Of a stretch of DNA of 64,000 nt, positions 1 through 64,000 are shown one piece after another (positions within the stretch are counted from its first letter, which is position 1; every line of letters begins with the position of its first letter). The DNA is taken from IMG/VR virus record IMGVR_UViG_3300025732_000026, positions 1 through 64,000 of that record. The stretch is one strand, 5' to 3'. A model generated the notes under the pieces. The model saw only the letters and a program-made list of their open reading frames with translations. It searched no databases and was not told the origin of the DNA. A program made the position numbers and the translations under genes. Source of the stretch: a virus.

Positions 1-2
1 CA

Positions 3-398
3 CCATTTGTTCTAGTATTAAAACGAGAAGCTATTAGATATTATCTTAATAATACTAAGGTTGCACTCTATTATAACGCGAAACTTGATAAGCATTTTTC
101 AGTTCCTTATGGTCCTGATATTTCTAATCCAGCAATTCAAACGGAAGAAATTGAACAAATTGAAGAAGCTGTAATGGATATACTGCATAAAATTCATAAT
201 GAAAAACAAGCTCAAAGAGTTAAATTTGCTGATGGTTCAACTAGAAAAGTTGATGGAATGACTGCATCGGCAATAGTAGCATTGCATAAAGCTTTAAATC
301 CAGATGCTGCCGAAAAATTAAGAGATTTGGTCCATAAATCACCGTCTCATTTTGCTAAAGCATCCGAATTTGCTTTTAAACATACTACGATTAAATAA
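3..398 (+). CDS. Head-region protein, 5'-truncated by the window edge
   Basis: The frame is open from base 3 with no stop, so the start lies upstream; 131 residues are visible. The sequence is mixed and soluble, with no signal peptide. The C-terminal part carries a helix-rich stretch containing TASAIVALHKALNP. I do not recognise the family with confidence. Its place directly before the prohead core and protease genes suggests a head-assembly role. The ATG at 174 is internal and not needed as a start. Confidence 0.7.
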   Translation, partial: PFVLVLKREAIRYYLNNTKVALYYNAKLDKHFSVPYGPDISNPAIQTEEIEQIEEAVMDILHKIHNEKQAQRVKFADGSTRKVDGMTASAIVALHKALNPDAAEKLRDLVHKSPSHFAKASEFAFKHTTIK

Positions 399-399
399 A

Positions 400-867
400 A
401 TGAATAGTATTCAAGAATTTATTATCAACACTATTATAAATAGTAAAATAATAGAATTCCAGGAACAAATTAAATTTCGATTGAATGAAATAGCACAACA
501 TAGATTGGATGAAGCCAAAATCTATGTTGCTTCAAATATGTCAGACAACTTTAATGAATTATCAAACATTATATCAGAATCCGGTAAAAACGCAAATATA
601 GTTAAGATGGGTCGAGTGACTAAAATCCGTAGACGTATTCGAAGAAATGCTAAAGGAAAAATAGTTGTTCAGAGAAACGTCAAAAAATCTGGTATAAAAG
701 GCTATAGAATTTCTGGTTCAACTGTTAAACGAATACCAGCATTTGAAAGAATGAAAAAAGCAAGATTATTGAAACGATCATGGAAAACTTCACGCCGAGC
801 AAAATTAAGAAGAACATTACTAAAAAGAAAAATGTCAATGCGGCGCCGATCATCACTAGGAATTTAA
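400..867 (+). CDS. Very basic prohead-core-like protein
   Basis: 155 residues if started at ATG 400, one base after the previous stop. An upstream in-frame start at 352 would overlap the preceding gene by 47 bases. The N-terminal 50 residues are helical; the C-terminal 85 residues are packed with Arg and Lys (for example KIRRRIRRN near the middle and KRKMSMRRRSSLG at the end). Small basic core proteins such as T4 gp68 lie just before gene 21 in T4-like phages, so a DNA- or scaffold-binding prohead core role is inferred from position and charge, not from a firm sequence match. Confidence 0.6.
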   Translation: MNSIQEFIINTIINSKIIEFQEQIKFRLNEIAQHRLDEAKIYVASNMSDNFNELSNIISESGKNANIVKMGRVTKIRRRIRRNAKGKIVVQRNVKKSGIKGYRISGSTVKRIPAFERMKKARLLKRSWKTSRRAKLRRTLLKRKMSMRRRSSLGI

Positions 868-871
868 TAAA

Positions 872-1039
872 ATGGATAATATAAATTCATCTAACATAGA
901 TAAATCAGTAATCTACAATATCATAAATAATAGATTATTGGAAAATAACACTTTAATCAATACTAAATTACACAATATAGTTGAATCTAAGTTGAGAACT
1001 AAAAAACAAAATCTCAAAAAGAATTTTAATGGATTATAG
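872..1039 (+). CDS. Small head-region protein, 55 aa
   Basis: Starts four bases after the previous stop and ends two bases before the next start, filling the gap exactly. The core resembles the N-terminal helix of the preceding protein (NIINNRLLE here, NTIINSKIIE there), so it may be a shortened paralogue. It ends in a basic tail (RTKKQNLKKN). Position fits a small prohead core protein such as the T4 gp67/gp68 group; this is an inference. Confidence 0.5.
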   Translation: MDNINSSNIDKSVIYNIINNRLLENNTLINTKLHNIVESKLRTKKQNLKKNFNGL

Positions 1040-1041
1040 AA

Positions 1042-1407
1042 ATGTTAGAAATAAAAAATACATTACGTTCAAAAAGCACGATACGAATTACCGGTAATAC
1101 TGCCACTACTATTAATTTAACTCATTTGTCAGTTAATACTACAACTGAGATAGTATCTGCGGCTAGTATAGCAATGGCATTTGCGACTGGTAGTGGTTAT
1201 TGGAAAATCTATCGAGGCGATAATGCAACTGGTAATGTTATTTTAGATTTATATCAAAATGCTAATTTACCACTGGTAGACTATGATATTCCTATAACAA
1301 CTAATGCAAGTTCCAATATTTATGTTACTAATTCAGGAACAGATGGCACATTGATATTGGTTATGTCCAAAGAAGCAACATATTCACCAGCGTTGGTAGG
1401 ATTGTAA
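1042..1407 (+). CDS. Beta-rich structural-type protein, unknown
   Basis: 121 residues rich in Thr, Ser, Asn, Ile and Val, with a pattern of short alternating strands and few charges. This is typical of virion surface or decoration proteins rather than enzymes. No signal peptide or membrane segment is seen. It sits between small core proteins and gene 21, with its stop one base before the protease start. I do not recognise the family; a head-associated structural role is inferred from composition and position. Confidence 0.6.
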   Translation: MLEIKNTLRSKSTIRITGNTATTINLTHLSVNTTTEIVSAASIAMAFATGSGYWKIYRGDNATGNVILDLYQNANLPLVDYDIPITTNASSNIYVTNSGTDGTLILVMSKEATYSPALVGL

Positions 1408-1408
1408 A

Positions 1409-2077
1409 ATGAAACTAATCACCGAAAATATTGATGACGCTAAATTCATAACTGAAAAAACAGAAGATGGTAAAAAGCGTTTATATATTGAAGGAACTTT
1501 TCTAGTAGCTGAAAAAGTTAATAGAAATAATCGAATGTATAAAATGGACACTCTTAGAAGAGAAGTCCAAAGATATACAGAAGAATATATAAATAAAAAT
1601 CGAGCATTAGGCGAACTTGCCCATCCGAGTTCACCCCAAATAAATCTGGATAGAGCTTCCCATCGTATTATATCATTAAAAGAAGATAATAATACTTTTT
1701 ATGGTAAAGCATTGATATTGGATACACCTTGTGGTTTGATAGCAAAAAATTTAATAGATGGTGGTGTAAGTTTAGGTGTTTCTTCAAGAGCAATGGGATC
1801 AATTGCTTTGACTAAAGAAGGATACAACTTAGTTCAAGATGATCTTAGATTGTCCACAGCAGCGGACTTAGTTCATGATCCTAGCGCAGAAGTATATGTT
1901 CAAGGAATTATGGAAGGTAAAGAATTTTGGTATGATATGGCAAAAGGAACATATATAGAGCAAGATGTTGAAAAATTATATGAAACATCTAAATCATTTA
2001 CAAAAAAACAAATAGAAAATACTGCGGCAAAGCTATTCGAGTGGTATTTAGATGGTATTACTCGTAAAAAAATTTAA
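1409..2077 (+). CDS. 21: Prohead core protein protease (gp21)
   Basis: 222 residues, near T4 gp21 length. This is the serine protease that cleaves scaffold and capsid proteins during head maturation. Visible signatures are the His motif GELAHP (His72) and the Ser motif GVSSRAMG (Ser125/126), both typical of the gp21/U9 herpes-protease-like fold. The neighbours gene 22 and gene 23 directly follow, as in T4. The likely substrate site in gp23 is noted there. Confidence 0.95.
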   Translation: MKLITENIDDAKFITEKTEDGKKRLYIEGTFLVAEKVNRNNRMYKMDTLRREVQRYTEEYINKNRALGELAHPSSPQINLDRASHRIISLKEDNNTFYGKALILDTPCGLIAKNLIDGGVSLGVSSRAMGSIALTKEGYNLVQDDLRLSTAADLVHDPSAEVYVQGIMEGKEFWYDMAKGTYIEQDVEKLYETSKSFTKKQIENTAAKLFEWYLDGITRKKI

Positions 2078-2110
2078 ACTATTAAAATATAAGAGTAAAA
2101 TTCCCCATAT

Positions 2111-2118
2111 TATAAATA
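2111..2118 (+). promoter_or_regulatory. Putative late promoter TATAAATA
   Basis: An exact match to the T4 late -10 box TATAAATA lies 25 bases upstream of the scaffold gene start, followed by a strong ribosome site AAGGAG. A late sigma factor gene (55) is encoded in the window. In such AT-rich DNA this octamer occurs by chance often, so position is the main support. Confidence 0.5.
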
Positions 2119-2142
2119 AGAATATAACACAAGGAGATTCAA

Positions 2143-3135
2143 ATGGCAAGTGATAAATTAATGGAAGCAGCAGCAGATATTCTCAATCAAAGCAAAAAGA
2201 ATGCTCCTGCGGCACCTATGCAAAAATTAGACGCAGAAATAGTAGACTTAGGTGGTCCAAAAAACACCGATGCTAATCCATTGGATGATTCGGAAAAAAT
2301 TGATGCGACCAAGGCAGCTAAAAAAGCAACTGCGCCTACGACCCATCCTTCAGCAGCATCTTCAAAAACCGTTGATAAATTAACGAATGAAGATGCGGAA
2401 AACGATTCATCTGAAATTTTCAAAGAAGATATCAATGCTATTTTTGCTAATGAAAATCTTTCAGAAGAATTCAAAGATAAAGTAACTACGATTTTCGAAG
2501 CAAGGGTATTAGATCGCGTATCTCAGATTGAAGAAGAATTGGAATCACAATATGCAGAAGCTTTGGAAGATGCTGTTACTAATATCAATGAAGAACTATC
2601 GGAAAAAATCGACGATTATCTGAACTATGTAGTCGAACAATGGCTAGAAGAAAATGAAATCGCTATTGAGACTGGTCTTAGATCAGAATTAACCGAAGAT
2701 TTCATCTCAGGTTTAAGAAATCTTTTCGCAGAACATTATATCGACGTGCCAACTGAAAAAGTTGATTTGGTCGAAGAATTGGCTGCCAAAGTCGAATCCC
2801 TGGAAGATCAATTAAATGAAGAAATTGAGCGTGGTATCACGTTTAAAAAATCACTGATTGAATCCAAGAAAGATTTAATTATGAGGGATGTATGTGAAGG
2901 ACTAACTTCTACTCAAGCTGAAAAAATCAAAACACTTGCAGAGAGTGTGCAATTTTCCACAGAGGAAGATTATGAACAAAAGCTAGAGACGATTCGGGAA
3001 AACTATTTTCCGACTGGAGTTAAAAAAGTAGAAACTAACCATCTCCATGAAGCAATTCAAGACGATGGTAAACAGAAATATGTTGATCCATTCGTCGCGC
3101 AAGTTGCTAATGCAATTTCTCGCACAAAAATCTAA
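2143..3135 (+). CDS. 22: Prohead core scaffold protein (gp22)
   Basis: 330 residues, longer than T4 gp22 (269), strongly acidic and helical, lying between protease 21 and capsid 23 as in T4. The first ~100 residues are low-complexity (Ala, Lys, Asp, Pro); the rest is predicted helix and coiled coil (for example ELAAKVESLEDQLNEEIERG). It should form the internal scaffold and then be cut up by gp21. A clear AAGGAG ribosome site precedes the ATG. The function is assigned from position and composition, since scaffolds diverge quickly. Confidence 0.85.
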   Translation: MASDKLMEAAADILNQSKKNAPAAPMQKLDAEIVDLGGPKNTDANPLDDSEKIDATKAAKKATAPTTHPSAASSKTVDKLTNEDAENDSSEIFKEDINAIFANENLSEEFKDKVTTIFEARVLDRVSQIEEELESQYAEALEDAVTNINEELSEKIDDYLNYVVEQWLEENEIAIETGLRSELTEDFISGLRNLFAEHYIDVPTEKVDLVEELAAKVESLEDQLNEEIERGITFKKSLIESKKDLIMRDVCEGLTSTQAEKIKTLAESVQFSTEEDYEQKLETIRENYFPTGVKKVETNHLHEAIQDDGKQKYVDPFVAQVANAISRTKI

Positions 3136-3156
3136 TAATTTAAACAAGGAGTAATA

Positions 3157-4479
3157 ATGTATCTTTCAGAAAACTTACAAAGCAAATGGGAATCAGTATT
3201 AGATAATCCTGATTTGCCTGCGATTAAAGACCCATATCGTAAAGCGGTAACTGCGGTTATTTTAGAAAATCAAGCAGTTGAAATGCAAAAATCTGGTCAA
3301 ATGTTGTTTGAAGCGACTCCTGCCAATGCCGCCGGTACTGGTGGATACGGTGGTTCCGCAGCTTCAGGTGGTCCAGTTGCCGGTTTTGATCCTATTCTTA
3401 TCAGTTTAGTTCGTCGTTCATTGCCTAATTTGATCGCTTATGATATTTGCGGCGTTCAGCCAATGACAGGTCCTACCGGACTGATTTTTGCAATGCGTTC
3501 AAGCTATACCACTGCTAATATCACAGCGGGCGCAACTGAGGCATTCTATAACGAAGCTAATACCGGTTTTGCTGGTATCGCAGGTGCGCAACAATCATTG
3601 ACAGTTGGTTCTGCCGCTGCCAATACGTTTGTTGCTAATGCAGCCGCTTGTACCGCAATGGCTACTGCTACTGCCGAAGATTTGACTTTCCAAGAAATGG
3701 CATTCTCTATTGAGAAAGTAGCTGTTACTGCTAAAACTCGTGCATTGAAAGCAGAATATTCAATTGAACTTGCACAAGACTTGAAAGCAGTTCATGGATT
3801 GGATGCTGAAACGGAATTGGCTAATATTCTTTCTAGTGAAATTCTATCAGAAATTAATCGTGAAGTTGTTCGCACGATTTATGGTACTGCAAAAACTGGT
3901 TGTCAAGTAGGTACTACTACTGCCGGTCAGTTTGATTTGGATACTGATTCTAATGGTCGTTGGCTGGTAGAAAAAGTAAAAGGTTTGGCATTCCAAATTG
4001 AGCGCGAATGTAATACTATTGCTAAAACGACTCGTCGTGGTAAAGGCAATATTATGATCTGTACATCTGATGTTGCTAGTGCGTTGGCAATGGCGGGTTT
4101 ATTGGATTATAATTCAGCACTTCAAGGGCAAGTTAATTTGAACGTTGATGATACTGGTAATACCTTTGCTGGTACGATGTTTGGTCGTATCAAAGTTTAT
4201 ATTGATCCATATGCCGCAGTATCTTCTACTAGAGAATTTGCAGTAGTTGGATATAAAGGTACTAATGCGTATGATGCTGGACTTTTCTATTGTCCATATG
4301 TTCCATTACAAATGGTACGTGCAGTTGATACTAATAACTTCCAACCAAAAATCGGTTTCAAAACGCGCTATGGGCTAGTTGCTAATCCATTCGCTGAAGG
4401 AACTACTCAAGGTCTAGGTGGATTGAATGTATTGACGAATAACTATTATCGTGCATTTAAAATAACCAATCTTTTATAA
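3157..4479 (+). CDS. 23: Major capsid protein (gp23)
   Basis: 440 residues, HK97-fold major head protein of the T4 type. Recognisable blocks are the region LIRRSLPNL-like VRRSLPNLIAYD near residue 90 and YDPYAAV-like IDPYAAV near residue 350. A gp21-type processing site LFE^A occurs at residues 50-52, which would remove an N-terminal delta peptide of 52 residues. It has a strong AAGGAG ribosome site and higher G+C and better codons than most of the window, as expected for a highly expressed gene. A terminator follows directly. Confidence 0.95.
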   Translation: MYLSENLQSKWESVLDNPDLPAIKDPYRKAVTAVILENQAVEMQKSGQMLFEATPANAAGTGGYGGSAASGGPVAGFDPILISLVRRSLPNLIAYDICGVQPMTGPTGLIFAMRSSYTTANITAGATEAFYNEANTGFAGIAGAQQSLTVGSAAANTFVANAAACTAMATATAEDLTFQEMAFSIEKVAVTAKTRALKAEYSIELAQDLKAVHGLDAETELANILSSEILSEINREVVRTIYGTAKTGCQVGTTTAGQFDLDTDSNGRWLVEKVKGLAFQIERECNTIAKTTRRGKGNIMICTSDVASALAMAGLLDYNSALQGQVNLNVDDTGNTFAGTMFGRIKVYIDPYAAVSSTREFAVVGYKGTNAYDAGLFYCPYVPLQMVRAVDTNNFQPKIGFKTRYGLVANPFAEGTTQGLGGLNVLTNNYYRAFKITNLL

Positions 4480-4508
4480 CATTAATATTTAATTATGTTA
4501 TAATAAAA

Positions 4509-4532
4509 GGGAAGCAATTGCTTCCCTTTTTT
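4509..4532 (+). terminator. Rho-independent terminator after gene 23
   Basis: Perfect 7-bp stem GGGAAGC / GCTTCCC with an AATT loop, followed by six Ts and preceded by AAAA. It lies 30 bases after the capsid stop, ending the head gene unit. Confidence 0.93.
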
Positions 4533-4597
4533 CATTTATAGATACTCTCCACGATACAGGAATATCCGAGAGTTCTAACATTACCAGAGATGTCAGC

Positions 4598-6268
4598 ATG
4601 AATATTTATACAGAAACAACTAATCAAAGTCAAGAAATTCCTTTATGTCCATGTGGACAACATACCCATTTAGATAAAGCATATCCAGAAAAGGGCTATA
4701 CACAGTATTGTTCAGATGCATGTTCTAAGAAATATAGAAGTCAAAATAAAGAATATAACAAAATATTATCCAATAAAGATTGGCTGATTGATCAATTCAT
4801 AGACCAGAAAAAAGCAAAATGCCAGATTGCTAAAGAACTAAATTGTTCCGAAACAGTAATCAATAAATGGCTAAAAATCCACGATATTATTAAACCAAAG
4901 AAACATTCATGTCCCGAAATTTCAACTATTAATTATAATAATATTAATTCGAACATTGAATTGACCAAAGAAAATTTAGAATTTTTAGTAAAAACATATA
5001 CAAGTAAAACAAAATTACTTGAGAAACTAAAATTAAAACCAACCCAATTTAGAAGATTGCTGAAATCATTCGACATAGAATATGATGGTAGAAAAACGAG
5101 TAACACTAGAAGAAAACATGAAATTCCATCTAAAGAAGTGCTAATCGAGTTATATGAAAATCAAAATCTAACAATATTAGATATTTCAAAGAAATTCGAA
5201 TCATCCAATGTTACTGTTAGAAAATGGTTCAAACATCATAATATTGAATTATTAGAACATGCTGTAAATATTAAAAATAAAGTGTTGCCTAAGACGCGAA
5301 AAATTATGCTTGAACGTTATGGAAATGAAGTATATTTTGCAACCGATGAAGCTAAACAAAAGATTGCTAATACATTCATTGCAAAATATGGGGTTCGATA
5401 TCATCCAATAGGAAGTATATCCAAAGCGGAATTGGAAGTTTTAGATTTTCTAAATGAATTGGAACCAGGATTTCAAAATACTAAAATATTCGGAATAGAA
5501 CTTGATGGATATAATCCAAATATCAAAGTAGCAATGGAATTCAATGGATTATATTGGCATACGGAGGGAAGGAAAGGTAAGAATTTACATGAAAGAAAAT
5601 ATCGATTATGCAAAGAAAATGATATTAGATTATTCACTATCTTCGAAGATGAATGGCGCCATAGACAATCTCAAGTTAAGTCATTTATTCGCTCGGCATT
5701 GAATAAAAATGATATTAGACTATATGCTAGAGATCTGAAATTAGAAATTGTTGAACATCGACATATAGATGCATTAAAATTTATAGAAAATCATCATATT
5801 CAAGAAGTACCTTCAATTTTGAGTATTTTAAAACATTTCATGTTACTGGATAAAAATGGTTCTATCATTTCTTGTATGACTTTTTCCAGACACCCAAGAA
5901 ACGAATCAGAAATAGTCCTAAGTCGATATTGTGTAAAATCCAATCATTCCATATTAGGAGGCGCTAAAAGATTATTCAAACATGCCATTGATTATTTCAA
6001 GTGTGATATTAAAACATGGTCTGATAATCGCTGGACCGAGGGTAATTTATATGATAGACTTGGTTTTAAATTGTATAAAAATCTACCTAAAGATTATTCA
6101 TATGTAATTCCAGGAAATAATAGTATTAGAATACCAAAACAATCAATGTCTAAAACTAAAATGAAAGCAAGTGAAAATCAAACAGAATATGAAAGAGCAT
6201 TAGAATTGGGATTTGATAGAATCTGGGACTGTGGAAAGAAAACTTGGATTTTTAAATACAATAATTAA
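4598..6268 (+). CDS. Free-standing homing endonuclease, EDxHD/Vsr-like
   Basis: 556 residues. The N-terminus has a CxC...CSxACxK zinc-binding-like segment (residues ~18-48). Three helix-turn-helix-like repeats follow, of the type xSKKFESSNVTVRKWFKHHNI. The nuclease core has Asp303, Glu314 and His321 in the block LDGY...MEFNGLYWH, the pattern of Vsr/PD-(D/E)XK-like homing enzymes. It ends with a module (RYCV..ILGGAKRLFKHAI...RIWDCGKKTW) shared with the leftward gene at 23511-25124. It sits between capsid gene 23 and the leftward block, a typical mobile intergenic position. Confidence 0.8.
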   Translation: MNIYTETTNQSQEIPLCPCGQHTHLDKAYPEKGYTQYCSDACSKKYRSQNKEYNKILSNKDWLIDQFIDQKKAKCQIAKELNCSETVINKWLKIHDIIKPKKHSCPEISTINYNNINSNIELTKENLEFLVKTYTSKTKLLEKLKLKPTQFRRLLKSFDIEYDGRKTSNTRRKHEIPSKEVLIELYENQNLTILDISKKFESSNVTVRKWFKHHNIELLEHAVNIKNKVLPKTRKIMLERYGNEVYFATDEAKQKIANTFIAKYGVRYHPIGSISKAELEVLDFLNELEPGFQNTKIFGIELDGYNPNIKVAMEFNGLYWHTEGRKGKNLHERKYRLCKENDIRLFTIFEDEWRHRQSQVKSFIRSALNKNDIRLYARDLKLEIVEHRHIDALKFIENHHIQEVPSILSILKHFMLLDKNGSIISCMTFSRHPRNESEIVLSRYCVKSNHSILGGAKRLFKHAIDYFKCDIKTWSDNRWTEGNLYDRLGFKLYKNLPKDYSYVIPGNNSIRIPKQSMSKTKMKASENQTEYERALELGFDRIWDCGKKTWIFKYNN

Positions 6269-6271
6269 GAA

Positions 6272-6646
6272 TCAACATTTAACAACATCAACACAACCAT
6301 ATCGATCTTTTCTTGTTAATATTCTTTCTTTAATATCTATTAAAATATTTGATACCAAGGAATCATATGACATGTTACCGGTATTAGTAGGATAACTATT
6401 AAATATCTCAATTATTTGATCGATTTCGGTATTTACGATACGTTGAATAATATCGGATCGTTTTTCTGTTTCACTAACATACCTTAACGCAGTTTGATAC
6501 CTAGTCTCATCTGGAAATTTATGAGAAACTTGCATTAATAAAGTATTTAATTGAATATCTCTTTCATTTTGGGCATTTGTAAATTGAGATAATTCAAGAT
6601 ACAATTTATCAATAATTTCAGTATCTTTCTTTTCTATTATATTCAT
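6272..6646 (-). CDS. Hypothetical helical protein
   Basis: 124 residues, acidic, mostly helical with no membrane segment. It ends in a Cys-containing tail (CVDVVKC). It converges on the homing endonuclease gene with a 3-base gap. It is the last gene of a leftward block of small genes. The family is not recognised. Confidence 0.6.
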   Translation of the reverse strand: MNIIEKKDTEIIDKLYLELSQFTNAQNERDIQLNTLLMQVSHKFPDETRYQTALRYVSETEKRSDIIQRIVNTEIDQIIEIFNSYPTNTGNMSYDSLVSNILIDIKERILTRKDRYGCVDVVKC

Positions 6647-6706
6647 TTTTACTAATACGATTCTTTAATTTAATTAATTTATACCAAAATAAAATTAACA
6701 ATATAT

Positions 6707-6898
6707 TTATTGATTACAGTCCCATGTAATAATGTCATATTCACATTTAAAAACTTTCCAGGCACATTTCAATCTATATAATAGAGATTTATTTCCTAAT
6801 GGTCTAGCATAAACCCAAACATTTTGTTTATTTGTTTGGTGTTTCCAATCTTTTATTTCATTAATTGAAAATTCAGATATGCCTTGAAATTTACGCAT
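6707..6898 (-). CDS. Small conserved phage protein
   Basis: 63 residues. The C-terminal half (LLYRLKCAWKVFKCEYDIITWD) resembles a short Trp-rich motif, RLK.AW.VF..K.D.itW, that I know from many small phage proteins of unknown role. It overlaps the upstream leftward gene by 8 bases, showing translational coupling. No enzyme motif is visible. Confidence 0.6.
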   Translation of the reverse strand: MRKFQGISEFSINEIKDWKHQTNKQNVWVYARPLGNKSLLYRLKCAWKVFKCEYDIITWDCNQ

Positions 6899-7079
6899 TA
6901 TTCAATTCTTTTAATTTATTACTAATATCAAGTAAATCTTTCCAATCATACACATATTCACAATTAGGATTAAACCACCAACCATCTGGCCACAAACACA
7001 ATTGTCCAACACAGATATTATTAAGATCATCATCAATAATATCGTAATGAACATCATTTATTTTAGTGAATGTTAACAT
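6891..7079 (-). CDS. Hypothetical small protein
   Basis: 62 residues when started at the ATG complementary to 7077-7079, which leaves a 16-base gap to the upstream gene. An earlier in-frame ATG at 7115 would overlap that gene. The protein is acidic and Trp-rich (LWPDGWWFNPN). The family is not recognised. Confidence 0.5.
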   Translation of the reverse strand: MLTFTKINDVHYDIIDDDLNNICVGQLCLWPDGWWFNPNCEYVYDWKDLLDISNKLKELNNA

Positions 7080-7095
7080 AATAATTCCAATAATT

Positions 7096-7320
7096 TTAAG
7101 TAATGCTATACGCAAAATCTAGCAATGTATCTATTTGAGATACATGATATGTATCCTCATACATTGGTTCACCACCATATTGCGGCACCGTAAAAACAAC
7201 AAACACATCCCATATGCGATATACTTCACACCCACCTTCTTCAATCCAATTTATTACACAATTTTCGTTATGTTTAAGATTTTGCAGTTTTACTCTATCA
7301 GTTTGCAATCTAGTATTCAT
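7096..7320 (-). CDS. Hypothetical small protein
   Basis: 74 residues with alternating strands and a cluster of aromatic residues. It starts within the stop codon of the upstream tiny Cys protein (4-base overlap), which supports it being a real member of this leftward operon. The family is not recognised. Confidence 0.5.
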   Translation of the reverse strand: MNTRLQTDRVKLQNLKHNENCVINWIEEGGCEVYRIWDVFVVFTVPQYGGEPMYEDTYHVSQIDTLLDFAYSIT

Positions 7321-7418
7321 TTAATTTCCATAGACTCACATGGTTTGGCCATTCTTTTTCTAGTCGCTTCATTATTTAATGCAACTAATCCACAACCAGA
7401 ACAATACATCCAACTCAC
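7317..7418 (-). CDS. Tiny Cys-rich (zinc-finger-like) protein, 33 aa
   Basis: Reads from GTG (7418-7416) or from ATG at 7409. It has the block YCSGCGLVALNNEATRKR followed by KPC, that is C-x2-C plus a third Cys. Short proteins with this pattern are common in tailed phages. The GTG shares one base with the upstream stop, and its own stop overlaps the next start, so the three small genes are tightly coupled. Confidence 0.55.
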   Translation of the reverse strand: MSWMYCSGCGLVALNNEATRKRMAKPCESMEIK

Positions 7419-7495
7419 TATTTTTTGCTAAAAATATGAGGTGCTGTTTTGAACGATTTTTGTTGATGCTCCCATTTTTCTCGTTTAGTTGCCAT
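7418..7495 (-). CDS. Micro-protein, 25 aa
   Basis: Begins MATKREKWEHQQ and ends SKK; basic and soluble. It lies just before the Cys-rich micro-gene with a stop/start overlap. No strong ribosome site is seen. It is reported because coupling and codon pattern fit the operon, but it could be chance. Confidence 0.35.
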   Translation of the reverse strand: MATKREKWEHQQKSFKTAPHIFSKK

Positions 7496-7591
7496 ATATC
7501 AACTCATATACTTTCAAATAATTATCATTTTGCGCGTATCAATATAAATTATATTGATGCCAGTATTAACATTATTAACATTATTAAAATG

Positions 7592-7663
7592 TGGTTGCGG
7601 TCGCAGGAATCGAACCTGTCCTTCAGTTTATGAGACTGATATGCACCATTACACTTCCCCGCA
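7592..7663 (-). tRNA. tRNA with CAT anticodon (Met or Ile2), weak acceptor
   Basis: Read on the minus strand: acceptor TGCGG pairs with CCGCA, the anticodon arm TCAGT/ACTGA encloses CTCATAA (anticodon CAT), the T loop is TTCGATT, and CCA is encoded. Acceptor pairs 6 and 7 are mismatched, the outer T-stem pair is A-C, and the variable loop is only about 3 bases, so it is either divergent or decaying. A good sigma70-type promoter lies just upstream. Confidence 0.65.
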
Positions 7664-7700
7664 ATAGTTTCTAACTAAAAGAAATCAAATCATGCTTCAC

Positions 7701-7728
7701 ATTATACATATCAATTTTTATTTGGCAA
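7701..7728 (-). promoter_or_regulatory. Sigma70-like promoter for the leftward tRNA
   Basis: On the minus strand, TTGCCA and TATAAT are separated by 16 bases, ending about 38 bases before the tRNA 5' end. It would serve the CAT tRNA and the small leftward genes beyond. Confidence 0.6.
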
Positions 7729-7991
7729 GCGTTTATTAGTAACTTTTTTCAATTATTTACATATTCTTTACTTCGATGTATCTATTATAATACAATATAT
7801 CAAAATAACATTTTATCGTTTATAATCAATAACTAACAATTTTCTTAAACATTTAACAATATTCAATAAAAACAAAGAGTTACAAAAATATTAAAATAAT
7901 TACACTCGTTTTGATATATAAGTATGTCTTTCATTATTTTAATTATCATTTATATTAGGGAAATTATATATTATACAATCTAATCAATATG
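7729..7991. other. AT-rich intergenic stretch with no gene seen
   Basis: About 260 bases of very AT-rich DNA between the tRNA promoter and the leftward gene ending at 7992. I see only short chance reading frames (under 30 codons without ribosome sites) and no convincing hairpin. Confidence 0.6.
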
Positions 7992-8246
7992 TTATAATAG
8001 AATAGGATGTACTTTAACTGGATATTCATGTATTTTTCTTAATTTTTTAATACTTTTCACTAAAAAATCAAATTCATTCCAATCTAAGTTGATTGCTCCA
8101 CTATCATTCGTGGATAAATTTTCTTGTGAAATGCATAAGAAAGTTCCAGCACCCTCATCTGAAATGTAAATATATGTATTATGTTCACCAAATATAGGTG
8201 ATTCATTTTCTTTATGAATCGCATACTTAATTGGAGTTATTTTCAT
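7992..8246 (-). CDS. Hypothetical protein
   Basis: 84 residues starting at the ATG complementary to 8244-8246, preceded by a GAGG ribosome site. An upstream start at 8303 would overlap the preceding gene by 77 bases. The chosen start still overlaps it by 20 bases. The N-terminal strand pattern is followed by a Lys-rich helix (LVKSIKKLRKI). The family is not recognised. Confidence 0.55.
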   Translation of the reverse strand: MKITPIKYAIHKENESPIFGEHNTYIYISDEGAGTFLCISQENLSTNDSGAINLDWNEFDFLVKSIKKLRKIHEYPVKVHPILL

Positions 8247-8430
8247 ACCATTCCTCAAATTTAGATAATATAAATTTGGTAGCATTCGCTCCCACATCTT
8301 CAATCAATTCTATAGTAAATCGCATTATAATCTTATCAGATTCATTCACTATAATAATGCTATAATTTTCTTTTTTGCAAAAATAACCATCTGGTAAAAA
8401 TTGATTAATATTTTGTATTAGTTTATTCAT
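8227..8430 (-). CDS. Hypothetical small protein
   Basis: 67 residues; strand-rich N-terminal half and a C-terminal helix (TKFILSKFEEWYE). The start overlaps the thyX stop by four bases (8427-8430), so it is translationally coupled to thyX. The family is not recognised. Confidence 0.55.
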   Translation of the reverse strand: MNKLIQNINQFLPDGYFCKKENYSIIIVNESDKIIMRFTIELIEDVGANATKFILSKFEEWYENNSN

Positions 8431-9392
8431 AATGTTTGTCTATACTGAACCCAACCTCTAAAATTACCACTCCATCTGTTTGCATATCTATCAGTATGAG
8501 TTATACCATCCTCATAATCTTGATAACCAGCTACATGCTTCATGGGAGTTGCTTGATGCTCCATAGGAGACATATGTCTAGCGTTTAATAATTTATCGGC
8601 TAAAGCTATATCACTATCAATAACTGGGCTACTATTATCATGAGTTAGATATGATACGCGAGCGCACCTCGCAGCCGAACATTTAATAGCTTGAGTTGTA
8701 GATAAAACTCCGTTTAAATCATTATTTATTTTACCAATAGGTAGATATTCATTACCAAAAATTGGATCAGTAAAATCCTTAAACTCAACATAAGGGAGAT
8801 GCCATTCCCCTACTCCCAATTCCCTTGGTACACTATTATCCATAGCTTCTTTCATAACTCTAGCCAGCTCCCGCATTTCTGGTTGAGCGGCTGAATCTAA
8901 ACGTAACGTAAAGAAATTATCCCATTCTGTCGCAGTAACAATAACCTTAATATGTTGAAATGTATCTAGTAGTCGATTCGATACTTGTTTATGTATGTTA
9001 ATATCATTAAATCGCTTTGTCCAAAATACAGCATCCTTCGCAGCAGACTTCCATAAACTTTCAGGCACACTTCTATCTGAATATTCATTATCAGCTTGCA
9101 TTCCTGGTTGATTTATACCCCAGTGAATTGGCATTGCTGGATTCTCTTTTATTTGATCTAACATTTTTTTAACGGGAATAGCTCGACTGCTAGATGCGTT
9201 TCTACTTAACATAGGATCATCCATAAAATCTATGGATTGCTTCAGCACTACATCGTAGTTCTCATCATCCATGCTAAGTAATCTATGAGTTTTACACTCC
9301 GCATGAATAAATCGCGGATATTCTAACTCCAATGTTGTTATACGAATGTTATTAGCCACGCTATCAGCTATTATTTGTGCAGAAATTGTCAT
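8427..9392 (-). CDS. thyX: ThyX-type flavin-dependent thymidylate synthase
   Basis: 321 residues. It converts dUMP to dTMP with FAD and folate; related phage enzymes may act on other pyrimidines. Signatures are ECKTHR...SRNASSSRA (the ThyX motif), then FFTLRLDSAAQPEMRELA, and HMSPMEHQ near the C-terminus. Unusually, the motif is interrupted by about 20 residues (MDDENYDVV...DDPML) between THRLLS and SRNASS. It lies in the leftward block, apart from the other nucleotide genes. Its partners elsewhere are dCMP deaminase, dNMP kinase and NrdAB. Confidence 0.85.
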   Translation of the reverse strand: MTISAQIIADSVANNIRITTLELEYPRFIHAECKTHRLLSMDDENYDVVLKQSIDFMDDPMLSRNASSSRAIPVKKMLDQIKENPAMPIHWGINQPGMQADNEYSDRSVPESLWKSAAKDAVFWTKRFNDINIHKQVSNRLLDTFQHIKVIVTATEWDNFFTLRLDSAAQPEMRELARVMKEAMDNSVPRELGVGEWHLPYVEFKDFTDPIFGNEYLPIGKINNDLNGVLSTTQAIKCSAARCARVSYLTHDNSSPVIDSDIALADKLLNARHMSPMEHQATPMKHVAGYQDYEDGITHTDRYANRWSGNFRGWVQYRQTL

Positions 9393-9455
9393 ATAATAAT
9401 CTCTCTAAAAAGCATATTTTTCAATGCTGGTTGGGTTGTACGTTGGAATATTAGT

Positions 9456-9692
9456 TTATTCCAATTTATTTTTTAATGGGTGAGTAGTTGAATCAGTTAC
9501 CGATACGATTGTTGTATAAAGTGGAATATAAAAGACGCAATCAACACCTCGCTCCGAAATTGTGTATGGAAAAGCAATTCTACTAGACAAGTCTTGTGAA
9601 CTAGCTTTGACTCGATAACAAGTGCCAGCTTTCGGACACAAAGTTTGTGAACATAACATGTTCCAGTTTCCAGGCGGCTGATTTATGATCAT
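9456..9692 (-). CDS. Hypothetical Cys-containing protein
   Basis: 78 residues with four Cys (LCSQTLCPKAGTC plus one later), which may form a small disulphide or metal site. There is no clear signal peptide. Only modest coding support is visible. It lies between thyX and another leftward small gene. Confidence 0.45.
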   Translation of the reverse strand: MIINQPPGNWNMLCSQTLCPKAGTCYRVKASSQDLSSRIAFPYTISERGVDCVFYIPLYTTIVSVTDSTTHPLKNKLE

Positions 9693-9858
9693 AATGTCAT
9701 ATCAAATTTAAAATTATAATTTTTTATTTTCGAATAAAACATCATGTATTGTTATGTGATCTAGTATCAAGATTATATCTATGAACCACGATATTATTAA
9801 CATCAATAGGGGTTATCTTGTATTTTGTAGATTGTAGATTACTGACATATTAGTATTA

Positions 9859-10176
9859 TCATTTAAACAATTTGAGAAATTTTTGAAAAATATTTTTCTC
9901 TAGTTCTTGTTCAGCTAATATTTCATCTTTTGACATAAAATTAAAATTAAAATTTATGTGATGTTTGACTGTAATCTTTTTAAGATGGTTAATCGCATCG
10001 TTAATATTTTTAAATTGGCAATAGCGTTCTTGGTATTCTGGTATAATCCAGACATTGCTCATTGTGTTATCTACAAATCCTTTATTTTTAGAATCATATA
10101 TTCCAAATTTTCCATTAGAAAATTTGGCTATTTTGAAATGGCCAGACTCAAATTCAGTATTTTCAGTTGTTTCCAT
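9859..10176 (-). CDS. Hypothetical protein
   Basis: 105 residues. The N-terminal half has a WG/WK-repeat-like strand pattern (KFSNGKFGIYDSKNKGFV); the C-terminal half is helical and charged. A strong AAAGGAGT ribosome site precedes the start on the minus strand, next to a pentanucleotide repeat. The family is not recognised. Confidence 0.65.
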   Translation of the reverse strand: METTENTEFESGHFKIAKFSNGKFGIYDSKNKGFVDNTMSNVWIIPEYQERYCQFKNINDAINHLKKITVKHHINFNFNFMSKDEILAEQELEKNIFQKFLKLFK

Positions 10177-10190
10177 TATAATACTCCTTT

Positions 10191-10213
10191 CAATTCAATT
10201 CAATTCAATTCAA
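10191..10213. repeat. Pentanucleotide microsatellite (CAATT)4.6
   Basis: Four full CAATT units plus CAA, lying between the tRNA and the ribosome site of the leftward gene at 9859-10176. It forms part of that gene's leader and could vary in length. Confidence 0.9.
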
Positions 10214-10217
10214 AATT

Positions 10218-10294
10218 TGGTGCGCCGTCAGGGACTTGAACCCCGCCTCTTCCCTTATGAGGGGAACACTCTCGACCAGGTGAGTTACCAGCGC
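10218..10294 (-). tRNA. tRNA with CAT anticodon (Met or Ile2)
   Basis: On the minus strand: acceptor GCGCTGG pairs with ACGGCGC (one G-U pair, one terminal mismatch), D stem ACTC/GAGT, anticodon arm TTCCC/GGGAA around CTCATAA (anticodon CAT), T arm CGGGG TTCAAGT CCCTG, and encoded CCA. The anticodon stem has C-G rather than the G-C triplet of initiator tRNA, so it is elongator Met or lysidine-type Ile. It is better formed than the tRNA at 7592. Confidence 0.85.
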
Positions 10295-10341
10295 GAATTT
10301 ATCATACAAATACACAATCTTTAGTTGTATAACATGTTATT

Positions 10342-10719
10342 TTATTCCAATGTTATTTCTACTATCTCATAATAATCATTTGGATCATCTCGATATACGA
10401 AACTAGGAACATTTTCAACAATTAATTCAAATATATCACTATTTTTAATTTCATTATCATCAAAAATATTTACCTTAAATTTGACTTCAATTTCCCTAAC
10501 AGTATTATTTGATGTTTCTATTAGAGGATCAGTTGCATCAAAATGATACCAATTTTTTGTATTAGCAACTTTCCATATTTGCTCAGTTATATTCAATAGA
10601 TTGATTGAATATTCAATAGAATTGATATCACAATATTTTTCACAAAAATCATATAGTTTTTTACGAGAACTTTCCAATTTCTCCAATTCGATTTTTGGAA
10701 CTTTGATATAATCACTCAT
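10342..10719 (-). CDS. Hypothetical acidic protein
   Basis: 125 residues, acidic. The first 60 residues are helical (KIELEKLESSRKKLYDF) and the C-terminal half is strand-rich. It is the first gene of the leftward block and lies beside the hairpin cluster at 10747-10903. The family is not recognised. Confidence 0.6.
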   Translation of the reverse strand: MSDYIKVPKIELEKLESSRKKLYDFCEKYCDINSIEYSINLLNITEQIWKVANTKNWYHFDATDPLIETSNNTVREIEVKFKVNIFDDNEIKNSDIFELIVENVPSFVYRDDPNDYYEIVEITLE

Positions 10720-10746
10720 ATTTTATCCATATTAAATTAAATCAAA

Positions 10747-10769
10747 TTCTCCGAATACGCATCGGAGAA
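10747..10769. repeat. Hairpin 1 of an intergenic cluster
   Basis: Perfect 8-bp stem TTCTCCGA / TCGGAGAA with a 7-base loop. It is the first of three adjacent hairpins between divergent genes. Confidence 0.85.
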
Positions 10770-10776
10770 ACCGCGA

Positions 10777-10802
10777 CTATATCCAAATCTTATTGGATAT
10801 AG
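10777..10802. repeat. Hairpin 2 of an intergenic cluster
   Basis: A 10-bp stem CTATATCCAA / TTGGATATAG with a 6-base loop, abutting the large inverted repeat. Confidence 0.85.
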
Positions 10803-10903
10803 ATTTCCCATGACTAAGAGTATTTTGATGGTAAAATGAAACAAAGAACAACCTAACCATTAGTTGTAAGAATATATCAAAATACTCTTAGTCATGGGAA
10901 ATC
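10802..10903. repeat. 28-bp perfect inverted repeat
   Basis: Arms 10802-10829 and 10876-10903 are perfect reverse complements (outer part GATTTCCCATGACTAAGAG), separated by 46 bases. The loop itself holds a 5-bp stem ACAAC/GTTGT. It lies between the divergent genes at 10719 and 11015. It is too long and too perfect for an ordinary terminator and has no T-run. Confidence 0.95.
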
Positions 10904-10976
10904 AAATATTCTCACTCAACAGACAAAATTGTAATATATGTTCAAATCAATGTCAAGAATTATTTTAGCACGCTAT

Positions 10977-10984
10977 CATAAATA
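10977..10984 (+). promoter_or_regulatory. Putative late promoter CATAAATA
   Basis: One base from the T4 late box TATAAATA, 30 bases upstream of the tail-tube-like gene. The same CATAAATA form precedes the structural genes at 50303 and 54074. Confidence 0.45.
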
Positions 10985-11014
10985 TTAATATTACAATCGA
11001 TTTATCAAAAAATC

Positions 11015-11554
11015 ATGACAGTTTTAACTAGAACACCATCTAATCCTAATCTATTACATCCTAATAAGTTTCAAATTAGTTGTCCTAGATTACCTAATAT
11101 TCAATATTTTACACAATCGCTGGCAGTACCTGGAATTGCAATGTCAGAATCATTCTTTCCTACACCATTTGTTGACATCTACCCACCAGGAGAGAAAGCG
11201 ATATTTGATATTTTAAATATTACATTTCTTGTGGATGAAGAATTAACAGCATGGCTAGAAGTGTATGATTGGATTTTCGGCATGACTTTTCCAACAGATT
11301 TTTCAGACTATAATACACTACCAACACAATATCGAAATAAGGTAGGAACAACTAAAGACCGATTTCCACAATATTCTGACATGTCAATAACGATATTGAC
11401 ATCATCAAATAATCCAATAGTAAGATTTGATTATAAAGATTGCTATCCTACATCATTATCAAATTTTCTTATATCTGCTACGGATGATCCTAATAATCCC
11501 ATCACTTCAGACGTATCAATTCGATATGCATATTTCAAAACAACTATATTATAA
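11015..11554 (+). CDS. Tail-tube-like virion structural protein
   Basis: 179 residues. The pattern NPNLLHPNKFQISCPRLPNIQYFTQSL..PG, then TPFVDIYPPGEK, then ITFLVDEELTAWLEVYDWI is known from T4-like tail-tube or baseplate-associated proteins (gp19/gp54-type fold). It forms beta strands and is likely part of the tail tube or its initiation complex. A CATAAATA box lies upstream. Assignment to one T4 gene number is not possible. uvsY follows 6 bases later. Confidence 0.7.
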   Translation: MTVLTRTPSNPNLLHPNKFQISCPRLPNIQYFTQSLAVPGIAMSESFFPTPFVDIYPPGEKAIFDILNITFLVDEELTAWLEVYDWIFGMTFPTDFSDYNTLPTQYRNKVGTTKDRFPQYSDMSITILTSSNNPIVRFDYKDCYPTSLSNFLISATDDPNNPITSDVSIRYAYFKTTIL

Positions 11555-11560
11555 AACATT

Positions 11561-12004
11561 ATGGAAAAACAAACTGAGTTAGATTCACTTTTAGAAACAT
11601 GGAAAAAAGATTCAAAAATAAATATCACTGAACCCGGCAGAGAATTATTGAATATTCCTGTATTACACGGTAAATATTTGAATATATTATCAAATCATAA
11701 AGTTGCACTTAAAAGATTGGAAATAGAATATGCCAAATTGAAACGAATTAAATGGGAATATTACTCAGGAAAAATGGATGAAACGACATTAAAAAAATAT
11801 GGCTGGAACCAATTTCCTTATGTACTTAAATCAGATATATCAACATATATGGAATCAGATGATGATTTAACTAAAATTACTGAGACTAAGATTATATATG
11901 AGGAAATAATTGATGTTTGTACAGCAATATTGAAAGAATTGAATAGTAGAACATATCAACTAAAAGCTTTTATTGATTATGAAAAATTCATTCAAGGTGT
12001 CTAA
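11561..12004 (+). CDS. uvsY: UvsY recombination mediator
   Basis: 147 residues, close to T4 UvsY (137). It loads UvsX recombinase onto gp32-coated single-stranded DNA. The pattern ELLNIPVLHGKYLNILSNHK...LKRLEIEYAKLKRIKWEYYSGKM is characteristic, followed by a C-terminal oligomerisation helix. It is directly followed by uvsW in the T4-like order, end to end. Confidence 0.93.
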   Translation: MEKQTELDSLLETWKKDSKINITEPGRELLNIPVLHGKYLNILSNHKVALKRLEIEYAKLKRIKWEYYSGKMDETTLKKYGWNQFPYVLKSDISTYMESDDDLTKITETKIIYEEIIDVCTAILKELNSRTYQLKAFIDYEKFIQGV

Positions 12005-13465
12005 TTGCCCGCTGATATAATCTGCAATAAATTAAACGAAGTATATCTTAAAATAGAGTGTGATAGATCCATCGCTATGGAATTGAATGAATTTTTCTCA
12101 TTCTATATTAAAAATTTCCAATTTCATCCTAAAGTTAAAGCTAAAATGTGGGATGGTAAACTACGATTATTCGATCTTAAAAATAGAATATTGTATATAG
12201 GTTTACTATCTAAATTAATTCAATTTTGCAAATCTAATGATTATGAAATATCAATTGATAAAAATCTACATATAAAAAATGAAATAGTGGATGATGAATT
12301 GCTTGATATAATAAAAAATATAAATTTATTTGATAAGTTTAAACTTAGAGATTATCAAATAAATTCATTAAAACATTTTCTCAAATTTGAGAAAATGCTA
12401 CTCATATCACCAACAGGTTCGGGCAAATCTCTTTCTATATATTCTTGTATCAACTCCATAATAAATGATGTTGATAGAATTTTAATACTAGTACCTAATG
12501 TATCTTTAGTTCATCAAATGTATGATGATTTTGAACAATATGGATTTGATTCCGATAAATACTGCCATCGTATATATTCTGGAATATCAAAACACTCATC
12601 TAAAAAAATATTTATATCGACATGGCAAAGTATATATAATAATGATCCAGAATATTTTAAACAATTTCAAGCAGTTATAGCAGATGAATGTCATTTATGT
12701 TCCGCAACATCGCTTACTAATATATTAAATGCTTGTATTAACGCAAGATATAAGATAGGTGCAACAGGATCATTAGATGATAGTAAAACCAATGAATTAG
12801 TTCTTGTAGGTTTATTTGGAAATATTTTTAAAGCAACATCTACGATTGATTTAATGAATAAAGGACAGTTATCGCCTTTAGATATTAAATGTTTATTACT
12901 TAAACACCATAATATAGATAAAGCTGTCAAAAAGTGGTCTTTTAGTGATGAGATTCAATATTTGGCATCTAATAATGTAAGAAATAATTTTATTAAAAAT
13001 CTAGCAGATTCGCTAAAAGGAAATACACTAATACTATTTACATTGATCGAGAAACATGGAAAAGTATTAAATGAATTATTAAAGTCCAATTCAAAAAAAG
13101 TATATTTTATTCATGGTGGAGTAGAAGTAAAAGAGCGAGAAGATATTAGAAAAATACTTGAAGTTGAAAATAATGCAATTATTTTAGCGAGCTATGGAAC
13201 ATTTTCAACGGGTGTAAATGCCCCCAATATTTCTAATATTATATTTGCAAGTTCATACAAATCTCAAGTGAAAGTAATACAGAGTATAGGTAGAGGTTTA
13301 CGACTACATATAAATAAAAAACAAGCAACATTATATGATATTGCTGATGATTTGAGAATAGATAAGCATGTAAATTTTACACTTAAACACTTAAATGATC
13401 GATTAAGTATCTACGATAAAGAAAAATTTGAATACAAGATTTACAAAATAAACTTAGGGAAATGA
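12005..13465 (+). CDS. uvsW: UvsW RNA-DNA and recombination helicase
   Basis: 486 residues from a TTG start that follows the uvsY stop directly. It unwinds branched DNA and R-loops and helps switch from origin to recombination-dependent replication. The N-terminal domain has FHPKVKAKMWDGKLRLFD. Helicase motifs follow: LRDYQ, SPTGSGKS (Walker A, ~residue 137), ADECH (motif II), GATGSL, then FIHGG and QSIGRGLR (motif VI). The length matches T4 UvsW (~500). Confidence 0.95.
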   Translation: MPADIICNKLNEVYLKIECDRSIAMELNEFFSFYIKNFQFHPKVKAKMWDGKLRLFDLKNRILYIGLLSKLIQFCKSNDYEISIDKNLHIKNEIVDDELLDIIKNINLFDKFKLRDYQINSLKHFLKFEKMLLISPTGSGKSLSIYSCINSIINDVDRILILVPNVSLVHQMYDDFEQYGFDSDKYCHRIYSGISKHSSKKIFISTWQSIYNNDPEYFKQFQAVIADECHLCSATSLTNILNACINARYKIGATGSLDDSKTNELVLVGLFGNIFKATSTIDLMNKGQLSPLDIKCLLLKHHNIDKAVKKWSFSDEIQYLASNNVRNNFIKNLADSLKGNTLILFTLIEKHGKVLNELLKSNSKKVYFIHGGVEVKEREDIRKILEVENNAIILASYGTFSTGVNAPNISNIIFASSYKSQVKVIQSIGRGLRLHINKKQATLYDIADDLRIDKHVNFTLKHLNDRLSIYDKEKFEYKIYKINLGK

Positions 13466-13800
13466 TGCAAGAGCATAATGTAAAAATTTTTAGAATGAAA
13501 GATAATATTGATGTTATTTCCAAATATGAAGAAATTAATGGATTTGAGATTAAATTAATTGATCCATTAATTATAGGTATTGAAATGAGAGAAAAAGAAC
13601 CGGTAATGATGCTTTTAGCGTGGCTACCAGCAGTTCTATTAAAAAAGAATGAAGTTATTTTAAAAATAAATGATTTAATTATGTTAGAACCTACTGATGA
13701 TGTAATTGAATTTTATATATCAGCTTGTAGTAAACATTCTATAATTGAAGATGAAGAATATACTGAAGATATAGATTCTAATAAAAGAATTCTACATTGA
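13462..13800 (+). CDS. Small beta protein downstream of uvsW
   Basis: 112 residues, starting with an ATGA overlap of the uvsW stop. The N-terminal 80 residues have a five-strand, Sm-like pattern (VISKYEEINGFEIKLIDPLIIGIE...MLLAWLPAVLL...INDLIML). The tail is acidic. Similar short proteins occur in T4-like marine phages, without known function. The LSm resemblance is inferred from the strand pattern only. Confidence 0.65.
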   Translation: MMQEHNVKIFRMKDNIDVISKYEEINGFEIKLIDPLIIGIEMREKEPVMMLLAWLPAVLLKKNEVILKINDLIMLEPTDDVIEFYISACSKHSIIEDEEYTEDIDSNKRILH

Positions 13801-13821
13801 GTAAAGACTTAAAGAGAAAAG

Positions 13822-13861
13822 TTGCGTGGAGCGCAATCTTTAGGAACGTAGTGACTAAAGA
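13822..13861. repeat. Hairpin module, copy 1
   Basis: Hairpin TTGCG-tggag-CGCAA is followed at once by a 25-base segment (13837-13861) whose ends CTTTAG/CTAAAG form a second hairpin. The 25 bases recur exactly at 13947-13971. Confidence 0.9.
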
Positions 13862-13929
13862 TTTAATTGTAGAATATTAGTTGCAAATAATCAGTATATA
13901 AATTAATATCTGTATTTACTTCGTAAATG

Positions 13930-13971
13930 CGGCGTATTACGCCGTTTCTTTAGGAACGTAGTGACTAAAGA
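13930..13971. repeat. Hairpin module, copy 2
   Basis: Hairpin CGGCGTA/TACGCCG (different sequence, same place) precedes the same 25-base hairpin segment as copy 1. A further small hairpin TTTAC-ttc-GTAAA lies just before it (about 13915-13927). The GC-rich stem followed by TTTCTTT could also terminate uvsW transcription. Confidence 0.9.
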
Positions 13972-14328
13972 ATAAATCATTTAAGTATACACTTTAAATA
14001 AAGACTTGATTTATACTAATATAATGTGATTTTAAAGAAAAAAGAGTAATTGTGCAGATTATGTTTTATATAATCAATCTAACTATAGGTTTTATGATAA
14101 CATATTTTGAGACAAAAGTCAACTTTATTTTTACTAGATTGTTGTAAAAAAGATACAATAAAATTAGATTTATATCAGATAGAGTATTGTCGAATTACAA
14201 AGAAAAAATAGTATGTTTTTCTTTGTAAAAATATGAATAAATATATATAATTTATTGAATATTAATTAATTTTCTATATGAAATAAAAAGAGGGTATTCA
14301 ATTGACGATTTATTATTAAATTGTTTAG
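13972..14328. other. Non-coding stretch upstream of gene 55
   Basis: No gene is seen. It holds a 13-bp perfect hairpin at 14195-14228 (TTACAAAGAAAAA and its complement, 8-base loop) and a smaller hairpin GATTAT/ATAATC near 14060. Together with the modules at 13822-13971 this makes about 530 non-coding bases, long for this compact genome. Confidence 0.7.
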
Positions 14329-14357
14329 TTGACATATCATTTCAATTAATATATACT
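14329..14357 (+). promoter_or_regulatory. Sigma70-like promoter for gene 55
   Basis: TTGACA, a 17-base spacer and TATACT, ending 28 bases before the GTG start of gene 55. It would drive 55, the following gene, 47 and 46, which overlap in a chain. Confidence 0.75.
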
Positions 14358-14384
14358 ATCTAATTCAAATTAATAGGTAGAAAA

Positions 14385-14915
14385 GTGGCAAATAACCATT
14401 ATTTGGATAATGATTTCTTTTTAAAAGAATTAATTGAACATAAAAATAAATGTAACTTAGCCAAAGATGCTGGACTAGATGCACCTACGATTTCCAATTA
14501 TCTAGGTAAAGCTTTTTTATTATTAGTTAATAATATAATTAAAAAAGCTGATTACTCTAATTATCCCATTCAAGTTCGGGAAGATATGGTTTCCGATGCG
14601 ATATTGAATTGCATTCAATATATCAATTCCTTCAAAGCCGAAACATCAAGTAATCCGTTTAGTTATTTTACTATGATAATACATAGGGCATTTTGGCGCA
14701 GAATTGAAAAGGAAAGAAAGAGACTATATCAAAAATATAAGTATATTGAAAATTCTGGTATAATGGATGAGGAAGGATTATATGAAGATTCTGATGTCGA
14801 ACACCAGTATGATCAATATGATAATATCTCAAATTTTATTAGGATTTACGAAGAAAATGAGATTCGTAAAAAATTAAATAAGAAACAATCAAAATTGGAG
14901 AAATTTTTTGAGTGA
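14385..14915 (+). CDS. 55: Late transcription sigma factor gp55
   Basis: 176 residues from a GTG start. It is the phage sigma factor that directs host RNA polymerase to TATAAATA-type late promoters with the sliding clamp. The core YPIQVREDMVSDAILNCIQYINSF followed by NPFSYFTMIIHRAFWRRIEKERK is the sigma region 2-like block of gp55. The gene lies next to 47 and 46 as in T4. The C-terminal LEKFFE resembles the hydrophobic clamp-binding tail of T4 gp55 (SLDFLYE). Confidence 0.93.
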   Translation: MANNHYLDNDFFLKELIEHKNKCNLAKDAGLDAPTISNYLGKAFLLLVNNIIKKADYSNYPIQVREDMVSDAILNCIQYINSFKAETSSNPFSYFTMIIHRAFWRRIEKERKRLYQKYKYIENSGIMDEEGLYEDSDVEHQYDQYDNISNFIRIYEENEIRKKLNKKQSKLEKFFE

Positions 14916-15393
14916 TTTTATTGAATCTAAGGAATTTGTTGAACATTTAGATGCTTGGTTATTCAAATCTAATCCAAAAGATTCCAATTGGATTTATTTG
15001 AATAGAAATAAAATTCCAGAATATTTTAGAAAAAATCCAAAATATTTGTATAAGGGACTATTTGGTGTTCCAGAATTGTTCAATTTTAAAACTGGATTTG
15101 TTAAGTTACATGGTGCAGTATCATTTTCTGAAAGTCAATCTGTAGCAATACAGTTCTTAAATGATTCATCATTCAAGTTCAATGATCGAACAGATAATAA
15201 GATTAAAATATTAATTAGAAAGAAATTTCCTAGCGTTGTTTTTGACATATATAAATATTTTCTTTTCTACGGTGAAGATAAACTATTGAAAATGGGTTTT
15301 GATGAAATGAATATTGATTCGATGAAAAAAGAAAAGGAAATTTTAGTATATGACGTTAAAATTAAGTCAACTGATTTTACTATTATCAAATGA
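14908..15393 (+). CDS. Unknown protein with ADP-ribosyltransferase-like pattern
   Basis: 161 residues from a TTG that overlaps the gene 55 stop. Three blocks match, in order, the loose pattern of ADP-ribosyltransferase folds: LYKGL (47-51, where R or K is followed by G), SFSES (72-76, the S-x-S core) and EKEIL (142-146, the E-x-E turn). T4 carries such enzymes (Alt, ModA, ModB), but this protein is shorter and not closely similar. The assignment is a hypothesis from motifs only. It is tightly coupled to genes 55 and 47. Confidence 0.55.
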   Translation: MSDFIESKEFVEHLDAWLFKSNPKDSNWIYLNRNKIPEYFRKNPKYLYKGLFGVPELFNFKTGFVKLHGAVSFSESQSVAIQFLNDSSFKFNDRTDNKIKILIRKKFPSVVFDIYKYFLFYGEDKLLKMGFDEMNIDSMKKEKEILVYDVKIKSTDFTIIK

Positions 15394-16460
15394 AGATAGC
15401 AATTTTAGGTGATACTCATTTTGGCATTAGAAATGGTGATACATCATTTCATTCATATTATAAAAGATTCTATGATTTTTTTATTGAATATCTAATCGAG
15501 AATGATATTCATACCGTTATTCAAACAGGTGATTTATTTGATAATCGTAGATTTATTAATATCAATTCGTTGAAATTAGTTAGAGACTACTTCTTTGATA
15601 GACTTTTAAATAACGATATTCAATTACATACAATTATAGGTAATCATGACATCTTTAATAAAAATACAGTATCGGTTAACTCCCCTGATTTATTATTTCG
15701 AGATTATTCAAATATTACTATTCATAACAGGTTCAATACTATTAAGATTGGTGGGTTGAGTATTGATTTTGTACCTTGGATATGCGACGAAAATCATGAT
15801 GAAATAGTTGAATCCATAAAAAATAGCAAATCTGATATATGCGTGGGACATTTTGAGTTAAATAATTTTTGCATGTATCGTGGAATACCACATCTGAATG
15901 GTGAATTTGATTCTAGTTTCGTGAAGAACTATAAGATGACTATTAGTGGACACTTCCATCATAAATCAAGTTCGAAAAACATTCATTATGTTGGTACACC
16001 ATATCAACTAACATGGGCTGATTATGAAGATGATAGAGGATTTCATATTTTAGATATTGATTCATTAAAATTAGATTTTCATTTGAATCCTTTTACAATT
16101 TTTCAAAAAGTCACGTATGATGATACGATTCAAGATATGGAATATTGGACAAAAATATTCGACTATGAGAAATTAAAAGATAATTTTGTTAAATTAATAA
16201 TTGATAATAAGTCTAATCCTTATATATTTGATACTGTATTAGATCGAATTCAGAAAATAAGTATTTTAAAATTGAATATTGTTGAAAACCACAATCATAA
16301 TGAATTGGATGATTTTCAAGAAGAAACTGATACTGAAGATACTATGGCTATATTGAATCATTTTATAGATGAAAATGAATTACAATTGGACAAAAATAAG
16401 TTCAAGTCTTTGATTCATGTAATATATAATGAGGCATTAAATACTGGAGTAACGGATTGA
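15390..16460 (+). CDS. 47: Recombination nuclease subunit gp47 (SbcD/Mre11-like)
   Basis: 356 residues. Metallophosphoesterase motifs are present: GDTHFG (8-13), TGDLFDNR, IGNHDIF, and GHFHHKS with a final GTPY. With gp46 it forms the exonuclease that resects ends and degrades host DNA. The start overlaps the previous stop, and the stop overlaps the gene 46 start. The length is near T4 gp47 (339). Confidence 0.95.
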   Translation: MKIAILGDTHFGIRNGDTSFHSYYKRFYDFFIEYLIENDIHTVIQTGDLFDNRRFININSLKLVRDYFFDRLLNNDIQLHTIIGNHDIFNKNTVSVNSPDLLFRDYSNITIHNRFNTIKIGGLSIDFVPWICDENHDEIVESIKNSKSDICVGHFELNNFCMYRGIPHLNGEFDSSFVKNYKMTISGHFHHKSSSKNIHYVGTPYQLTWADYEDDRGFHILDIDSLKLDFHLNPFTIFQKVTYDDTIQDMEYWTKIFDYEKLKDNFVKLIIDNKSNPYIFDTVLDRIQKISILKLNIVENHNHNELDDFQEETDTEDTMAILNHFIDENELQLDKNKFKSLIHVIYNEALNTGVTD

Positions 16461-18169
16461 AGTTAGTATTTAAAAGTATACGGTGGAAGAATTTTTTAAG
16501 TACAGGTAATTATTGGAATTCAATTGATTTGAATATTAATGATAATGTATTGGTGTATGGAGAAAATTCTTTTGGAAAATCTACCGTGTTGGATGCCCTA
16601 TGTTTTTCATTGTATGGAAAAGCATTTAGAAACATCAATAAGGGCAATCTAATAAATTCAATTAATCAGAGAGAGTGTTTAACTGAGATTGAATTTGAAA
16701 TTAGTAATAAATCATATAGAATTCTTCGTGGCATTAAACCTAATATTTTTGAGATATATTGTAATGATGTATTATTGAATCAAGATGCCGCTATCAAGGA
16801 TTATCAAGAGTATCTCGAAAAAAATATTATCAAGCTAAATTACAAATCGTTTACTCAGATTGTAATTCTAGGTTCGGCATCTTTTACACCTTTTATGCAA
16901 TTGACGGCAGCAGATCGTAGAGGTGTTATAGAAGATTTATTGAATATTCAAATATTCTCGACTATGAATGAAATAGTCAGGAATAAGTTATCAGTAAATA
17001 AAGATTCTATTCTCGAAATGAAATATTCTAAAGATTTATTAGAACAAAGACATGATATTATTGAAAAACATTTAACAGAATCTAAGTTAGATAAGAAAAA
17101 TGAAATAGAAAAATGTGAAAATGAAATAGCAGTATTGAATTCCAATATTGTTTGTTTAAGTGAGAAAAAAGAGTCTCTAAATGAACAATTGATAAAGTAT
17201 CAGGATATCCATAAAAATTCGGCGTCAATCAAAGAATCATATGCGAAACTCCATAAAATGAAAATTAGAGGTGAAAGTAGTTTAAAGAAACTTCAAATGG
17301 AATTAAGTTTTTTTTGTGATAATGATACTTGTCCAACTTGTATGCAGGAAATCTCACCAAATATTAAAGATGAAAAAAAGAGTGAAATTTCAGAAAAAAT
17401 TAATGAGTTAAATAATACTCTTATTAAACTAGATAATAAAATTTTTATAGTTGATAAAAATAGTAGAATAATGGATAATGTTGCATCAAAAATTCAAGAA
17501 TTGAAAATGCAAATTCGAGAAATTGATATTTTATGTTCTACTAATAAAACACAAAGAGAAAATATTGCAAATAAAAAGCAATCGTTATATAATGCTAATC
17601 GATTAGTTGAAAATACCGAAAATGATTTAATTGATATTAAGAATCAGATAGATGTTATTGATGCGAAAATAATCGATCTTGTATTAGATAAGCATCATTT
17701 AGAAGCTGCCGCAAATATGTTTAAGGACAATGGTATAAAAACTAGAATCATTAAGCAATATTTACCATTGATTAATAAAACTATCAATAAATATTTGAGT
17801 TTACTTGAATTTTATGTTGATTTTTCTTTTGATGAAACTTTCAAGGAAACTATTAAATCCAGACATAGGGATGAGTTTAGTTATTATAATTTTTCAGAAG
17901 GCGAAAAATCAAAAATAAATTTAGCAATTCTTTTCTCTTGGCGAGAACTAACATTATTGAAATCATCATTTAACACAAATCTATTAGTCATGGATGAAAT
18001 CATTGATGGTGCATTAGATTTGAATGGTATTGATTGTTTTTGGAATCTGATAGGCAATTTAAAAGATTCAACTGTTTTTATAATATCACCAAAAGGTGAG
18101 AACTATCTTGATAAATTTTCAAAGAATATTAAATTTATTAAACAGAATGGTTTTTCGAAAATTGAATAA
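16457..18169 (+). CDS. 46: Recombination nuclease subunit gp46 (SbcC/Rad50-like)
   Basis: 570 residues from a TTG overlapping the gene 47 stop. Walker A is GENSFGKS (35-42). Two coiled-coil arms flank a zinc hook CPTC (292-295). The C-terminus has the ABC signature FSEGEKSKINLAILF and Walker B LLVMDEIIDGALD. It is the ATPase partner of gp47 in recombination-dependent replication and host DNA breakdown. Confidence 0.95.
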   Translation: MKLVFKSIRWKNFLSTGNYWNSIDLNINDNVLVYGENSFGKSTVLDALCFSLYGKAFRNINKGNLINSINQRECLTEIEFEISNKSYRILRGIKPNIFEIYCNDVLLNQDAAIKDYQEYLEKNIIKLNYKSFTQIVILGSASFTPFMQLTAADRRGVIEDLLNIQIFSTMNEIVRNKLSVNKDSILEMKYSKDLLEQRHDIIEKHLTESKLDKKNEIEKCENEIAVLNSNIVCLSEKKESLNEQLIKYQDIHKNSASIKESYAKLHKMKIRGESSLKKLQMELSFFCDNDTCPTCMQEISPNIKDEKKSEISEKINELNNTLIKLDNKIFIVDKNSRIMDNVASKIQELKMQIREIDILCSTNKTQRENIANKKQSLYNANRLVENTENDLIDIKNQIDVIDAKIIDLVLDKHHLEAAANMFKDNGIKTRIIKQYLPLINKTINKYLSLLEFYVDFSFDETFKETIKSRHRDEFSYYNFSEGEKSKINLAILFSWRELTLLKSSFNTNLLVMDEIIDGALDLNGIDCFWNLIGNLKDSTVFIISPKGENYLDKFSKNIKFIKQNGFSKIE

Positions 18170-18194
18170 TATTTTATTTTAAAAGAGATGATAA

Positions 18195-18773
18195 ATGACT
18201 GAAATTTTAACAATTAATACTGAGCAAAATATAATTAAACATGATTTAATTGAACCATTGACAGTTTATACTGAAGGTTTTGAATCTCTAAATCAACGTA
18301 TACCCGAATACACTGGAAAATTACCAGATACTAAAATATCAAAAATTATTGATCAGTTAAAAGTGACGATGAAAAAATATAATGGCATGGGATTAGCAGC
18401 TAATCAATGCAATATTAATTTGAGATTGTTTATTTTAGGTTCAGAAAATTTTCAGTTTGTTTGTATAAATCCTAAAATATTGCGATGTTCTGATAAAATG
18501 ATTAGAGATAAGGAAGGTTGTCTTTCATATCCTGCATTATTTTTATCCAAGGAACGACCCGAAACAATTGAAGTAGAATTTTTGACGGAACAAGGTGAAC
18601 TTAAACAAGTAGAATTTTCTGGATTAACAGCTAGGATTTTCTGCCATGAATTGGATCATTTAGATGGTAAATTATTTACCGATAGTATTGGAAAAACGTC
18701 AATGCTTTTGGCTAGACAGAAGCAACAAAAATTGATCAAGAAGTTTTCGAGAATTGTTAAAAACAAATATTAA
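18195..18773 (+). CDS. def: Peptide deformylase
   Basis: 192 residues. All three deformylase motifs are present: GMGLAANQ (64-71), EGCLSYP (107-113) with the metal Cys, and HELDH (151-155) with the metal His pair and catalytic Glu. It removes the N-formyl group from new proteins. Phage-encoded deformylases are known from marine T4-like viruses, where they are thought to aid turnover of host or phage proteins. It lies between gene 46 and the sugar-transfer genes. Confidence 0.93.
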   Translation: MTEILTINTEQNIIKHDLIEPLTVYTEGFESLNQRIPEYTGKLPDTKISKIIDQLKVTMKKYNGMGLAANQCNINLRLFILGSENFQFVCINPKILRCSDKMIRDKEGCLSYPALFLSKERPETIEVEFLTEQGELKQVEFSGLTARIFCHELDHLDGKLFTDSIGKTSMLLARQKQQKLIKKFSRIVKNKY

Positions 18774-18779
18774 ATTAAA

Positions 18780-19109
18780 ATGATAGAATCGACCAAATAT
18801 GATAGTTGTTTAGATGTTAGTAGCTCAGATAGAAAAATATCTGATTTTATGGACTTATCTGAAACTGAAAAGGAAGAATTATTCATTGATAAAGAATGGA
18901 AAAAATACTGGATCAATATGCCAGAATTTGTTCAAGAGGATAAACCCCCTCATCGAAGAATTATTCTAAATTTTAGAAGTGAAGATGATTATCAAAATTT
19001 TGCAAAATTGATCGAACAAAATTTGACAGAAAAGACTAAAAGTATATGGTATCCTAAATTAGAAAAAGATGATAATTTTTTGAAACGTTGGATAGAAGTT
19101 GAAGAATAG
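18780..19109 (+). CDS. Conserved small phage protein
   Basis: 109 residues. The block WKKYWINMPEFVQEDKPPHRRIILNFRSEDDYQNFAKLI...LTEKTKSIWYPK belongs to a small domain found in many phages and often next to or fused with DNA-modifying or ParB-like proteins. No catalytic motif is visible. Here it directly precedes two glycosyltransferase-like genes, with its stop overlapping the next start. Its role is unknown. Confidence 0.65.
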   Translation: MIESTKYDSCLDVSSSDRKISDFMDLSETEKEELFIDKEWKKYWINMPEFVQEDKPPHRRIILNFRSEDDYQNFAKLIEQNLTEKTKSIWYPKLEKDDNFLKRWIEVEE

Positions 19110-20154
19110 TTTAATATATAGTGCGTGGGGCATAACGAGCGAACCAACAAAAAATCTAATAAATCAAATTAGAATTTTAAATACAACAGATTCTAAAATT
19201 AATTTATTAACTAATGCTACTACAGATTCTGGTAAAAAGTATATTGAAAATATTGCTAATATAAAAATTAGAGAGCAAATAAATTTATTTTCTAATTTTT
19301 ATGAAAACAGAGTGAAAAAACTAGAAAATTGGATTCAAGTATATGATGAATTAAATGTTTGTGATTTAGAAAAATATGATGCTTTTTATATTTTCGGTGG
19401 AATATTTTCTAGTGCCTCTAAATTAAGGCGTGGAACTGATAGAAATTATGTTTTTCCTAGAGACAATGGTCAGTTAAGATTTGAAAGTATTGGCAAACAT
19501 TTGCTAAATATTTTAGCGGTACTTAAAGCGCATACTGATTATTGTATTCCTATCCATGATATTTGTTATGATCCATTAGAATATTCTTTAAGTTTATTTC
19601 ATCCAGATTATCAACCAAAATCAAATTATTTTTTATATCATGGATATGATATGCCAGCATATAATATGCATCGATTAGATTCAATGCAATATTATTTAAA
19701 TTTCAAAAAAAAGTTTTTTCAAATAGAAAAAACTTTAGATTTCGTTTTTGGTATGACAGTAATGGAAGCAGATAGAATGTCATATTATGAGTATGCAGAT
19801 TTATTTTCTAAAAAGTTTCAAAGGAATTTTTTTGTAGCAAATAATAAATTTAATAATATTAATACATTTGTCGATAGAGATAAATATTTAAATTTTATAA
19901 GCGCATCAAAATACACATTGATTTTACCGGCATATGATACTAATTCATTCTCAATATATAGATTGATAGAATCGTTATCAAATGATTGTTTGCCATTTAT
20001 ACATCAAGATTGTATAATAGATGATGTTGAAAAATCGTTTAATGTTGATCTGAGTATGTTAAAAACTGATAAGATTTTTTCAGAATCACAACGATTGGAA
20101 ATATTAGAATATCTTAAAAGTAAAATTTTAGTTGTTGAAAAATTATTTAAATGA
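19099..20154 (+). CDS. GT-B-like glycosyltransferase, possibly acting on DNA
   Basis: 351 residues from a TTG start overlapping the previous gene by 11 bases. The N-terminal half looks Rossmann-like (SLIYSAWGITSEPT...DAFYIFGGIFSS). The C-terminal block ASKYTLILPAYDTNSFSIYRLIESLSNDCLPF is the nucleotide-sugar-binding pattern of GT-B enzymes. Next to a TET-associated-type glycosyltransferase gene it could be a second DNA glucosylation enzyme, comparable in role to T4 alpha- or beta-glucosyltransferase. The substrate is not shown by the sequence. Confidence 0.6.
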   Translation: MKNSLIYSAWGITSEPTKNLINQIRILNTTDSKINLLTNATTDSGKKYIENIANIKIREQINLFSNFYENRVKKLENWIQVYDELNVCDLEKYDAFYIFGGIFSSASKLRRGTDRNYVFPRDNGQLRFESIGKHLLNILAVLKAHTDYCIPIHDICYDPLEYSLSLFHPDYQPKSNYFLYHGYDMPAYNMHRLDSMQYYLNFKKKFFQIEKTLDFVFGMTVMEADRMSYYEYADLFSKKFQRNFFVANNKFNNINTFVDRDKYLNFISASKYTLILPAYDTNSFSIYRLIESLSNDCLPFIHQDCIIDDVEKSFNVDLSMLKTDKIFSESQRLEILEYLKSKILVVEKLFK

Positions 20155-21011
20155 CAAATCCTAGTTATCCTGTTTATATAGTTTCTAAGAAAAGATCAGA
20201 TTCAATGTTTACATCTCGTTCTTTGACTAGGATGAAAGTTCCACATTATATTGCAATCGAACCCCAAGATTTGGAAAATTATCAATTAGCTTTAGATAAT
20301 TTTAATTTGAGAAACTTTGCAACATTATTGATATTGCCTTTTAGTAATCATGGCGATGGCCCAGGTAGAGCAAGAAATTGGTGTTGGGATCATGCGATCA
20401 GTTTAAATACAGAAAGTCATTGGGTGTTGGATGATAATATTCAAGATTTTTATAGGCTACATTTAAATCAGAGAATCAGGGTAGAATCTGGATGTATTTT
20501 TAAAGCGGCAGAAGATTTTGTCGACAGATTTGAGAATGTTCCAGTAGCGGGATTCCAATATAGATTTTTTGTTGCGCCTAATAGTTATTATCCACCTTAT
20601 GTTAAAAATACTAGAATATATTCTTGTCTATTGATTAGGAATGATTGTAAACATCGTTGGCGTTCGCGTTATAATGAGGATACGATACTATCATTAGATG
20701 TATTAAAAGACGGTGATTGCACTATTCAATTTAATGCTTTTTTACAAGGAAAAGTAGCAACTCAGACAGTTAAGGGCGGCAATACAGATGAATTTTATGA
20801 CCGTGAAGGCACACTAAATAAATCTAAAATGTTAGTTGATGTTCATCCAGATGTATCAAGATTAGTTTACAGATATGGTAGATGGCATCATCATGTTAAT
20901 TATGAACCTTTTAAAAAAAATAAATTGATACTTAAATCTGGATTAAATATTCCAAAAACTATTAACAATTATGGAATGAAATTGGTAACAAATTATTCAG
21001 AAAATACTTGA
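20151..21011 (+). CDS. TET-associated-type DNA glycosyltransferase (TAGT/GREB1-C-like)
   Basis: 286 residues. The pattern PVYIVSKKRSDS, RMKVPHYIAIEPQD, LPFSNHGDGPGRARNWCWDHAI and HWVLDDNIQDFYR (Asp94-Asp95-Asn96) matches the GT-A-like family associated with TET/JBP dioxygenases. Members add sugars to hydroxymethylated pyrimidines in phage DNA. The start overlaps the preceding GT-B-like gene by four bases. No TET dioxygenase is visible in the window, so the source of hydroxymethyl bases is open. A promoter for a structured RNA overlaps its stop. Confidence 0.78.
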   Translation: MTNPSYPVYIVSKKRSDSMFTSRSLTRMKVPHYIAIEPQDLENYQLALDNFNLRNFATLLILPFSNHGDGPGRARNWCWDHAISLNTESHWVLDDNIQDFYRLHLNQRIRVESGCIFKAAEDFVDRFENVPVAGFQYRFFVAPNSYYPPYVKNTRIYSCLLIRNDCKHRWRSRYNEDTILSLDVLKDGDCTIQFNAFLQGKVATQTVKGGNTDEFYDREGTLNKSKMLVDVHPDVSRLVYRYGRWHHHVNYEPFKKNKLILKSGLNIPKTINNYGMKLVTNYSENT

Positions 21012-21036
21012 TATTTTGAATTGATTGTGATATACT
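21008..21036 (+). promoter_or_regulatory. Sigma70-like promoter for a structured RNA
   Basis: TTGATA, a 17-base spacer and TATACT. It starts inside the stop region of the glycosyltransferase gene and points into about 120 bases with no rightward gene, only paired structure. Confidence 0.65.
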
Positions 21037-21042
21037 GTGTAT

Positions 21043-21165
21043 AGGTTGATAGTTCTTCGCAACTATTATCCTTAAGAAGATTGGATGAGACTATCATTCC
21101 CTCCCATGATAGAAAGTCAACATCGATAAAGTTTGATCCTTGAATCTCATTCAATCTTCTTTAAA
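21043..21165 (+). ncRNA. Candidate structured small RNA
   Basis: Downstream of the promoter lie a hairpin ATAGTT-cttcgc-AACTAT (21049-21066) and a 17-bp closing stem (21074-21090 with 21145-21161, one G-U pair). That stem encloses a perfect 7-bp hairpin (21091-21112) with the loop TCCCTCCC and a weaker TCAAC/GTTTGA hairpin (about 21117-21136). No rightward reading frame fits. The C-rich loop could pair with ribosome sites. The 3' end overlaps the stop of a convergent gene, so a bidirectional terminator is the alternative. Confidence 0.5.
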
Positions 21166-21596
21166 TTTATAATATCATGTTGAAATTCTTCTCTTTTTAC
21201 CCAGTTGCGATAAACTTTACTTCTGATATTATCATTTAAGAATTTATCTGTTAGTAGTGCATTATAATGGTATAACATACATTCTTCCGCATATAATAAT
21301 TCACCTTTTGATTGACAAAAGAGAAGAATTTCTCTATTAAAAACTTTTGGACTTTCTATGTTGATTATGTCTTTAATAGAAGGGGAAGAAGAGTGATATG
21401 ATAACCAATCAGATTCTACTTTAATTTTTTTTCTTTTTTTATTGATTGTTTTTATTTTAGATTGATATAGTAATTTTCTACCGATATATTTTTGCCCGGT
21501 TTTCTTGTATGTTAAAATGTAAATAAATCCTATGGAATTTGGTGGAATTTTATCAATCGAATCTATAATGTTCTGTTTATATGTCCAAGGATTCAT
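21147..21596 (-). CDS. GIY-YIG endonuclease, Seg-like
   Basis: 149 residues. The GIY-YIG core reads GFIYILTYKKTGQKYIGRK (residues ~23-41), followed by VESDWLSYHSSS and NREILLFC with Glu and Cys spacing typical of phage Seg-like enzymes. The catalytic Arg and a downstream Glu (KGELLYAEE) are present. It is encoded opposite to its neighbours, as mobile intergenic nucleases often are. It is likely a free-standing homing endonuclease. Confidence 0.8.
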   Translation of the reverse strand: MNPWTYKQNIIDSIDKIPPNSIGFIYILTYKKTGQKYIGRKLLYQSKIKTINKKRKKIKVESDWLSYHSSSPSIKDIINIESPKVFNREILLFCQSKGELLYAEECMLYHYNALLTDKFLNDNIRSKVYRNWVKREEFQHDIINLKKIE

Positions 21597-21597
21597 G

Positions 21598-21626
21598 TTG
21601 ACTTTTTAGTTGACTTGATATATGAT
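21598..21626 (+). promoter_or_regulatory. Sigma70-like promoter for small early genes
   Basis: TTGACT, a 17-base spacer and TATGAT, 32 bases before the gene at 21659. It lies in the divergent gap beside the leftward nuclease gene. Confidence 0.6.
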
Positions 21627-21658
21627 ATGATATTAATTCTATTTATATTGGACGGTAT

Positions 21659-21916
21659 ATGTCAGACGGTTTAAATGATTCATGGATAGATATTCGAAAA
21701 ATCAATTTTGAAAAAAAACTTAAAATAATAGAATCGAAGAAAAAGAAAGTTGTTGTTAAATTTTTAATAGAATTGCAGGATTCGGTGTCAAAATTTCAGA
21801 AATCTAATCCAACATTAACTAAAAAACAATGGGAACTGTTAGGAGATATTGAAAAGAATTTGAATAAAATTTTTAAAGAACCTAAAATTGTTGTGGGCGA
21901 AGATCAAATTGATTAA
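21659..21916 (+). CDS. Small charged protein
   Basis: 85 residues, Lys- and Glu-rich, mainly helical (NFEKKLKIIESKKKKVVVKF). The first gene after an early-type promoter. The family is not recognised. A short unknown early protein, possibly acting on the host, is plausible from position only. Confidence 0.6.
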   Translation: MSDGLNDSWIDIRKINFEKKLKIIESKKKKVVVKFLIELQDSVSKFQKSNPTLTKKQWELLGDIEKNLNKIFKEPKIVVGEDQID

Positions 21917-21951
21917 TTTTCCAGCATTATGAAATTTAATAGGAGAAATCA

Positions 21952-22161
21952 ATGCATTGCGATATTTCTTGGGCTATAGCATCTTTTATATTTTATTTGA
22001 TGTTAATGGTGGTATCATCTTTTTTAGTTTTATATGTAAATGATAGATCATCAACCGATGGAATAATTTCTAAATTTGCAATTCTACCAATACTTGTATT
22101 GATGGTATCTTTTACTGTATATGTAATGTTAGATTTTTATTTTGTGTGTTTTCTTAAATAG
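21952..22161 (+). CDS. Small membrane protein, two TM segments
   Basis: 69 residues with a good AGGAG ribosome site. Two hydrophobic segments (about residues 5-28 and 44-66) flank a short polar loop (NDRSSTDG). Location in the inner membrane is predicted. No family is recognised. Confidence 0.6.
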   Translation: MHCDISWAIASFIFYLMLMVVSSFLVLYVNDRSSTDGIISKFAILPILVLMVSFTVYVMLDFYFVCFLK

Positions 22162-22186
22162 TATTTATTAAATAATTCTTGAGAGT

Positions 22187-22372
22187 ATGAAATTTTTAGA
22201 AGCTTGTAGAAATACATGTGAAGCATCTTTTGTGAAAAATTTATTAATTCGATTCTTTTCAAAGAAAAGAAAAGAAAGAGATGATTTGTTGGATTGCAAT
22301 GTTATAATAGGTAAATGGTTTGGCAAGGATTATTTTATCGATTACGAAAAATCGGAGATTAATAATGATTGA
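22187..22372 (+). CDS. Small basic protein
   Basis: 61 residues with three Cys in the first 45 and a basic centre (RFFSKKRKERDD). Its end overlaps the next gene by 8 bases. The family is not recognised. Confidence 0.5.
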   Translation: MKFLEACRNTCEASFVKNLLIRFFSKKRKERDDLLDCNVIIGKWFGKDYFIDYEKSEINND

Positions 22373-22724
22373 TGTGCAGACTGCGAGAAGTATTTTAAAT
22401 GAATTTCAAAATGAGTTTCAATGCGATAAATTCGCTACTATTAAGAATATAGATGAGAATGATTTTGATCTATATTCCGGTGATTATGGCAATTTCTCAG
22501 ATGCGGAATTTTTACCAGAGTATGAAGAAAAATTTAATAGATTATCCGAGTTTATTATGGCACATGATAAATTTGTAGTATATGATAATGATTTAGATTT
22601 TATCTATGATGCTAATCCAAATAGTGATGATAGTGATATTGAGCTATGTATTAAGTATCTAAATCAATTTATCAATAAAATTGAAGCAGAGCAAAATATG
22701 ATACATCATATGTCAAAGGATTAA
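22365..22724 (+). CDS. Small acidic protein
   Basis: 119 residues from the ATG at 22365, preceded by CGGAG; an upstream TTG at 22320 is less likely. It is strongly acidic, with many Asp, Glu and Asn, no membrane segment and no known motif. Acidic early phage proteins sometimes mimic DNA; that idea is speculative here. Confidence 0.6.
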   Translation: MIDVQTARSILNEFQNEFQCDKFATIKNIDENDFDLYSGDYGNFSDAEFLPEYEEKFNRLSEFIMAHDKFVVYDNDLDFIYDANPNSDDSDIELCIKYLNQFINKIEAEQNMIHHMSKD

Positions 22725-22725
22725 C

Positions 22726-22833
22726 GTGGAATTATTATATAATTTTCTATCGATAATGTTTACTATTTTCGGGATAATATTTGTATACGTGATTTTGGTG
22801 AATATTAAGAATATTTTTAAAGATAATTCTTGA
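22726..22833 (+). CDS. Membrane micro-protein, 35 aa
   Basis: GTG start one base after the previous stop. One hydrophobic segment (FTIFGIIFVYVILV, residues ~12-25) with a short polar tail. The stop overlaps the -35 box of the next promoter. Similar single-span micro-proteins occur at 31725 and 63109. Confidence 0.4.
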   Translation: MELLYNFLSIMFTIFGIIFVYVILVNIKNIFKDNS

Positions 22834-22857
22834 CAGTAAGAAATTTTTCTGTATAAT
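22830..22857 (+). promoter_or_regulatory. Sigma70-like promoter
   Basis: Consensus TTGACA and TATAAT separated by 16 bases, 38 bases before the ATG at 22896. It is one of the closest matches to consensus in the window. Confidence 0.75.
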
Positions 22858-22895
22858 TAAATCATATTGATTAATTATTGAAGAGGGATTATAAA

Positions 22896-23471
22896 ATGTT
22901 TTCAGTAAATACATTAAAAGCTGCAAGTAATTTTTGTATATCTAAAGGTGTTGTGAGTAAATCTTATACAAATATTAATTTATATCGTAGAAAAGGTTTT
23001 CTTTATATTATTTCAGTAGATGGTCCATCAATGTTAGTTCAACGATATATTGATTCTGAACAAGTTGAATCTAGTGAATTTTCATTTCACAATAGTTTAG
23101 TTAAAGATTTATCATCTAAATCATATTTTACTATAAGTGATTCTAAATTAGTGATTGCAGATGGTATCAATGTAAATGTTCCACTAGAACAATCAACAAT
23201 GAGTTTTGAAGCAATATGCAGAGTTATACCAAAAAATATAAGTAATGAACCTTCAGATTTCGATTTCAGAATATTGGATAAATTTGAAAAGGTGTCAAAA
23301 ATATTGACAATTGGTCGACCCTTTCTTTCACAAAATGGTAAAACTGGAACTTCGATAGTTAATTTCTTGAAAACAGATAATGTCTTTGGTGTTATTATGC
23401 CGCTTAGACTATTTAAAGAAAATGAAGAGAGGGTTGTTATTAATGTTGATGATATGTTAATGCTTGATTGA
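22896..23471 (+). CDS. Unknown protein with possible clamp-like pattern
   Basis: 191 residues from the ATG at 22896, with an AGAGGG ribosome site; a TTG at 22878 is an upstream alternative. The sequence alternates strands and helices (FLYIISVDGPSMLVQRYID...FTISDSKLVIADGI), which recalls the subdomain pattern of sliding clamps, but it lacks a clear signature. It is driven by its own strong early promoter. Function unknown. Confidence 0.6.
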   Translation: MFSVNTLKAASNFCISKGVVSKSYTNINLYRRKGFLYIISVDGPSMLVQRYIDSEQVESSEFSFHNSLVKDLSSKSYFTISDSKLVIADGINVNVPLEQSTMSFEAICRVIPKNISNEPSDFDFRILDKFEKVSKILTIGRPFLSQNGKTGTSIVNFLKTDNVFGVIMPLRLFKENEERVVINVDDMLMLD

Positions 23472-23510
23472 ATGTTATCAATGTATGTGATTGGATTAGA
23501 TATAGAATGA

Positions 23511-25124
23511 TTAAAGATTTATGAAATACACTTTTTGGCCACAATCAAATATTCTGATCCAATCGTTGTTGAAGCAATTTTCTTCTTCTGTAAGCGTATC
23601 GTCAAAATTATCAAATATATTTTTTAATTTATGTTTTTGAAATTCTTGCCTATTTTTGATTAATCCAGATTTATAGTAAACATATCCTGGTTTGGATTGA
23701 TGTGAATATTGAAATCCGGATTTTTCATATGAAGTGCCATCGAATAATCTTAAATCACAGAAAGTTTGAATTGATGTAATATTATGATTTTTGACTGCGT
23801 GTTTCAGTAGTTTTGAAAATCCACCTATAATATTAGTGTTTATTAGATTGCAATATCGTAATAGTTCATGTGAATATTTCTTATCGAATCTCGATTTACC
23901 AAATCCAATAACAGCAACTAATTGTTTATTATATGTTAGTCCATATCGAATAGATGAATTAACATTGCCTTGAATATGATTATATTCTAAAAATTCTTTA
24001 TATGTATTCGAATTTAGTGGAATAATTTCGCATTTTCTTGCATAAATTCTTTCATTTAGTTTTAGATTTGATTTTATTATTGATTTAATAATATCTTGTT
24101 TTTGTAACCATTCAGTATCCCATATTTGAAGTAATTTGATATTTTGATCTTTGCATAAATTATATTTTATTAAGTGTCTATTTTCATCTTCAGCGTGAAA
24201 ATACATCCCATTAAATTCGATACCTAAATTATAATCTGGAAGATAAATATCGATTTCTTTAGGTTTGATGATTGTTCTATCGTTTATTTTTAAATTAGGA
24301 ATTCCTAATGACGATATAAAATCCTGTATTTCTTTTTGTTGTTTTCCAAATTTGGTCGAAAAGAAATTTATTTCTATATTATGTTGCTTAAACCATAGAT
24401 ATACTGCCCTATATGTCACTTGTAAATCTTTGGCAATATCAGTTATTGTTTTAGTTTTATTTTGTTCTTTTAGCCATTCTTTATTCCTAAGAGCATAATA
24501 TGCTTTTTCATTTTTTGATTTTAATATTTCATCGTTTGCATTTTGAATTTTTTCTTTTATTTCGGGCACTAAACACGTATGTTCATATCCATATTTTTCT
24601 AAATTTGTTTGTTTTGCTTTATCTATGTTATTATATTTTTCGTTGCCATATCTATCTAGTTTAGTTTTTTTTATTTTTCCAACAGATTCTTGTGTTTGAA
24701 AATAGTATTCTACACCATATTTTTTTAGATTAGATTCTTTTAACTTTTCTTGTAATTTTGAATAATCATTGTTAGTTTTTATTTTTAAATTTCTTTCATC
24801 CGATTGAGTTGAACAGTATTTCGAACAATAGTCATAATATCCATCATTAAATGTATTGAAGTTTACTGTATTTGATTGGCATGTTTTACAAATAGGAATT
24901 GTGGAAAGACCATTGATAATATGATAAATTCTTTCTGAGAATAAACAATCTTTAGATAAATGCTGTGTCGATGCTAATATATCATCATAGATTTCTTTGA
25001 TATTCTTGTTGATCCACCAAGATTCAAGACACACTCTATTGTTTAATCCTGATCTACCTTTTTTGGTAAAACAGTTTGCTTCGATCCAATCTTTTTTGTT
25101 GTTTAAATAAATTTGATATTGCAT
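23511..25124 (-). CDS. Free-standing homing endonuclease, EDxHD/Vsr-like
   Basis: 537 residues. The N-terminus has a zinc-type segment CKTCQSN...YDYCSKYC. Several repeats LKKYGVEYYFQT/LDRYGNEKY/LEKYGYEHT and a helix-turn-helix (TITDIAKDLQVTYRAVYLWFKQH) follow. The nuclease core has IDIYLPDYNLGIEFNGMYFHAE (Asp, Glu, His). The C-terminal module (LLRYCNLINTNIIGGFSKLLKHAV, RIFDCGQKVY) is shared with the gene at 4598. It lies against the flow of its neighbours. Confidence 0.8.
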   Translation of the reverse strand: MQYQIYLNNKKDWIEANCFTKKGRSGLNNRVCLESWWINKNIKEIYDDILASTQHLSKDCLFSERIYHIINGLSTIPICKTCQSNTVNFNTFNDGYYDYCSKYCSTQSDERNLKIKTNNDYSKLQEKLKESNLKKYGVEYYFQTQESVGKIKKTKLDRYGNEKYNNIDKAKQTNLEKYGYEHTCLVPEIKEKIQNANDEILKSKNEKAYYALRNKEWLKEQNKTKTITDIAKDLQVTYRAVYLWFKQHNIEINFFSTKFGKQQKEIQDFISSLGIPNLKINDRTIIKPKEIDIYLPDYNLGIEFNGMYFHAEDENRHLIKYNLCKDQNIKLLQIWDTEWLQKQDIIKSIIKSNLKLNERIYARKCEIIPLNSNTYKEFLEYNHIQGNVNSSIRYGLTYNKQLVAVIGFGKSRFDKKYSHELLRYCNLINTNIIGGFSKLLKHAVKNHNITSIQTFCDLRLFDGTSYEKSGFQYSHQSKPGYVYYKSGLIKNRQEFQKHKLKNIFDNFDDTLTEEENCFNNDWIRIFDCGQKVYFINL

Positions 25125-25245
25125 ATTGATTTTTTATTTTAGATATGATATTATAGTATATTGGGTGTAAAATAGCAAGATAAATATTATGATATGTGAT
25201 AATTCTATATAATGATTTTAGATAATTTTATATAGGATTTTTTTA

Positions 25246-26061
25246 ATGGAAATAAAAGTTAATATTGATGAATTAAAGAAAAATAAACTTTTTGTGGCGA
25301 CTCCGATGTTCGGAGGTCAGTGTAATGGTTTGTATATGAAATCATGTCTTGATTTACAGAATTTGATGAGTAGATATGGTATTGAAACTAAGTTCAGTTT
25401 TCTATTTAATGAAAGTTTAATTCAACGTGCCCGTAACTATTTAACAGATGAATTTCTTCGATCTGGTTTTACTCATATGTTATTCATAGATGCTGATATA
25501 CATTTTAATCCACAAGATATTATCGCATTAATGGCATTGGATAAAGATGTTATCGGAGCGCCATATCCTAAAAAATCTATAAACTGGAATAATGTTAAAC
25601 AAGCAGTATTGAATAATCCAGATATTGATCCTAAAGAATTAGAGAATGTTGTTGGTGAATATGTGTTTAATGTTGTTAATGGCACACAATCATTTAATGT
25701 GACAGAACCATTAGAAGTAATGGAAATTGGTACTGGATTTATGATGATTAAACGACACGTTTTTGATAAGCTAAAAGATGCGTTTCCTAAACTGGCATAT
25801 AAACCAGATCATGTTGGACAAGCAAATTTTGATGGTAGTCGATTTATTCACTCTTATTTTCCTGTAGAAATTGATACTCCTGATGGAATATTAGGTAATG
25901 GCAGTTATAGACTTCTCAGCGAAGATTATTTCTTCAATCAATTGTGGCGAAAAATTGATGGGAAAGTGTGGCTTTGTCCTTGGGTTAAACTCGGTCACGT
26001 GGGAACATACGAATTCAAAGGTAATATGAGTTCTGTCGCAGCACATACTGGCAAATTGTAA
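25246..26061 (+). CDS. GT-A type glycosyltransferase
   Basis: 271 residues. The start FVATPMFGGQCNGLY and SLIQRARNYLTDEFLRSGFTHMLFIDADIHF give a nucleotide-diphosphosugar fold with a DxD-type metal site (Asp82, Asp84). Similar enzymes are common in T4-like phages; the acceptor (surface glycan, DNA or virion protein) is unknown. A strong terminator follows. It lies divergent from the leftward nuclease gene. Confidence 0.75.
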   Translation: MEIKVNIDELKKNKLFVATPMFGGQCNGLYMKSCLDLQNLMSRYGIETKFSFLFNESLIQRARNYLTDEFLRSGFTHMLFIDADIHFNPQDIIALMALDKDVIGAPYPKKSINWNNVKQAVLNNPDIDPKELENVVGEYVFNVVNGTQSFNVTEPLEVMEIGTGFMMIKRHVFDKLKDAFPKLAYKPDHVGQANFDGSRFIHSYFPVEIDTPDGILGNGSYRLLSEDYFFNQLWRKIDGKVWLCPWVKLGHVGTYEFKGNMSSVAAHTGKL

Positions 26062-26084
26062 ATCATAGAGCATTAAAGCATTCA

Positions 26085-26119
26085 GAGAAAGTGATTATTT
26101 TATAATCACTTTCTCTTTT
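26085..26119 (+). terminator. Rho-independent terminator
   Basis: Perfect 14-bp stem GAGAAAGTGATTAT / ATAATCACTTTCTC with a TTT loop, followed by TTTT, 24 bases after the glycosyltransferase stop. Confidence 0.9.
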
Positions 26120-26194
26120 CTATTATAGACATCATTTATTGAATAAAAATCAAACTAATTTTTAGGCTGTTTTCTTTTATTGGGAAAATCTGAC

Positions 26195-26223
26195 TTGCTA
26201 TATTCTTCTCATTATGTTAGAAT
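26195..26223 (+). promoter_or_regulatory. Sigma70-like promoter for the nucleotide/replication unit
   Basis: TTGCTA, a 17-base spacer and TAGAAT with an upstream TG (extended -10), directly after the terminator. It would drive the gene at 26256 onward toward clamp gene 45. Confidence 0.55.
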
Positions 26224-26255
26224 GTTTTAAATTATAAACTTAGGTGGAATTTGAT

Positions 26256-26528
26256 ATGAAAGAAATAGAATCTTTTGTGATTAAATCTTATGTGCTTGAA
26301 GAAAATATATTAACGATTCAAGCACAATTGGAAGGGAATAATAATCCAGTAGATAATCTATATTCTTATGATTTGAATAAGATTGAATGTTTTACATTCA
26401 TTTTTAAGAAATATTTTGAAAATTTTGTTGTATTAGAATCCTTCGTTCAGCAACATTTTAAAGGTTCTCAAGCTAGAGAGATATATAATGCAATTTATGA
26501 TTATAAGGTAAAAACTGCTAAATGTTAA
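26256..26528 (+). CDS. Hypothetical protein
   Basis: 90 residues from the ATG at 26256, with AGGTGG upstream; GTG at 26244 is the alternative. The first half is strand-like, the second helical. It overlaps the dNMP kinase start by 7 bases. The family is not recognised. Confidence 0.55.
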   Translation: MKEIESFVIKSYVLEENILTIQAQLEGNNNPVDNLYSYDLNKIECFTFIFKKYFENFVVLESFVQQHFKGSQAREIYNAIYDYKVKTAKC

Positions 26529-27160
26529 TAGGATTAGTTGGATTCGCTGGTTCTGGTAAAAATACTGTTGCCAATATTCTAAAAGAAGAGTATAATTTCC
26601 AACAATCATCATTTGCAACAAAACTCAAAGACATTGTTGCAATTTTATTTAATTGGCCAAGAGATTTGCTCGAAGGGATTACTGAAGAATCACGAATTTT
26701 TAGAGAAACGAAAGATGAGTATTGGAGTAATATTCTTGAAAGAGATGTTACTCCGAGATTTGTATTACAATATATCGGCACAAATATATTTAGAGTACAT
26801 TTTCACTCAGATTTTTGGATTCATTCATTGTTCTCGGAATTGGATTTAACTAAAAATAATGTAATATCCGATGTTAGATTTAGAAATGAGATATTAGCAA
26901 TAAAAGATTATGGTGGTATTATTCTTAGAGTGAAACGCGGCGATGATCCAATTTGGTTTAATAAATTATATTCTGCGCCATTAGTGGAAGGTATTCGTGA
27001 AGAAATCATGAAGAAATATAATTCACATCAAAGCGAATATGATTGGATATTGCCATGCTATACTGAAACAATTCATAATGATCGTGGAATAGATGATCTG
27101 AGATTATATGTAGAAACATGTATGAATAGAATTGGATTAATTGAAGGAGTTAAATTATGA
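26522..27160 (+). CDS. 1: Deoxynucleoside monophosphate kinase (gp1-like)
   Basis: 212 residues. P-loop GFAGSGKNT (7-15), then NWPRDLLEGITEESR and a lid-like region VTPRFVLQYIGTNIFRVHF, with VISDVRFRNE, all typical of T4 gene 1 kinase. It phosphorylates dTMP, dGMP and, in T4, hydroxymethyl-dCMP. It overlaps both neighbours by a few bases. The length is near T4 gp1 (241). Confidence 0.88.
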   Translation: MLIGLVGFAGSGKNTVANILKEEYNFQQSSFATKLKDIVAILFNWPRDLLEGITEESRIFRETKDEYWSNILERDVTPRFVLQYIGTNIFRVHFHSDFWIHSLFSELDLTKNNVISDVRFRNEILAIKDYGGIILRVKRGDDPIWFNKLYSAPLVEGIREEIMKKYNSHQSEYDWILPCYTETIHNDRGIDDLRLYVETCMNRIGLIEGVKL

Positions 27161-28167
27161 GTCAAGAAAAAGCTTTAGTTTTAAGAACGTGTAAAGCAGA
27201 CGGAACAAGTTATGGTGACTTTCAGTGGCCAACGGAGATTGGCTCGATTGTCAAATGTCCAGATTGGAAACCGACGAAAGAATGTGGAAACGGACTTCAT
27301 GGATTGCTGGATGGTCTTGGTGATCTTTTTCTATTGTCTAGCTCTATTGATGCCATTTGGCAGGTAGTTGAAGTTGATCGGTCGCAATGTATTGAACTAG
27401 GCGGAAAAGTCAAATTTCCTGAGTGTAAATTGGTGTATTCTGGGGATATGCTTGGTGCATTGATGCTGTTTGTTGACTATAACGTACAGCAATTGAAATC
27501 TGATGATGATTGTGCTGGATTAGTATCAACTGAAGATTATAGTCATTTAGCAGCATCTGGATATAATAGTCGATTAGCGGCATCTGGATATTATAGCCAA
27601 TTAGCTGCATCTGGAACAAACAGCCAATTAGCTGCATCTGGAAATAATAGTCAATTAGCTGCATCTGGAACAAACAGCCAATTAGCTGCATCTGGAAATA
27701 ATAGCCAATTAGCTGCATCTGGAAATAATAGCCAATTAGCTGCATCGGGGGATTTTAGTAGAATAGCGGCATCTGGATATTATAGCCAATTAGCTGCATC
27801 TGGAACAAACAGCCAATTAGCTGCATCTGGAACAAACAGCCAATTAGCTGCATCTGGAAATAATAGCCAATTAGCTGCATCTGGAAATAATAGTCAATTA
27901 GCCGCATCGGGGGATTTTAGTAGAGTAGTGACATCTGGATATTATTGTCGATTATCTGCATCTGGAAAAGGATCAATTGTAATGTGTGCAGGAGACGCAA
28001 ATACAGTTTCAGCAGGGGAAAATGGTACAATTGTGTTATCTAAGTGGAATAATATTGCGAAAAGACATGAAGTACGAGTAGGATATATTGGAGAGAATGG
28101 TCTAAAACCTAATGTTGCATATGAATTAGATCAAAATTTTGAATTTGTAGAATTTGTTGGAGTTTAA
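27157..28167 (+). CDS. Tandem nonapeptide-repeat protein
   Basis: 336 residues. The N-terminal domain (1-127) has KALVLRTCKADGTSYGDFQWP...ECGNGLHG...WQVVEVD, a unit seen in phage and bacterial repeat proteins of unknown role. Residues 128-271 are sixteen copies of a 9-residue repeat, consensus NSQLAASGx, likely a beta-solenoid. The C-terminal 65 residues are a non-repeat cap. It sits between dNMP kinase and the clamp gene, overlapping the former by four bases. It may be a surface-binding or spacer protein; function unknown. Confidence 0.75.
   Translation: MSQEKALVLRTCKADGTSYGDFQWPTEIGSIVKCPDWKPTKECGNGLHGLLDGLGDLFLLSSSIDAIWQVVEVDRSQCIELGGKVKFPECKLVYSGDMLGALMLFVDYNVQQLKSDDDCAGLVSTEDYSHLAASGYNSRLAASGYYSQLAASGTNSQLAASGNNSQLAASGTNSQLAASGNNSQLAASGNNSQLAASGDFSRIAASGYYSQLAASGTNSQLAASGTNSQLAASGNNSQLAASGNNSQLAASGDFSRVVTSGYYCRLSASGKGSIVMCAGDANTVSAGENGTIVLSKWNNIAKRHEVRVGYIGENGLKPNVAYELDQNFEFVEFVGV
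27538..27969 (+). repeat. Sixteen 27-bp coding tandem repeats
   Basis: Sixteen in-frame 27-bp units encode YSQLAASG-type nonapeptides. Many central units are identical (for example AGCCAATTAGCTGCATCTGG). Two larger blocks, each running from a YYSQ unit to a DFSR unit, show a higher-order duplication, so copy number probably changes by recombination. Confidence 0.95.
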
Positions 28168-28185
28168 TTTTTAATAGGAAAATGT

Positions 28186-28872
28186 ATGAAATTTAGTAAT
28201 TTAACAATGCAGTTATTGAAAAATTTTGCGAATATTAATTCAGGAATATATTTCAAAGAAGGAAACAAACTTAGAACAATATCTACGCAGCAAGATATTC
28301 TAGTAGATGCTGAAATTGATGATGTTATTCCTACTGATTTTGGAGTATATGATCTGAATAATTTTCTCGCAGTTCTTTCTATTCATAAAGATTCTAGTCC
28401 TAATTTGGAATTTGAAAATAATAATATTATTATCTCTAGTGATGATAAACGTAGTAAAATTAGATATAGATTTTGTGAACCTACTATGATTGTTAGACCA
28501 CCAGAAAAAGATATTATCATTAAAGATGCTGAGATGAATTTTTCATTAGCGGAAAATGATTTAGCTTGGATATTAAAGACAGCAAGTGTTTTGAATTGCC
28601 CACAAGTATCATTCAAATCAGATGGCGAAAAATTAACTATTAATGCAGTAAACACAGTTGATAATTCAGCGCATACAAATTCGTTGGAAATTGGTGATAG
28701 TGATGGCAAAGTTTTTAATATTATATTCAAAACCGAGAAGATTCAGAAAGTATTATTGGGTGATTATGATGTAATCATTTCATCCAAAGGAATTGCAAAA
28801 TTTGATAATAAGTCAATCATATTGAAATACTATTTAAGTACGGAATCTGGATCGGAATACAAACATGAATAA
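28186..28872 (+). CDS. 45: Sliding clamp gp45
   Basis: 228 residues, equal to T4 gp45. The start MKFSNLTMQLLKNFANINSGIYFKEGN and block YDLNNFLAVLSIHKDS are typical of the T4-type trimeric clamp. It tethers polymerase gp43 and acts with gp55 in late transcription. It overlaps gene 44 by 8 bases, keeping the 45-44-62-regA order of T4. Confidence 0.95.
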   Translation: MKFSNLTMQLLKNFANINSGIYFKEGNKLRTISTQQDILVDAEIDDVIPTDFGVYDLNNFLAVLSIHKDSSPNLEFENNNIIISSDDKRSKIRYRFCEPTMIVRPPEKDIIIKDAEMNFSLAENDLAWILKTASVLNCPQVSFKSDGEKLTINAVNTVDNSAHTNSLEIGDSDGKVFNIIFKTEKIQKVLLGDYDVIISSKGIAKFDNKSIILKYYLSTESGSEYKHE

Positions 28873-29806
28873 TGAAGAATTTCTATTTTCTCAGAAATAT
28901 AGACCCAAAACTGTTTCTGAATGTATTCTACCAAAACGATTAAAGGATTTGTTTCAATCATATGTTAATGATAGGCAAGTTCCGAATCTACTATTATATT
29001 CCGGTAGTGGAATGGGCAAAACAACCACCGCAAGAGCGATATGCGAAGAAATAGGATTGGATTATCTGATAATTAATGGTTCAGATGAGAATGGTGTTGA
29101 TACTGTAAGAAATAAAATAACTAATTATGCAAGTTCTATGTCATTGAAAGGTGGTAAAAAAGTTATTATAATAGATGAGATGGAATACATGTCCTTGAAT
29201 GCTCAAGCGATTTTGCGACATGCCACTGAAGAGTTTTCTCATAATTGTACTTTTATTTTTACATGTAATTATCCTTCAAAGATTATTGAACCATTGCATT
29301 CAAGATGTGCAGTCATTGATTTTTCTCTTAAAGCAAATGAGAAACCAGAAATGGCAGCACTATTCTTTGATCGAGTAAAACATATACTTAAAATAGAATC
29401 GATTGAGTATGATGCTAAAGTCATAGTGGAAATTATTAAAAAATATTTTCCCGATTATCGTCGAGTGTTGAATGAGTTGCAGAGATATTCTAAGTTTGGA
29501 AAAATCGATACTGGAATATTATCAGATTTAACAGATGAATCCGTTAAGGAATTGATCAAACATATTGCTAGTAAAGATTTTACGGCAATGCGCAAATGGG
29601 TAGGAATACATGGGTTGGATGCGTCTAATATATATCGTCAAATATATGATCAGTTATCCGCCACAATGGAAGCTGATAGCGTTCCCGCTGCGGTGATGAT
29701 TCTGGGTGATTATATGTATAAATCGGCATTTTGCTCAGATCAGGAAATTAATCTTGCGGCATGTTGTACGGAATTGATGGTAGAGTGTTCTTTCTTGGAT
29801 AAATGA
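28865..29806 (+). CDS. 44: Clamp loader ATPase gp44
   Basis: 313 residues, near T4 gp44 (319). Start LFSQKYRPKTVSECILP, Walker A GSGMGKTT (47-54), Walker B IIIDE (101-105), sensor block FIFTCNYPSKIIEPLHSRC. With gp62 it opens and loads the gp45 clamp. It ends one base before gene 62. Confidence 0.95.
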   Translation: MNNEEFLFSQKYRPKTVSECILPKRLKDLFQSYVNDRQVPNLLLYSGSGMGKTTTARAICEEIGLDYLIINGSDENGVDTVRNKITNYASSMSLKGGKKVIIIDEMEYMSLNAQAILRHATEEFSHNCTFIFTCNYPSKIIEPLHSRCAVIDFSLKANEKPEMAALFFDRVKHILKIESIEYDAKVIVEIIKKYFPDYRRVLNELQRYSKFGKIDTGILSDLTDESVKELIKHIASKDFTAMRKWVGIHGLDASNIYRQIYDQLSATMEADSVPAAVMILGDYMYKSAFCSDQEINLAACCTELMVECSFLDK

Positions 29807-29807
29807 T

Positions 29808-30188
29808 ATGACAGTTTGGGATTTTACAAATGCAATAATGCTTAACAAAAAGCAATTATTGGATAATGTTACTGAGAAAGAATTCATTCCATACATAATA
29901 AATAAAACATTATCATATCATCGAGATTGTATTTTTTATGCAAATGAGATGAATAGTAGATCATATTTAAGTAAAAATATGCAAAATGATTTTTACTTAA
30001 ATGCAATAAAACCAAGAAAACGACCATTCATAAAATGGTCGAAGCAAATAGATGATGTTGTTGTTGATCTCGTGAAAGATTTTTTTGGGTGTTCAGTAAG
30101 ACAGGCTAGAGAAATATTACCATTGATGGATGATAGTAAAATAGATTTCATAAAACAAAAAATAGATAAAGGTGGATTGAATGATTGA
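29808..30188 (+). CDS. 62: Clamp loader small subunit gp62
   Basis: 126 residues, shorter than T4 gp62 (187) but in the exact T4 position between 44 and regA. It is helical, with DFTNAIMLNKKQLLDN and a C-terminal FFGCSVRQAREILPLM. It is the fifth subunit of the gp44/62 clamp loader. The stop overlaps the regA start. The short length suits gp62 of marine T4-like phages. Confidence 0.85.
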   Translation: MTVWDFTNAIMLNKKQLLDNVTEKEFIPYIINKTLSYHRDCIFYANEMNSRSYLSKNMQNDFYLNAIKPRKRPFIKWSKQIDDVVVDLVKDFFGCSVRQAREILPLMDDSKIDFIKQKIDKGGLND

Positions 30189-30588
30189 AATGAAAAATAT
30201 TGGTGTTGAGATAGAATTGCCAGATGATGAGTGTTTTTTGAAGATTCAAGAAACACTGACTCGAATTGGAATTCCTACTAAAGATTATAAGCTATTTCAA
30301 ACTGCACATATTTTACACAAACAAGGCAGATTTTGGATAGTACATTTTAAGGAAATGTTTATTCTTGATGGTAGGGAATCTAATGTATCGGATGACGATA
30401 TTGCGCGAAGAAATACTATATCCAAATTGCTTCAAGATTGGGAATTGGTTAAGATTCTCAATTTTAGATCGATAGAAGGTAATCTTGCTCCAATATCTGA
30501 TATTAAAATTATCAAACATTCAGAGAAATTTCGATGGGAATTATTGCCGAAATATACTATCGGAAAAAAACATTTTATTAGAAAATAA
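30181..30588 (+). CDS. regA: RegA translational repressor
   Basis: 135 residues (T4 122). IQETLTRIGIPTKDYKLFQTAHILHKQGRFWIVHFKEMFILDGR and WELLPKYTIGK align with T4 RegA by eye. It binds the start regions of early messages, including those of clamp and loader genes, and blocks their translation. It overlaps gene 62 by 8 bases. Confidence 0.95.
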   Translation: MIEMKNIGVEIELPDDECFLKIQETLTRIGIPTKDYKLFQTAHILHKQGRFWIVHFKEMFILDGRESNVSDDDIARRNTISKLLQDWELVKILNFRSIEGNLAPISDIKIIKHSEKFRWELLPKYTIGKKHFIRK

Positions 30589-30634
30589 GCTGATTAATTT
30601 GAGATTTACTATATGATGATCCTTGGAGATTATC

Positions 30635-30823
30635 ATGGCAGATAAAAAAAGTAGAAATCGGGTAATCCAGTTGAGAAATAGAATTACTAATGACGTTGTG
30701 TACACTAGAAGTATTGATGACATTGTTATTATTAATGGTGTAAAATTCATTAAAGCATTTAATGAATATCAACCACAACGATCATTTTTAATTAATTTAG
30801 AAGCATATGCCAGAATCCGTTGA
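30635..30823 (+). CDS. Small basic protein
   Basis: 62 residues from the ATG at 30635, preceded by TTGGAGA. Basic N-terminus (ADKKSRNRVIQLRNRI) then a strand pattern ending in a helix. It lies between regA and dCMP deaminase. The family is not recognised. Confidence 0.6.
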   Translation: MADKKSRNRVIQLRNRITNDVVYTRSIDDIVIINGVKFIKAFNEYQPQRSFLINLEAYARIR

Positions 30824-30842
30824 ATAATATGGAATATGAAAA

Positions 30843-31280
30843 ATGACAGAAAAAGAATTAAAATATCATACTTTGTACTTAGATATAGCAGAACGAATCT
30901 CTCAAATGAGTCATGCGCGAAGATTGCGAGTTGGAGCATTAATTGAGAAAAACGGTACTATTATTTCCATGGGATGGAATGGTACACCTAAAGGATTTCA
31001 CAATAATTGTGAACATGAATATTTTGATGAAATAGGTAATTGTACGTTAGAAACTAAAAATGAAACAATTCATGCTGAAATGAATGCCATTGGCAAATTG
31101 GCAGAAAATGGAATTTCTGCATCCGGTTCCAATTTGTATTTGACCCATTCCCCATGTCTTGAATGCTCGAAATTGATACAACGAGCCGGAATCAAAACAG
31201 TAATTTACAAGAAAGAGTATCGTAATGATAATGGAATTAGATTTTTAAAAAAATGTGGTGTGGAGATTTACAAATTATGA
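30843..31280 (+). CDS. cd: dCMP deaminase
   Basis: 145 residues. Zinc site HAE (77-79) with catalytic Glu79, and PCLEC (104-108). The loop WNGTPKGFHNNCEHEY is typical of ComE/dCMP deaminases. It makes dUMP for thymidylate synthesis, feeding ThyX. It is shorter than T4 Cd (193). Its stop overlaps the next start by four bases. Confidence 0.93.
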   Translation: MTEKELKYHTLYLDIAERISQMSHARRLRVGALIEKNGTIISMGWNGTPKGFHNNCEHEYFDEIGNCTLETKNETIHAEMNAIGKLAENGISASGSNLYLTHSPCLECSKLIQRAGIKTVIYKKEYRNDNGIRFLKKCGVEIYKL

Positions 31281-31717
31281 AACGTATAGGATTCACTTGC
31301 TCTACTTTTGATTTACTTCACGCTGGACATATTATGATGTTGCAGGAAGCTAAAGAACATTGTGATATACTGATAGTGGGATTACAGATTGATCCTACTG
31401 TTGATAGACCCGAAAAAAATAAACCTATTCAATCTATTGTTGAGAGATTTATTCAATTAAAAGCAATAAAATATGTTGATGAGATTGTTCCTTATCATAC
31501 AGAAAATGATTTACTGGATATTCTAAAAGCATTTCCTATTGATATTAGATTTGTTGGTGATGAATACACTATTAAAGATTTTACCGGCAAAACATATTGT
31601 AGTGAAAATAATATTGAATTATTTTATAATTCAAGAAAACATAGTTGGTCAACAACTGAATTGCGTAATAGGATTTATGGAACATCATCTGTTGGCGGTT
31701 TAAAATATAAATTATAG
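31277..31717 (+). CDS. Cytidylyltransferase-like nucleotidyltransferase
   Basis: 146 residues from the ATG at 31277. Motifs GFTCSTFDLLHAGHIMMLQEAK (the HxGH site: His-Ala-Gly-His) and YNSRKHSWSTTELRNRI match the TagD/glycerol-3-phosphate cytidylyltransferase-like family. It would join CTP or ATP to a small phosphate substrate. It could serve the glycan island or lipid and cofactor metabolism; the substrate is not shown. Confidence 0.8.
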   Translation: MKRIGFTCSTFDLLHAGHIMMLQEAKEHCDILIVGLQIDPTVDRPEKNKPIQSIVERFIQLKAIKYVDEIVPYHTENDLLDILKAFPIDIRFVGDEYTIKDFTGKTYCSENNIELFYNSRKHSWSTTELRNRIYGTSSVGGLKYKL

Positions 31718-31724
31718 GAGAATA

Positions 31725-31802
31725 ATGAATATAATAGATATTATTTTATTGATACTGGGGTATGTTTTATACTTGGTATTAGTTTTTAAAATTACAAAGT
31801 GA
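31725..31802 (+). CDS. Membrane micro-protein, 25 aa
   Basis: Clear AGGAG ribosome site seven bases before the ATG. Almost entirely hydrophobic (IIDIILLILGYVLYLVLVF) with a short basic end. It fills the gap between two genes. Function unknown. Confidence 0.5.
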   Translation: MNIIDIILLILGYVLYLVLVFKITK

Positions 31803-31808
31803 GAGAAT

Positions 31809-32237
31809 ATGAACGTTTTTGAAGATCAAGCAAAATTTATGTTAGCAGTTGATAATACTGTTGGTGAATTTAATCCAAAACAATTTAAGTTGTATTTGAA
31901 ATTAATAGTTGAAGAATTTATCGAATTATTGGATGATAGTGAGTCGGGTAATAGGATCGATCAATTAGATGATTTAATTGATTTGTTGGTAGTCACAATC
32001 GGAACAATACATTCACTGGGAGTAAATCCAGAAGATGCTTGGAAAGAGGTAATACGATCTAATATGAGTAAAGTTGATCCTATTACTGGTAAAGTATTGA
32101 AACGCGAAGATGGGAAGGTTATTAAGCCAGAAGCATATTCATCTCCATTCTTAAATAATTGTGTGATTGGTGATGAATTGAACCAATTCGATTATTCAGA
32201 TGTAATTGCTGAGTTAAAAACTAAATTAGGAGTATAA
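31809..32237 (+). CDS. MazG-like nucleotide pyrophosphohydrolase
   Basis: 142 residues. The all-alpha NTP-PPase pattern KLIVEEFIELLDD followed by IDQLDDLIDLLVVTIG supplies the Glu/Asp metal ligands. In phages this fold hydrolyses dNTPs (dUTP, dCTP) or ppGpp. T4 gp56 has a related role in removing dCTP, so a part in excluding a base is possible but not shown. Confidence 0.8.
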   Translation: MNVFEDQAKFMLAVDNTVGEFNPKQFKLYLKLIVEEFIELLDDSESGNRIDQLDDLIDLLVVTIGTIHSLGVNPEDAWKEVIRSNMSKVDPITGKVLKREDGKVIKPEAYSSPFLNNCVIGDELNQFDYSDVIAELKTKLGV

Positions 32238-32239
32238 TC

Positions 32240-32551
32240 ATGTCGATTGCATTATTAACGTTCAAAGGATTGCAAACGGTTATCGCAACAGTCGATGATA
32301 ATTTTGTGAGTGAAAATAAGATAAAATTATCTAAATTGTTATTTGTAATGTCACAACCAACTCAGCAAGGTTCACAATTGGTATTCGTACCATTTTTAGA
32401 ATTTTCGGAACAGTGGGAAACTGGAATAGAATTTGATCGATCTGAATTTACTGTAATCAGTGATCCAATTTCTTCTATCACAGAAAAATATCGAGAAATG
32501 TTTAGTGAGATTCAAATTGCATCTGCAATGCCTAAATGGAAAGGCAGATAA
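32240..32551 (+). CDS. Conserved small protein next to the polymerase
   Basis: 103 residues. The pattern LTFKGLQTVIATVD...LLFVMSQPTQQGSQLVFVPFLEFSEQWETGIEF...ITEKYREMFS recalls a small beta-barrel (Sm-like) protein present in many T4-like marine phages. Its stop is adjacent to the polymerase GTG start. Function unknown. Confidence 0.65.
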   Translation: MSIALLTFKGLQTVIATVDDNFVSENKIKLSKLLFVMSQPTQQGSQLVFVPFLEFSEQWETGIEFDRSEFTVISDPISSITEKYREMFSEIQIASAMPKWKGR

Positions 32552-34663
32552 GTGTACTATACAAATGTTGCGGTTCTTGGGAATAATATCTGTCTTAGAG
32601 GTATAAAGAATGGTAAAAGATTTAACTCTAAGATTCAATATAAACCTAGTTTATATGTCAGATCAGAAATCGATTCGATATATAAAACTATTCATAGTGA
32701 AAATTTAGATAAAATTGAATTTGATAATATTAAATCTACCAGAGAATTTATTAACTCGTATAAAGATGTTGAGAATTTTTCAATATATGGAAATCAATCA
32801 TTTGAGTATGCTTTTATTGCAGATAATTTTAAAAATGAAATTGAATGGAATATAGATGACATATCAATTGCAATTGTTGATATTGAAACGTATAGTGCCA
32901 ATGGATTTCCAGATCCCGAGAAAGCTGAACATCCGATAACAGCTATTACCATACGGTATTTGAAACAATATTCAATATCATTCGCATGTGGTGAATATAC
33001 ACCTAAATTCACAAATTCAAAATATATAAATTGTTTAGATGAATATGATTTGTGTGTCAAATTTGTGAATTATTGGAATAAAAATTGTCCAGATATAATG
33101 ACAGGTTGGAATATTCAAGGATTTGATATTGCATATTTATTCAATCGAATATCTAAAATATGTGGAGAAACAGAAGTTCAAAAATTATCTCCTTGGGGTG
33201 TTATCAATAAATCTCAAAAATTTTCAAAAACGACCGGTAAAGCATATAGTATATATAAAATATATGGAATAGCAGTATTAGATTATCTTGATTTATATAA
33301 ACAATTTTCACCAGTTAAACAAGAATCTTATAAATTGGATGTAATTTGTAATTATGAGTTGGGTACTGGTAAATTAAATTATGATGAATATAGTTCCTTG
33401 CACCAATTATATGTTCAAAATTTTGAGAAATTTATTGATTATAATATTATTGATTGTGAGTTGATAGAACACCTAGAAGATAAGCTAAAGCTAATAGAAC
33501 TTGCTGCGACATTGGCATATGATACTAAATCTCAGTTCGAAGATGTGTTCACACAAACTAGAATGTGGGATGCAATTATATATAATCATCTACTAGCCAA
33601 TAATGTGATAATTCCTGCCAAGGAAATTTCAACAAAGGACGTTAAATTTGAGGGGGCATATGTTAAAGACCCCGTAGTTGGAAAATATAAAAATGTTGTT
33701 TCGTTTGATCTTGAGAGTTTATATCCTAGTTTGATTCAGCAATATAATTTGAGTCCCGATACAATTATCGAACCGGAAAATTATACACCAGAGATACGAG
33801 AAATCGTATCGCGGAATATAACAGTTGATAAATTATTGAATCAGGAAATCGATTTTTCTAAATTACAAAATGTCGTAATGGCAGCTAATGGTCATTTTTT
33901 TAGAATTGGTAAACAAGGATTTTTACCAGAAATATTGGCAAAAATGGGTGCTGATCGAAAAAAATATAAGAGATTGATGCTCGATACCAAGAAAGAATTA
34001 GAAAAACACAAAATCAATAATACATTAACTGATGATATTTTAAATGAATTAGAAAGAAAAATTGCCAGATATAATAATCTTCAATTGGCAAAAAAGGTTC
34101 AATCCAATTCGGGTTTTGGCACGCTAGGCAGCGCGTATTTTAGATTTTTTGATACCAGAATCGCAGAAGCGATAACGTTATCAGGACAATTGGCTGTTAG
34201 GTGGGTTGAACAAGAAGTAGATAAACTATTGAATCATTTATTAAAAACGGAAAACGAGAATTATTGTTTGTATTCTGATACTGATAGTTGTTTTTTGCTT
34301 TTAAATCAAGTAGTTAGTAGAGCAAGTATAGATCATTCAGTAGTTGAGAATAGAATAAATTTTCTGGATAAATTATGTGATACTATTATTCAACCACATA
34401 TTCAAAAAGCATATGATAAATTGTTTCGATATATTGGTGGATATGAGAATAAAATGTATATGAAACGTGAGAAAATATGTTCAGATGTTATTTTTACCGG
34501 AAAAAAACATTATATTCTGAGTGTATATGATAATGAGGGTGTTCGATATTCTGAACCTCAGTTGGCAATAGTTGGATTGGAAATGATTAAAACTTCTACT
34601 CCAACTATTATTCGAGATAAATTAAAGAACTTGTTAAAATTTTATTATATGGTACAGAAGTAG
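32552..34663 (+). CDS. 43: DNA polymerase gp43, N-terminal part (frame broken)
   Basis: 703 residues from a GTG. It is a family B polymerase with exonuclease DIETYS (~residue 110), NIQGFDIAYLF, polymerase SFDLESLYPSLIQQYN, KKVQSNSGFGTLGS and YSDTDSCF. The frame ends 44 bases before the next fragment. T4 gp43 is 898 residues; about 150 C-terminal residues are missing here. The matching sequence continues in the -1 frame from the run AAAATTTT near 34636-34643. Confidence 0.93.
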   Translation: MYYTNVAVLGNNICLRGIKNGKRFNSKIQYKPSLYVRSEIDSIYKTIHSENLDKIEFDNIKSTREFINSYKDVENFSIYGNQSFEYAFIADNFKNEIEWNIDDISIAIVDIETYSANGFPDPEKAEHPITAITIRYLKQYSISFACGEYTPKFTNSKYINCLDEYDLCVKFVNYWNKNCPDIMTGWNIQGFDIAYLFNRISKICGETEVQKLSPWGVINKSQKFSKTTGKAYSIYKIYGIAVLDYLDLYKQFSPVKQESYKLDVICNYELGTGKLNYDEYSSLHQLYVQNFEKFIDYNIIDCELIEHLEDKLKLIELAATLAYDTKSQFEDVFTQTRMWDAIIYNHLLANNVIIPAKEISTKDVKFEGAYVKDPVVGKYKNVVSFDLESLYPSLIQQYNLSPDTIIEPENYTPEIREIVSRNITVDKLLNQEIDFSKLQNVVMAANGHFFRIGKQGFLPEILAKMGADRKKYKRLMLDTKKELEKHKINNTLTDDILNELERKIARYNNLQLAKKVQSNSGFGTLGSAYFRFFDTRIAEAITLSGQLAVRWVEQEVDKLLNHLLKTENENYCLYSDTDSCFLLLNQVVSRASIDHSVVENRINFLDKLCDTIIQPHIQKAYDKLFRYIGGYENKMYMKREKICSDVIFTGKKHYILSVYDNEGVRYSEPQLAIVGLEMIKTSTPTIIRDKLKNLLKFYYMVQK

Positions 34664-34707
34664 AATTACAAGAAGATATTTTACATTTTGAGAAAAAATT
34701 TATAGAA

Positions 34708-35097
34708 ATGACACCGGAAGATATCGCATTTCCTAAAGGAGTGAATGGAATTAAGGAATATACTGATAGCATTTCGATCTATAGAAAAGGTACGCCCATT
34801 CATGTAAGAGGGAGTTTAATCTTCAATCATCAATTACAAAAATATTCAATTGACAACAAATATCCGAAAATACAAGATGGCACAAAAATAAAATATATCT
34901 ATCTAAAAGAGCCAAATGTATTCCATGAAAATGTTATAGCATTTGTTGATAAATTGCCGGATGAATTTATGTTACTAGAATATATTGATTATAATTTAAT
35001 GTTTGATAAAGTATTTCTAGCTCCAATTAAAAATGTAACTGAACATATTGGATGGTCGGTTAGAAAACAAAATAGTTTAGTTGGGTTCTTTGGTTGA
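34708..35097 (+). CDS. 43: DNA polymerase gp43, C-terminal fragment
   Basis: 129 residues from the first ATG, but the homologous frame is open further upstream to about base 34640 (ILLYGTEVELQEDILHFEKKF precedes the ATG). It carries the T4-like block KGTPIHVRGSLIFN and IKYIYLKEPNVFHENVIAF, and the C-terminal GFFG resembles the clamp-binding DFLFG tail. No ribosome site precedes the ATG. A single extra A in the run at 34636-34639 would fuse the two parts. Confidence 0.85.
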   Translation: MTPEDIAFPKGVNGIKEYTDSISIYRKGTPIHVRGSLIFNHQLQKYSIDNKYPKIQDGTKIKYIYLKEPNVFHENVIAFVDKLPDEFMLLEYIDYNLMFDKVFLAPIKNVTEHIGWSVRKQNSLVGFFG

Positions 35098-35122
35098 ATG
35101 TTGTTATTGAATTTGTTATAAT
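35094..35122 (+). promoter_or_regulatory. Sigma70-like promoter for uvsX
   Basis: TTGAAT, a 17-base spacer and TATAAT with an upstream TG, overlapping the polymerase stop codon and 26 bases before the uvsX ATG, which has a GAGAG ribosome site. Confidence 0.7.
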
Positions 35123-35148
35123 GTACGTTAACATTAAAATGAGAGAAT

Positions 35149-36195
35149 ATGGGACTATTAGATAGAGTAAAAGTTGCCGGTACAGTTAAGTCGGCGGAAA
35201 TATTATCGGAATCAACATTTTTTAATGAAAAGGATGTTATTCCAACAGATTTGCCCATTTTAAATGTGGCATTTTCTGGTAAATTGGATGGCGGATTAGT
35301 TCCTGGTTTGACGGTATTCGCAGGTGCATCCAAGACATTTAAAACACTTCTTGGATTATTTTGTATTAAAGCTTTTTTGACAAAGTATCCTGACTCAATA
35401 TGTTTGTTCTATGATTCTGAATTCGGTGTAACTCCTCAGTATTTGAAATCAAATGGAATAGATGCCAGTAGAGTATTGCATATACCTATTGAAAATATTG
35501 AACAGTTGAAATTTGATGTTGTTAAAAGGTTAGAGGCAATAGAAAGAAAAGATAAAGTTATCATTTTTGTTGATAGTATTGGCGCACTTTCATCTAAAAA
35601 GGAAGTGGAAGATGCTATAGATGAAAAATCAGTAGCGGATATGACTAGAGCCAAATCGATTCGTAGTTTATTTAGAATAATAACTCCACATCTTACTACT
35701 AAAGATATTCCTTGTATTGTGATTAATCATGTTTATCAAACGATGGAATTATATGCGAAAACGATTCTATCGGGTGGTACGTCTATAATGTACTCATCGA
35801 ATCAAGTATTCATAATCACGAAATCACAAGAGAAAGATGGAACGGATATTGTAGGTTGGAATTTTACAATAAATATTGAAAAATCAAGATTTGTTAAGGA
35901 AAAATCTAAATTCATGTTTTTGGTGAATTATGATAAAGGTATTCAGCGATATTCTGGATTGTTAGAATTGGCAATTGAGGGTAAATTTATACTGAATACT
36001 AAGCAAGGTTGGTATAATAAAGTTGATCTAACTACCGGCGAAATCGCGGAAAATGATAAGGGTATTCGACTAAAAACATTAATGGAAGATGTTGATTTTT
36101 GGGAAAATCTCTTAATAAGCGAAAAATTCAAGACATTCGTATCGAGTAAATATCAATTTACTTCGGAATCAATGATTGATTATATAGCCAAATAA
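35149..36195 (+). CDS. uvsX: UvsX RecA-like recombinase
   Basis: 348 residues. Walker A GASKTFKT (59-66), Walker B VIIFVDSIGALSSK, and the DNA-binding loop region TTKDIPCIVINHVYQTM typical of T4 UvsX. It drives strand exchange for recombination-dependent replication and works with UvsY, UvsW and gp46/47. It has its own promoter. Helicase gene 41 follows at 12 bases. Confidence 0.95.
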   Translation: MGLLDRVKVAGTVKSAEILSESTFFNEKDVIPTDLPILNVAFSGKLDGGLVPGLTVFAGASKTFKTLLGLFCIKAFLTKYPDSICLFYDSEFGVTPQYLKSNGIDASRVLHIPIENIEQLKFDVVKRLEAIERKDKVIIFVDSIGALSSKKEVEDAIDEKSVADMTRAKSIRSLFRIITPHLTTKDIPCIVINHVYQTMELYAKTILSGGTSIMYSSNQVFIITKSQEKDGTDIVGWNFTINIEKSRFVKEKSKFMFLVNYDKGIQRYSGLLELAIEGKFILNTKQGWYNKVDLTTGEIAENDKGIRLKTLMEDVDFWENLLISEKFKTFVSSKYQFTSESMIDYIAK

Positions 36196-36207
36196 TAGCA
36201 TCTATAC

Positions 36208-37551
36208 ATGAGTGATATTGAGAGAAAAATTCTTGAGAATTTATTACATAATGAACTATATGCTAGAAAAATTATACCTTTTATAGAGTTAGATTATTTT
36301 GTTGATTCAATTGATAGAACATTAGCACAAGAAATAGTACAATTTTTTGCTAAATATAATAAGCTACCTACGAAAGATATTATTAGCATAGAACTTTCCA
36401 ATCGAAAGAATTTATCGGATGAACTATTAACTAAATGTAATAAATTATTAAAGTCTTTGGAAGTAGATGATTCCAATATTGATTGGTTATTGAAACATAC
36501 CGAGAAATATTTTAAAGATCGCGCAGTCTATAATGCCATTCTAAAATCACTAACTATTATTAATAATGAGGATAAAGTTTTAACGCCAGAGGCGATACCG
36601 AAGATACTTCAGGATGCATTGGGAGTATCTTTTGATAAAAATGTCGGACATGATTATTTTATTGATGCCGAAGCAAGATATGATTTTTATAACCGTCGCG
36701 AAGAAAAAATACCATTTGATATTAATTTATTGAATAAAATTACAGATGGTGGCATGAGCAAAAAGAGTCTTACTATATTTCTTGCAATGACTGGATTAGG
36801 TAAAACTTTAGTGATGTGTCACATGGCGGCATCTGCTATATCACAGGGCAAAAATGTTTTATATATTACTTTGGAAATGGCAGAAGAACGAATAGCGCAG
36901 AGAATTGATGCAAATTTACTCAATATTGATATTAAAGATTTGGTGGCATTATCCAAGGAATCGTTTAATAAGAGAATTGATAAATTGCGTGATCGATCCA
37001 ATGGTAAATTAGTGATAAAGGAATATCCAACATCTAGTGCCCATGCTGGACATTTTAGGGTACTCTTAGAGGAGTTGAAAACTAAAAAGAATTTTCAACC
37101 AGATTTAATAGTAGTTGATTATTTAGGTATTTGTTCTAGTAGTCGAATTAAAATGAGTTCTGGTGCTAATTCTTATTTAATAGTTAAATCAATAGCAGAA
37201 GAATTGCGTGGATTAGCAATGGAATATAATGTTCCTGTCATCTCCGGTGCCCAAACTAATAAATGTTTGGTATTGAATACGTTAGTTGAGCATATGACTA
37301 AAGGAAAAATTCCGATCAAAGATTTGGTGATAGGTGATAAAATACTTGGTACGAATGGATTTGTTGATGTCAATCATATTTTTCCAATTGAAGAAAATGA
37401 AGTATATGAAATAGTATTAAAATCTGGGAAAAAAATAAAGTGTTCCAAAAAACACATTTTTCCAACAATTGATGGTATGAAATCGATAGACAATTTATTG
37501 CAGATTGGAGATTATTTATTTGTAAATAATGTTATTTCCCCAACACAGTAA
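36208..37551 (+). CDS. 41: Replicative helicase gp41 N-part fused to N-intein
   Basis: 447 residues. Residues 1-352 are the T4 gp41/DnaB-type helicase: Walker A AMTGLGKT (193-200), Walker B DLIVVDYLGI, ending GAQTNK. Residue 353 is Cys and starts an intein N-domain (CLVLNTLVEHM...GDKIL; EIVLKSGKKIKCSKKHIFPT) of 95 residues, then a stop. The remaining helicase residues are in a third gene, 38904-39350. The helicase unwinds the fork with primase gp61. The active protein requires trans-splicing. Confidence 0.93.
   Translation: MSDIERKILENLLHNELYARKIIPFIELDYFVDSIDRTLAQEIVQFFAKYNKLPTKDIISIELSNRKNLSDELLTKCNKLLKSLEVDDSNIDWLLKHTEKYFKDRAVYNAILKSLTIINNEDKVLTPEAIPKILQDALGVSFDKNVGHDYFIDAEARYDFYNRREEKIPFDINLLNKITDGGMSKKSLTIFLAMTGLGKTLVMCHMAASAISQGKNVLYITLEMAEERIAQRIDANLLNIDIKDLVALSKESFNKRIDKLRDRSNGKLVIKEYPTSSAHAGHFRVLLEELKTKKNFQPDLIVVDYLGICSSSRIKMSSGANSYLIVKSIAEELRGLAMEYNVPVISGAQTNKCLVLNTLVEHMTKGKIPIKDLVIGDKILGTNGFVDVNHIFPIEENEVYEIVLKSGKKIKCSKKHIFPTIDGMKSIDNLLQIGDYLFVNNVISPTQ
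37264..37548 (+). other. Split intein N-fragment (IntN)
   Basis: Encodes 95 residues from Cys1. Block A begins CLVLNTLV and block B includes KCSKKHIFPT with the conserved His. It ends in a stop, not in a DNA-linked endonuclease domain. By memory the sequence resembles the gp41-8 type split intein (VFEIVLKSGKKIRVS). Confidence 0.9.
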
Positions 37552-37599
37552 AATGTTTGGAATAATAAATAACTGTATACCACTAAAAAGGATACAGTT

Positions 37600-38925
37600 A
37601 TGGCAAGTTTCGATTATTTTTTAAAGACGATAAAGAAGAATGGTGTTGAGAATATTTCAGATGATGTGTTGAAGGAATTGCAGCGCATATTTGACGAATT
37701 TGGAGCGGTTCCTACGAAAATCATATCTAAACAGATTTTATTAGGGATACCTGATATATATAAAAGATTCGTAGAGTGTAGAAATAAATTAAAAAGTAAA
37801 GATTCTACCTCATATATTGCATGTATAATGAGATATGGTGAACATCATGGTGAAATAATATATCGTCAAAGATGTAAAGATTCAGCAATAACACTTGAGA
37901 ATTTACAAAATAAGTATGGAATACATCAGGGGGAGAAAAAATGGAATGATATGTTGGCAAAAAAATCATTTAGCTTGGCTGGATTTATTTTAAGGCATGG
38001 CGAAATAGATGGGCCAATAAAATACAAGGACTTTTGGGATAATACTAATTTTTCAACATCTAAAGATGCTTTTATTCGTAGACATGGTGAAATAGATGGA
38101 ATAGAAAGGTATAAGAAGTTTGTTGCAAAACAAGGATTCAACAATACATTATTAGCATATCATGAAAAATATGGTGTTGATTTAGGAAATATTCTATACA
38201 ATGAGCGACTTGCTAAGAAAAATGCAAATAGTAAAAAAGTTAAATATGTCACAAAATTGTTAGAATCTGGTAAAACTATAAATGAAATTAATGTTTTATT
38301 GGATAAAAGATATAATAAAACTTCGCTTAATAGTTTCATCAAAAGATATGGACTGGATATAGGAACTGCGAAATATACAGAATTTATTTCTAAACTAAAA
38401 AGTAATAATGTTCTATGTATCGAATATTATAGAAAAAGGGGCATTTCGGATACTACTTCGTTTGAATTGATATCCGACATTCAAGGAAAGAGAAACTGTA
38501 AATCCAATTTCTCAAAAGAATCAATGAAATATTTGTTGCCAATAGTTTTAAAAATTGAAGAAGTCACTGAAAATAATTGTTTCTATGGCGAAGATGAATT
38601 CTTTATTAGAACAAATAAAGAAGAATTTGATGTGTCTGGTAAAAGAATATTCTTTTACGATTTTGTTTTTCCTAAATTAAATTTAATATTCGAATATCAT
38701 GGTGTAAGATTCCATGCGGATGTTGATTATAGTTCAACTCATAGTTTGAATTTAGCGGAATTCAAACTCAATTTTGATTCGGATTTGTTTAAGAAATATG
38801 TGGCGGAAAATAGAGGTTTTGATGTTAAGATTATTAGAAGTTGGAACTTGAAAGAGGATATGAATGCTTTATATGATTATTTGCGCGATAGGGGAATAGT
38901 ATTATGTCAATCACTTTTTGTTTAG
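37600..38925 (+). CDS. Homing endonuclease between the intein halves, EDxHD/Vsr-like
   Basis: 441 residues with its own ribosome site (AAAGGAT). The N-terminal two-thirds hold about six imperfect repeats of the type IxRHGEIDGxxxYKxF. The C-terminal nuclease has YDFVFPKLNLIFEYHGVRFHAD (Glu365, His), then LKIIRSWNL-like VKIIRSWNL. This matches the pattern of endonuclease genes found inside fractured genes with split inteins. It overlaps the C-intein gene by 22 bases. Confidence 0.85.
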   Translation: MASFDYFLKTIKKNGVENISDDVLKELQRIFDEFGAVPTKIISKQILLGIPDIYKRFVECRNKLKSKDSTSYIACIMRYGEHHGEIIYRQRCKDSAITLENLQNKYGIHQGEKKWNDMLAKKSFSLAGFILRHGEIDGPIKYKDFWDNTNFSTSKDAFIRRHGEIDGIERYKKFVAKQGFNNTLLAYHEKYGVDLGNILYNERLAKKNANSKKVKYVTKLLESGKTINEINVLLDKRYNKTSLNSFIKRYGLDIGTAKYTEFISKLKSNNVLCIEYYRKRGISDTTSFELISDIQGKRNCKSNFSKESMKYLLPIVLKIEEVTENNCFYGEDEFFIRTNKEEFDVSGKRIFFYDFVFPKLNLIFEYHGVRFHADVDYSSTHSLNLAEFKLNFDSDLFKKYVAENRGFDVKIIRSWNLKEDMNALYDYLRDRGIVLCQSLFV

Positions 38926-39026
38926 ATGAAATCGTAAGTATTAGAAAAATTGGAACTGAGAAAACAGTTGATATATCAGTTTCGAATGATAATTTATTTT
39001 TTGCAAATGATATTTTAACTCATAAT
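38904..39026 (+). other. Split intein C-fragment (IntC)
   Basis: 41 residues ending ILTHN, the terminal His-Asn needed for cleavage, followed by Ser+1. The spacing FFANDILTHN is standard for intein blocks F and G. Confidence 0.92.
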
Positions 39027-39350
39027 AGCGGATATGATAATTCAGATGTTGATTTGTCCAATATGTCGGAATCTTATGGACTTAATTCAACAGCAGATTT
39101 GATTTTAGGTTTGATTCGAACAGAAGAACTTGATAAATTAAATCAAATAATGGTTAAACAATTAAAGAATCGATATTCCGATCTATCAACTAATAAACGT
39201 TTCGTTGTAGGTGTTGATCGATCTAAGATGAGATTATATAACATAGAAGATGTCGGACAGGAAAGAATCGCCGATTCGGGAGTAGAATTGAATGATGATA
39301 GAAATAAGAAAAGACGATTCAATAAAGATTTTTCTGGATTAAAATTGTAA
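38904..39350 (+). CDS. 41: C-intein fused to gp41 helicase C-part
   Basis: 148 residues. Residues 1-41 are the intein C-domain (EIVSIRKIGTEKTVDISVSND, LFFANDILTHN), ending His-Asn with Ser42 as the +1 nucleophile. Residues 42-148 are the helicase remainder SGYDNSDVDLSNMSESYGL...RSKMRLYNI. The joined helicase would be 459 residues (T4 475). It is in a different frame from the N-part, with its own start inside the endonuclease gene. Confidence 0.93.
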   Translation: MSITFCLDEIVSIRKIGTEKTVDISVSNDNLFFANDILTHNSGYDNSDVDLSNMSESYGLNSTADLILGLIRTEELDKLNQIMVKQLKNRYSDLSTNKRFVVGVDRSKMRLYNIEDVGQERIADSGVELNDDRNKKRRFNKDFSGLKL

Positions 39351-39364
39351 TGAATTTGAATAGC

Positions 39365-39394
39365 TTGTTATTGTAAATAAGACACCTCTATAAT
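39365..39394 (+). promoter_or_regulatory. Possible sigma70-like promoter
   Basis: TTGTTA and TATAAT separated by 18 bases, 15 bases before the ATG at 39409. The -10 is perfect; the spacing is long and the gap to the gene short, so confidence is limited. Confidence 0.4.
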
Positions 39395-39408
39395 TTTTAA
39401 ATTAAAAT

Positions 39409-39678
39409 ATGAAAAAAGATAAAAAAGTATTAGAATTGGTTCCTATTGATAAAAAAATAGAAAATGAATTCAATAAAATTGCTATTAAATTTCTGGAAGA
39501 TACTAAAGAACAATTATTAAATGGTGAAATTTCAGAATTAATTATTATCACAAAATTTGATGATTCGACTGAAATTATTCCAATAACATATTCGCTAACA
39601 TCAGCAGTTGGTATGCTAGAATTAAGTAAACAAGAATTGATTATCAGTAGATTCATGGATGAGATGATCGAAGATTAA
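39409..39678 (+). CDS. Hypothetical protein
   Basis: 89 residues, helix then strands (ISELIIITKFDDSTEIIPITYSL) then a C-terminal helix. It overlaps the next start by one base. The family is not recognised. Confidence 0.6.
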   Translation: MKKDKKVLELVPIDKKIENEFNKIAIKFLEDTKEQLLNGEISELIIITKFDDSTEIIPITYSLTSAVGMLELSKQELIISRFMDEMIED

Positions 39679-40742
39679 TGCATCAATATACTTATATTAG
39701 TTCAACTATTACAGAACTAATACCAGCACTTTGTTTCAATAATAAATTTCTACCGAAAGATTATACTGAAATAGAACCGTTTTTCGAAGAATTGAATTTG
39801 AATGAAAAGAAATCAAGAAAGACTTTCGTTTCCGATTATAGTGTATCAGTTGGCAAAAATCTCGTTTTAAATAAAAATAAACTATCTCCCGAGATTCGTG
39901 ATTCCAAGTTTCAAAATTGTTATGGTATATTGGAGTATCTATATACTATTAATGATGCAAAACCAATAAAGAATTGTGTATGGGGCGCATACGATAAACC
40001 ATTAAATATTGATAAAAATCATCCAGGTGATATTTTTATAACATTTAACAATGGTGATGTTAGTGGCATATCAATTAAAGCCGGAACTCAGCATACAATC
40101 GAACCTAGATTAAATAGTCGATTGAAATCAACTTTATTGAAACCAGTATGGATGCAAGTGATTCCCAATTCTTTATATGAAATGAAACAAGAATTATGGA
40201 CTAAAATTTATAGTAATGTTCCAGAACTATCCAATACCGTAAATGCCGATAATTATATTCAATTTGATAGTCGAAATATAATTCGACCGAACAAATCATT
40301 AATTGATAGTTTAGTCACATTTCAAGAAAAAAATCCAGTTCATTTTGATGAAATGTATTGGGAATTACTTAGAATTTGCAATAGTCGAATGATTGGTTAT
40401 ATAAACAATCATCAAAAAACGTCTTTAAATTGGATAAAAAGTGAATTTAGAATTAATCAATCAAATTCTAGTCAAATACCTATCGTATTACTCAAAGCGA
40501 TTAACAATAAATATACTATATGCAACGATAATTTGGCAAAATGTATTACAGATACGAAAAATGTTAATGCGTATTTGAATCCCGAATCAAAACAATCATG
40601 GTATATTGATTTGGAAGCAATAGATTATAAACAATCATTAAATATGGTAATACGATCCGATTCTGATTTTAGAAGAGAGAAGCCAAAAGGCAAATTGGGT
40701 GCATTCATGAATTTAAAATTACAATATAAAGGTTGTAAATGA
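39678..40742 (+). CDS. Conserved phage protein, possible PD-(D/E)XK nuclease
   Basis: 354 residues. The block around residues 112-134, HPGDIFITFNNGDVSGISIKAG, has the D...x-S-x-K spacing of restriction-like nuclease cores. Similar long unknown proteins lie near helicase genes in T4-like marine phages. No membrane segment. The nuclease idea is inferred from one motif. It ends inside the start of the next gene (ATGA overlap). Confidence 0.6.
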   Translation: MHQYTYISSTITELIPALCFNNKFLPKDYTEIEPFFEELNLNEKKSRKTFVSDYSVSVGKNLVLNKNKLSPEIRDSKFQNCYGILEYLYTINDAKPIKNCVWGAYDKPLNIDKNHPGDIFITFNNGDVSGISIKAGTQHTIEPRLNSRLKSTLLKPVWMQVIPNSLYEMKQELWTKIYSNVPELSNTVNADNYIQFDSRNIIRPNKSLIDSLVTFQEKNPVHFDEMYWELLRICNSRMIGYINNHQKTSLNWIKSEFRINQSNSSQIPIVLLKAINNKYTICNDNLAKCITDTKNVNAYLNPESKQSWYIDLEAIDYKQSLNMVIRSDSDFRREKPKGKLGAFMNLKLQYKGCK

Positions 40743-41647
40743 ATAAAATAGATAATATAATCATTTCGTTGGACTATTCGAGAATAAATGATGCTATTGA
40801 AGATATTGATGATAAAAACATAAGCGATTTATTTAGAACAATACCCAAAAATTTCTTTTCAGTGTTAGAAAAGAATAAGATATTTCTTTTGTATTTTAAA
40901 AAATATGTTAGCGATATCAAGATTCGGGGAACAGATCATTCAAAATATGCTATACATTTTCTCGATAATTTTGAAAAATTTTTAAATAAATCTACGATAG
41001 GATCAAAACATAGAGATACTAGAATTAGACGAATATCTGAAAAAAATACTATTCTAAGATTTCTAAAAGTTCATTTTGAATATTTGGTTAAATTGTTTAC
41101 TTTAATTGACAATGCTATCGAATTTAGATATAATATTAAAGAAAGTCAATCAAATATTTCTAAAGATATTTTATCGATTTCTGGTGCAGGACAAGATGGA
41201 ACTGATACTCTTAGAAAAAAATATCAGAAAGATACGCCGGGTCAATTAAAAGAAGATCAGTGCCAATTATATAGTTACGAAGAAATAAAAGATTTGGAAA
41301 AATTTGCAGATAGACTATTAAATCAATTTAATGTTGATATTGCGTTTACTAAACATTTTGGTGAGCGATTGAGCAACGATAGGAACAGACCATGCATAAA
41401 ATTGGATGAATTGAAATCTTTATTTAAACGTATTAGTGCAACTAGAGCCGAAAAAATAAAAAATCATCCTAATGGAGAGTATGTCATTCAGGATTTACAG
41501 AAAGATTTGAATTTACCCGTTGTGGTTGAATTTAAAAGAGGTGAATTTGATGTTATAGTAAAAACAATAATGAGAAAAAAGAATTTCATGTCAAGTAATC
41601 CAAAAATACGAGTGGAATCATTTAAGAGCATAAAGGATAGAATTTGA
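40739..41647 (+). CDS. Conserved phage protein with C-terminal HFxxR domain
   Basis: 302 residues. The last ~110 residues (FTKHFGERLSNDRN...ELKSLFKRI...VIQDLQKDLNLPVVVEF...VIVKTIMRKKNF) form a domain I recognise from various T4-like phage proteins of unknown function. The N-terminal part is helical and basic. It is coupled by overlaps to both neighbours. Confidence 0.65.
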   Translation: MNKIDNIIISLDYSRINDAIEDIDDKNISDLFRTIPKNFFSVLEKNKIFLLYFKKYVSDIKIRGTDHSKYAIHFLDNFEKFLNKSTIGSKHRDTRIRRISEKNTILRFLKVHFEYLVKLFTLIDNAIEFRYNIKESQSNISKDILSISGAGQDGTDTLRKKYQKDTPGQLKEDQCQLYSYEEIKDLEKFADRLLNQFNVDIAFTKHFGERLSNDRNRPCIKLDELKSLFKRISATRAEKIKNHPNGEYVIQDLQKDLNLPVVVEFKRGEFDVIVKTIMRKKNFMSSNPKIRVESFKSIKDRI

Positions 41648-42321
41648 AAGATTTGATAGTAACCGCAATTACGGGAATAACATTTGAAAAGATTCTGCCA
41701 TGGTTAGACGCAATTAAGAAAGTAAAATTTGCTGGAGATATTGCTGTAGTATGTTACAATGCAACATTCGATACAGTAAATAAATTAAAAGAAAATGGTA
41801 TTATAGTATATACATTTAATGAAGATGTTTCCAATGAAAGATATAATTATATTAGAGATTTCAATTTGGATCGTGAAAAATACATTCATCTGAATACGTT
41901 CTTAAAAACTTTAACAGAAAAATATAGATATTTGATACTGTCAAAAATAGATAAATTTGATAGTATTGATAAAATTCCATTGACAGTAAAAGGAAATTCC
42001 TTTTCGCTGATTGAGAGTGAAAAAACATTTGCACAATCAGATTGGCACAAAAATAATATGATACAATCTTTTGGAAATTTCTATTTTGAAAAAATGAAAG
42101 ATAGAAAAATAATATTAGATGATATTATTGTTGGTGAATTTGATGATATGTTGTATTTATTTGAAATGCTCTATTTAATATGTTTAAATTCACCACTGCA
42201 TCCAGTAGATAGCAATAATGTTAGTTTGGGATCATCAACTATATCTGGATTGAATATACTTTTTCAATCAAAAATGTATCGTAGTAATTGTAAATTTATT
42301 TCGAATGAATATATTAAATAG
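41644..42321 (+). CDS. Glycosyltransferase-like protein
   Basis: 225 residues from a TTG overlapping the previous stop. The start VTAITGITFEKILPWLDAIKKVKFAGDIAVVCYN resembles the next protein's N-terminus, so the two are likely paralogues. There is no clear DxD. It is the first gene of an 11-gene glycan island; function is inferred from context. Confidence 0.55.
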   Translation: MKDLIVTAITGITFEKILPWLDAIKKVKFAGDIAVVCYNATFDTVNKLKENGIIVYTFNEDVSNERYNYIRDFNLDREKYIHLNTFLKTLTEKYRYLILSKIDKFDSIDKIPLTVKGNSFSLIESEKTFAQSDWHKNNMIQSFGNFYFEKMKDRKIILDDIIVGEFDDMLYLFEMLYLICLNSPLHPVDSNNVSLGSSTISGLNILFQSKMYRSNCKFISNEYIK

Positions 42322-42328
42322 AGGTTAC

Positions 42329-43162
42329 ATGGAAGAAAAAGATTGTATTATAGGTTTTAGTAGTAATTATTCTTGGGACATAATTAAATATTGGGTTAAC
42401 TCATTAAATCGATGTGGATTTACAGGTGATAAGGTATTAATTGTAGGAAATTGTTCTTCGGACACAATTAAGAAAATTCAAAGTGAGAATATTTTTGTAA
42501 TTGTTGCTGGCCAATTGAATGAATTTGGTGATGCGATTTTGAACAATAATTTTGCACCTCATGTAGAAAGATTCTTCTATCTCTATCACCATCTTTCACA
42601 AAATTCTTATCGATATGTTATAACAACAGATGTTCGAGATGTTATTTTTCAAAAGAATCCTATCGAATATATAGAAAAACTTAATCCTCAAAATTGTATT
42701 TTTTCTTCCGAGAGTATTCGTTACCGTGATGAACCATGGGGCAATAATAATCTAAAAGAAACTTTTGGAGATTATATTCATGGAATATTTAAAGATAGAC
42801 TTATATATAATGTTGGAATACTTGCGGGTAAATATAATTCAATAATGAATTTGCTTATGGCCATTGCTGCAAATTCTGTCAATAGACCAATTAAAGTTTG
42901 TGATCAAGCTGTTTTCAATTTTCTCAATTGGACATCCAATTCAAATAATATACTATTAGATTCCGAGGATGGTTGGGCGTGTAATTTAGGAACTACGGCC
43001 GATCCCATGAAAATAAATGATTTTAGACCATATTTAATAGAAAATGTGCCTATTCTAAGAGATGATATGGTATGCACAAGTAATGGCAACGAATTCTTTA
43101 TAGTACATCAATATGATAGAGTGCCAGTTTGGAGAAATGTACTGGAGAAGAAATATGCCTAA
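42329..43162 (+). CDS. GT-A-like glycosyltransferase
   Basis: 277 residues from the ATG at 42329, preceded by AGAGG; ATG 42305 is an upstream alternative. CIIGFSSNYSWDIIKYWVNSLNRCGF, then RYVITTDVRDVIFQKNP gives a DxxD metal-type motif, and IYNVGILAGKY follows. This resembles phage and bacterial surface-glycan transferases. It is coupled to the next gene by an 8-base overlap. Confidence 0.65.
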   Translation: MEEKDCIIGFSSNYSWDIIKYWVNSLNRCGFTGDKVLIVGNCSSDTIKKIQSENIFVIVAGQLNEFGDAILNNNFAPHVERFFYLYHHLSQNSYRYVITTDVRDVIFQKNPIEYIEKLNPQNCIFSSESIRYRDEPWGNNNLKETFGDYIHGIFKDRLIYNVGILAGKYNSIMNLLMAIAANSVNRPIKVCDQAVFNFLNWTSNSNNILLDSEDGWACNLGTTADPMKINDFRPYLIENVPILRDDMVCTSNGNEFFIVHQYDRVPVWRNVLEKKYA

Positions 43163-43973
43163 TATTTCAATTGTAACAGCATTTTATGATATTGGAAGAG
43201 GCGATTGGACGCCTAATAAAGGATTTCCACATTATTTACAGCGATCTAAAGATGTTTATCTTGAGAGATTTTCGCGGTTATTGAAGTTGAAAAATGATAT
43301 TACGATTTATACATCACCTGATCTTGTTGATGAAATTCAAAGACTATGTGATAATAGCAATGCATCAAAAACTAATATCATATCTTGGGATATTTTTAAT
43401 CAATATCGTTTTACTATAGACAAAATAAAAGAAGTTCAGAAATCACATGAATTTCAAACAAGAGTTCATTCAACGCAGAAATTGAATCCAGAATATTGGA
43501 ATAGTGATTATGTTCTCGTAACTAATCTAAAAGCTGCGTTTGTGTATGACGCAATAGCTCGTAAATTACCGCAGCAAAATACAGTTGCATGGATTGATTT
43601 TGGTTACATGCGATCGGATGATAAAATTCCTTCGAGTATGGAATGGAATTATAATTTTGATCCAGATAAAATTCATCTTTTCAATTATAAAGATTATGAT
43701 GATAAGCCAATTGAAGATATTATCTATCAGAATGATGTGTATATTTTAGGCGCAACAATGGTTGCAGATAAACAGAATTGGTGGAAAATGCATGATTTAA
43801 TGTTGGTGAATCAAGAAAAACTCTTTAAGAGGAAAATTGTAGATGATGATCAAGGTTTAGAATTGATGTGTTACCTAGATGATCCTGATAGTTTTGAATT
43901 GCATAGAATACCAGATCATCAATTAGGGTTTGATCCATTTGTTACATTTTCCAATTTTAATGAGACTATATGA
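43155..43973 (+). CDS. HtrL/YibB-like glycosyltransferase
   Basis: 272 residues from the ATG at 43155, with GGAGAAG upstream. The start ISIVTAFYDIGRGDW and the blocks YLERFSRLLKLKNDITIYTSPD and WIDFGYMR belong to the HtrL/YibB (WlaTC-like) family found in lipopolysaccharide loci. The sugar and acceptor are unknown. It overlaps the HAD-nucleotidyltransferase gene by four bases. Confidence 0.75.
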   Translation: MPNISIVTAFYDIGRGDWTPNKGFPHYLQRSKDVYLERFSRLLKLKNDITIYTSPDLVDEIQRLCDNSNASKTNIISWDIFNQYRFTIDKIKEVQKSHEFQTRVHSTQKLNPEYWNSDYVLVTNLKAAFVYDAIARKLPQQNTVAWIDFGYMRSDDKIPSSMEWNYNFDPDKIHLFNYKDYDDKPIEDIIYQNDVYILGATMVADKQNWWKMHDLMLVNQEKLFKRKIVDDDQGLELMCYLDDPDSFELHRIPDHQLGFDPFVTFSNFNETI

Positions 43974-45349
43974 ATAAACTAATAATATTTGATTTAGATG
44001 GGGTTCTAGTAGATTCTAGGGATTTGCATTACTTCGCGTTAAATGATGCTTTGCGATTGATATCAAATAAATATCTTATCACTAGGGATGAACATTCTAG
44101 TCGATATGATGGATTAAATACATATCGCAAATTAGAATTGCTTACACAAGATAAAGGACTTGATCCTAAATTTTATAATGAAATATGGCAAAATAAACAA
44201 TCAGCCACTTTAGAACTAATTAAACAGCTTAAATCTAGTTTGGCTTTACAAGAATTGTTGTCCAAAATAAAAAAGAATGGTTATAAGATTGCAGTAGCGT
44301 CTAATAGTATTCGAGATACTGTTAAATTCGCACTGTTAAGATTGGGAATATTTGAGTATATTGATTACTATGTATCAAATGAAGATGTGAAATATGCTAA
44401 ACCTTTTCCTGAAATGTACTGGCAATGTATGACAGTATTAGATTGTTTACCTCAGAATACAATAATAATAGAAGATAGTCATATTGGAAGAGAAGGTGCT
44501 ATTAATTCCGGCGCGCGATTATTGGCAGTAGAGAATGCATTAGAAGTAAGCGATAAGAATTTTATTTTCAAATTAGAAAAATATATGAATACTGTAAATA
44601 CATCACATAATAGTTTGCCGTGGATAGATGATTCAATGAATGTATTAATTCCAATGGCAGGTGCTGGATCAAGATTTGCTCAAGCAGGTTATACATTTCC
44701 TAAACCTCTAATTGAGGTTCGAGGAAAACCAATGATACAAATGGTTGTCGAAAATCTTAACATTAAAGCTAATTATATCTTTATTGTACAGAAAGAACAT
44801 TACGATACATATAATTTAAAATATTTATTGAATCTCATCGCACCTAATTGTAAGATAGTAGAAGTTGATGGTGTAACTGAAGGCGCAGCTTGTACAACAC
44901 TTTTGGCTAAACAATTTATTGACAATAATGAACCATTACTGATAGCGAATTCGGATCAGTATATTGATTGGAATGCTAACGAAACGATGTATTCTCTAAC
45001 ATCGGATAATATTGATGGTGGAATGCTAACATTTACTGGGAGTCATCCTAAATGGTCATACGCTAGATTGGATGAATCGGGATATATAGAAGAAGTTGCC
45101 GAGAAGAGAGTTATATCGAATATTGCAAGTGTAGGTGTATATTATTGGAGACATGGGGCTGATTATGTGAAATATGCTGAACAAATGATTGATAAAAATA
45201 TTAGAGTTAATAATGAATTCTATGTTGCACCTGTTATAAACGAGGCAATCGCGGATGGGAAAAAATTTAAAATTAAAAATATTTCTGCTATGTGGGGTAC
45301 AGGTACACCAGAGGATTTGAATTATTTTTTAAATAATCATGGTAAATAG
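43970..45349 (+). CDS. HAD phosphatase fused to sugar nucleotidyltransferase
   Basis: 459 residues. Domain 1 (1-~205) is a HAD hydrolase: FDLDGVLVDS, VASNSIRDT, KPFPEMYW, IIEDSHIG. Domain 2 (~218-459) is a sugar-1-phosphate nucleotidyltransferase: LIPMAGAGSRFAQAGYTFPKPL, ANSDQY, GVYYWRHG. Together they could dephosphorylate and activate a sugar for the glycan island. The two catalytic sets look complete. Such fusions occur in capsule loci. Confidence 0.88.
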   Translation: MNKLIIFDLDGVLVDSRDLHYFALNDALRLISNKYLITRDEHSSRYDGLNTYRKLELLTQDKGLDPKFYNEIWQNKQSATLELIKQLKSSLALQELLSKIKKNGYKIAVASNSIRDTVKFALLRLGIFEYIDYYVSNEDVKYAKPFPEMYWQCMTVLDCLPQNTIIIEDSHIGREGAINSGARLLAVENALEVSDKNFIFKLEKYMNTVNTSHNSLPWIDDSMNVLIPMAGAGSRFAQAGYTFPKPLIEVRGKPMIQMVVENLNIKANYIFIVQKEHYDTYNLKYLLNLIAPNCKIVEVDGVTEGAACTTLLAKQFIDNNEPLLIANSDQYIDWNANETMYSLTSDNIDGGMLTFTGSHPKWSYARLDESGYIEEVAEKRVISNIASVGVYYWRHGADYVKYAEQMIDKNIRVNNEFYVAPVINEAIADGKKFKIKNISAMWGTGTPEDLNYFLNNHGK

Positions 45350-45352
45350 TAG

Positions 45353-46159
45353 ATGAAAAGATTACTATTTTTTATAACACATTCAACGCTGACATTACAA
45401 CATGCTAGAATGACATTTAAGAGTATTTCTAAACAATCGAATGTTCATCAAAAATTTGATAAATTTTATCTGTATAATACACATGAGAATGAATTATCCA
45501 ATGTAGATTTAATTGAGTTATTTGAATATTATGGATTATATAATTTTTTCAATGAATTGTGTATTTTTGAGTATGATGTAAATACTCCCAAATCGCTTGG
45601 CGCCGATATTGACACTATTAAAAAATATTGCGAGTGTAATTATGATGCTAATGATAAAATATTGATTTTGAAATCGGATTGTTACTTATCCAAAAATTAT
45701 TTCAATGATTTATTCGAATTTGACATTGAAAATGAAGATTGCTATTTTACGGCTCCTTTTATTGTATCAAAGGCAAGAATACCGGAAAATGAAATAATAA
45801 AATATGGTGATAGGGAATCTTTTGTAAAATCAGATGATATAACATTTTTTGTTGAGGATGAGAGGAATAGTTCAGATAATGATTTTTTTAATAGGAAAGA
45901 TATAGATGTCACTGATGAAAGAATAAGATTTATATCGTGTACAGTACAGGGTGATTTCTCATGTCACTACATTCCAATAAAATTATTGAAAGATTTGATC
46001 ATATCATATGATTCGTGGGGTGGCGTTAAATTCTATCGTATTCAACATTTATGCAGATCAACTAAAAATAGTTTTGTGATTCATCAATATCATGATATAA
46101 TTTCAGATAATAGATCAAATGATCGTGAAGGGCCTGTTAAAGTTTGGATGAATAGTTAA
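45353..46159 (+). CDS. Probable glycosyltransferase, unassigned
   Basis: 268 residues. LLFFITHSTLTLQHARMTFKSISKQ at the start and ILILKSDCYLSKNYF in the middle follow a GT-A layout, with a possible metal motif. No family is named with confidence. The island position supports a glycan role. Confidence 0.55.
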   Translation: MKRLLFFITHSTLTLQHARMTFKSISKQSNVHQKFDKFYLYNTHENELSNVDLIELFEYYGLYNFFNELCIFEYDVNTPKSLGADIDTIKKYCECNYDANDKILILKSDCYLSKNYFNDLFEFDIENEDCYFTAPFIVSKARIPENEIIKYGDRESFVKSDDITFFVEDERNSSDNDFFNRKDIDVTDERIRFISCTVQGDFSCHYIPIKLLKDLIISYDSWGGVKFYRIQHLCRSTKNSFVIHQYHDIISDNRSNDREGPVKVWMNS

Positions 46160-46168
46160 AAGGATAAT

Positions 46169-46870
46169 ATGCAACCCACAATTTGTAATCAAGAAAATTC
46201 ACAAGAAATTTACGATAGTTTCAATGATTTCATCTTTTCAAAAGATCGAAATGTTTTTAATAAACTAATGCTTCGACATGAGTTATATTCATCTGTTAAA
46301 CATCTACATGGCGATATTGTAGAATGTGGTGTATTCAAGGGTTCTGGTATAATGACTTGGTGTAAGTTGTTACAGATGTATGAGCCAAATAGTATTAAAA
46401 AAGTCATAGGTTTTGATATGTTTTCAAAAGATTTTGTTGGTGAGCTATCAGATGATATAGAACGTGATATGATGTCCCAAGTTTTTACTAGAGATGCTAA
46501 TCTAAATAATAAAACTATATCATTAAATTCTGTAACTAATAGATTATTAAATGCTAATATTCCAGCAAAATCGTTTGAATTAATTGAAGGTGATGCGAGT
46601 GAAACTACCAGAGAATATACTGAGAATCGACCAGGTTTTCTAATTTCTTTATTGTATTTGGATATGGATTTATATGAGCCAACATTCAATACACTAAAAA
46701 ATTTATGGGATTATGTTACTCCGGGCGGTATAGTTGTGTTTGATGAATATGCATATTCAGCATGGTCAGAAACACAAGCTGTTGATAATTTTTTCTTAGA
46801 TAAGGAAGTTGAAATATTGAATACGAATTTTGCAGCCCCAACAGCTTATGTGATTAAAGAGAGAGAATGA
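46169..46870 (+). CDS. TylF/MycF-like sugar O-methyltransferase
   Basis: 233 residues. SAM-binding DIVECGVFKGSGIMTW (GxxxG), FDMF, then SLLYLDMDLYEPTFNTLKNLWDYVTPGGIVVFDEYAYSAW, the metal-dependent macrocin/6-deoxyhexose O-methyltransferase pattern. It would methylate a sugar of the product glycan. It overlaps the next gene by four bases. Confidence 0.85.
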   Translation: MQPTICNQENSQEIYDSFNDFIFSKDRNVFNKLMLRHELYSSVKHLHGDIVECGVFKGSGIMTWCKLLQMYEPNSIKKVIGFDMFSKDFVGELSDDIERDMMSQVFTRDANLNNKTISLNSVTNRLLNANIPAKSFELIEGDASETTREYTENRPGFLISLLYLDMDLYEPTFNTLKNLWDYVTPGGIVVFDEYAYSAWSETQAVDNFFLDKEVEILNTNFAAPTAYVIKERE

Positions 46871-47565
46871 AAACCGCTATAATTTTATCTGGAAATATTA
46901 GAACTTGGGATATATGTAAATCGGATTTTGTTGAAAAATTCAAACATCTAAATGCTGACATATATATTGATACTTATAGGCTGCGATATGATTATCATCC
47001 TGTGATAAAAGAACGAATCCATGATTCAGATGATGTTTTTTTTACTGAGTTGAATGGCATTTATGAGTTATTTGATGATATTGAGAATACGAAAATCTTC
47101 AATATTGAAGATAATTTTTTCATTGACTTAGAACAATATCGAAAAATATTTGATGCTAAGTTTAGGCATTTGAACATAAATTGTTTCGGCGCGATAAGAA
47201 AATTATATAATTTATTGAATCAAGAAATAATGAAGAAATATGATTTAATAATCAAAACTAGAATGGATTTAACATATCATGATATTATGAATATTGATTT
47301 AGATAATATTAAATCTAATGAATTGATAGTTGATGCTAGTAATGTTTATCCAAATGATTGTTTTTTAGCGGGATCATTTGATACAATGTATAAGATTTCA
47401 AAATTCATGTATGATGAATTTTTTAATCCTGTATTTGAAAATAGTGCCGAAAATGTGCCACATAATTTATTATTTAATGCAACGTTACATAATAATATTA
47501 AAATAAATTCACACAAAATAATGAAAAGCGTGATACGCAAAGGAAATATTGAAAATTTCTACTGA
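46867..47565 (+). CDS. Glycosyltransferase-like protein (paralogue A)
   Basis: 232 residues. MKTAIILSGNIRTWD at the start and KYDLIIKTRMDLTYHDI in the middle match the next protein (IAVVLTGHMRCWN, YDLVIRMRSDMILHD), so these two genes are related. The R-x-D motif after a strand is typical of small capsular or lipopolysaccharide transferases. Confidence 0.65.
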   Translation: MKTAIILSGNIRTWDICKSDFVEKFKHLNADIYIDTYRLRYDYHPVIKERIHDSDDVFFTELNGIYELFDDIENTKIFNIEDNFFIDLEQYRKIFDAKFRHLNINCFGAIRKLYNLLNQEIMKKYDLIIKTRMDLTYHDIMNIDLDNIKSNELIVDASNVYPNDCFLAGSFDTMYKISKFMYDEFFNPVFENSAENVPHNLLFNATLHNNIKINSHKIMKSVIRKGNIENFY

Positions 47566-47572
47566 TACCAAT

Positions 47573-48316
47573 ATGAAAATCGCTGTCGTACTAACTGGTC
47601 ATATGAGATGTTGGAATGTAGTTTATCCAAATTTCAAAGAAAGAATATTGGATAAATATAGTCCAGATATTTTTATTCATACTTGGAAAGATGAGGGTTA
47701 TTGGACTCCACAAGAGATTAAGACTAAATCGGGCGTTCAAGACAATACTCCAATGATTGATGTCAACTTAATTAAAAATTTATTAAATCCAATTGATTTT
47801 GTAGTTGAAGATTGGAATGAATATAATGCAATCTTCGATGAATATGCAAAACAATTTCCAAATTTTGCGCATAAACCTAAAAATATTTTATCAATGTTTT
47901 ATAAGTTAAATGCTGGCATTTCATTATTAGAAAAATATATCAATATTACTGGAACGCAATATGATTTAGTTATCAGAATGCGGTCAGATATGATTCTCCA
48001 TGATGAGCTAGATTTGTCGAAATTTGATAGAAATGTATTTTATACATTAGCACATAGAAATCATATGGGTCAGGGAACTGGAGATCAAATTCATATTGGA
48101 AATGTATTTGATTCTATAGCATTTGCTAAAATATCATGTTTTATTCCTATGTTATATGCGTCAATTGGATTATTATGTCCACATGTCATGTCGGTTGCTT
48201 GGTTAAAAAATAGATTTAATTGGTCAGAATTTTATATTAATAAATCGTTACAGCATACGCCGAATGGTGAGTATGTCCTATCAGATGAGTTGAAAGATGT
48301 TGATAATCGCGCATAG
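47573..48316 (+). CDS. Glycosyltransferase-like protein (paralogue B)
   Basis: 247 residues from the ATG at 47573; ATG 47549 would overlap the previous gene by 17 bases. IAVVLTGHMRCWN, DIFIHTWKDEGYW and DLVIRMRSDMILHDEL identify a surface-glycan transferase-like family, paralogous to the preceding gene. The end overlaps the next gene by 20 bases. Confidence 0.65.
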   Translation: MKIAVVLTGHMRCWNVVYPNFKERILDKYSPDIFIHTWKDEGYWTPQEIKTKSGVQDNTPMIDVNLIKNLLNPIDFVVEDWNEYNAIFDEYAKQFPNFAHKPKNILSMFYKLNAGISLLEKYINITGTQYDLVIRMRSDMILHDELDLSKFDRNVFYTLAHRNHMGQGTGDQIHIGNVFDSIAFAKISCFIPMLYASIGLLCPHVMSVAWLKNRFNWSEFYINKSLQHTPNGEYVLSDELKDVDNRA

Positions 48317-48779
48317 AGGTAATTTATCTGGAAGTAATCCAATATCTGAAAATCAACCAGAATATATAGATGATGCATTGAGAAATGGGTTTGACGCTGA
48401 AATTGATCTGAGAATAGTAAATGATGAGTTATTTTTGGGGCATGATTCTCCAGATCATAAAATAGATTTTGACTGGTTATTGAATCGCAGAAATTTTCTT
48501 TGGATTCATTGTAAAAATGCTGAGGCATTAGTCTTTCTCAATAATAATACATCGGCAAATTTGAATTATTTTTGGCATAATACTGATGATTATACACTAA
48601 CAAGTCTAGGTTATATATGGGCATTTCCTGAATTACCAAATATTGGTAAATATTGTATATCAGTAATGCCCAAGATAATAGATACTCCTAAATTATACAA
48701 ATCATATTCTTTTGGTGTTTGTACAGATTATGCAATTGCTACTAGAGAGTTATTACTAGCAAATAAGGAATGTTTCTAA
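48297..48779 (+). CDS. GDPD-like phosphodiesterase-fold protein
   Basis: 160 residues. IIAHRGNLSGSNP..ENQPEYIDDALRNGFDAEIDLR matches the start of glycerophosphodiester phosphodiesterases (HR, E...E-x-D). It is shorter than usual (about 240) and the second His motif appears as FLGHDSP. It is likely a minimal family member seen in glycan loci. Its start lies inside the previous gene. Confidence 0.7.
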   Translation: MLIIAHRGNLSGSNPISENQPEYIDDALRNGFDAEIDLRIVNDELFLGHDSPDHKIDFDWLLNRRNFLWIHCKNAEALVFLNNNTSANLNYFWHNTDDYTLTSLGYIWAFPELPNIGKYCISVMPKIIDTPKLYKSYSFGVCTDYAIATRELLLANKECF

Positions 48780-48780
48780 T

Positions 48781-49683
48781 ATGAAAATTTTAGTAACAGG
48801 TGGTGGTGGATTTATAGGATCAAATCTTGTAGATTGTTTGATTGCTAAAAATTATGATGTAGTAGTAGTTGATAATCTATCCTCAGCTTATGTATCAAAA
48901 TCTAATTTTAATTCTGATGCTAAGTATGTTTTTTGTGATATCGCTGATTACAAATCAACGAGAAAATTATATGACGGTGTTAGTTATGTCTATCATCTAG
49001 CAGCAGAGTCAAGAATTCAACCATCAATCAATAATCCCTTATTAGCAGTTAAAACGAATACTATGGGCACTGCCACTGTATTACAATGTGCTAGAGAAGC
49101 AAATGTTGAGCGAGTTGTATATTCTTCTACATCCGCTGTTTATGGATTAAAAAATAAACTTCCATCTAATGAAAATATGATAGATGATTGTTTAAATCCT
49201 TATTCAGTATCGAAATTATCGGGTGAGAAATTGTGTCAAATGTACTCAAGACTTTTTGGAGTAGACACTGTAATATTTCGATATTTTAATGTGTATGGTA
49301 ATAGGGAACCTATTAGCGGCCAATATGCATCGGTTATTGGTATTTTTTTAAATCAATTGAAGAAGGGAATGTCTTTAACGATTGTTGGTGATGGCAAACA
49401 ACGTAGAGATTTTGTTAACGTTAATGATATAGTTCATGCTAATATTCTAGCAATGGATTCTAAAATAAAATCGTTTGGTGAAATATATAATGTTGGAACT
49501 GGTGTAAATTATTCGGTGAAAGAGTTGGCAGATATGATTTCAACTAATCAGATTCATGTCGAATCGAGACCGGGTGAAGCAACCGAAACACTAGCAGATA
49601 CTACTAAACTAGAACGTGTATTTAATTGGAAACCAACTATTCAATTGACTGACTATATTGATAGTACAAAGGAATTGACATGA
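48781..49683 (+). CDS. NAD-dependent sugar epimerase/dehydratase
   Basis: 300 residues. Extended SDR with GGGGFIG (7-13) for NAD, AAESR, SSTSAVYG, and catalytic Tyr141-x3-Lys145 (YSVSK). GalE/WbpP-like UDP-sugar 4-epimerase activity is likely. It would make the nucleotide sugar for the neighbouring transferases. It overlaps the next gene by four bases. Confidence 0.9.
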   Translation: MKILVTGGGGFIGSNLVDCLIAKNYDVVVVDNLSSAYVSKSNFNSDAKYVFCDIADYKSTRKLYDGVSYVYHLAAESRIQPSINNPLLAVKTNTMGTATVLQCAREANVERVVYSSTSAVYGLKNKLPSNENMIDDCLNPYSVSKLSGEKLCQMYSRLFGVDTVIFRYFNVYGNREPISGQYASVIGIFLNQLKKGMSLTIVGDGKQRRDFVNVNDIVHANILAMDSKIKSFGEIYNVGTGVNYSVKELADMISTNQIHVESRPGEATETLADTTKLERVFNWKPTIQLTDYIDSTKELT

Positions 49684-50234
49684 ATGATATTAAGATATTT
49701 TTAGATTTTGGTACAGATGATGGAAAGGAACTTCTAAAATATATTGATAAGTTCAATATGTATACTGGATGGAAAATACTAGGATTTGAGTTTGATCCTG
49801 TTAAATTTGAACGACTTAAAAAAGAAGTAGTACCGGAACATAGTAATTTAGATGTTTATGATTTTATTGCCACCGATAAAATCATAAAGTTTGATTTATC
49901 AGATAAGAATGAATCTGATTGGACACCTTGGAGCAATAATGTTGCATTAGAAAAATATCGAAATATTGGTAGAGTTAAATGTTTCGATGTTAGAATGTTC
50001 TTGCGAGAATTTTTTTTCAAAAGTGATCATATTGTAGTACGAATGAACATTGCTGGTGCTGAATATCAGCTATTAGAACATCTAATTCAACATGATATTA
50101 TAGATTATATAGACGAATTATATATTAGTTTTCATTCTAAGAATTTTGATAATAAACAAGATATTCTTAGGAGAGAGAGCAAGATTCTTGATACCTTAAT
50201 ACAAAAGAATGTTAAATATCATGTAATTGATTAG
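49680..50234 (+). CDS. FkbM-like methyltransferase-fold protein
   Basis: 184 residues. IFLDFGTDDGKELLKYID, GFEFDPVKF, and DHIVVRMNIAGAEYQLLEHLI follow the FkbM SAM-dependent methyltransferase layout (glycine loop, acidic strand, D/N-I-x-G-x-E). It ends the glycan island, 68 bases before the next, structural unit. Confidence 0.75.
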   Translation: MNDIKIFLDFGTDDGKELLKYIDKFNMYTGWKILGFEFDPVKFERLKKEVVPEHSNLDVYDFIATDKIIKFDLSDKNESDWTPWSNNVALEKYRNIGRVKCFDVRMFLREFFFKSDHIVVRMNIAGAEYQLLEHLIQHDIIDYIDELYISFHSKNFDNKQDILRRESKILDTLIQKNVKYHVID

Positions 50235-50249
50235 TGCGAAAACATATAA

Positions 50250-50257
50250 CATAAATA
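50250..50257 (+). promoter_or_regulatory. Putative late promoter CATAAATA
   Basis: CATAAATA lies 45 bases before the structural gene at 50303. It sits in one arm of an imperfect inverted repeat (about 50248-50262 with 50290-50302). Confidence 0.4.
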
Positions 50258-50302
50258 GAATATCGACAATACTATAGATGTTGTATTCTATTTCTATGTT
50301 AT

Positions 50303-51652
50303 ATGGAAAAATTTAATACTTTCTGCAATAAAAAATATACAAATCTTAGCGAAGAATTTGAGAAATTTTTAGTTGAGGGCGTATATGATAAAGCAATATT
50401 CAAAGCTGTTTTTCTACAGGGTCCTCCTGGGTCAGGCAAAGATTATGTTTTAGATAAAGCATTATCTGGCCATGGTTTAACCGAAATTAATTCCGATAAA
50501 GCGTTTGAATATCTTTTAGATAAAGAAGGACTATCTCAGAAGATGCCGGAATCTGAAAAAGAAAAACGTGGGTTTATTCGACTGAAAGCTAAGAATACAA
50601 CTGATCTCCAACATCATCTAGCACTTCATGGCAGAAATGGACTTATCATAAATGGAACTGGTGACACACTAGAAAAAATAAAAACAATAAAAGATATCCT
50701 TGAAAAGCGAGGATATGAAACAATGATGCTATCAGTAAATGTTTCGGATGATATTTCTAAACAGCGAAATATCGAAAGAGGTGAAAGAGGTGGTAGAACT
50801 ATTCCTGAAAATATTAGACGCGAAAAATTTGACAATATTCAAAAATCTAAGCCGGAGATTAAAAAGCTATTTGGCGATAATTATATGGAATATGACAATT
50901 CCGTTGATTTTAGATTCGAGGCACCAGAAATAGTTGATAAGAAAAAAGATGAGTTGATGACTATTTTCAAAAAAACTAAAAAATTTGTAGAAGCGCCTCT
51001 TAGGACACCGGAATCTGAAAAATGGATTTCCAAAGAATTAACTAAGAAAAATACTTTGCCCATAAAAACAAATCAATCAAATAATAATACAGATGCTAAA
51101 CGACTTGGATTAGATTATTATGGCTTTGGTAGATATGGTAAAAATCATAAAGTTACGCACAAAGAAATGAATGGAAAATTAATACCTGTTCAAATATCGG
51201 AAAATAAAGTGGAATATCACAAAGATAGAGATAATAAAATAAAAAAATATAAAGTTAGGCGATTCGCCGCCAAAGATGCTCATCAAATGGATGGTGAAGT
51301 TGTGGTTGTTGATGGTAAAGAATATGTGATCAAAAAGAAAAAAATTAAAGAATCATTTGCATCTGATACTGATGCAAATGATATATTTTTGTCGAGTGAT
51401 GAAATAGAAGTGATCGATTATATGAATATCAATGAAAACATTAATGCACTATTTGAATCAATTGATTTGGGGATAGAACCTGGTATGGCATTGAATTCTT
51501 ATGCTAAAGAGAAAATCAATAAAAATGGTAAAATCACCGTGACAGAACTAACTGGTGATGAATCAACAGCGACAATTTCTTCCAAAAAAGAAGATGAATT
51601 AAGGAAAACTGGAATAGCATTATCTAGTTTTAGGGCTAAAAATATTATTTGA
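50303..51652 (+). CDS. Virion-region P-loop kinase-like protein
   Basis: 449 residues. FLQGPPGSGKDYVLD gives a Walker A (40-47), followed by NSDKAFEYLL, LIINGTGDTLEKI and RNIERGERGGRTIP, a zeta-toxin/AAA kinase-like core of about 200 residues. The C-terminal half is low-complexity and basic, then LFESIDLG. Proteins of this layout lie among T4-like marine phage structural genes. It may be packaged; the substrate is unknown. Confidence 0.7.
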   Translation: MEKFNTFCNKKYTNLSEEFEKFLVEGVYDKAIFKAVFLQGPPGSGKDYVLDKALSGHGLTEINSDKAFEYLLDKEGLSQKMPESEKEKRGFIRLKAKNTTDLQHHLALHGRNGLIINGTGDTLEKIKTIKDILEKRGYETMMLSVNVSDDISKQRNIERGERGGRTIPENIRREKFDNIQKSKPEIKKLFGDNYMEYDNSVDFRFEAPEIVDKKKDELMTIFKKTKKFVEAPLRTPESEKWISKELTKKNTLPIKTNQSNNNTDAKRLGLDYYGFGRYGKNHKVTHKEMNGKLIPVQISENKVEYHKDRDNKIKKYKVRRFAAKDAHQMDGEVVVVDGKEYVIKKKKIKESFASDTDANDIFLSSDEIEVIDYMNINENINALFESIDLGIEPGMALNSYAKEKINKNGKITVTELTGDESTATISSKKEDELRKTGIALSSFRAKNII

Positions 51653-51700
51653 TTTTATAGATCATTAATAAAAATTTTCAATAATTAAATAGGAAATAAA

Positions 51701-53857
51701 ATGTTTAACGATAAAATTACATTGAATGTTGCAGAAGCTATAGCAAAAGTGTTGAATAAAAATCTCGATGTATCTGAGGGATTAATTGATGATTTGAAAG
51801 ATAATAAAAAAATCCGGCAAGAAACCGATTGGTATCATGATAAAAATGATCGGCAAGAAAAGAAAAAGTCGGAACCCAACATAAAAACATTTACGGGTAA
51901 ATATGGAAAATCTAATTATAAATCAGTGAGTGAGAATCTATCAGACATAGATGAACAAAAAGATGTGAAACATGAAATTCAAGTTAATAGAATTCATGAA
52001 GATTTTGAACAGGAAGACGTGACATACGAAGAAATGAACGAGGGTTGGGGTGCCAGAGAACAGCAGCAACGCCGAGATGCTCAAAATAAAGCATGGGACG
52101 AATTGTTAGACAAACATAAGGAACATCCTAAAAATACTGAAAAATTGAAAAATTTGAGATTGAAAAATTGGAGCGCACCAGCCGCCGAAAAAATGTTGAG
52201 GGAAGATTCTGAACAATTAGATGAATTATCTAAGAAGACTCTAGGCAATTATGTAAAAACTGCCGGTGCAGATTTGATGGTTACTTCACAAGATACCGGC
52301 TGGGGATATAAAAAAGGAGAAACTGAAAAAAATTTAAAGCGAATGATGAACAGATATAAGGGCATAAAACAAGCGGCCGATAAACTAACTAAAGAAGAAT
52401 TTGAACAATTAGATGAAGTTGTTAGTGTGTCAACAATTGCAGACAATTTAATAAAACGTGCGTTAGGAAAATCTAATATTAAGAGAAATTCTGATCATAC
52501 TTCATCTGTAAATAAAGGTGATTTTATTGTGCATGATAGAGGTGCAGTCGTTGCAAAATTAGAAAAGGGTACATGGGAAAAACACGTACCTAATGAACAT
52601 AAATCAACATTTAATATTAAAGAAGATTTGGGGCAATTAGATGAAGTTGCGGATAAAGTTTATGATCCTATTACTAAAAAAAATATTAAAAGAAAACCTA
52701 TAAAAATTAAAATGGGTGGTGGTTATAGGAAAACGGTGGATGGAGTTGTGGTTGATTCATCTGATAAAAAAGAGATAGGAAAGAAATTTTCTGAAAGCTT
52801 GTCAATTTTTTCCGAAAAAGGATTAAAAGGTTTATTTGAGTCAATATATAGTGTTTCGGATGAGACTGTAGAAATTATAAATGAAACATCTGAATTTGTT
52901 GGTATTCCACAATCAATTAATACTATCAGAAAAACTAAAGAACATCTAAAAGTCAATACAAATTTACCAAAATCTATTCGAAAAGAATTGGAACAAAAAA
53001 TAGAAGATCATAGAAAACATTTGGAAAAATCTGGATTTGATTTTAAAGAAGATTTTGATAATATTGATTGGGAAACATTACTGGAAGAACCTGATAGCGA
53101 TGAATTTGCACAAGAAGTAAAAAAAGCTGTTAGAAAGAATAAAGGTGAATTGAGAAATGATGAGAACATCGCTAAAGGTGAGGTTCTTGCTGTTAAAAAT
53201 GAAGAAGTTGAATATATTGATGAAATGAAAAAATTAAATAAAGTAAATCATGTTTATTCTGATGTAAATGCTGAAAAATTTGCAGATGAATATGTTAAGG
53301 GGCATTCTGGTGATTATCGTGAAGGAGGTCCAACAAAACAAGATTCGGAACATAGTGAAAATTTTCACACAAATTATACAACAAAACATGTCAAATCTGG
53401 ATTTGCTGGTGGTGGGAAAAAGATATTTACTCATAATAAAACGGGCGAAAAATTTGAGGTTGAGATTGAACCTAATGGAAAAACTTTTTATGGAAATGAT
53501 CATAGAGTTCGCAAATTAAATGAAGAAGTTGAAAAATATCCTTTTGTTGCAGTTCATGTCAAAAAGGGCACGCATCAAACCCATGGAAGCACGTCTTATG
53601 AAGCTGCACAAAATGCAGCAAAACATTGGAAATTAAAAAGCACCGCTGGCATTGATGTTTATCGCGCAGATAAAAAACATGTTGCCGAAAATGTTGAAGA
53701 TTTAGATGAAGCACATATGACAGATACCGAAATGGAAAAAAGAGAAGAAATAGTTAAAGGAATGAAAAAGAATCTATCATCTTTTAAAGATCGATATGGT
53801 AATCGCGCAAAAGATGTTATTTACGCTACCGCAACAAAAAAAGCAATGGCGGATTAA
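51701..53857 (+). CDS. Large modular virion-associated protein
   Basis: 718 residues, charged, with repeated linkers of the type EQLDELSKKTLGNYVKTA, EEFEQLDEV and EDLGQLDEV, joining small modules. The end MTDTEMEKREEIVKGMKKNLSSFKDRYG is a module common in T4-like phage proteins. LFESIYS and similar L-x-E sites might be cut by gp21. Likely a packaged internal or head-associated protein; no enzyme motif is seen. Confidence 0.65.
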   Translation: MFNDKITLNVAEAIAKVLNKNLDVSEGLIDDLKDNKKIRQETDWYHDKNDRQEKKKSEPNIKTFTGKYGKSNYKSVSENLSDIDEQKDVKHEIQVNRIHEDFEQEDVTYEEMNEGWGAREQQQRRDAQNKAWDELLDKHKEHPKNTEKLKNLRLKNWSAPAAEKMLREDSEQLDELSKKTLGNYVKTAGADLMVTSQDTGWGYKKGETEKNLKRMMNRYKGIKQAADKLTKEEFEQLDEVVSVSTIADNLIKRALGKSNIKRNSDHTSSVNKGDFIVHDRGAVVAKLEKGTWEKHVPNEHKSTFNIKEDLGQLDEVADKVYDPITKKNIKRKPIKIKMGGGYRKTVDGVVVDSSDKKEIGKKFSESLSIFSEKGLKGLFESIYSVSDETVEIINETSEFVGIPQSINTIRKTKEHLKVNTNLPKSIRKELEQKIEDHRKHLEKSGFDFKEDFDNIDWETLLEEPDSDEFAQEVKKAVRKNKGELRNDENIAKGEVLAVKNEEVEYIDEMKKLNKVNHVYSDVNAEKFADEYVKGHSGDYREGGPTKQDSEHSENFHTNYTTKHVKSGFAGGGKKIFTHNKTGEKFEVEIEPNGKTFYGNDHRVRKLNEEVEKYPFVAVHVKKGTHQTHGSTSYEAAQNAAKHWKLKSTAGIDVYRADKKHVAENVEDLDEAHMTDTEMEKREEIVKGMKKNLSSFKDRYGNRAKDVIYATATKKAMAD

Positions 53858-53858
53858 T

Positions 53859-54032
53859 ATGAAAAAACTCTTTGAATTATTTGACGATTCTAAAAATAAT
53901 GATAAACCTAGAAATCGTAAAAAACAAATAATTAAGGATGCAGTAAAGGATTCGATTAAAAATAAATTATCTGGTAAAAAAGATGTATTTGATCCTGAAC
54001 CTGATTTGAATTCTAGTGAAGTAGTTAAATAA
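53859..54032 (+). CDS. Small charged protein
   Basis: 57 residues from the ATG at 53859, two bases after the previous stop. It begins MKKLFELFDDS and has a Lys-rich centre and an acidic end. The LFELFD start echoes LFES segments in the two preceding proteins. Role unknown. Confidence 0.5.
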   Translation: MKKLFELFDDSKNNDKPRNRKKQIIKDAVKDSIKNKLSGKKDVFDPEPDLNSSEVVK

Positions 54033-54039
54033 CGAATTT

Positions 54040-54047
54040 CATAAATA
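54040..54047 (+). promoter_or_regulatory. Putative late promoter CATAAATA
   Basis: CATAAATA 26 bases before the structural gene at 54074, which has a strong AGGAGA ribosome site. The octamer matches the boxes before 11015 and 50303. Confidence 0.45.
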
Positions 54048-54073
54048 CTAAAATAAATATTAGGAGAAGAATA

Positions 54074-54880
54074 ATGGCTTTATGGTCGAATACGGACGCA
54101 AATACGAGTATACCAAAATTTGCGCCATCATTAGTTAAGTTGTCTAATTCACAAGCAAATAATGATTTGTTGTATGCTAATACGACACAAGATGCATTTA
54201 TTGCTGGACAAATAGTTGGAGTTTTTGGGGTATCACCTGGTGAGAAGGCTGGTGTAGGTAATGTGTCGGCTGTAGCAGTAACAACGGCAGGAGATTCTGC
54301 CTATGGAAAACCAACAGTTACGATTACAGGCGCGAATACTACTCAAGCAACAGTAACGTCTAATCTAAAATTGGTATCTGCTAGTATTCATGCAGCGGGT
54401 TCAGGATACGCCAATGGCAATACTTTTCAAGTACATGCTGGTACTAATACCACTACCGCTGTATTGACTGTAACTAATGTCGGTGCTATAGGTAATATTA
54501 CGGGTATTTCCGTTACAACGGCTGGTAAATATTCCACCATTACGACTTCGAACATCAATACATTAACTGTTAATACTGCATCTGGTACAGGATTTAGTGC
54601 AAATTTACGATTTGGTTTTGAATCTATTACAGTATCAGCAGCAGGTGCTGGATATAATGTATCAACTGTTGGTGCAGTTGCAAGCGGTAATGGTATATTA
54701 AATACCGCGTTCACTGTTACATTGACTGGTCAAGAAGGTACCGATAAGGGCGCATTAGCTGGTTGGAATTTGCGAACAGAGGGTACTGGTAATCGTGCCG
54801 GTCGCGTCCGTTACGAGTGTTTGGTTGCTATGGGATCAATGACAGGCGATGCCGCAGACGATACGCAATTAGCTGAATAA
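54074..54880 (+). CDS. Virion structural protein
   Basis: 268 residues. MALWSNTDANTSIPKF at the start and GWNLRTEGTGNRAGRVRYECLVAMGSMTGDA at the end are conserved in a T4-like marine phage structural family. The middle (residues ~60-215) is an inserted, Thr/Gly/Ala-rich beta region with repeats VTTAGxSxYG and AAGSGYxxGN. Its higher G+C suits high expression. Confidence 0.8.
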   Translation: MALWSNTDANTSIPKFAPSLVKLSNSQANNDLLYANTTQDAFIAGQIVGVFGVSPGEKAGVGNVSAVAVTTAGDSAYGKPTVTITGANTTQATVTSNLKLVSASIHAAGSGYANGNTFQVHAGTNTTTAVLTVTNVGAIGNITGISVTTAGKYSTITTSNINTLTVNTASGTGFSANLRFGFESITVSAAGAGYNVSTVGAVASGNGILNTAFTVTLTGQEGTDKGALAGWNLRTEGTGNRAGRVRYECLVAMGSMTGDAADDTQLAE

Positions 54881-55278
54881 TGGATTCAAATAATACAATA
54901 GAGTGTTCACTGGAATTTATCAATTCGGTAAATTCCAGATTACTTGCTGAATTAGATGCATTAATATTATCTCCTGAAGCGGGCATACAGAAAATTCGAA
55001 AAGTGTTGTATCAATTTGGATTAGATATGCCAGCACTATATGATGCGTCAAGAGATGGTGATGAGGTATTATTTGATATTTCGGATTATTTTAATGATGA
55101 GTCGAAAATTCAAATCTATCTTTATTTCATATATTATCAAACTGAAGATGGTAATTATGAATTTCATTCTGAATTAGTGTGTCCCGATAAGTTAGAAGAG
55201 TTTTTGGATGATGTTGATTTTGATGTTGATTTTGATGATGATTTTGATGATGAACCATCCAAATCAGACTCAGTATAA
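54880..55278 (+). CDS. Acidic protein with Asp-rich tail
   Basis: 132 residues. The tail DDVDFDVDFDDDFDDEP is a run of near-repeats, and the body is helical then strand-rich. The start overlaps the previous stop by one base. The family is not recognised. Confidence 0.6.
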   Translation: MDSNNTIECSLEFINSVNSRLLAELDALILSPEAGIQKIRKVLYQFGLDMPALYDASRDGDEVLFDISDYFNDESKIQIYLYFIYYQTEDGNYEFHSELVCPDKLEEFLDDVDFDVDFDDDFDDEPSKSDSV

Positions 55279-55282
55279 TTGA

Positions 55283-55684
55283 ATGCAATTTGAAAATCTA
55301 ACAAAAAATAATATAAAATTATATTCAATAAAAGCATATGATAATCCGAATATGCTTTTATCTGAATATATGGCAGACTATAAAAGATTCAATTATGTGA
55401 AACGACTATTTAACAAATATATAAAAACTAATGTGATACATGAAAGATTGATATTAAATCATATTATTATTATATATAATGTTTTTGGCATAGAACATGC
55501 AACTAGAATGCTCTTTTATTTTTTACCAGATACGCAATATCCTGTATTGAAAACATATTTATATTTTCTGAATTTAATGCCAGAAATTGTATATGGTATA
55601 AATAATTTAAATATCAATTTAAGTCATATAGAAATAGATAATAATGTATTGTCGATTTTAAATAACATTTATGAAAAAAATTAG
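55283..55684 (+). CDS. Conserved T4-like phage protein (DUF7207-like)
   Basis: 133 residues. AYDNPNMLLSEYMADYKRFNYVKRLFNKY, ERLILNHIIIIYNVFGIEHATRMLFY, and LKTYLYFLNLMPE match a helical family widely conserved in T4-like marine phages next to lysozyme and structural genes. Function unknown. It overlaps the next small gene by 14 bases. Confidence 0.8.
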   Translation: MQFENLTKNNIKLYSIKAYDNPNMLLSEYMADYKRFNYVKRLFNKYIKTNVIHERLILNHIIIIYNVFGIEHATRMLFYFLPDTQYPVLKTYLYFLNLMPEIVYGINNLNINLSHIEIDNNVLSILNNIYEKN

Positions 55685-55826
55685 AGAAGATGTTCCCGCA
55701 AATACGATTGGTGCTGGAAATATTGCCGGTGCGGGTGTTGGTCAGAATGGAGAACCTGGTATCAATAAGAAAAGAAAAATTCAACCATTTCTATCCTTTG
55801 TTCGACGCAAATTACCAACATCATGA
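55671..55826 (+). CDS. Small Gly-rich conserved phage protein, 51 aa
   Basis: ATG at 55671 inside the end of the previous gene. VPANTIGAGNIAGAGVGQNGEPG followed by KKRKIQPF is a short motif repeatedly seen in T4-like phages near structural genes. Basic C-terminus (VRRKLP). Its stop overlaps the lysozyme start (ATGA). Confidence 0.65.
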   Translation: MKKIREDVPANTIGAGNIAGAGVGQNGEPGINKKRKIQPFLSFVRRKLPTS

Positions 55827-56299
55827 GAATAAGTGAACGAGGTTTAAAATTATTATCTGATTGGGAGGGTCTAAGAAATGAAGTATATCTTGATGTTGCA
55901 AAATTTCCTACTATCGGAATAGGACATTTACTGACAAAGGATGAACTTTCATCTAATAAAATACTGATTGATGGGATCAATGTTGATTATTCTTTTGGAT
56001 TAACAAATATACAAATTGAACGTCTATTAGTTAAAGACCTGATGAAAATCGAGGAAAAGATTAATAAACTCATCACGGTTGATATTAGTCAGAATCAATA
56101 TGATGCTATTGTGATATTCGTGTTTAATATAGGAATTGGTGCATTTGAGAGATCAACTTTTCTCAAATTACTAAATAATAAAAAATTCGATCAATTGCCG
56201 AATCAATTTAGACGTTGGAATAAATCGGGTGGTCAAATAATTAGCGGTCTAATACATCGCCGCGAAAACGAGATAAAGCTTTTCGAGGGTTTGCTTTGA
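55823..56299 (+). CDS. T4-type lysozyme (GH24 endolysin)
   Basis: 158 residues, close to T4 gpE (164). The catalytic triad Glu15-x8-Asp24-x5-Thr30 has exact T4 spacing, in DWEGLRNEVYLDVAKFPTIGIGH. Later FNIGIGAFERSTFLKLLN and RRENEIKLF complete the family pattern. It cuts peptidoglycan. No signal peptide, so release needs a holin. It lies in the structural unit, so a virion-linked role is also possible. Confidence 0.93.
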   Translation: MRISERGLKLLSDWEGLRNEVYLDVAKFPTIGIGHLLTKDELSSNKILIDGINVDYSFGLTNIQIERLLVKDLMKIEEKINKLITVDISQNQYDAIVIFVFNIGIGAFERSTFLKLLNNKKFDQLPNQFRRWNKSGGQIISGLIHRRENEIKLFEGLL

Positions 56300-56344
56300 T
56301 ACAACAAAAAATAAAAAACAATAGCAATAAGGGACAGAATATCT

Positions 56345-56794
56345 ATGGAAAGCTCTTCAAAGGACATTCATGATGTAGATTTAAAACTAAATTCATTATC
56401 AAAAGATGTTGAACAAATAGATAGGTTGTGTTTAAAAGTAACAGAATCAATTGAAAAACTTCAAGAAGTGAATTCAACATTGACCAAAATATTGGTTCTA
56501 CATGAAGAAAAACATGAGCAACGACAAAAAAATGAGGATCAATTTAGAATTGAACTTAAAGAACTTAATGTTAAAATAAATAATATATATAAAGATGTGA
56601 TAGAAAAAATTGATGCCATGGATAAAGAAAATTTGAAGAGAATTAATGGTGAGAGTTTAGCGAAAATCAATAAAGAGAATTTACCTATTATAGAATTGTC
56701 TAAAATACATTGGATGATGTTGGGTGGCGCATTAACATTAGGTTGGTTATTGAGCAATGTGAACTTAGAAGGATTGGCGCCATTGTTTAAATAA
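56345..56794 (+). CDS. Coiled-coil protein with C-terminal membrane anchor
   Basis: 149 residues. Residues 1-105 are heptad-rich helix; one hydrophobic segment (HWMMLGGALTLGWLLSNV, ~120-138) follows. It sits next to the lysozyme gene, so a holin-like or membrane-tether lysis role is plausible. The layout differs from T4 holin (gpT). Function is inferred from position only. Confidence 0.65.
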   Translation: MESSSKDIHDVDLKLNSLSKDVEQIDRLCLKVTESIEKLQEVNSTLTKILVLHEEKHEQRQKNEDQFRIELKELNVKINNIYKDVIEKIDAMDKENLKRINGESLAKINKENLPIIELSKIHWMMLGGALTLGWLLSNVNLEGLAPLFK

Positions 56795-56797
56795 TAG

Positions 56798-56826
56798 TTG
56801 ATTTGTGATTAAAATTAGCGTATACT
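56798..56826 (+). promoter_or_regulatory. Sigma70-like promoter for the primase-nrd unit
   Basis: TTGATT, a 17-base spacer and TATACT, 29 bases before the primase ATG. It separates the late structural unit from early or middle genes. Confidence 0.65.
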
Positions 56827-56855
56827 GCATTGTTGAATAAATTACGGATCAATAG

Positions 56856-57878
56856 ATGTCAGTTTACATTGATGCAAAATATGTAAATTTAATTTCATAT
56901 AATCTTAGAAATTTTAAGCGAAAAAACGAGCAATTATATCAAGCATCTTGTCCGTTTTGCGGTGATTCTAAGAAGGATAAAACAAAAGCTAGATTATTTA
57001 TTTTTAAAAATAAGAATAGCCTTTTTGTGAAATGTTTTAACTGTGGTAAAAGTACAACCTTTGCAAATCTTTTAAAGTATATTTCTCCAATTTTATATTC
57101 TGAGTATGTACTAGAAACATACTCAGATAATCAATCATTGAATCCTTTGAGAACTTCTAGTATAATGGAAAAAATGCGATTTGATAATGTATCCAAACAG
57201 AAATCATTCAACAATGCGGAATGGTGTGATAAATTGCCTGAAAATCATGTTTGTGTTCAATATCTACAATCCAGAAAAATCCCAATAGCAGCATATTCGA
57301 AACTATTGTATACTGCTAATTTTAAGGAATTAGCAGATGAGATATATATTGATCATGGCAAAACGTTGGAGTGTGATTCCAGATTAGTTATACCAATGTA
57401 CGATAAATATCATGTATTATATGGTATTGCTGGCAGAGCATTATATGATTGTTCGGATAGAATGAGATATATAACGTTGCGTACAAATGATTCGGAAGAT
57501 AAACTTGTATATGGCGTGGATCAGATAGATTCCACAAAAGATATTAGAGTAGTTGAGGGTCAGTTAGATTCCTTATTTATTGATAATTGTATCGCGGTTT
57601 GTTGTGCAGAATTAAATATTGCCGAAGAATTATTTCCAAAAGAGAAATTGATATTGATTCCAGATAATGAACCAAGAGCGCCGATTCAGGTTAAAAAGAT
57701 TAAAGGATTTATTAAAAAAGGATTTAATGTTGTATTATTTCCAGAATATATATCGCAGAAAGATGTGAATTTGATGATCATGAATGGCGTAAATGATTTG
57801 GAAAATATAATTGTGAATAATACATTCCAAGGAATTCGCGCAGAATTGGAATTTGCTAAGTGGAGTAAATGTGTATGA
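56856..57878 (+). CDS. 61: DNA primase gp61
   Basis: 340 residues, equal to T4 gp61 (342). Zinc finger CPFC...CFNC (Cys32, 35, 60, 63), TOPRIM-type VVEGQLDSLFID (~residue 200) and LILIPDNEP. It makes RNA primers with helicase gp41. It is the first gene of the unit with nrdA and nrdB. Confidence 0.93.
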   Translation: MSVYIDAKYVNLISYNLRNFKRKNEQLYQASCPFCGDSKKDKTKARLFIFKNKNSLFVKCFNCGKSTTFANLLKYISPILYSEYVLETYSDNQSLNPLRTSSIMEKMRFDNVSKQKSFNNAEWCDKLPENHVCVQYLQSRKIPIAAYSKLLYTANFKELADEIYIDHGKTLECDSRLVIPMYDKYHVLYGIAGRALYDCSDRMRYITLRTNDSEDKLVYGVDQIDSTKDIRVVEGQLDSLFIDNCIAVCCAELNIAEELFPKEKLILIPDNEPRAPIQVKKIKGFIKKGFNVVLFPEYISQKDVNLMIMNGVNDLENIIVNNTFQGIRAELEFAKWSKCV

Positions 57879-57934
57879 TAACACCAAATGCCTATAAGCG
57901 AGATGTTGAACAGATTGGAAACGAATTTAAGTAA
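57875..57934 (+). CDS. Possible micro-protein, 19 aa
   Basis: ATGA overlap with the primase stop, then 19 codons (MITPNAYKRDVEQIGNEFK) before a stop 18 bases before nrdA. It may be a coupled leader or the relic of a lost gene. Evidence is only the overlap and the tidy gap fit. Confidence 0.25.
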   Translation: MITPNAYKRDVEQIGNEFK

Positions 57935-57952
57935 CTAACATATATAAATTAA

Positions 57953-60349
57953 ATGACGATAAAAACGATAATCAAAAGAAATGGCAATATCGAGGAATTT
58001 ATTCCTTCAAAATTAAACAAATGGGGTCAATGGGCAGCAAACAATCTAACAGATAGAGTAGATTGGTCCGAGATCATTTTAGAAACTGTTAAAAATTTAG
58101 ATGATTCTGTAACTTCTAAGAAACTTCAACAAACATTAATCAAAACTTGTATTCATAGAAAAGATTGGGCACATAATTTAATGGCGGGTAGATTATATGT
58201 TGCATTATCCAGAAAGGATATGTTTGGTAATAATATACCATCTGTCAAAGAAATGTTTGAAAAAATGCTAAAATTAGGATTAATGATAGAATTCAATTAT
58301 ACAGATGAAGATTATGTTGTAATTGAATCAATCATAGATCATTCCAAAGATTTTAATTTGACGCATTTTCAATTGAAGCATATTGAATCTAAATATGTTC
58401 TACAGAATAGATCAACTAGAAAAAAATATGAGACACCGCAGTTTACTTATATGCGAATGGCATGTGCCTTAGCACATGATGAACATCCAGAAAAACGATT
58501 GGAAATGATTCGAGATTGGTATAATCATTTTTCGGAAGGTAGAATAAGTCCACCGACTCCAAATTATGTAAATTTGGGAACACCTCATAGAGGATTTGCA
58601 TCTTGCTGTTTGTATTCGGTTGGAGATTCTGCTAAATCGCTTGCAGTAGGCGATCATATCGCCTACACAATGACATACATGTCTAGTGGTATTGGTGGAA
58701 TATTGCATACGAGATCAGTTGGAGATTCTGTTAAAAACGGTGCAATCGAACATCAAGGCAAACTTCCATATTTTAATTCCCTTGCAGGTGCAGTAAAAGC
58801 TAATTTACAAGGCGGTAGAGGCGGTGCTTGTACTAGCCACTATTCTAGTTATGATCCAGAAGCATTGACTATTTCACAGTTGCAGAATCCAAGATCAACT
58901 GAAGATAGACGAAACAGAGATATACATTTTTCAATGCTATGTAATCGATTATTTGCTAAAAAAGTAGCGGCAAATGAAGATATTTTTACATTCAATTGTT
59001 ATACTGCACCTGATTTATATGATGCTTTTTTCTCAGGCGATTCGAATGAATTTGAGAGAATATATGCAATATATGAGAGCAATCCTAAATTCAAGAAAAA
59101 TTATGTAAATGCTCGAAAATTTATAATAAATGCTACTCAACAGAGTTATGAAGTGGGCACTCATTATTTCGCTTTTATTGATGAGATTAATAGAAATACG
59201 CCTTTCAAAGAAAAAATTTATAGTTCAAATTTGTGTCAGGAAATTCTATTACCAACTTATCCATATGAGAATATAGTTGATTTATATAGAGAAGTTGATA
59301 ATGGTATATTTGAATATATGGACCATAACGATAATATTATAAAATTAAATTATAGTGATTGGGTCACAGATTCTAATGGAAAATTTACATTTGCGGGTAA
59401 TCTATCAAATGATCCAAAGGTAAAAAAGGTTCTCAAATCTATACCATCATCTGAAATCGCACTATGTACCTTAGCAAGTATAGCGGAATGTAATATAAAA
59501 AATGACGATGAATATCGATCCGTTGCTTATTATGCGTTGAAGATGATAGATAAATGCATCAATATGGCAAATTATGAATTGCCGCATATTGGATATACTG
59601 CAAAGAAGCGCATGAATGCTGCCGTAGGATTAATTGGAATCGCATATACGCTGGCTAAAAATAATTTAAAATATGATAGCGATGATGGACGCAAAAAGAT
59701 CCATGAAATATCAGAACGTCATATGTATTTTCTGATTGAACAGAGTTTAAAGATTGCTAAGGAAAGAGGTACCGCTGAGTGGATCAATAAAACTAAATGG
59801 CCAGACGGCTGGCTACCTATTGATACATATAAGAAAAATATAGATTCATTTGCTAATTTTGAATTGAAATATGATTGGGAAAAATTGAGACAGGATATTA
59901 TTGAAACTGGGGGAATTGGACATTCATCTTTAGTTGCACATATGCCAACTGAGGCATCATCCAAGGCAATTGGATTGCCTAATGGTGTATATCCTATACG
60001 AGAATTGGCCATGAAAAAATCAGATGCCAGTAATATTATTGATTGGTGCGCCAAAGATTCCGATATTTTAATAGATAAATATCAATCTGCATGGAAAATT
60101 TCATCTAAAGACATGATAAAAGTATATGCTATTATTCAGAAATTTACCGATCATGCTGGCAGTTGGGATTTATATAAGGATAGATCAGAATCAATTGATT
60201 TATCATCATCGGAAATGATAGAGGAATTTTTAGATATGGTTAAATTTGGAATTAAGACTCGATATTATCAGAATTCATTAACGTCAGACGCCGATGTTAA
60301 TACACAAAATAAAAAAACGGTTTGTGCGTCAGGTGCATGTGATGTATAA
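57953..60349 (+). CDS. nrdA: Ribonucleotide reductase large subunit
   Basis: 798 residues (T4 NrdA 754). Starts with an ATP-cone-like KTIIKRNGNIEEF. Active-site blocks include YVNLGTPHRGFASCCLYSVGDS (Cys), YSSNLCQEILLPTYP, LIGIAYTLAKNNLKYDS, and VAHMPTEASSKAIGLPNGVYPIR. The C-terminal redox Cys pair CASGAC is present. It reduces ribonucleotides to deoxyribonucleotides with NrdB. No intron is seen. Confidence 0.95.
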   Translation: MTIKTIIKRNGNIEEFIPSKLNKWGQWAANNLTDRVDWSEIILETVKNLDDSVTSKKLQQTLIKTCIHRKDWAHNLMAGRLYVALSRKDMFGNNIPSVKEMFEKMLKLGLMIEFNYTDEDYVVIESIIDHSKDFNLTHFQLKHIESKYVLQNRSTRKKYETPQFTYMRMACALAHDEHPEKRLEMIRDWYNHFSEGRISPPTPNYVNLGTPHRGFASCCLYSVGDSAKSLAVGDHIAYTMTYMSSGIGGILHTRSVGDSVKNGAIEHQGKLPYFNSLAGAVKANLQGGRGGACTSHYSSYDPEALTISQLQNPRSTEDRRNRDIHFSMLCNRLFAKKVAANEDIFTFNCYTAPDLYDAFFSGDSNEFERIYAIYESNPKFKKNYVNARKFIINATQQSYEVGTHYFAFIDEINRNTPFKEKIYSSNLCQEILLPTYPYENIVDLYREVDNGIFEYMDHNDNIIKLNYSDWVTDSNGKFTFAGNLSNDPKVKKVLKSIPSSEIALCTLASIAECNIKNDDEYRSVAYYALKMIDKCINMANYELPHIGYTAKKRMNAAVGLIGIAYTLAKNNLKYDSDDGRKKIHEISERHMYFLIEQSLKIAKERGTAEWINKTKWPDGWLPIDTYKKNIDSFANFELKYDWEKLRQDIIETGGIGHSSLVAHMPTEASSKAIGLPNGVYPIRELAMKKSDASNIIDWCAKDSDILIDKYQSAWKISSKDMIKVYAIIQKFTDHAGSWDLYKDRSESIDLSSSEMIEEFLDMVKFGIKTRYYQNSLTSDADVNTQNKKTVCASGACDV

Positions 60350-60362
60350 GGATATAAAATAA

Positions 60363-61463
60363 ATGTTACTAAACGATAAAATATTTAATTTAGAGAAAAA
60401 AGATTATGTAATCCCATCCTTGTTTCTAGGTGAATCCATGGGATTTTTGGATTCAATCAATAAGCATTACCCAAATTTATTTGATCTATATAAGAAGATG
60501 AAATCCCAGGATTGGGATGAGAATGAATTCAATTTTACATCGTGCAATGTAGAATTTAAAACATGTCCAAAAAATATATATGATATGATGCTATTGACGT
60601 TGGCTTGGAAATGGGAAGCGGATTCAATCGCTTCAAGGAGCGTATTTGCTATTACGGCGCCATTCATTAGTTCAAATGAATTGAATTGTTTATGGCAGCG
60701 AATATCTGAAAATGAATGTTTACATGCATTAACATATTCGGAGATTGTTAGAAATTCTTTTGATAATTCCGCTGAGATATTGGATTATTTATCCACACTA
60801 AATAATGTTTTTGATAGATCATATATAGTAACGGAGATATTTGCATATACATTTGATATTGGACATAAATTATCGCTTGGATTAATTCCAAAAGATCAGA
60901 CAGCATACGATGCAATTTTTATGTTTGTTGTTACGTTATATTGTCTTGAGAGAATACAATTCATGGCCAGTTTTGCCGTGACATTTGCAATAGCAGATTC
61001 TGGTATATTTGTGCCTATCGGCAAAGCAGTACAGAAAATATGTAAGGATGAATTTGATATTCATGTTAAAGCATGTAAAACTATTTTAAACTATGAATTG
61101 GTGACTGAACGTGGCTTGATGACTTTTAATCGAATGAAACCTAAAATATCTGAATTATTAACATCAATAATAGAATCCGAGTTTAAATGGATTAATTACT
61201 TGTTCTCAGATGGTAGAGAATTGGTAGGAATGGATGCAGAATTATTGAAAAAGTGGGTATTATTTAATGCAGCAGATGTTTATAATTTTTTTGGAATACA
61301 ATCTAGTATTGAGTTGCCTAATAAAAATCCATTGGGATTTATTGAAGAATGGATTAATATAGATAAGATTCAAGGATCGCCACAGGAAGAGAAAACAGCG
61401 GCATATTTGGTAGGTGCTATAATTAATGATGATGAAGGTAAAATATATTCAACAGAATTTTAA
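60363..61463 (+). CDS. nrdB: Ribonucleotide reductase small subunit
   Basis: 366 residues (T4 NrdB 388). Iron ligand blocks WEADSI, ENECLHALTYSEI (Glu, His), and ERIQFMASFAVTF followed by DEFDIHVKACK (His). It carries the di-iron tyrosyl radical site for NrdA. Uninterrupted, unlike T4 nrdB which has an intron. Confidence 0.95.
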   Translation: MLLNDKIFNLEKKDYVIPSLFLGESMGFLDSINKHYPNLFDLYKKMKSQDWDENEFNFTSCNVEFKTCPKNIYDMMLLTLAWKWEADSIASRSVFAITAPFISSNELNCLWQRISENECLHALTYSEIVRNSFDNSAEILDYLSTLNNVFDRSYIVTEIFAYTFDIGHKLSLGLIPKDQTAYDAIFMFVVTLYCLERIQFMASFAVTFAIADSGIFVPIGKAVQKICKDEFDIHVKACKTILNYELVTERGLMTFNRMKPKISELLTSIIESEFKWINYLFSDGRELVGMDAELLKKWVLFNAADVYNFFGIQSSIELPNKNPLGFIEEWINIDKIQGSPQEEKTAAYLVGAIINDDEGKIYSTEF

Positions 61464-61482
61464 TCACATATAGAGGAATTTT

Positions 61483-61728
61483 ATGATAGATTTGGAAGAT
61501 ATTGATTTTGAAACATTTTCAAATTGGCATCCAGCAGTACAAATAGTTGCAATAATTGTTTCATTTTTAGTATTAGCACCGTTGCTATTTGGAATATTTG
61601 CTTCGATTTCAATGATAATTTTTTTTGGAACTATTTGTGTTGGTATTGGTTTATTTTGTTTTACGATATTAGAAATAGTTGATAGATATAAATTGAAAAA
61701 AGATATTGACAATTTAACTAAATTATAA
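61483..61728 (+). CDS. Small membrane protein
   Basis: 81 residues with one long or two adjacent hydrophobic segments (about 20-44 and 45-66), an acidic N-terminus and a basic C-terminus. GAGGAA ribosome site. It lies just before the tRNA-Asn gene. Function unknown. Confidence 0.65.
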   Translation: MIDLEDIDFETFSNWHPAVQIVAIIVSFLVLAPLLFGIFASISMIIFFGTICVGIGLFCFTILEIVDRYKLKKDIDNLTKL

Positions 61729-61746
61729 TAGAATTCTATTATCAAT

Positions 61747-61836
61747 TCCGCCCGGACTGGCTAGGTGAAAGTCTCTGACTGTTAATCAGAAGGCGCAAGA
61801 AATTGCGGCGAGGTTCGAATCCTCGGAGCGGAGCCA
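61747..61836 (+). tRNA. tRNA-Asn (GTT) with an extra variable arm
   Basis: Acceptor TCCGCCC pairs with GAGCGGA (one mismatch), discriminator G and encoded CCA. Anticodon arm TCTGA/TCAGA around CTGTTAA gives GTT (Asn). T arm CGAGG/CCTCG around TTCGAAT. The variable region is 18 bases with a 5-bp hairpin CGCAA-gaaa-TTGCG, like class II tRNAs; normal tRNA-Asn has about 5 bases there. U1-A72 and G73 agree with Asn identity. Confidence 0.85.
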
Positions 61837-62126
61837 AGTTTAACATATTATGGAGGTAGGATTAGAGGCGTCCATCCTTTAAAGAGTAGTGATATGCGCG
61901 TGTAATCTGGGGATAGTTTACTCATATGAACCCCCTGAATGTCGAGTTTGACAAACTGGAATTATGAGCGAGAATATCTAAAGGCGAAGAAGTACACAAC
62001 AGTCGGTTTGTAATGTGATACAGAAGTCAAGGTATTAGAAAAAAGATTGCCTGGGCGAACGAACAAAAATGTCCAATAGCTTTTGGCGTAACAGCACACA
62101 TAATATGTTTTTATTTTAGGAAATTT
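61837..62126 (+). other. G+C-richer non-coding stretch after tRNA-Asn
   Basis: 290 bases with no gene on either strand and about 41% G+C (counted over 61861-62100), above the window average. Local hairpins are visible, for example AGTTT-gac-AAACT near 61946 and a GGGG...CCCC pairing near 61910-61935. I do not match it to a known RNA family. Its end holds the ribosome site of the next gene. Confidence 0.6.
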
Positions 62127-62501
62127 ATGAAAAAACTATTTGTTTTTGGAAGTAATTTACGTGGCGTTCATGGTGCAGGTGCAGCCAGATTTGCATTTGA
62201 CAATCATAATGCTAAATGGGGATGTGGTATAGGTAGAACGGGCGATTGTTATGCTATTCCTACAAAAGATGATAATATCAAAACATTGCCATTAAATGTG
62301 ATAAAAAATTATGTTGATGAATTTGTTCTTTATGCCAAAGAACATCCTGAGCTAATGTTCGAAGTTACTAAAATAGGTTGTGGATTAGCTGGATATAAAA
62401 ATAAAGATATAGCTCCTATGTTTCTTGATGCCCCGGAAAATTGTTTATTAGATGATGAATGGGTTAAAATAATAGATGAGTTAAAAATTAATGGAAATTA
62501 A
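62127..62501 (+). CDS. Macrodomain-like phage protein (A1S_2505 type)
   Basis: 124 residues. FGSNLRGVHGAGAARFAFDNHNAKWGCGIGRTGDCYAIPTKD and FEVTKIGCGLAGYKNKDIAPMF match a phage family related to ADP-ribose-binding macrodomains. It may bind or remove ADP-ribose. It has a TTAGGAAATTT ribosome site and overlaps the next gene by 11 bases. It lies near prs, suggesting a link to NAD-related metabolism. Confidence 0.8.
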   Translation: MKKLFVFGSNLRGVHGAGAARFAFDNHNAKWGCGIGRTGDCYAIPTKDDNIKTLPLNVIKNYVDEFVLYAKEHPELMFEVTKIGCGLAGYKNKDIAPMFLDAPENCLLDDEWVKIIDELKINGN

Positions 62502-63015
62502 CGCCAAGGAATTAACTTGCGATTGGATAAAGACCTTCGCTGCAAGTGAAAATTTAGATTTGTATCATATGACATTAGTATATGATTTTTTCCAAAACGG
62601 AAATTTCCATGCTGACAACATAAATGCATTCTTTGCAACATTTTATATGCGAAGATTTTTACCATTTTTATTATCAACTAAAAATTATCATACAAATTTT
62701 CAACGAACTCGCCAACCAACAACATTCGCATTTGTATGTGATCACTTAAACAAAAACTCCGAAAAAGATCATATTTACAGTGGAAAGTTGTTTAATCATG
62801 CTATCGTATGTGTTCCAAATGCAATTAAGGATAAGACATGCGCACTTCTGGGTGTAGATACATTAACAAAAGAATTTTCAATTCCAAAAATATATAATAT
62901 TAAGTATTCTACTTTCAAAAAATGTGATGATGTCGCAATTGAAATTGCAACTAGAAGTATTTTCAAATACCCAAATTATCAAATTTTTTCACCCAAAGTA
63001 AAATTTAAAAAATGA
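62491..63015 (+). CDS. Hypothetical protein
   Basis: 174 residues, Phe- and Asn-rich, basic C-terminus (FSPKVKFKK). The helical first half includes AFFATFYMRRFLPFLL. It overlaps the macrodomain-like gene by 11 bases, so the two may act together. The family is not recognised. Confidence 0.6.
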   Translation: MEINAKELTCDWIKTFAASENLDLYHMTLVYDFFQNGNFHADNINAFFATFYMRRFLPFLLSTKNYHTNFQRTRQPTTFAFVCDHLNKNSEKDHIYSGKLFNHAIVCVPNAIKDKTCALLGVDTLTKEFSIPKIYNIKYSTFKKCDDVAIEIATRSIFKYPNYQIFSPKVKFKK

Positions 63016-63044
63016 AATTGGAGAAATTATGGGCAAAATAATTT

Positions 63045-63073
63045 TTGACAGTAATAAATTTTTGATATACAAT
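63045..63073 (+). promoter_or_regulatory. Sigma70-like promoter
   Basis: Consensus TTGACA, a 17-base spacer and TACAAT, 35 bases before the membrane micro-gene at 63109. It would drive that gene, the next membrane gene and prs. Confidence 0.72.
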
Positions 63074-63108
63074 GAACTTATATTGATTAATAAATGTGAG
63101 AGAATGAA

Positions 63109-63216
63109 ATGAAAAATTTAATTGAGAATAAAGTATTGATAGTGATTTTCTTGATATCAGTATTCTGTTTTGTTGCAGTTCTCGTACAGCAACTTAATAA
63201 TTATTTCGGAGATTAA
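63109..63216 (+). CDS. Membrane micro-protein, 35 aa
   Basis: ATG preceded by GTGAGAGA and directly downstream of a consensus promoter. One hydrophobic segment (VLIVIFLISVFCFVAVLV). The next gene starts two bases after its stop. Confidence 0.55.
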   Translation: MKNLIENKVLIVIFLISVFCFVAVLVQQLNNYFGD

Positions 63217-63218
63217 AA

Positions 63219-63437
63219 ATGTTTATTATGTTTAGTACAATTGTTGTATGTGTTTCAATATTGATAATGCTTATCATCACTCAAGAAAACATATCATTAC
63301 CTAAAAGTTTAGAACTATTAATTTTAATTTTAATGTTTTCTTCAATTATTGTGATCGAATCCGGGTTTGAGTATTTGTTAGATTATGATTCCCTACAACT
63401 GGAATTTAAAGAATACAAATTGGCACAAACTAAATGA
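63219..63437 (+). CDS. Small membrane protein
   Basis: 72 residues, two hydrophobic segments (about 2-20 and 29-47) and an acidic, then basic, soluble tail. The ATG of prs overlaps its stop. Function unknown. Confidence 0.6.
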   Translation: MFIMFSTIVVCVSILIMLIITQENISLPKSLELLILILMFSSIIVIESGFEYLLDYDSLQLEFKEYKLAQTK

Positions 63438-64000
63438 AAATAAATGGTAAAGAATTGGAAAAATCTTTTATTTTTCCAGCGGGTGAAGTACAAATAAAAT
63501 TACCTAAATTCCACATTAATGGTAAAGAAAATAAAATAGTAGTGGAAACAGTTATCGATTCATCTGATAAAATTATGGAATTGCTTCTAGTCAAAGAAGC
63601 GTTAGATAATTATTATTCTTGTTATTATACTAAATTGATTCTACATTATTTACCATATGCTAGACAAGATAGACGTTGTGCAGATGATGAATCATTTGCT
63701 GGTAAAGTTGCAATTGAATTGATTGATAATCTATGTTTTTCTGAAATTGAAATAGCAGATATACATAATGTGAATTTACTGAATCATTTTATTCGAACTA
63801 AAGTTAAACATATTTCGGTATTGGATATCATAACAAAAAATAGTGATATTCTTCAATATGTTAATACTATAATTGCGCCCGATAAGGGCGCATTGGATAA
63901 AGTAAAGGAAATAGCTGACACATATAAAAAAGATTTTCTATTCGCAACCAAAAAACGAGATGTAAATACTGGTAAAATTACTGATTTATGTTTTGAATTC
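63434..64000 (+). CDS. prs: Ribose-phosphate pyrophosphokinase, 3'-truncated by the window edge
   Basis: 189 codons to the window end, still open. LHYLPYARQDRRCADDESFAGKV is the ATP/catalytic block of PRPP synthetases, followed by IADIHN and IAPDKGA, then ATKKRDVNTGKI (catalytic Lys region). It makes PRPP. In related large phages it is paired with a nicotinamide phosphoribosyltransferase gene for NAD salvage, which would be expected just beyond the window. The start overlaps the previous stop. Confidence 0.92.
   Translation, partial: MKINGKELEKSFIFPAGEVQIKLPKFHINGKENKIVVETVIDSSDKIMELLLVKEALDNYYSCYYTKLILHYLPYARQDRRCADDESFAGKVAIELIDNLCFSEIEIADIHNVNLLNHFIRTKVKHISVLDIITKNSDILQYVNTIIAPDKGALDKVKEIADTYKKDFLFATKKRDVNTGKITDLCFEF

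Follow-up and report, generated by a model that had tools for sequence, protein, structure and literature searches.

A probable DNA-glycosylation cassette of a T4-like myovirus, with a detached TAGT domain and a GT-B gene of an unnamed family

Three overlapping genes of an uncultured T4-like myovirus (Table 1) are very probably DNA-hypermodification machinery, and we put the probability that they form a post-replicative DNA-glycosylation unit at about three in four. The cassette consists of a small first gene (Ndom), a middle gene (midGT) and a last gene of the TAGT family. Well supported is a cassette with an unexplained precursor step and with two genes that, judged by sequence comparison, belong to families unnamed in the libraries searched (Pfam, PHROGs and NCBIfam). 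In a survey from 2026, 288 of 753 phage genomes have a TAGT homologue without an alpha-GT or beta-GT, and its conclusion was that new transferases may be encoded there (PMC13216743); solitary TAGTs still pose an open problem (PMC13216743; PMC13390438). midGT is a concrete candidate for such an absent partner: its family is defined, its fold model is confident, and its operons tie it to cytosine modification.

The stretch of DNA analysed (the window, 64,000 nucleotides) covers the first 64 kb of an IMG/VR virus record of 88,566 bases. A 99.9%-identical contig extends the left flank by 6 kb, with gp18-, gp19- and gp20-like genes, to a total of 94,576 bases. The sequence of this virus population is incomplete, with 94.6 kb recovered and most structural genes absent. 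Its gp23 is about 61% identical to those of T4-like phages of Prochlorococcus and Synechococcus and of Pelagibacter phage HTVC008M, which places the virus as a T4-like myovirus near this group.

Table 1. The cassette and other features of the window discussed in the text
Feature	Coordinates	Strand	Remark
Ndom, 109 aa	18780..19109	+	Free-standing version of the N-terminal domain fused to TAGT elsewhere
midGT, 351 aa, TTG start	19099..20154	+	Predicted GT-B glycosyltransferase, family without database model
TAGT (PF20691)	20151..21011	+	GT-A-type glycosyltransferase by profile and motif
gp47 and gp46 recombination nuclease genes	15390..18169	+	Conserved left neighbours of the cassette (context only)
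Peptide deformylase	18195..18773	+	Left neighbour of Ndom, conserved in the clade (context only)
GT-A-like protein (Anp1-like, phrog_1574)	25246..26061	+	Role uncertain
gp1-type deoxynucleoside monophosphate kinase (DNMK)	26522..27160	+	Pfam
dCMP deaminase	30843..31280	+	Pfam; homologues directly before Ndom in several relatives
Cytidylyltransferase-like sugar-phosphate nucleotidyltransferase (TagD / HldE-C type)	31253..31717	+	Candidate sugar-donor maker
MazG/PRA-PH-like pyrophosphohydrolase	31809..32237	+	Pfam; possible dNTP pool editing

The three genes overlap by 11 nt (19099/19109) and 4 nt (20151/20154), as a preliminary description of the window had reported. Its assignment of the last gene to the TAGT family holds as well. 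The protein matches PF20691 with 139.7 bits (cut-off 27.5; E=1.6e-40) over model positions 1-205 of 205 and phrog_842, 'beta-glucosyl-HMC-alpha-glucosyltransferase', at 4.8e-45, and both of the reported blocks, VLDDNIQDFYR and PGRARNW, are found. A profile scan detected TAGTs on 477 IMG/VR contigs; the loci surveyed here are the best 80 of these 477, together with the midGT loci. PGRARN is kept in 83 of 83 related TAGTs. The GT-A donor/metal motif is VLDDN in the TAGT of the window and HW-x-x-D-[DC]-N in 82 of the 83 relatives. A search of PDB sequences gave no match for midGT or TAGT and chance-level matches alone for Ndom. A literature model of the T6 TAGT has a GT-A fold (PMC13216743). The TAGT of T2 and T6 adds a second glucose onto alpha-glucosyl-hmC (PMC13216743; PMC13390438). 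It shares with the TAGT of the window the PF20691 family, above the cut-off, and a DDN-type motif. However, T2 and T6 also possess gp42 and an alpha-GT, whereas the virus described here has an unrelated GT-B enzyme, a split N-terminal domain and no gp42 in 94.6 kb.

The preliminary description counted the small first gene as part of the cassette, which stands, but it missed that this gene is the detached N-terminal domain of the TAGT. For Ndom, Pfam, PHROGs and NCBIfam offer no convincing family. Pfam matches within its family are scattered (Smg4_UPF3 in 8 of 31, best 1.1e-5), and its AlphaFold2 model has a low pLDDT of 61 and was not used for the fold. A tblastn search with the 109-aa Ndom finds matches directly before the TAGT in Aeromonas and Tenacibaculum phages (31-38% identity). 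Ndom is the N-terminal part of the TAGT protein in Aeromonas phages Aeh1 (gp093) and 65 (ST65p128), Tenacibaculum phage PTm1 (ORF-209), Pectobacterium phage POP12 (POP12_148) and Vibrio phage Kuja, the last with two tandem copies (translated and aligned). The TAGT part of these proteins shares about 47-53% identity with that of the window; the two domains form one polypeptide there, whereas in the window each has its own gene and a GT-B gene lies between. In the clade, the core motif of Ndom is W-x-x-MP ... FR-x-x-x-D ... TK-x-x-W-x-P. Of 83 IMG/VR TAGT loci, 79 have Ndom as a separate upstream gene and 2 have it fused to the TAGT (81 in all); the two loci without it are both at contig edges. 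Among 84,980 scanned genomes of bacteria and archaea, four Ndom matches were confirmed, each with a TAGT immediately after. One of the four lies on a terminase-bearing contig in a Saccharibacteria MAG (L201:3530-5072), probably a phage or prophage, which carries Ndom fused behind a ParB-like domain (phrog_498 'DNA methyltransferase', 6.3e-13; phrog_620, ParB-like, 1.3e-12), then a frame-broken TAGT. The simplest reading is that Ndom is a dedicated partner that would bring the TAGT to DNA, and Ndom is likely its putative substrate-docking partner.

The usual acceptor of the TAGT is unaccounted for, since no hydroxymethylase, 5-hydroxy-dCMP synthase or TET gene was found in the recovered sequence of this population or of 13 clade relatives. 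The window had been described as devoid of a visible TET or gp42-type hydroxymethylase, and searches for TET_JBP and for the thymidylate synthase (TS) family extend this statement to the 88.6-kb record. Inspection by eye reveals no TS-family or TET_JBP gene among the ORFs of the 6-kb extra left flank, and T4 gp42 and the RB69 pathway proteins have no match in the 94.6 kb (phmmer; for RB69 nothing at E<0.1). Neither a TS-family gene nor, at E<=1, a Tet_JBP dioxygenase (PF12851) is found in any of 14 clade contigs (48.5 to 162.3 kb, about 1.2 Mb, unclosed, own record included), and the gp42/RB69-048c profile has no match in the 13 clade contigs searched. No linked source of hydroxylated pyrimidine (TET/JBP or TS-family) for the TAGT is thereby found in the 88.6-kb record and the 13 clade contigs. 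The hydroxyl may stem from a new enzyme, from the host or from a gene lost from the assemblies, or else the TAGT may use another acceptor. In jumbo phages no TET/JBP was found, from which it was concluded that their hmC is made at the nucleotide level (PMC7824862).

A conventional precursor would remove the difficulty: a gp42-type enzyme or a 5-hydroxy-dCMP synthase may lie in the unsequenced part of the genome, and the product would be an ordinary T-even- or RB69-like sugar-cytosine. The incomplete record fits this explanation, as do the TS-family genes found in all six complete reference phages checked and the example of PTm1, which combines an RB69-048c-like enzyme with a TAGT. However, two of the 13 relatives without a TS-family match are as long as 152 kb (G021) and 162 kb (G020), the longer one with many structural, replication and lysis genes, and the TS-family genes of Aeh1, POP12 and 65 keep Asn177 and resemble thymidylate or dUMP enzymes. 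We consider a conventional precursor unlikely.

Two other candidates for the hydroxylation step were rejected. The odd ThyX noted in the window (8427-9392, minus strand) is indeed a divergent ThyX, but a circularly permuted thymidylate synthase is a better reading of it than a role in the pathway. Its motifs are permuted (residues 241-278 align with canonical 42-76, and 153-178 with 192-217), and we read it as a plain source of dTMP and not as an hmU synthase; the motif order was judged against the canonical ThyX of G020, which is weak pairwise evidence. In G020 and G021 a canonical ThyX (dTMP source) lies between primase and RNR, and none lies there in the population of the window. The 2OG-Fe(II) oxygenases are too patchy: PF13759 is clear in G020 alone, and PF13640 occurs in 7 of the 14 clade contigs but not in the record of the window. 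The gp1-type kinase, the MazG-like protein and the dCMP deaminase, also noted previously, are all confirmed by Pfam.

The usual gene order in the clade is gp47, gp46, peptide deformylase, Ndom, a variable slot and TAGT. Of the 79 loci with a separate Ndom, 54 have an empty slot between Ndom and TAGT. Elsewhere it holds midGT (9 loci), a class-I methyltransferase (7), a second TAGT (5; PF20691 at 9e-8), an FkbM methyltransferase (2; 2.6e-14) or other genes (2, one of them a GT4-type glycosyltransferase, L107). Such swapping would be expected of a module whose end product is selected by DNA-targeting defences, and Ndom with its variable slot offers a way into the question of how DNA glycans are varied by phages that face type IV restriction and DNA glycosylases as defences. 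A dCMP deaminase lies immediately 5' of Ndom in several loci, and MazG-like genes are nearby in others. One locus (L169:5386-8895) contains, in a row, a cytidylyltransferase, a sugar-kinase-like gene, a dCMP deaminase, Ndom, an HNH-type ORF and a TAGT in which DCN replaces DDN.

The middle gene was correctly seen as GT-B-like, but its nature as an insert between Ndom and TAGT had been missed. midGT has no Pfam match (E<=0.5), no NCBIfam match and no significant PHROG match; members of its family show weak Pfam matches to RXYLT1_C and GT47. Its AlphaFold2 model, based on 19 family members, has a pLDDT of 91.8 and a pTM of 0.89 and is a GT-B fold. Foldseek matches this model to GT-B enzymes (best 2.5e-6; MurG, BshA, OGT, epimerases), which are generic for the fold and uninformative on the acceptor. 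Viral structural matches include a weak one to a protein of the cyanophage S-TIM5 labelled 'DNA alpha-GT' (1.2e-5). In the C-terminal domain, R288 and E291 (numbering of the window protein) are invariant in the 19 family members. The T4 alpha-GT and beta-GT (GT63/GT72) share the GT-B fold with the midGT model, but midGT matches neither PF11440 nor PF09198 (E<=0.5) and has no detectable sequence similarity to the T4 beta-GT. By its context midGT would resemble a DNA glycosyltransferase, but it is not a member of the T4 alpha-GT/beta-GT families.

Operon context is the strongest functional evidence for midGT. A profile scan detected 42 IMG/VR midGT loci. Relatives in cultured phages are few, namely in Vibrio phages Va1, phiKT1024, phiTY18, pv27 and their relatives, in Pseudoalteromonas phage XG4 and in Agathobaculum phage AB434P2. 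Clustering at 90% gives 25 clusters, nine of them beside a TAGT, nine in a hypermodification-type operon or beside a TS-family gene, and seven alone. As 18 of the 25 clusters have TAGT or sugar-nucleotide/hydroxymethylase-type neighbours, this distribution argues for DNA-hypermodification and not surface-glycan machinery. In the first type of context (type A), midGT lies beside the TAGT, often with Ndom before it (window, L033, L053, L055, L066-L068, L083); in a variant, a cytidylyltransferase gene directly precedes midGT, which is followed by a fused Ndom-TAGT (L035, L069-L071). The order Ndom-midGT-TAGT recurs at unrelated sites, at gp46 (window, L066-L068), gp43 (L033) and uvsX (L053), which suggests that the cassette moves as one unit.

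The second type of context (type B) is an operon of a TS-family enzyme, a HAD protein, an NTP-transferase/phosphotransferase, a second GT-B enzyme, midGT and a DNA cytosine methylase. It is complete in L036, L076-L078, L080, L084 and XG4 and present in parts in L075, L079, L081 and L082. The operon of AB434P2 comprises MazG, a kinase, HAD, a cytidylyltransferase, a GT-B enzyme, a TS-family enzyme and midGT. The TS-family enzymes of XG4, AB434P2 and L036 have Asp at the position of Asn177 in thymidylate synthase, and those of L036 and XG4 match T4 gp42 at 2.7e-96 and 6e-66, respectively. The Asp/Asn switch at this position is established for gp42. Based on the Asp and the strong gp42 matches, the type B enzymes should use dCMP; cytosine is probably the more likely base in our virus too, because relatives of midGT adjoin such dCMP-type hydroxymethylases.

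A possible arabinosylation of phage POP12, which no paper found here confirms, was set aside. RB69-type phages carry arabinose on 5-hydroxycytosine, which is made by a TS-family enzyme (PMC13390438). Their arabinosylation cluster comprises 5-hydroxy-dCMP synthase, NTP-transferase/phosphotransferase, HAD, arabinose-5-P isomerase and glycosyltransferases. Homologues of RB69 ORF048c, 051c, 052c and 053c occur in type B operons with relatives of midGT, whereas none of the cluster genes was found in the incomplete genome of the window population, and ORF003c and ORF050c lack similarity to midGT. The second GT-B of the gp42-type operons was considered as an RB69 arabinosyltransferase and rejected, as it has no phmmer similarity to ORF003c or ORF050c.

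midGT may also be a passenger, an accessory glycosyltransferase with another target inserted between Ndom and TAGT, in which case Ndom and TAGT alone would be directed at DNA. The many empty slots, the unrelated genes that occupy the same slot elsewhere and the seven midGT clusters that stand alone are compatible with this explanation. It is nevertheless quite improbable, given that five 95%-TAGT clusters, located at different places in their genomes, have midGT in this slot, and that midGT also occurs independently inside gp42-type operons without a TAGT.

For the cassette as a DNA-glycosylation unit, we propose the following mechanism. The TAGT, a predicted GT-A enzyme, would add a sugar either to an activated pyrimidine or to a sugar that the base already bears, and midGT, a predicted GT-B enzyme, would do the other glycosyl step, so that a base with two sugars (or one capped alternatively) is probably present in the phage DNA. 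DNA as acceptor and the order of the two transfers are inferred. Ndom would be the detached substrate-docking domain of the TAGT. The donor sugar nucleotide probably comes from the cytidylyltransferase-like enzyme and/or from host pathways, and dCMP deaminase, the MazG-like protein and the gp1 kinase may shape the nucleotide pool. The gene of the cytidylyltransferase-like enzyme overlaps that of dCMP deaminase, and the protein is 55% identical to the product of a gene adjoining the midGT operon of AB434P2. The Anp1-like GT-A-like protein recurs 3' of the TAGT and of gp42-type operons. The glycosylated cytosine or thymine proposed in the preliminary description is thus upheld in part: the Ndom-TAGT fusions, the linkage of ParB-like domain, Ndom and TAGT, and the midGT operons with gp42-type, sugar-nucleotide and DNA-methylase genes point to a hypermodification cassette, but base, sugar and hydroxymethyl acceptor are unproven, and the clade contigs lack a TS-family or TET source.

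A bolder and doubtful proposal is that a large uncultured clade of T4-like viruses glycosylates its DNA via Ndom, slot gene and TAGT without a TS- or TET-type hydroxylase, by means of a new activating enzyme or at a different atom, while the slot gene tailors the glycan. If true, the slot gene (midGT, second TAGT, GT4, FkbM or other methyltransferase) would act on the DNA glycan like serotype-converting genes on O-antigen. With no known hydroxylase in the clade contigs, the substrate of the TAGT becomes a directly testable question.

That the two transferases instead decorate host LPS/capsule or virion proteins and thereby block superinfection is highly improbable: a polysaccharide-type cluster (41644-50234) lies in the same genome, such clusters are carried by T4-like cyanophages (PMC7824862) and slot genes of relatives include FkbM-type methyltransferases, but the cassette is about 20 kb from that cluster, among recombination/replication genes (gp46/47), the TAGT belongs to a DNA-modification family, and homologues of midGT adjoin gp42-type enzymes and a DNA cytosine methylase, and Ndom joins a ParB-like domain.

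Several further features of this virus were recorded. The cluster at 41644-50234, likely surface-glycan genes, contains GT-like ORFs, a HAD+NTP_transferase fusion, a TylF-type methyltransferase, an NAD epimerase and a GDPD-like ORF. The gp41 helicase gene (36208-39350) consists of two ORFs that end and start in intein-like halves (36208-37551 and 38904-39350), with an endonuclease-like ORF between them (37600-38925), which we take to resemble the known fractured gp41 split-intein arrangement. DNA polymerase gp43 (32552-35097) is present as two ORFs (32552-34663 and 34708-35097), which are one ORF in G020 and in G021. The portal gp20-like ORF (L022:1872-4775) has 967 aa, apparently with an intein and a homing endonuclease, and its homologue in G020 is much shorter. 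Large ORFs at 4598-6268 (plus strand) and 23511-25124 (minus strand) contain DUF7487 and acetyltransferase- or endonuclease-like regions and are possibly Mom-like/endonuclease fusions as described for jumbo phages. A ribose-phosphate pyrophosphokinase-like gene followed by a nicotinamide phosphoribosyltransferase-like gene (L002:434-3063, record about 63434-66063; identified by eye) may serve NAD+ salvage. In the middle of the ORF at 27157-28167 a short Q-L-A-A-S-G motif is repeated many times in tandem, and the antisense strand of this ORF is partly open too.
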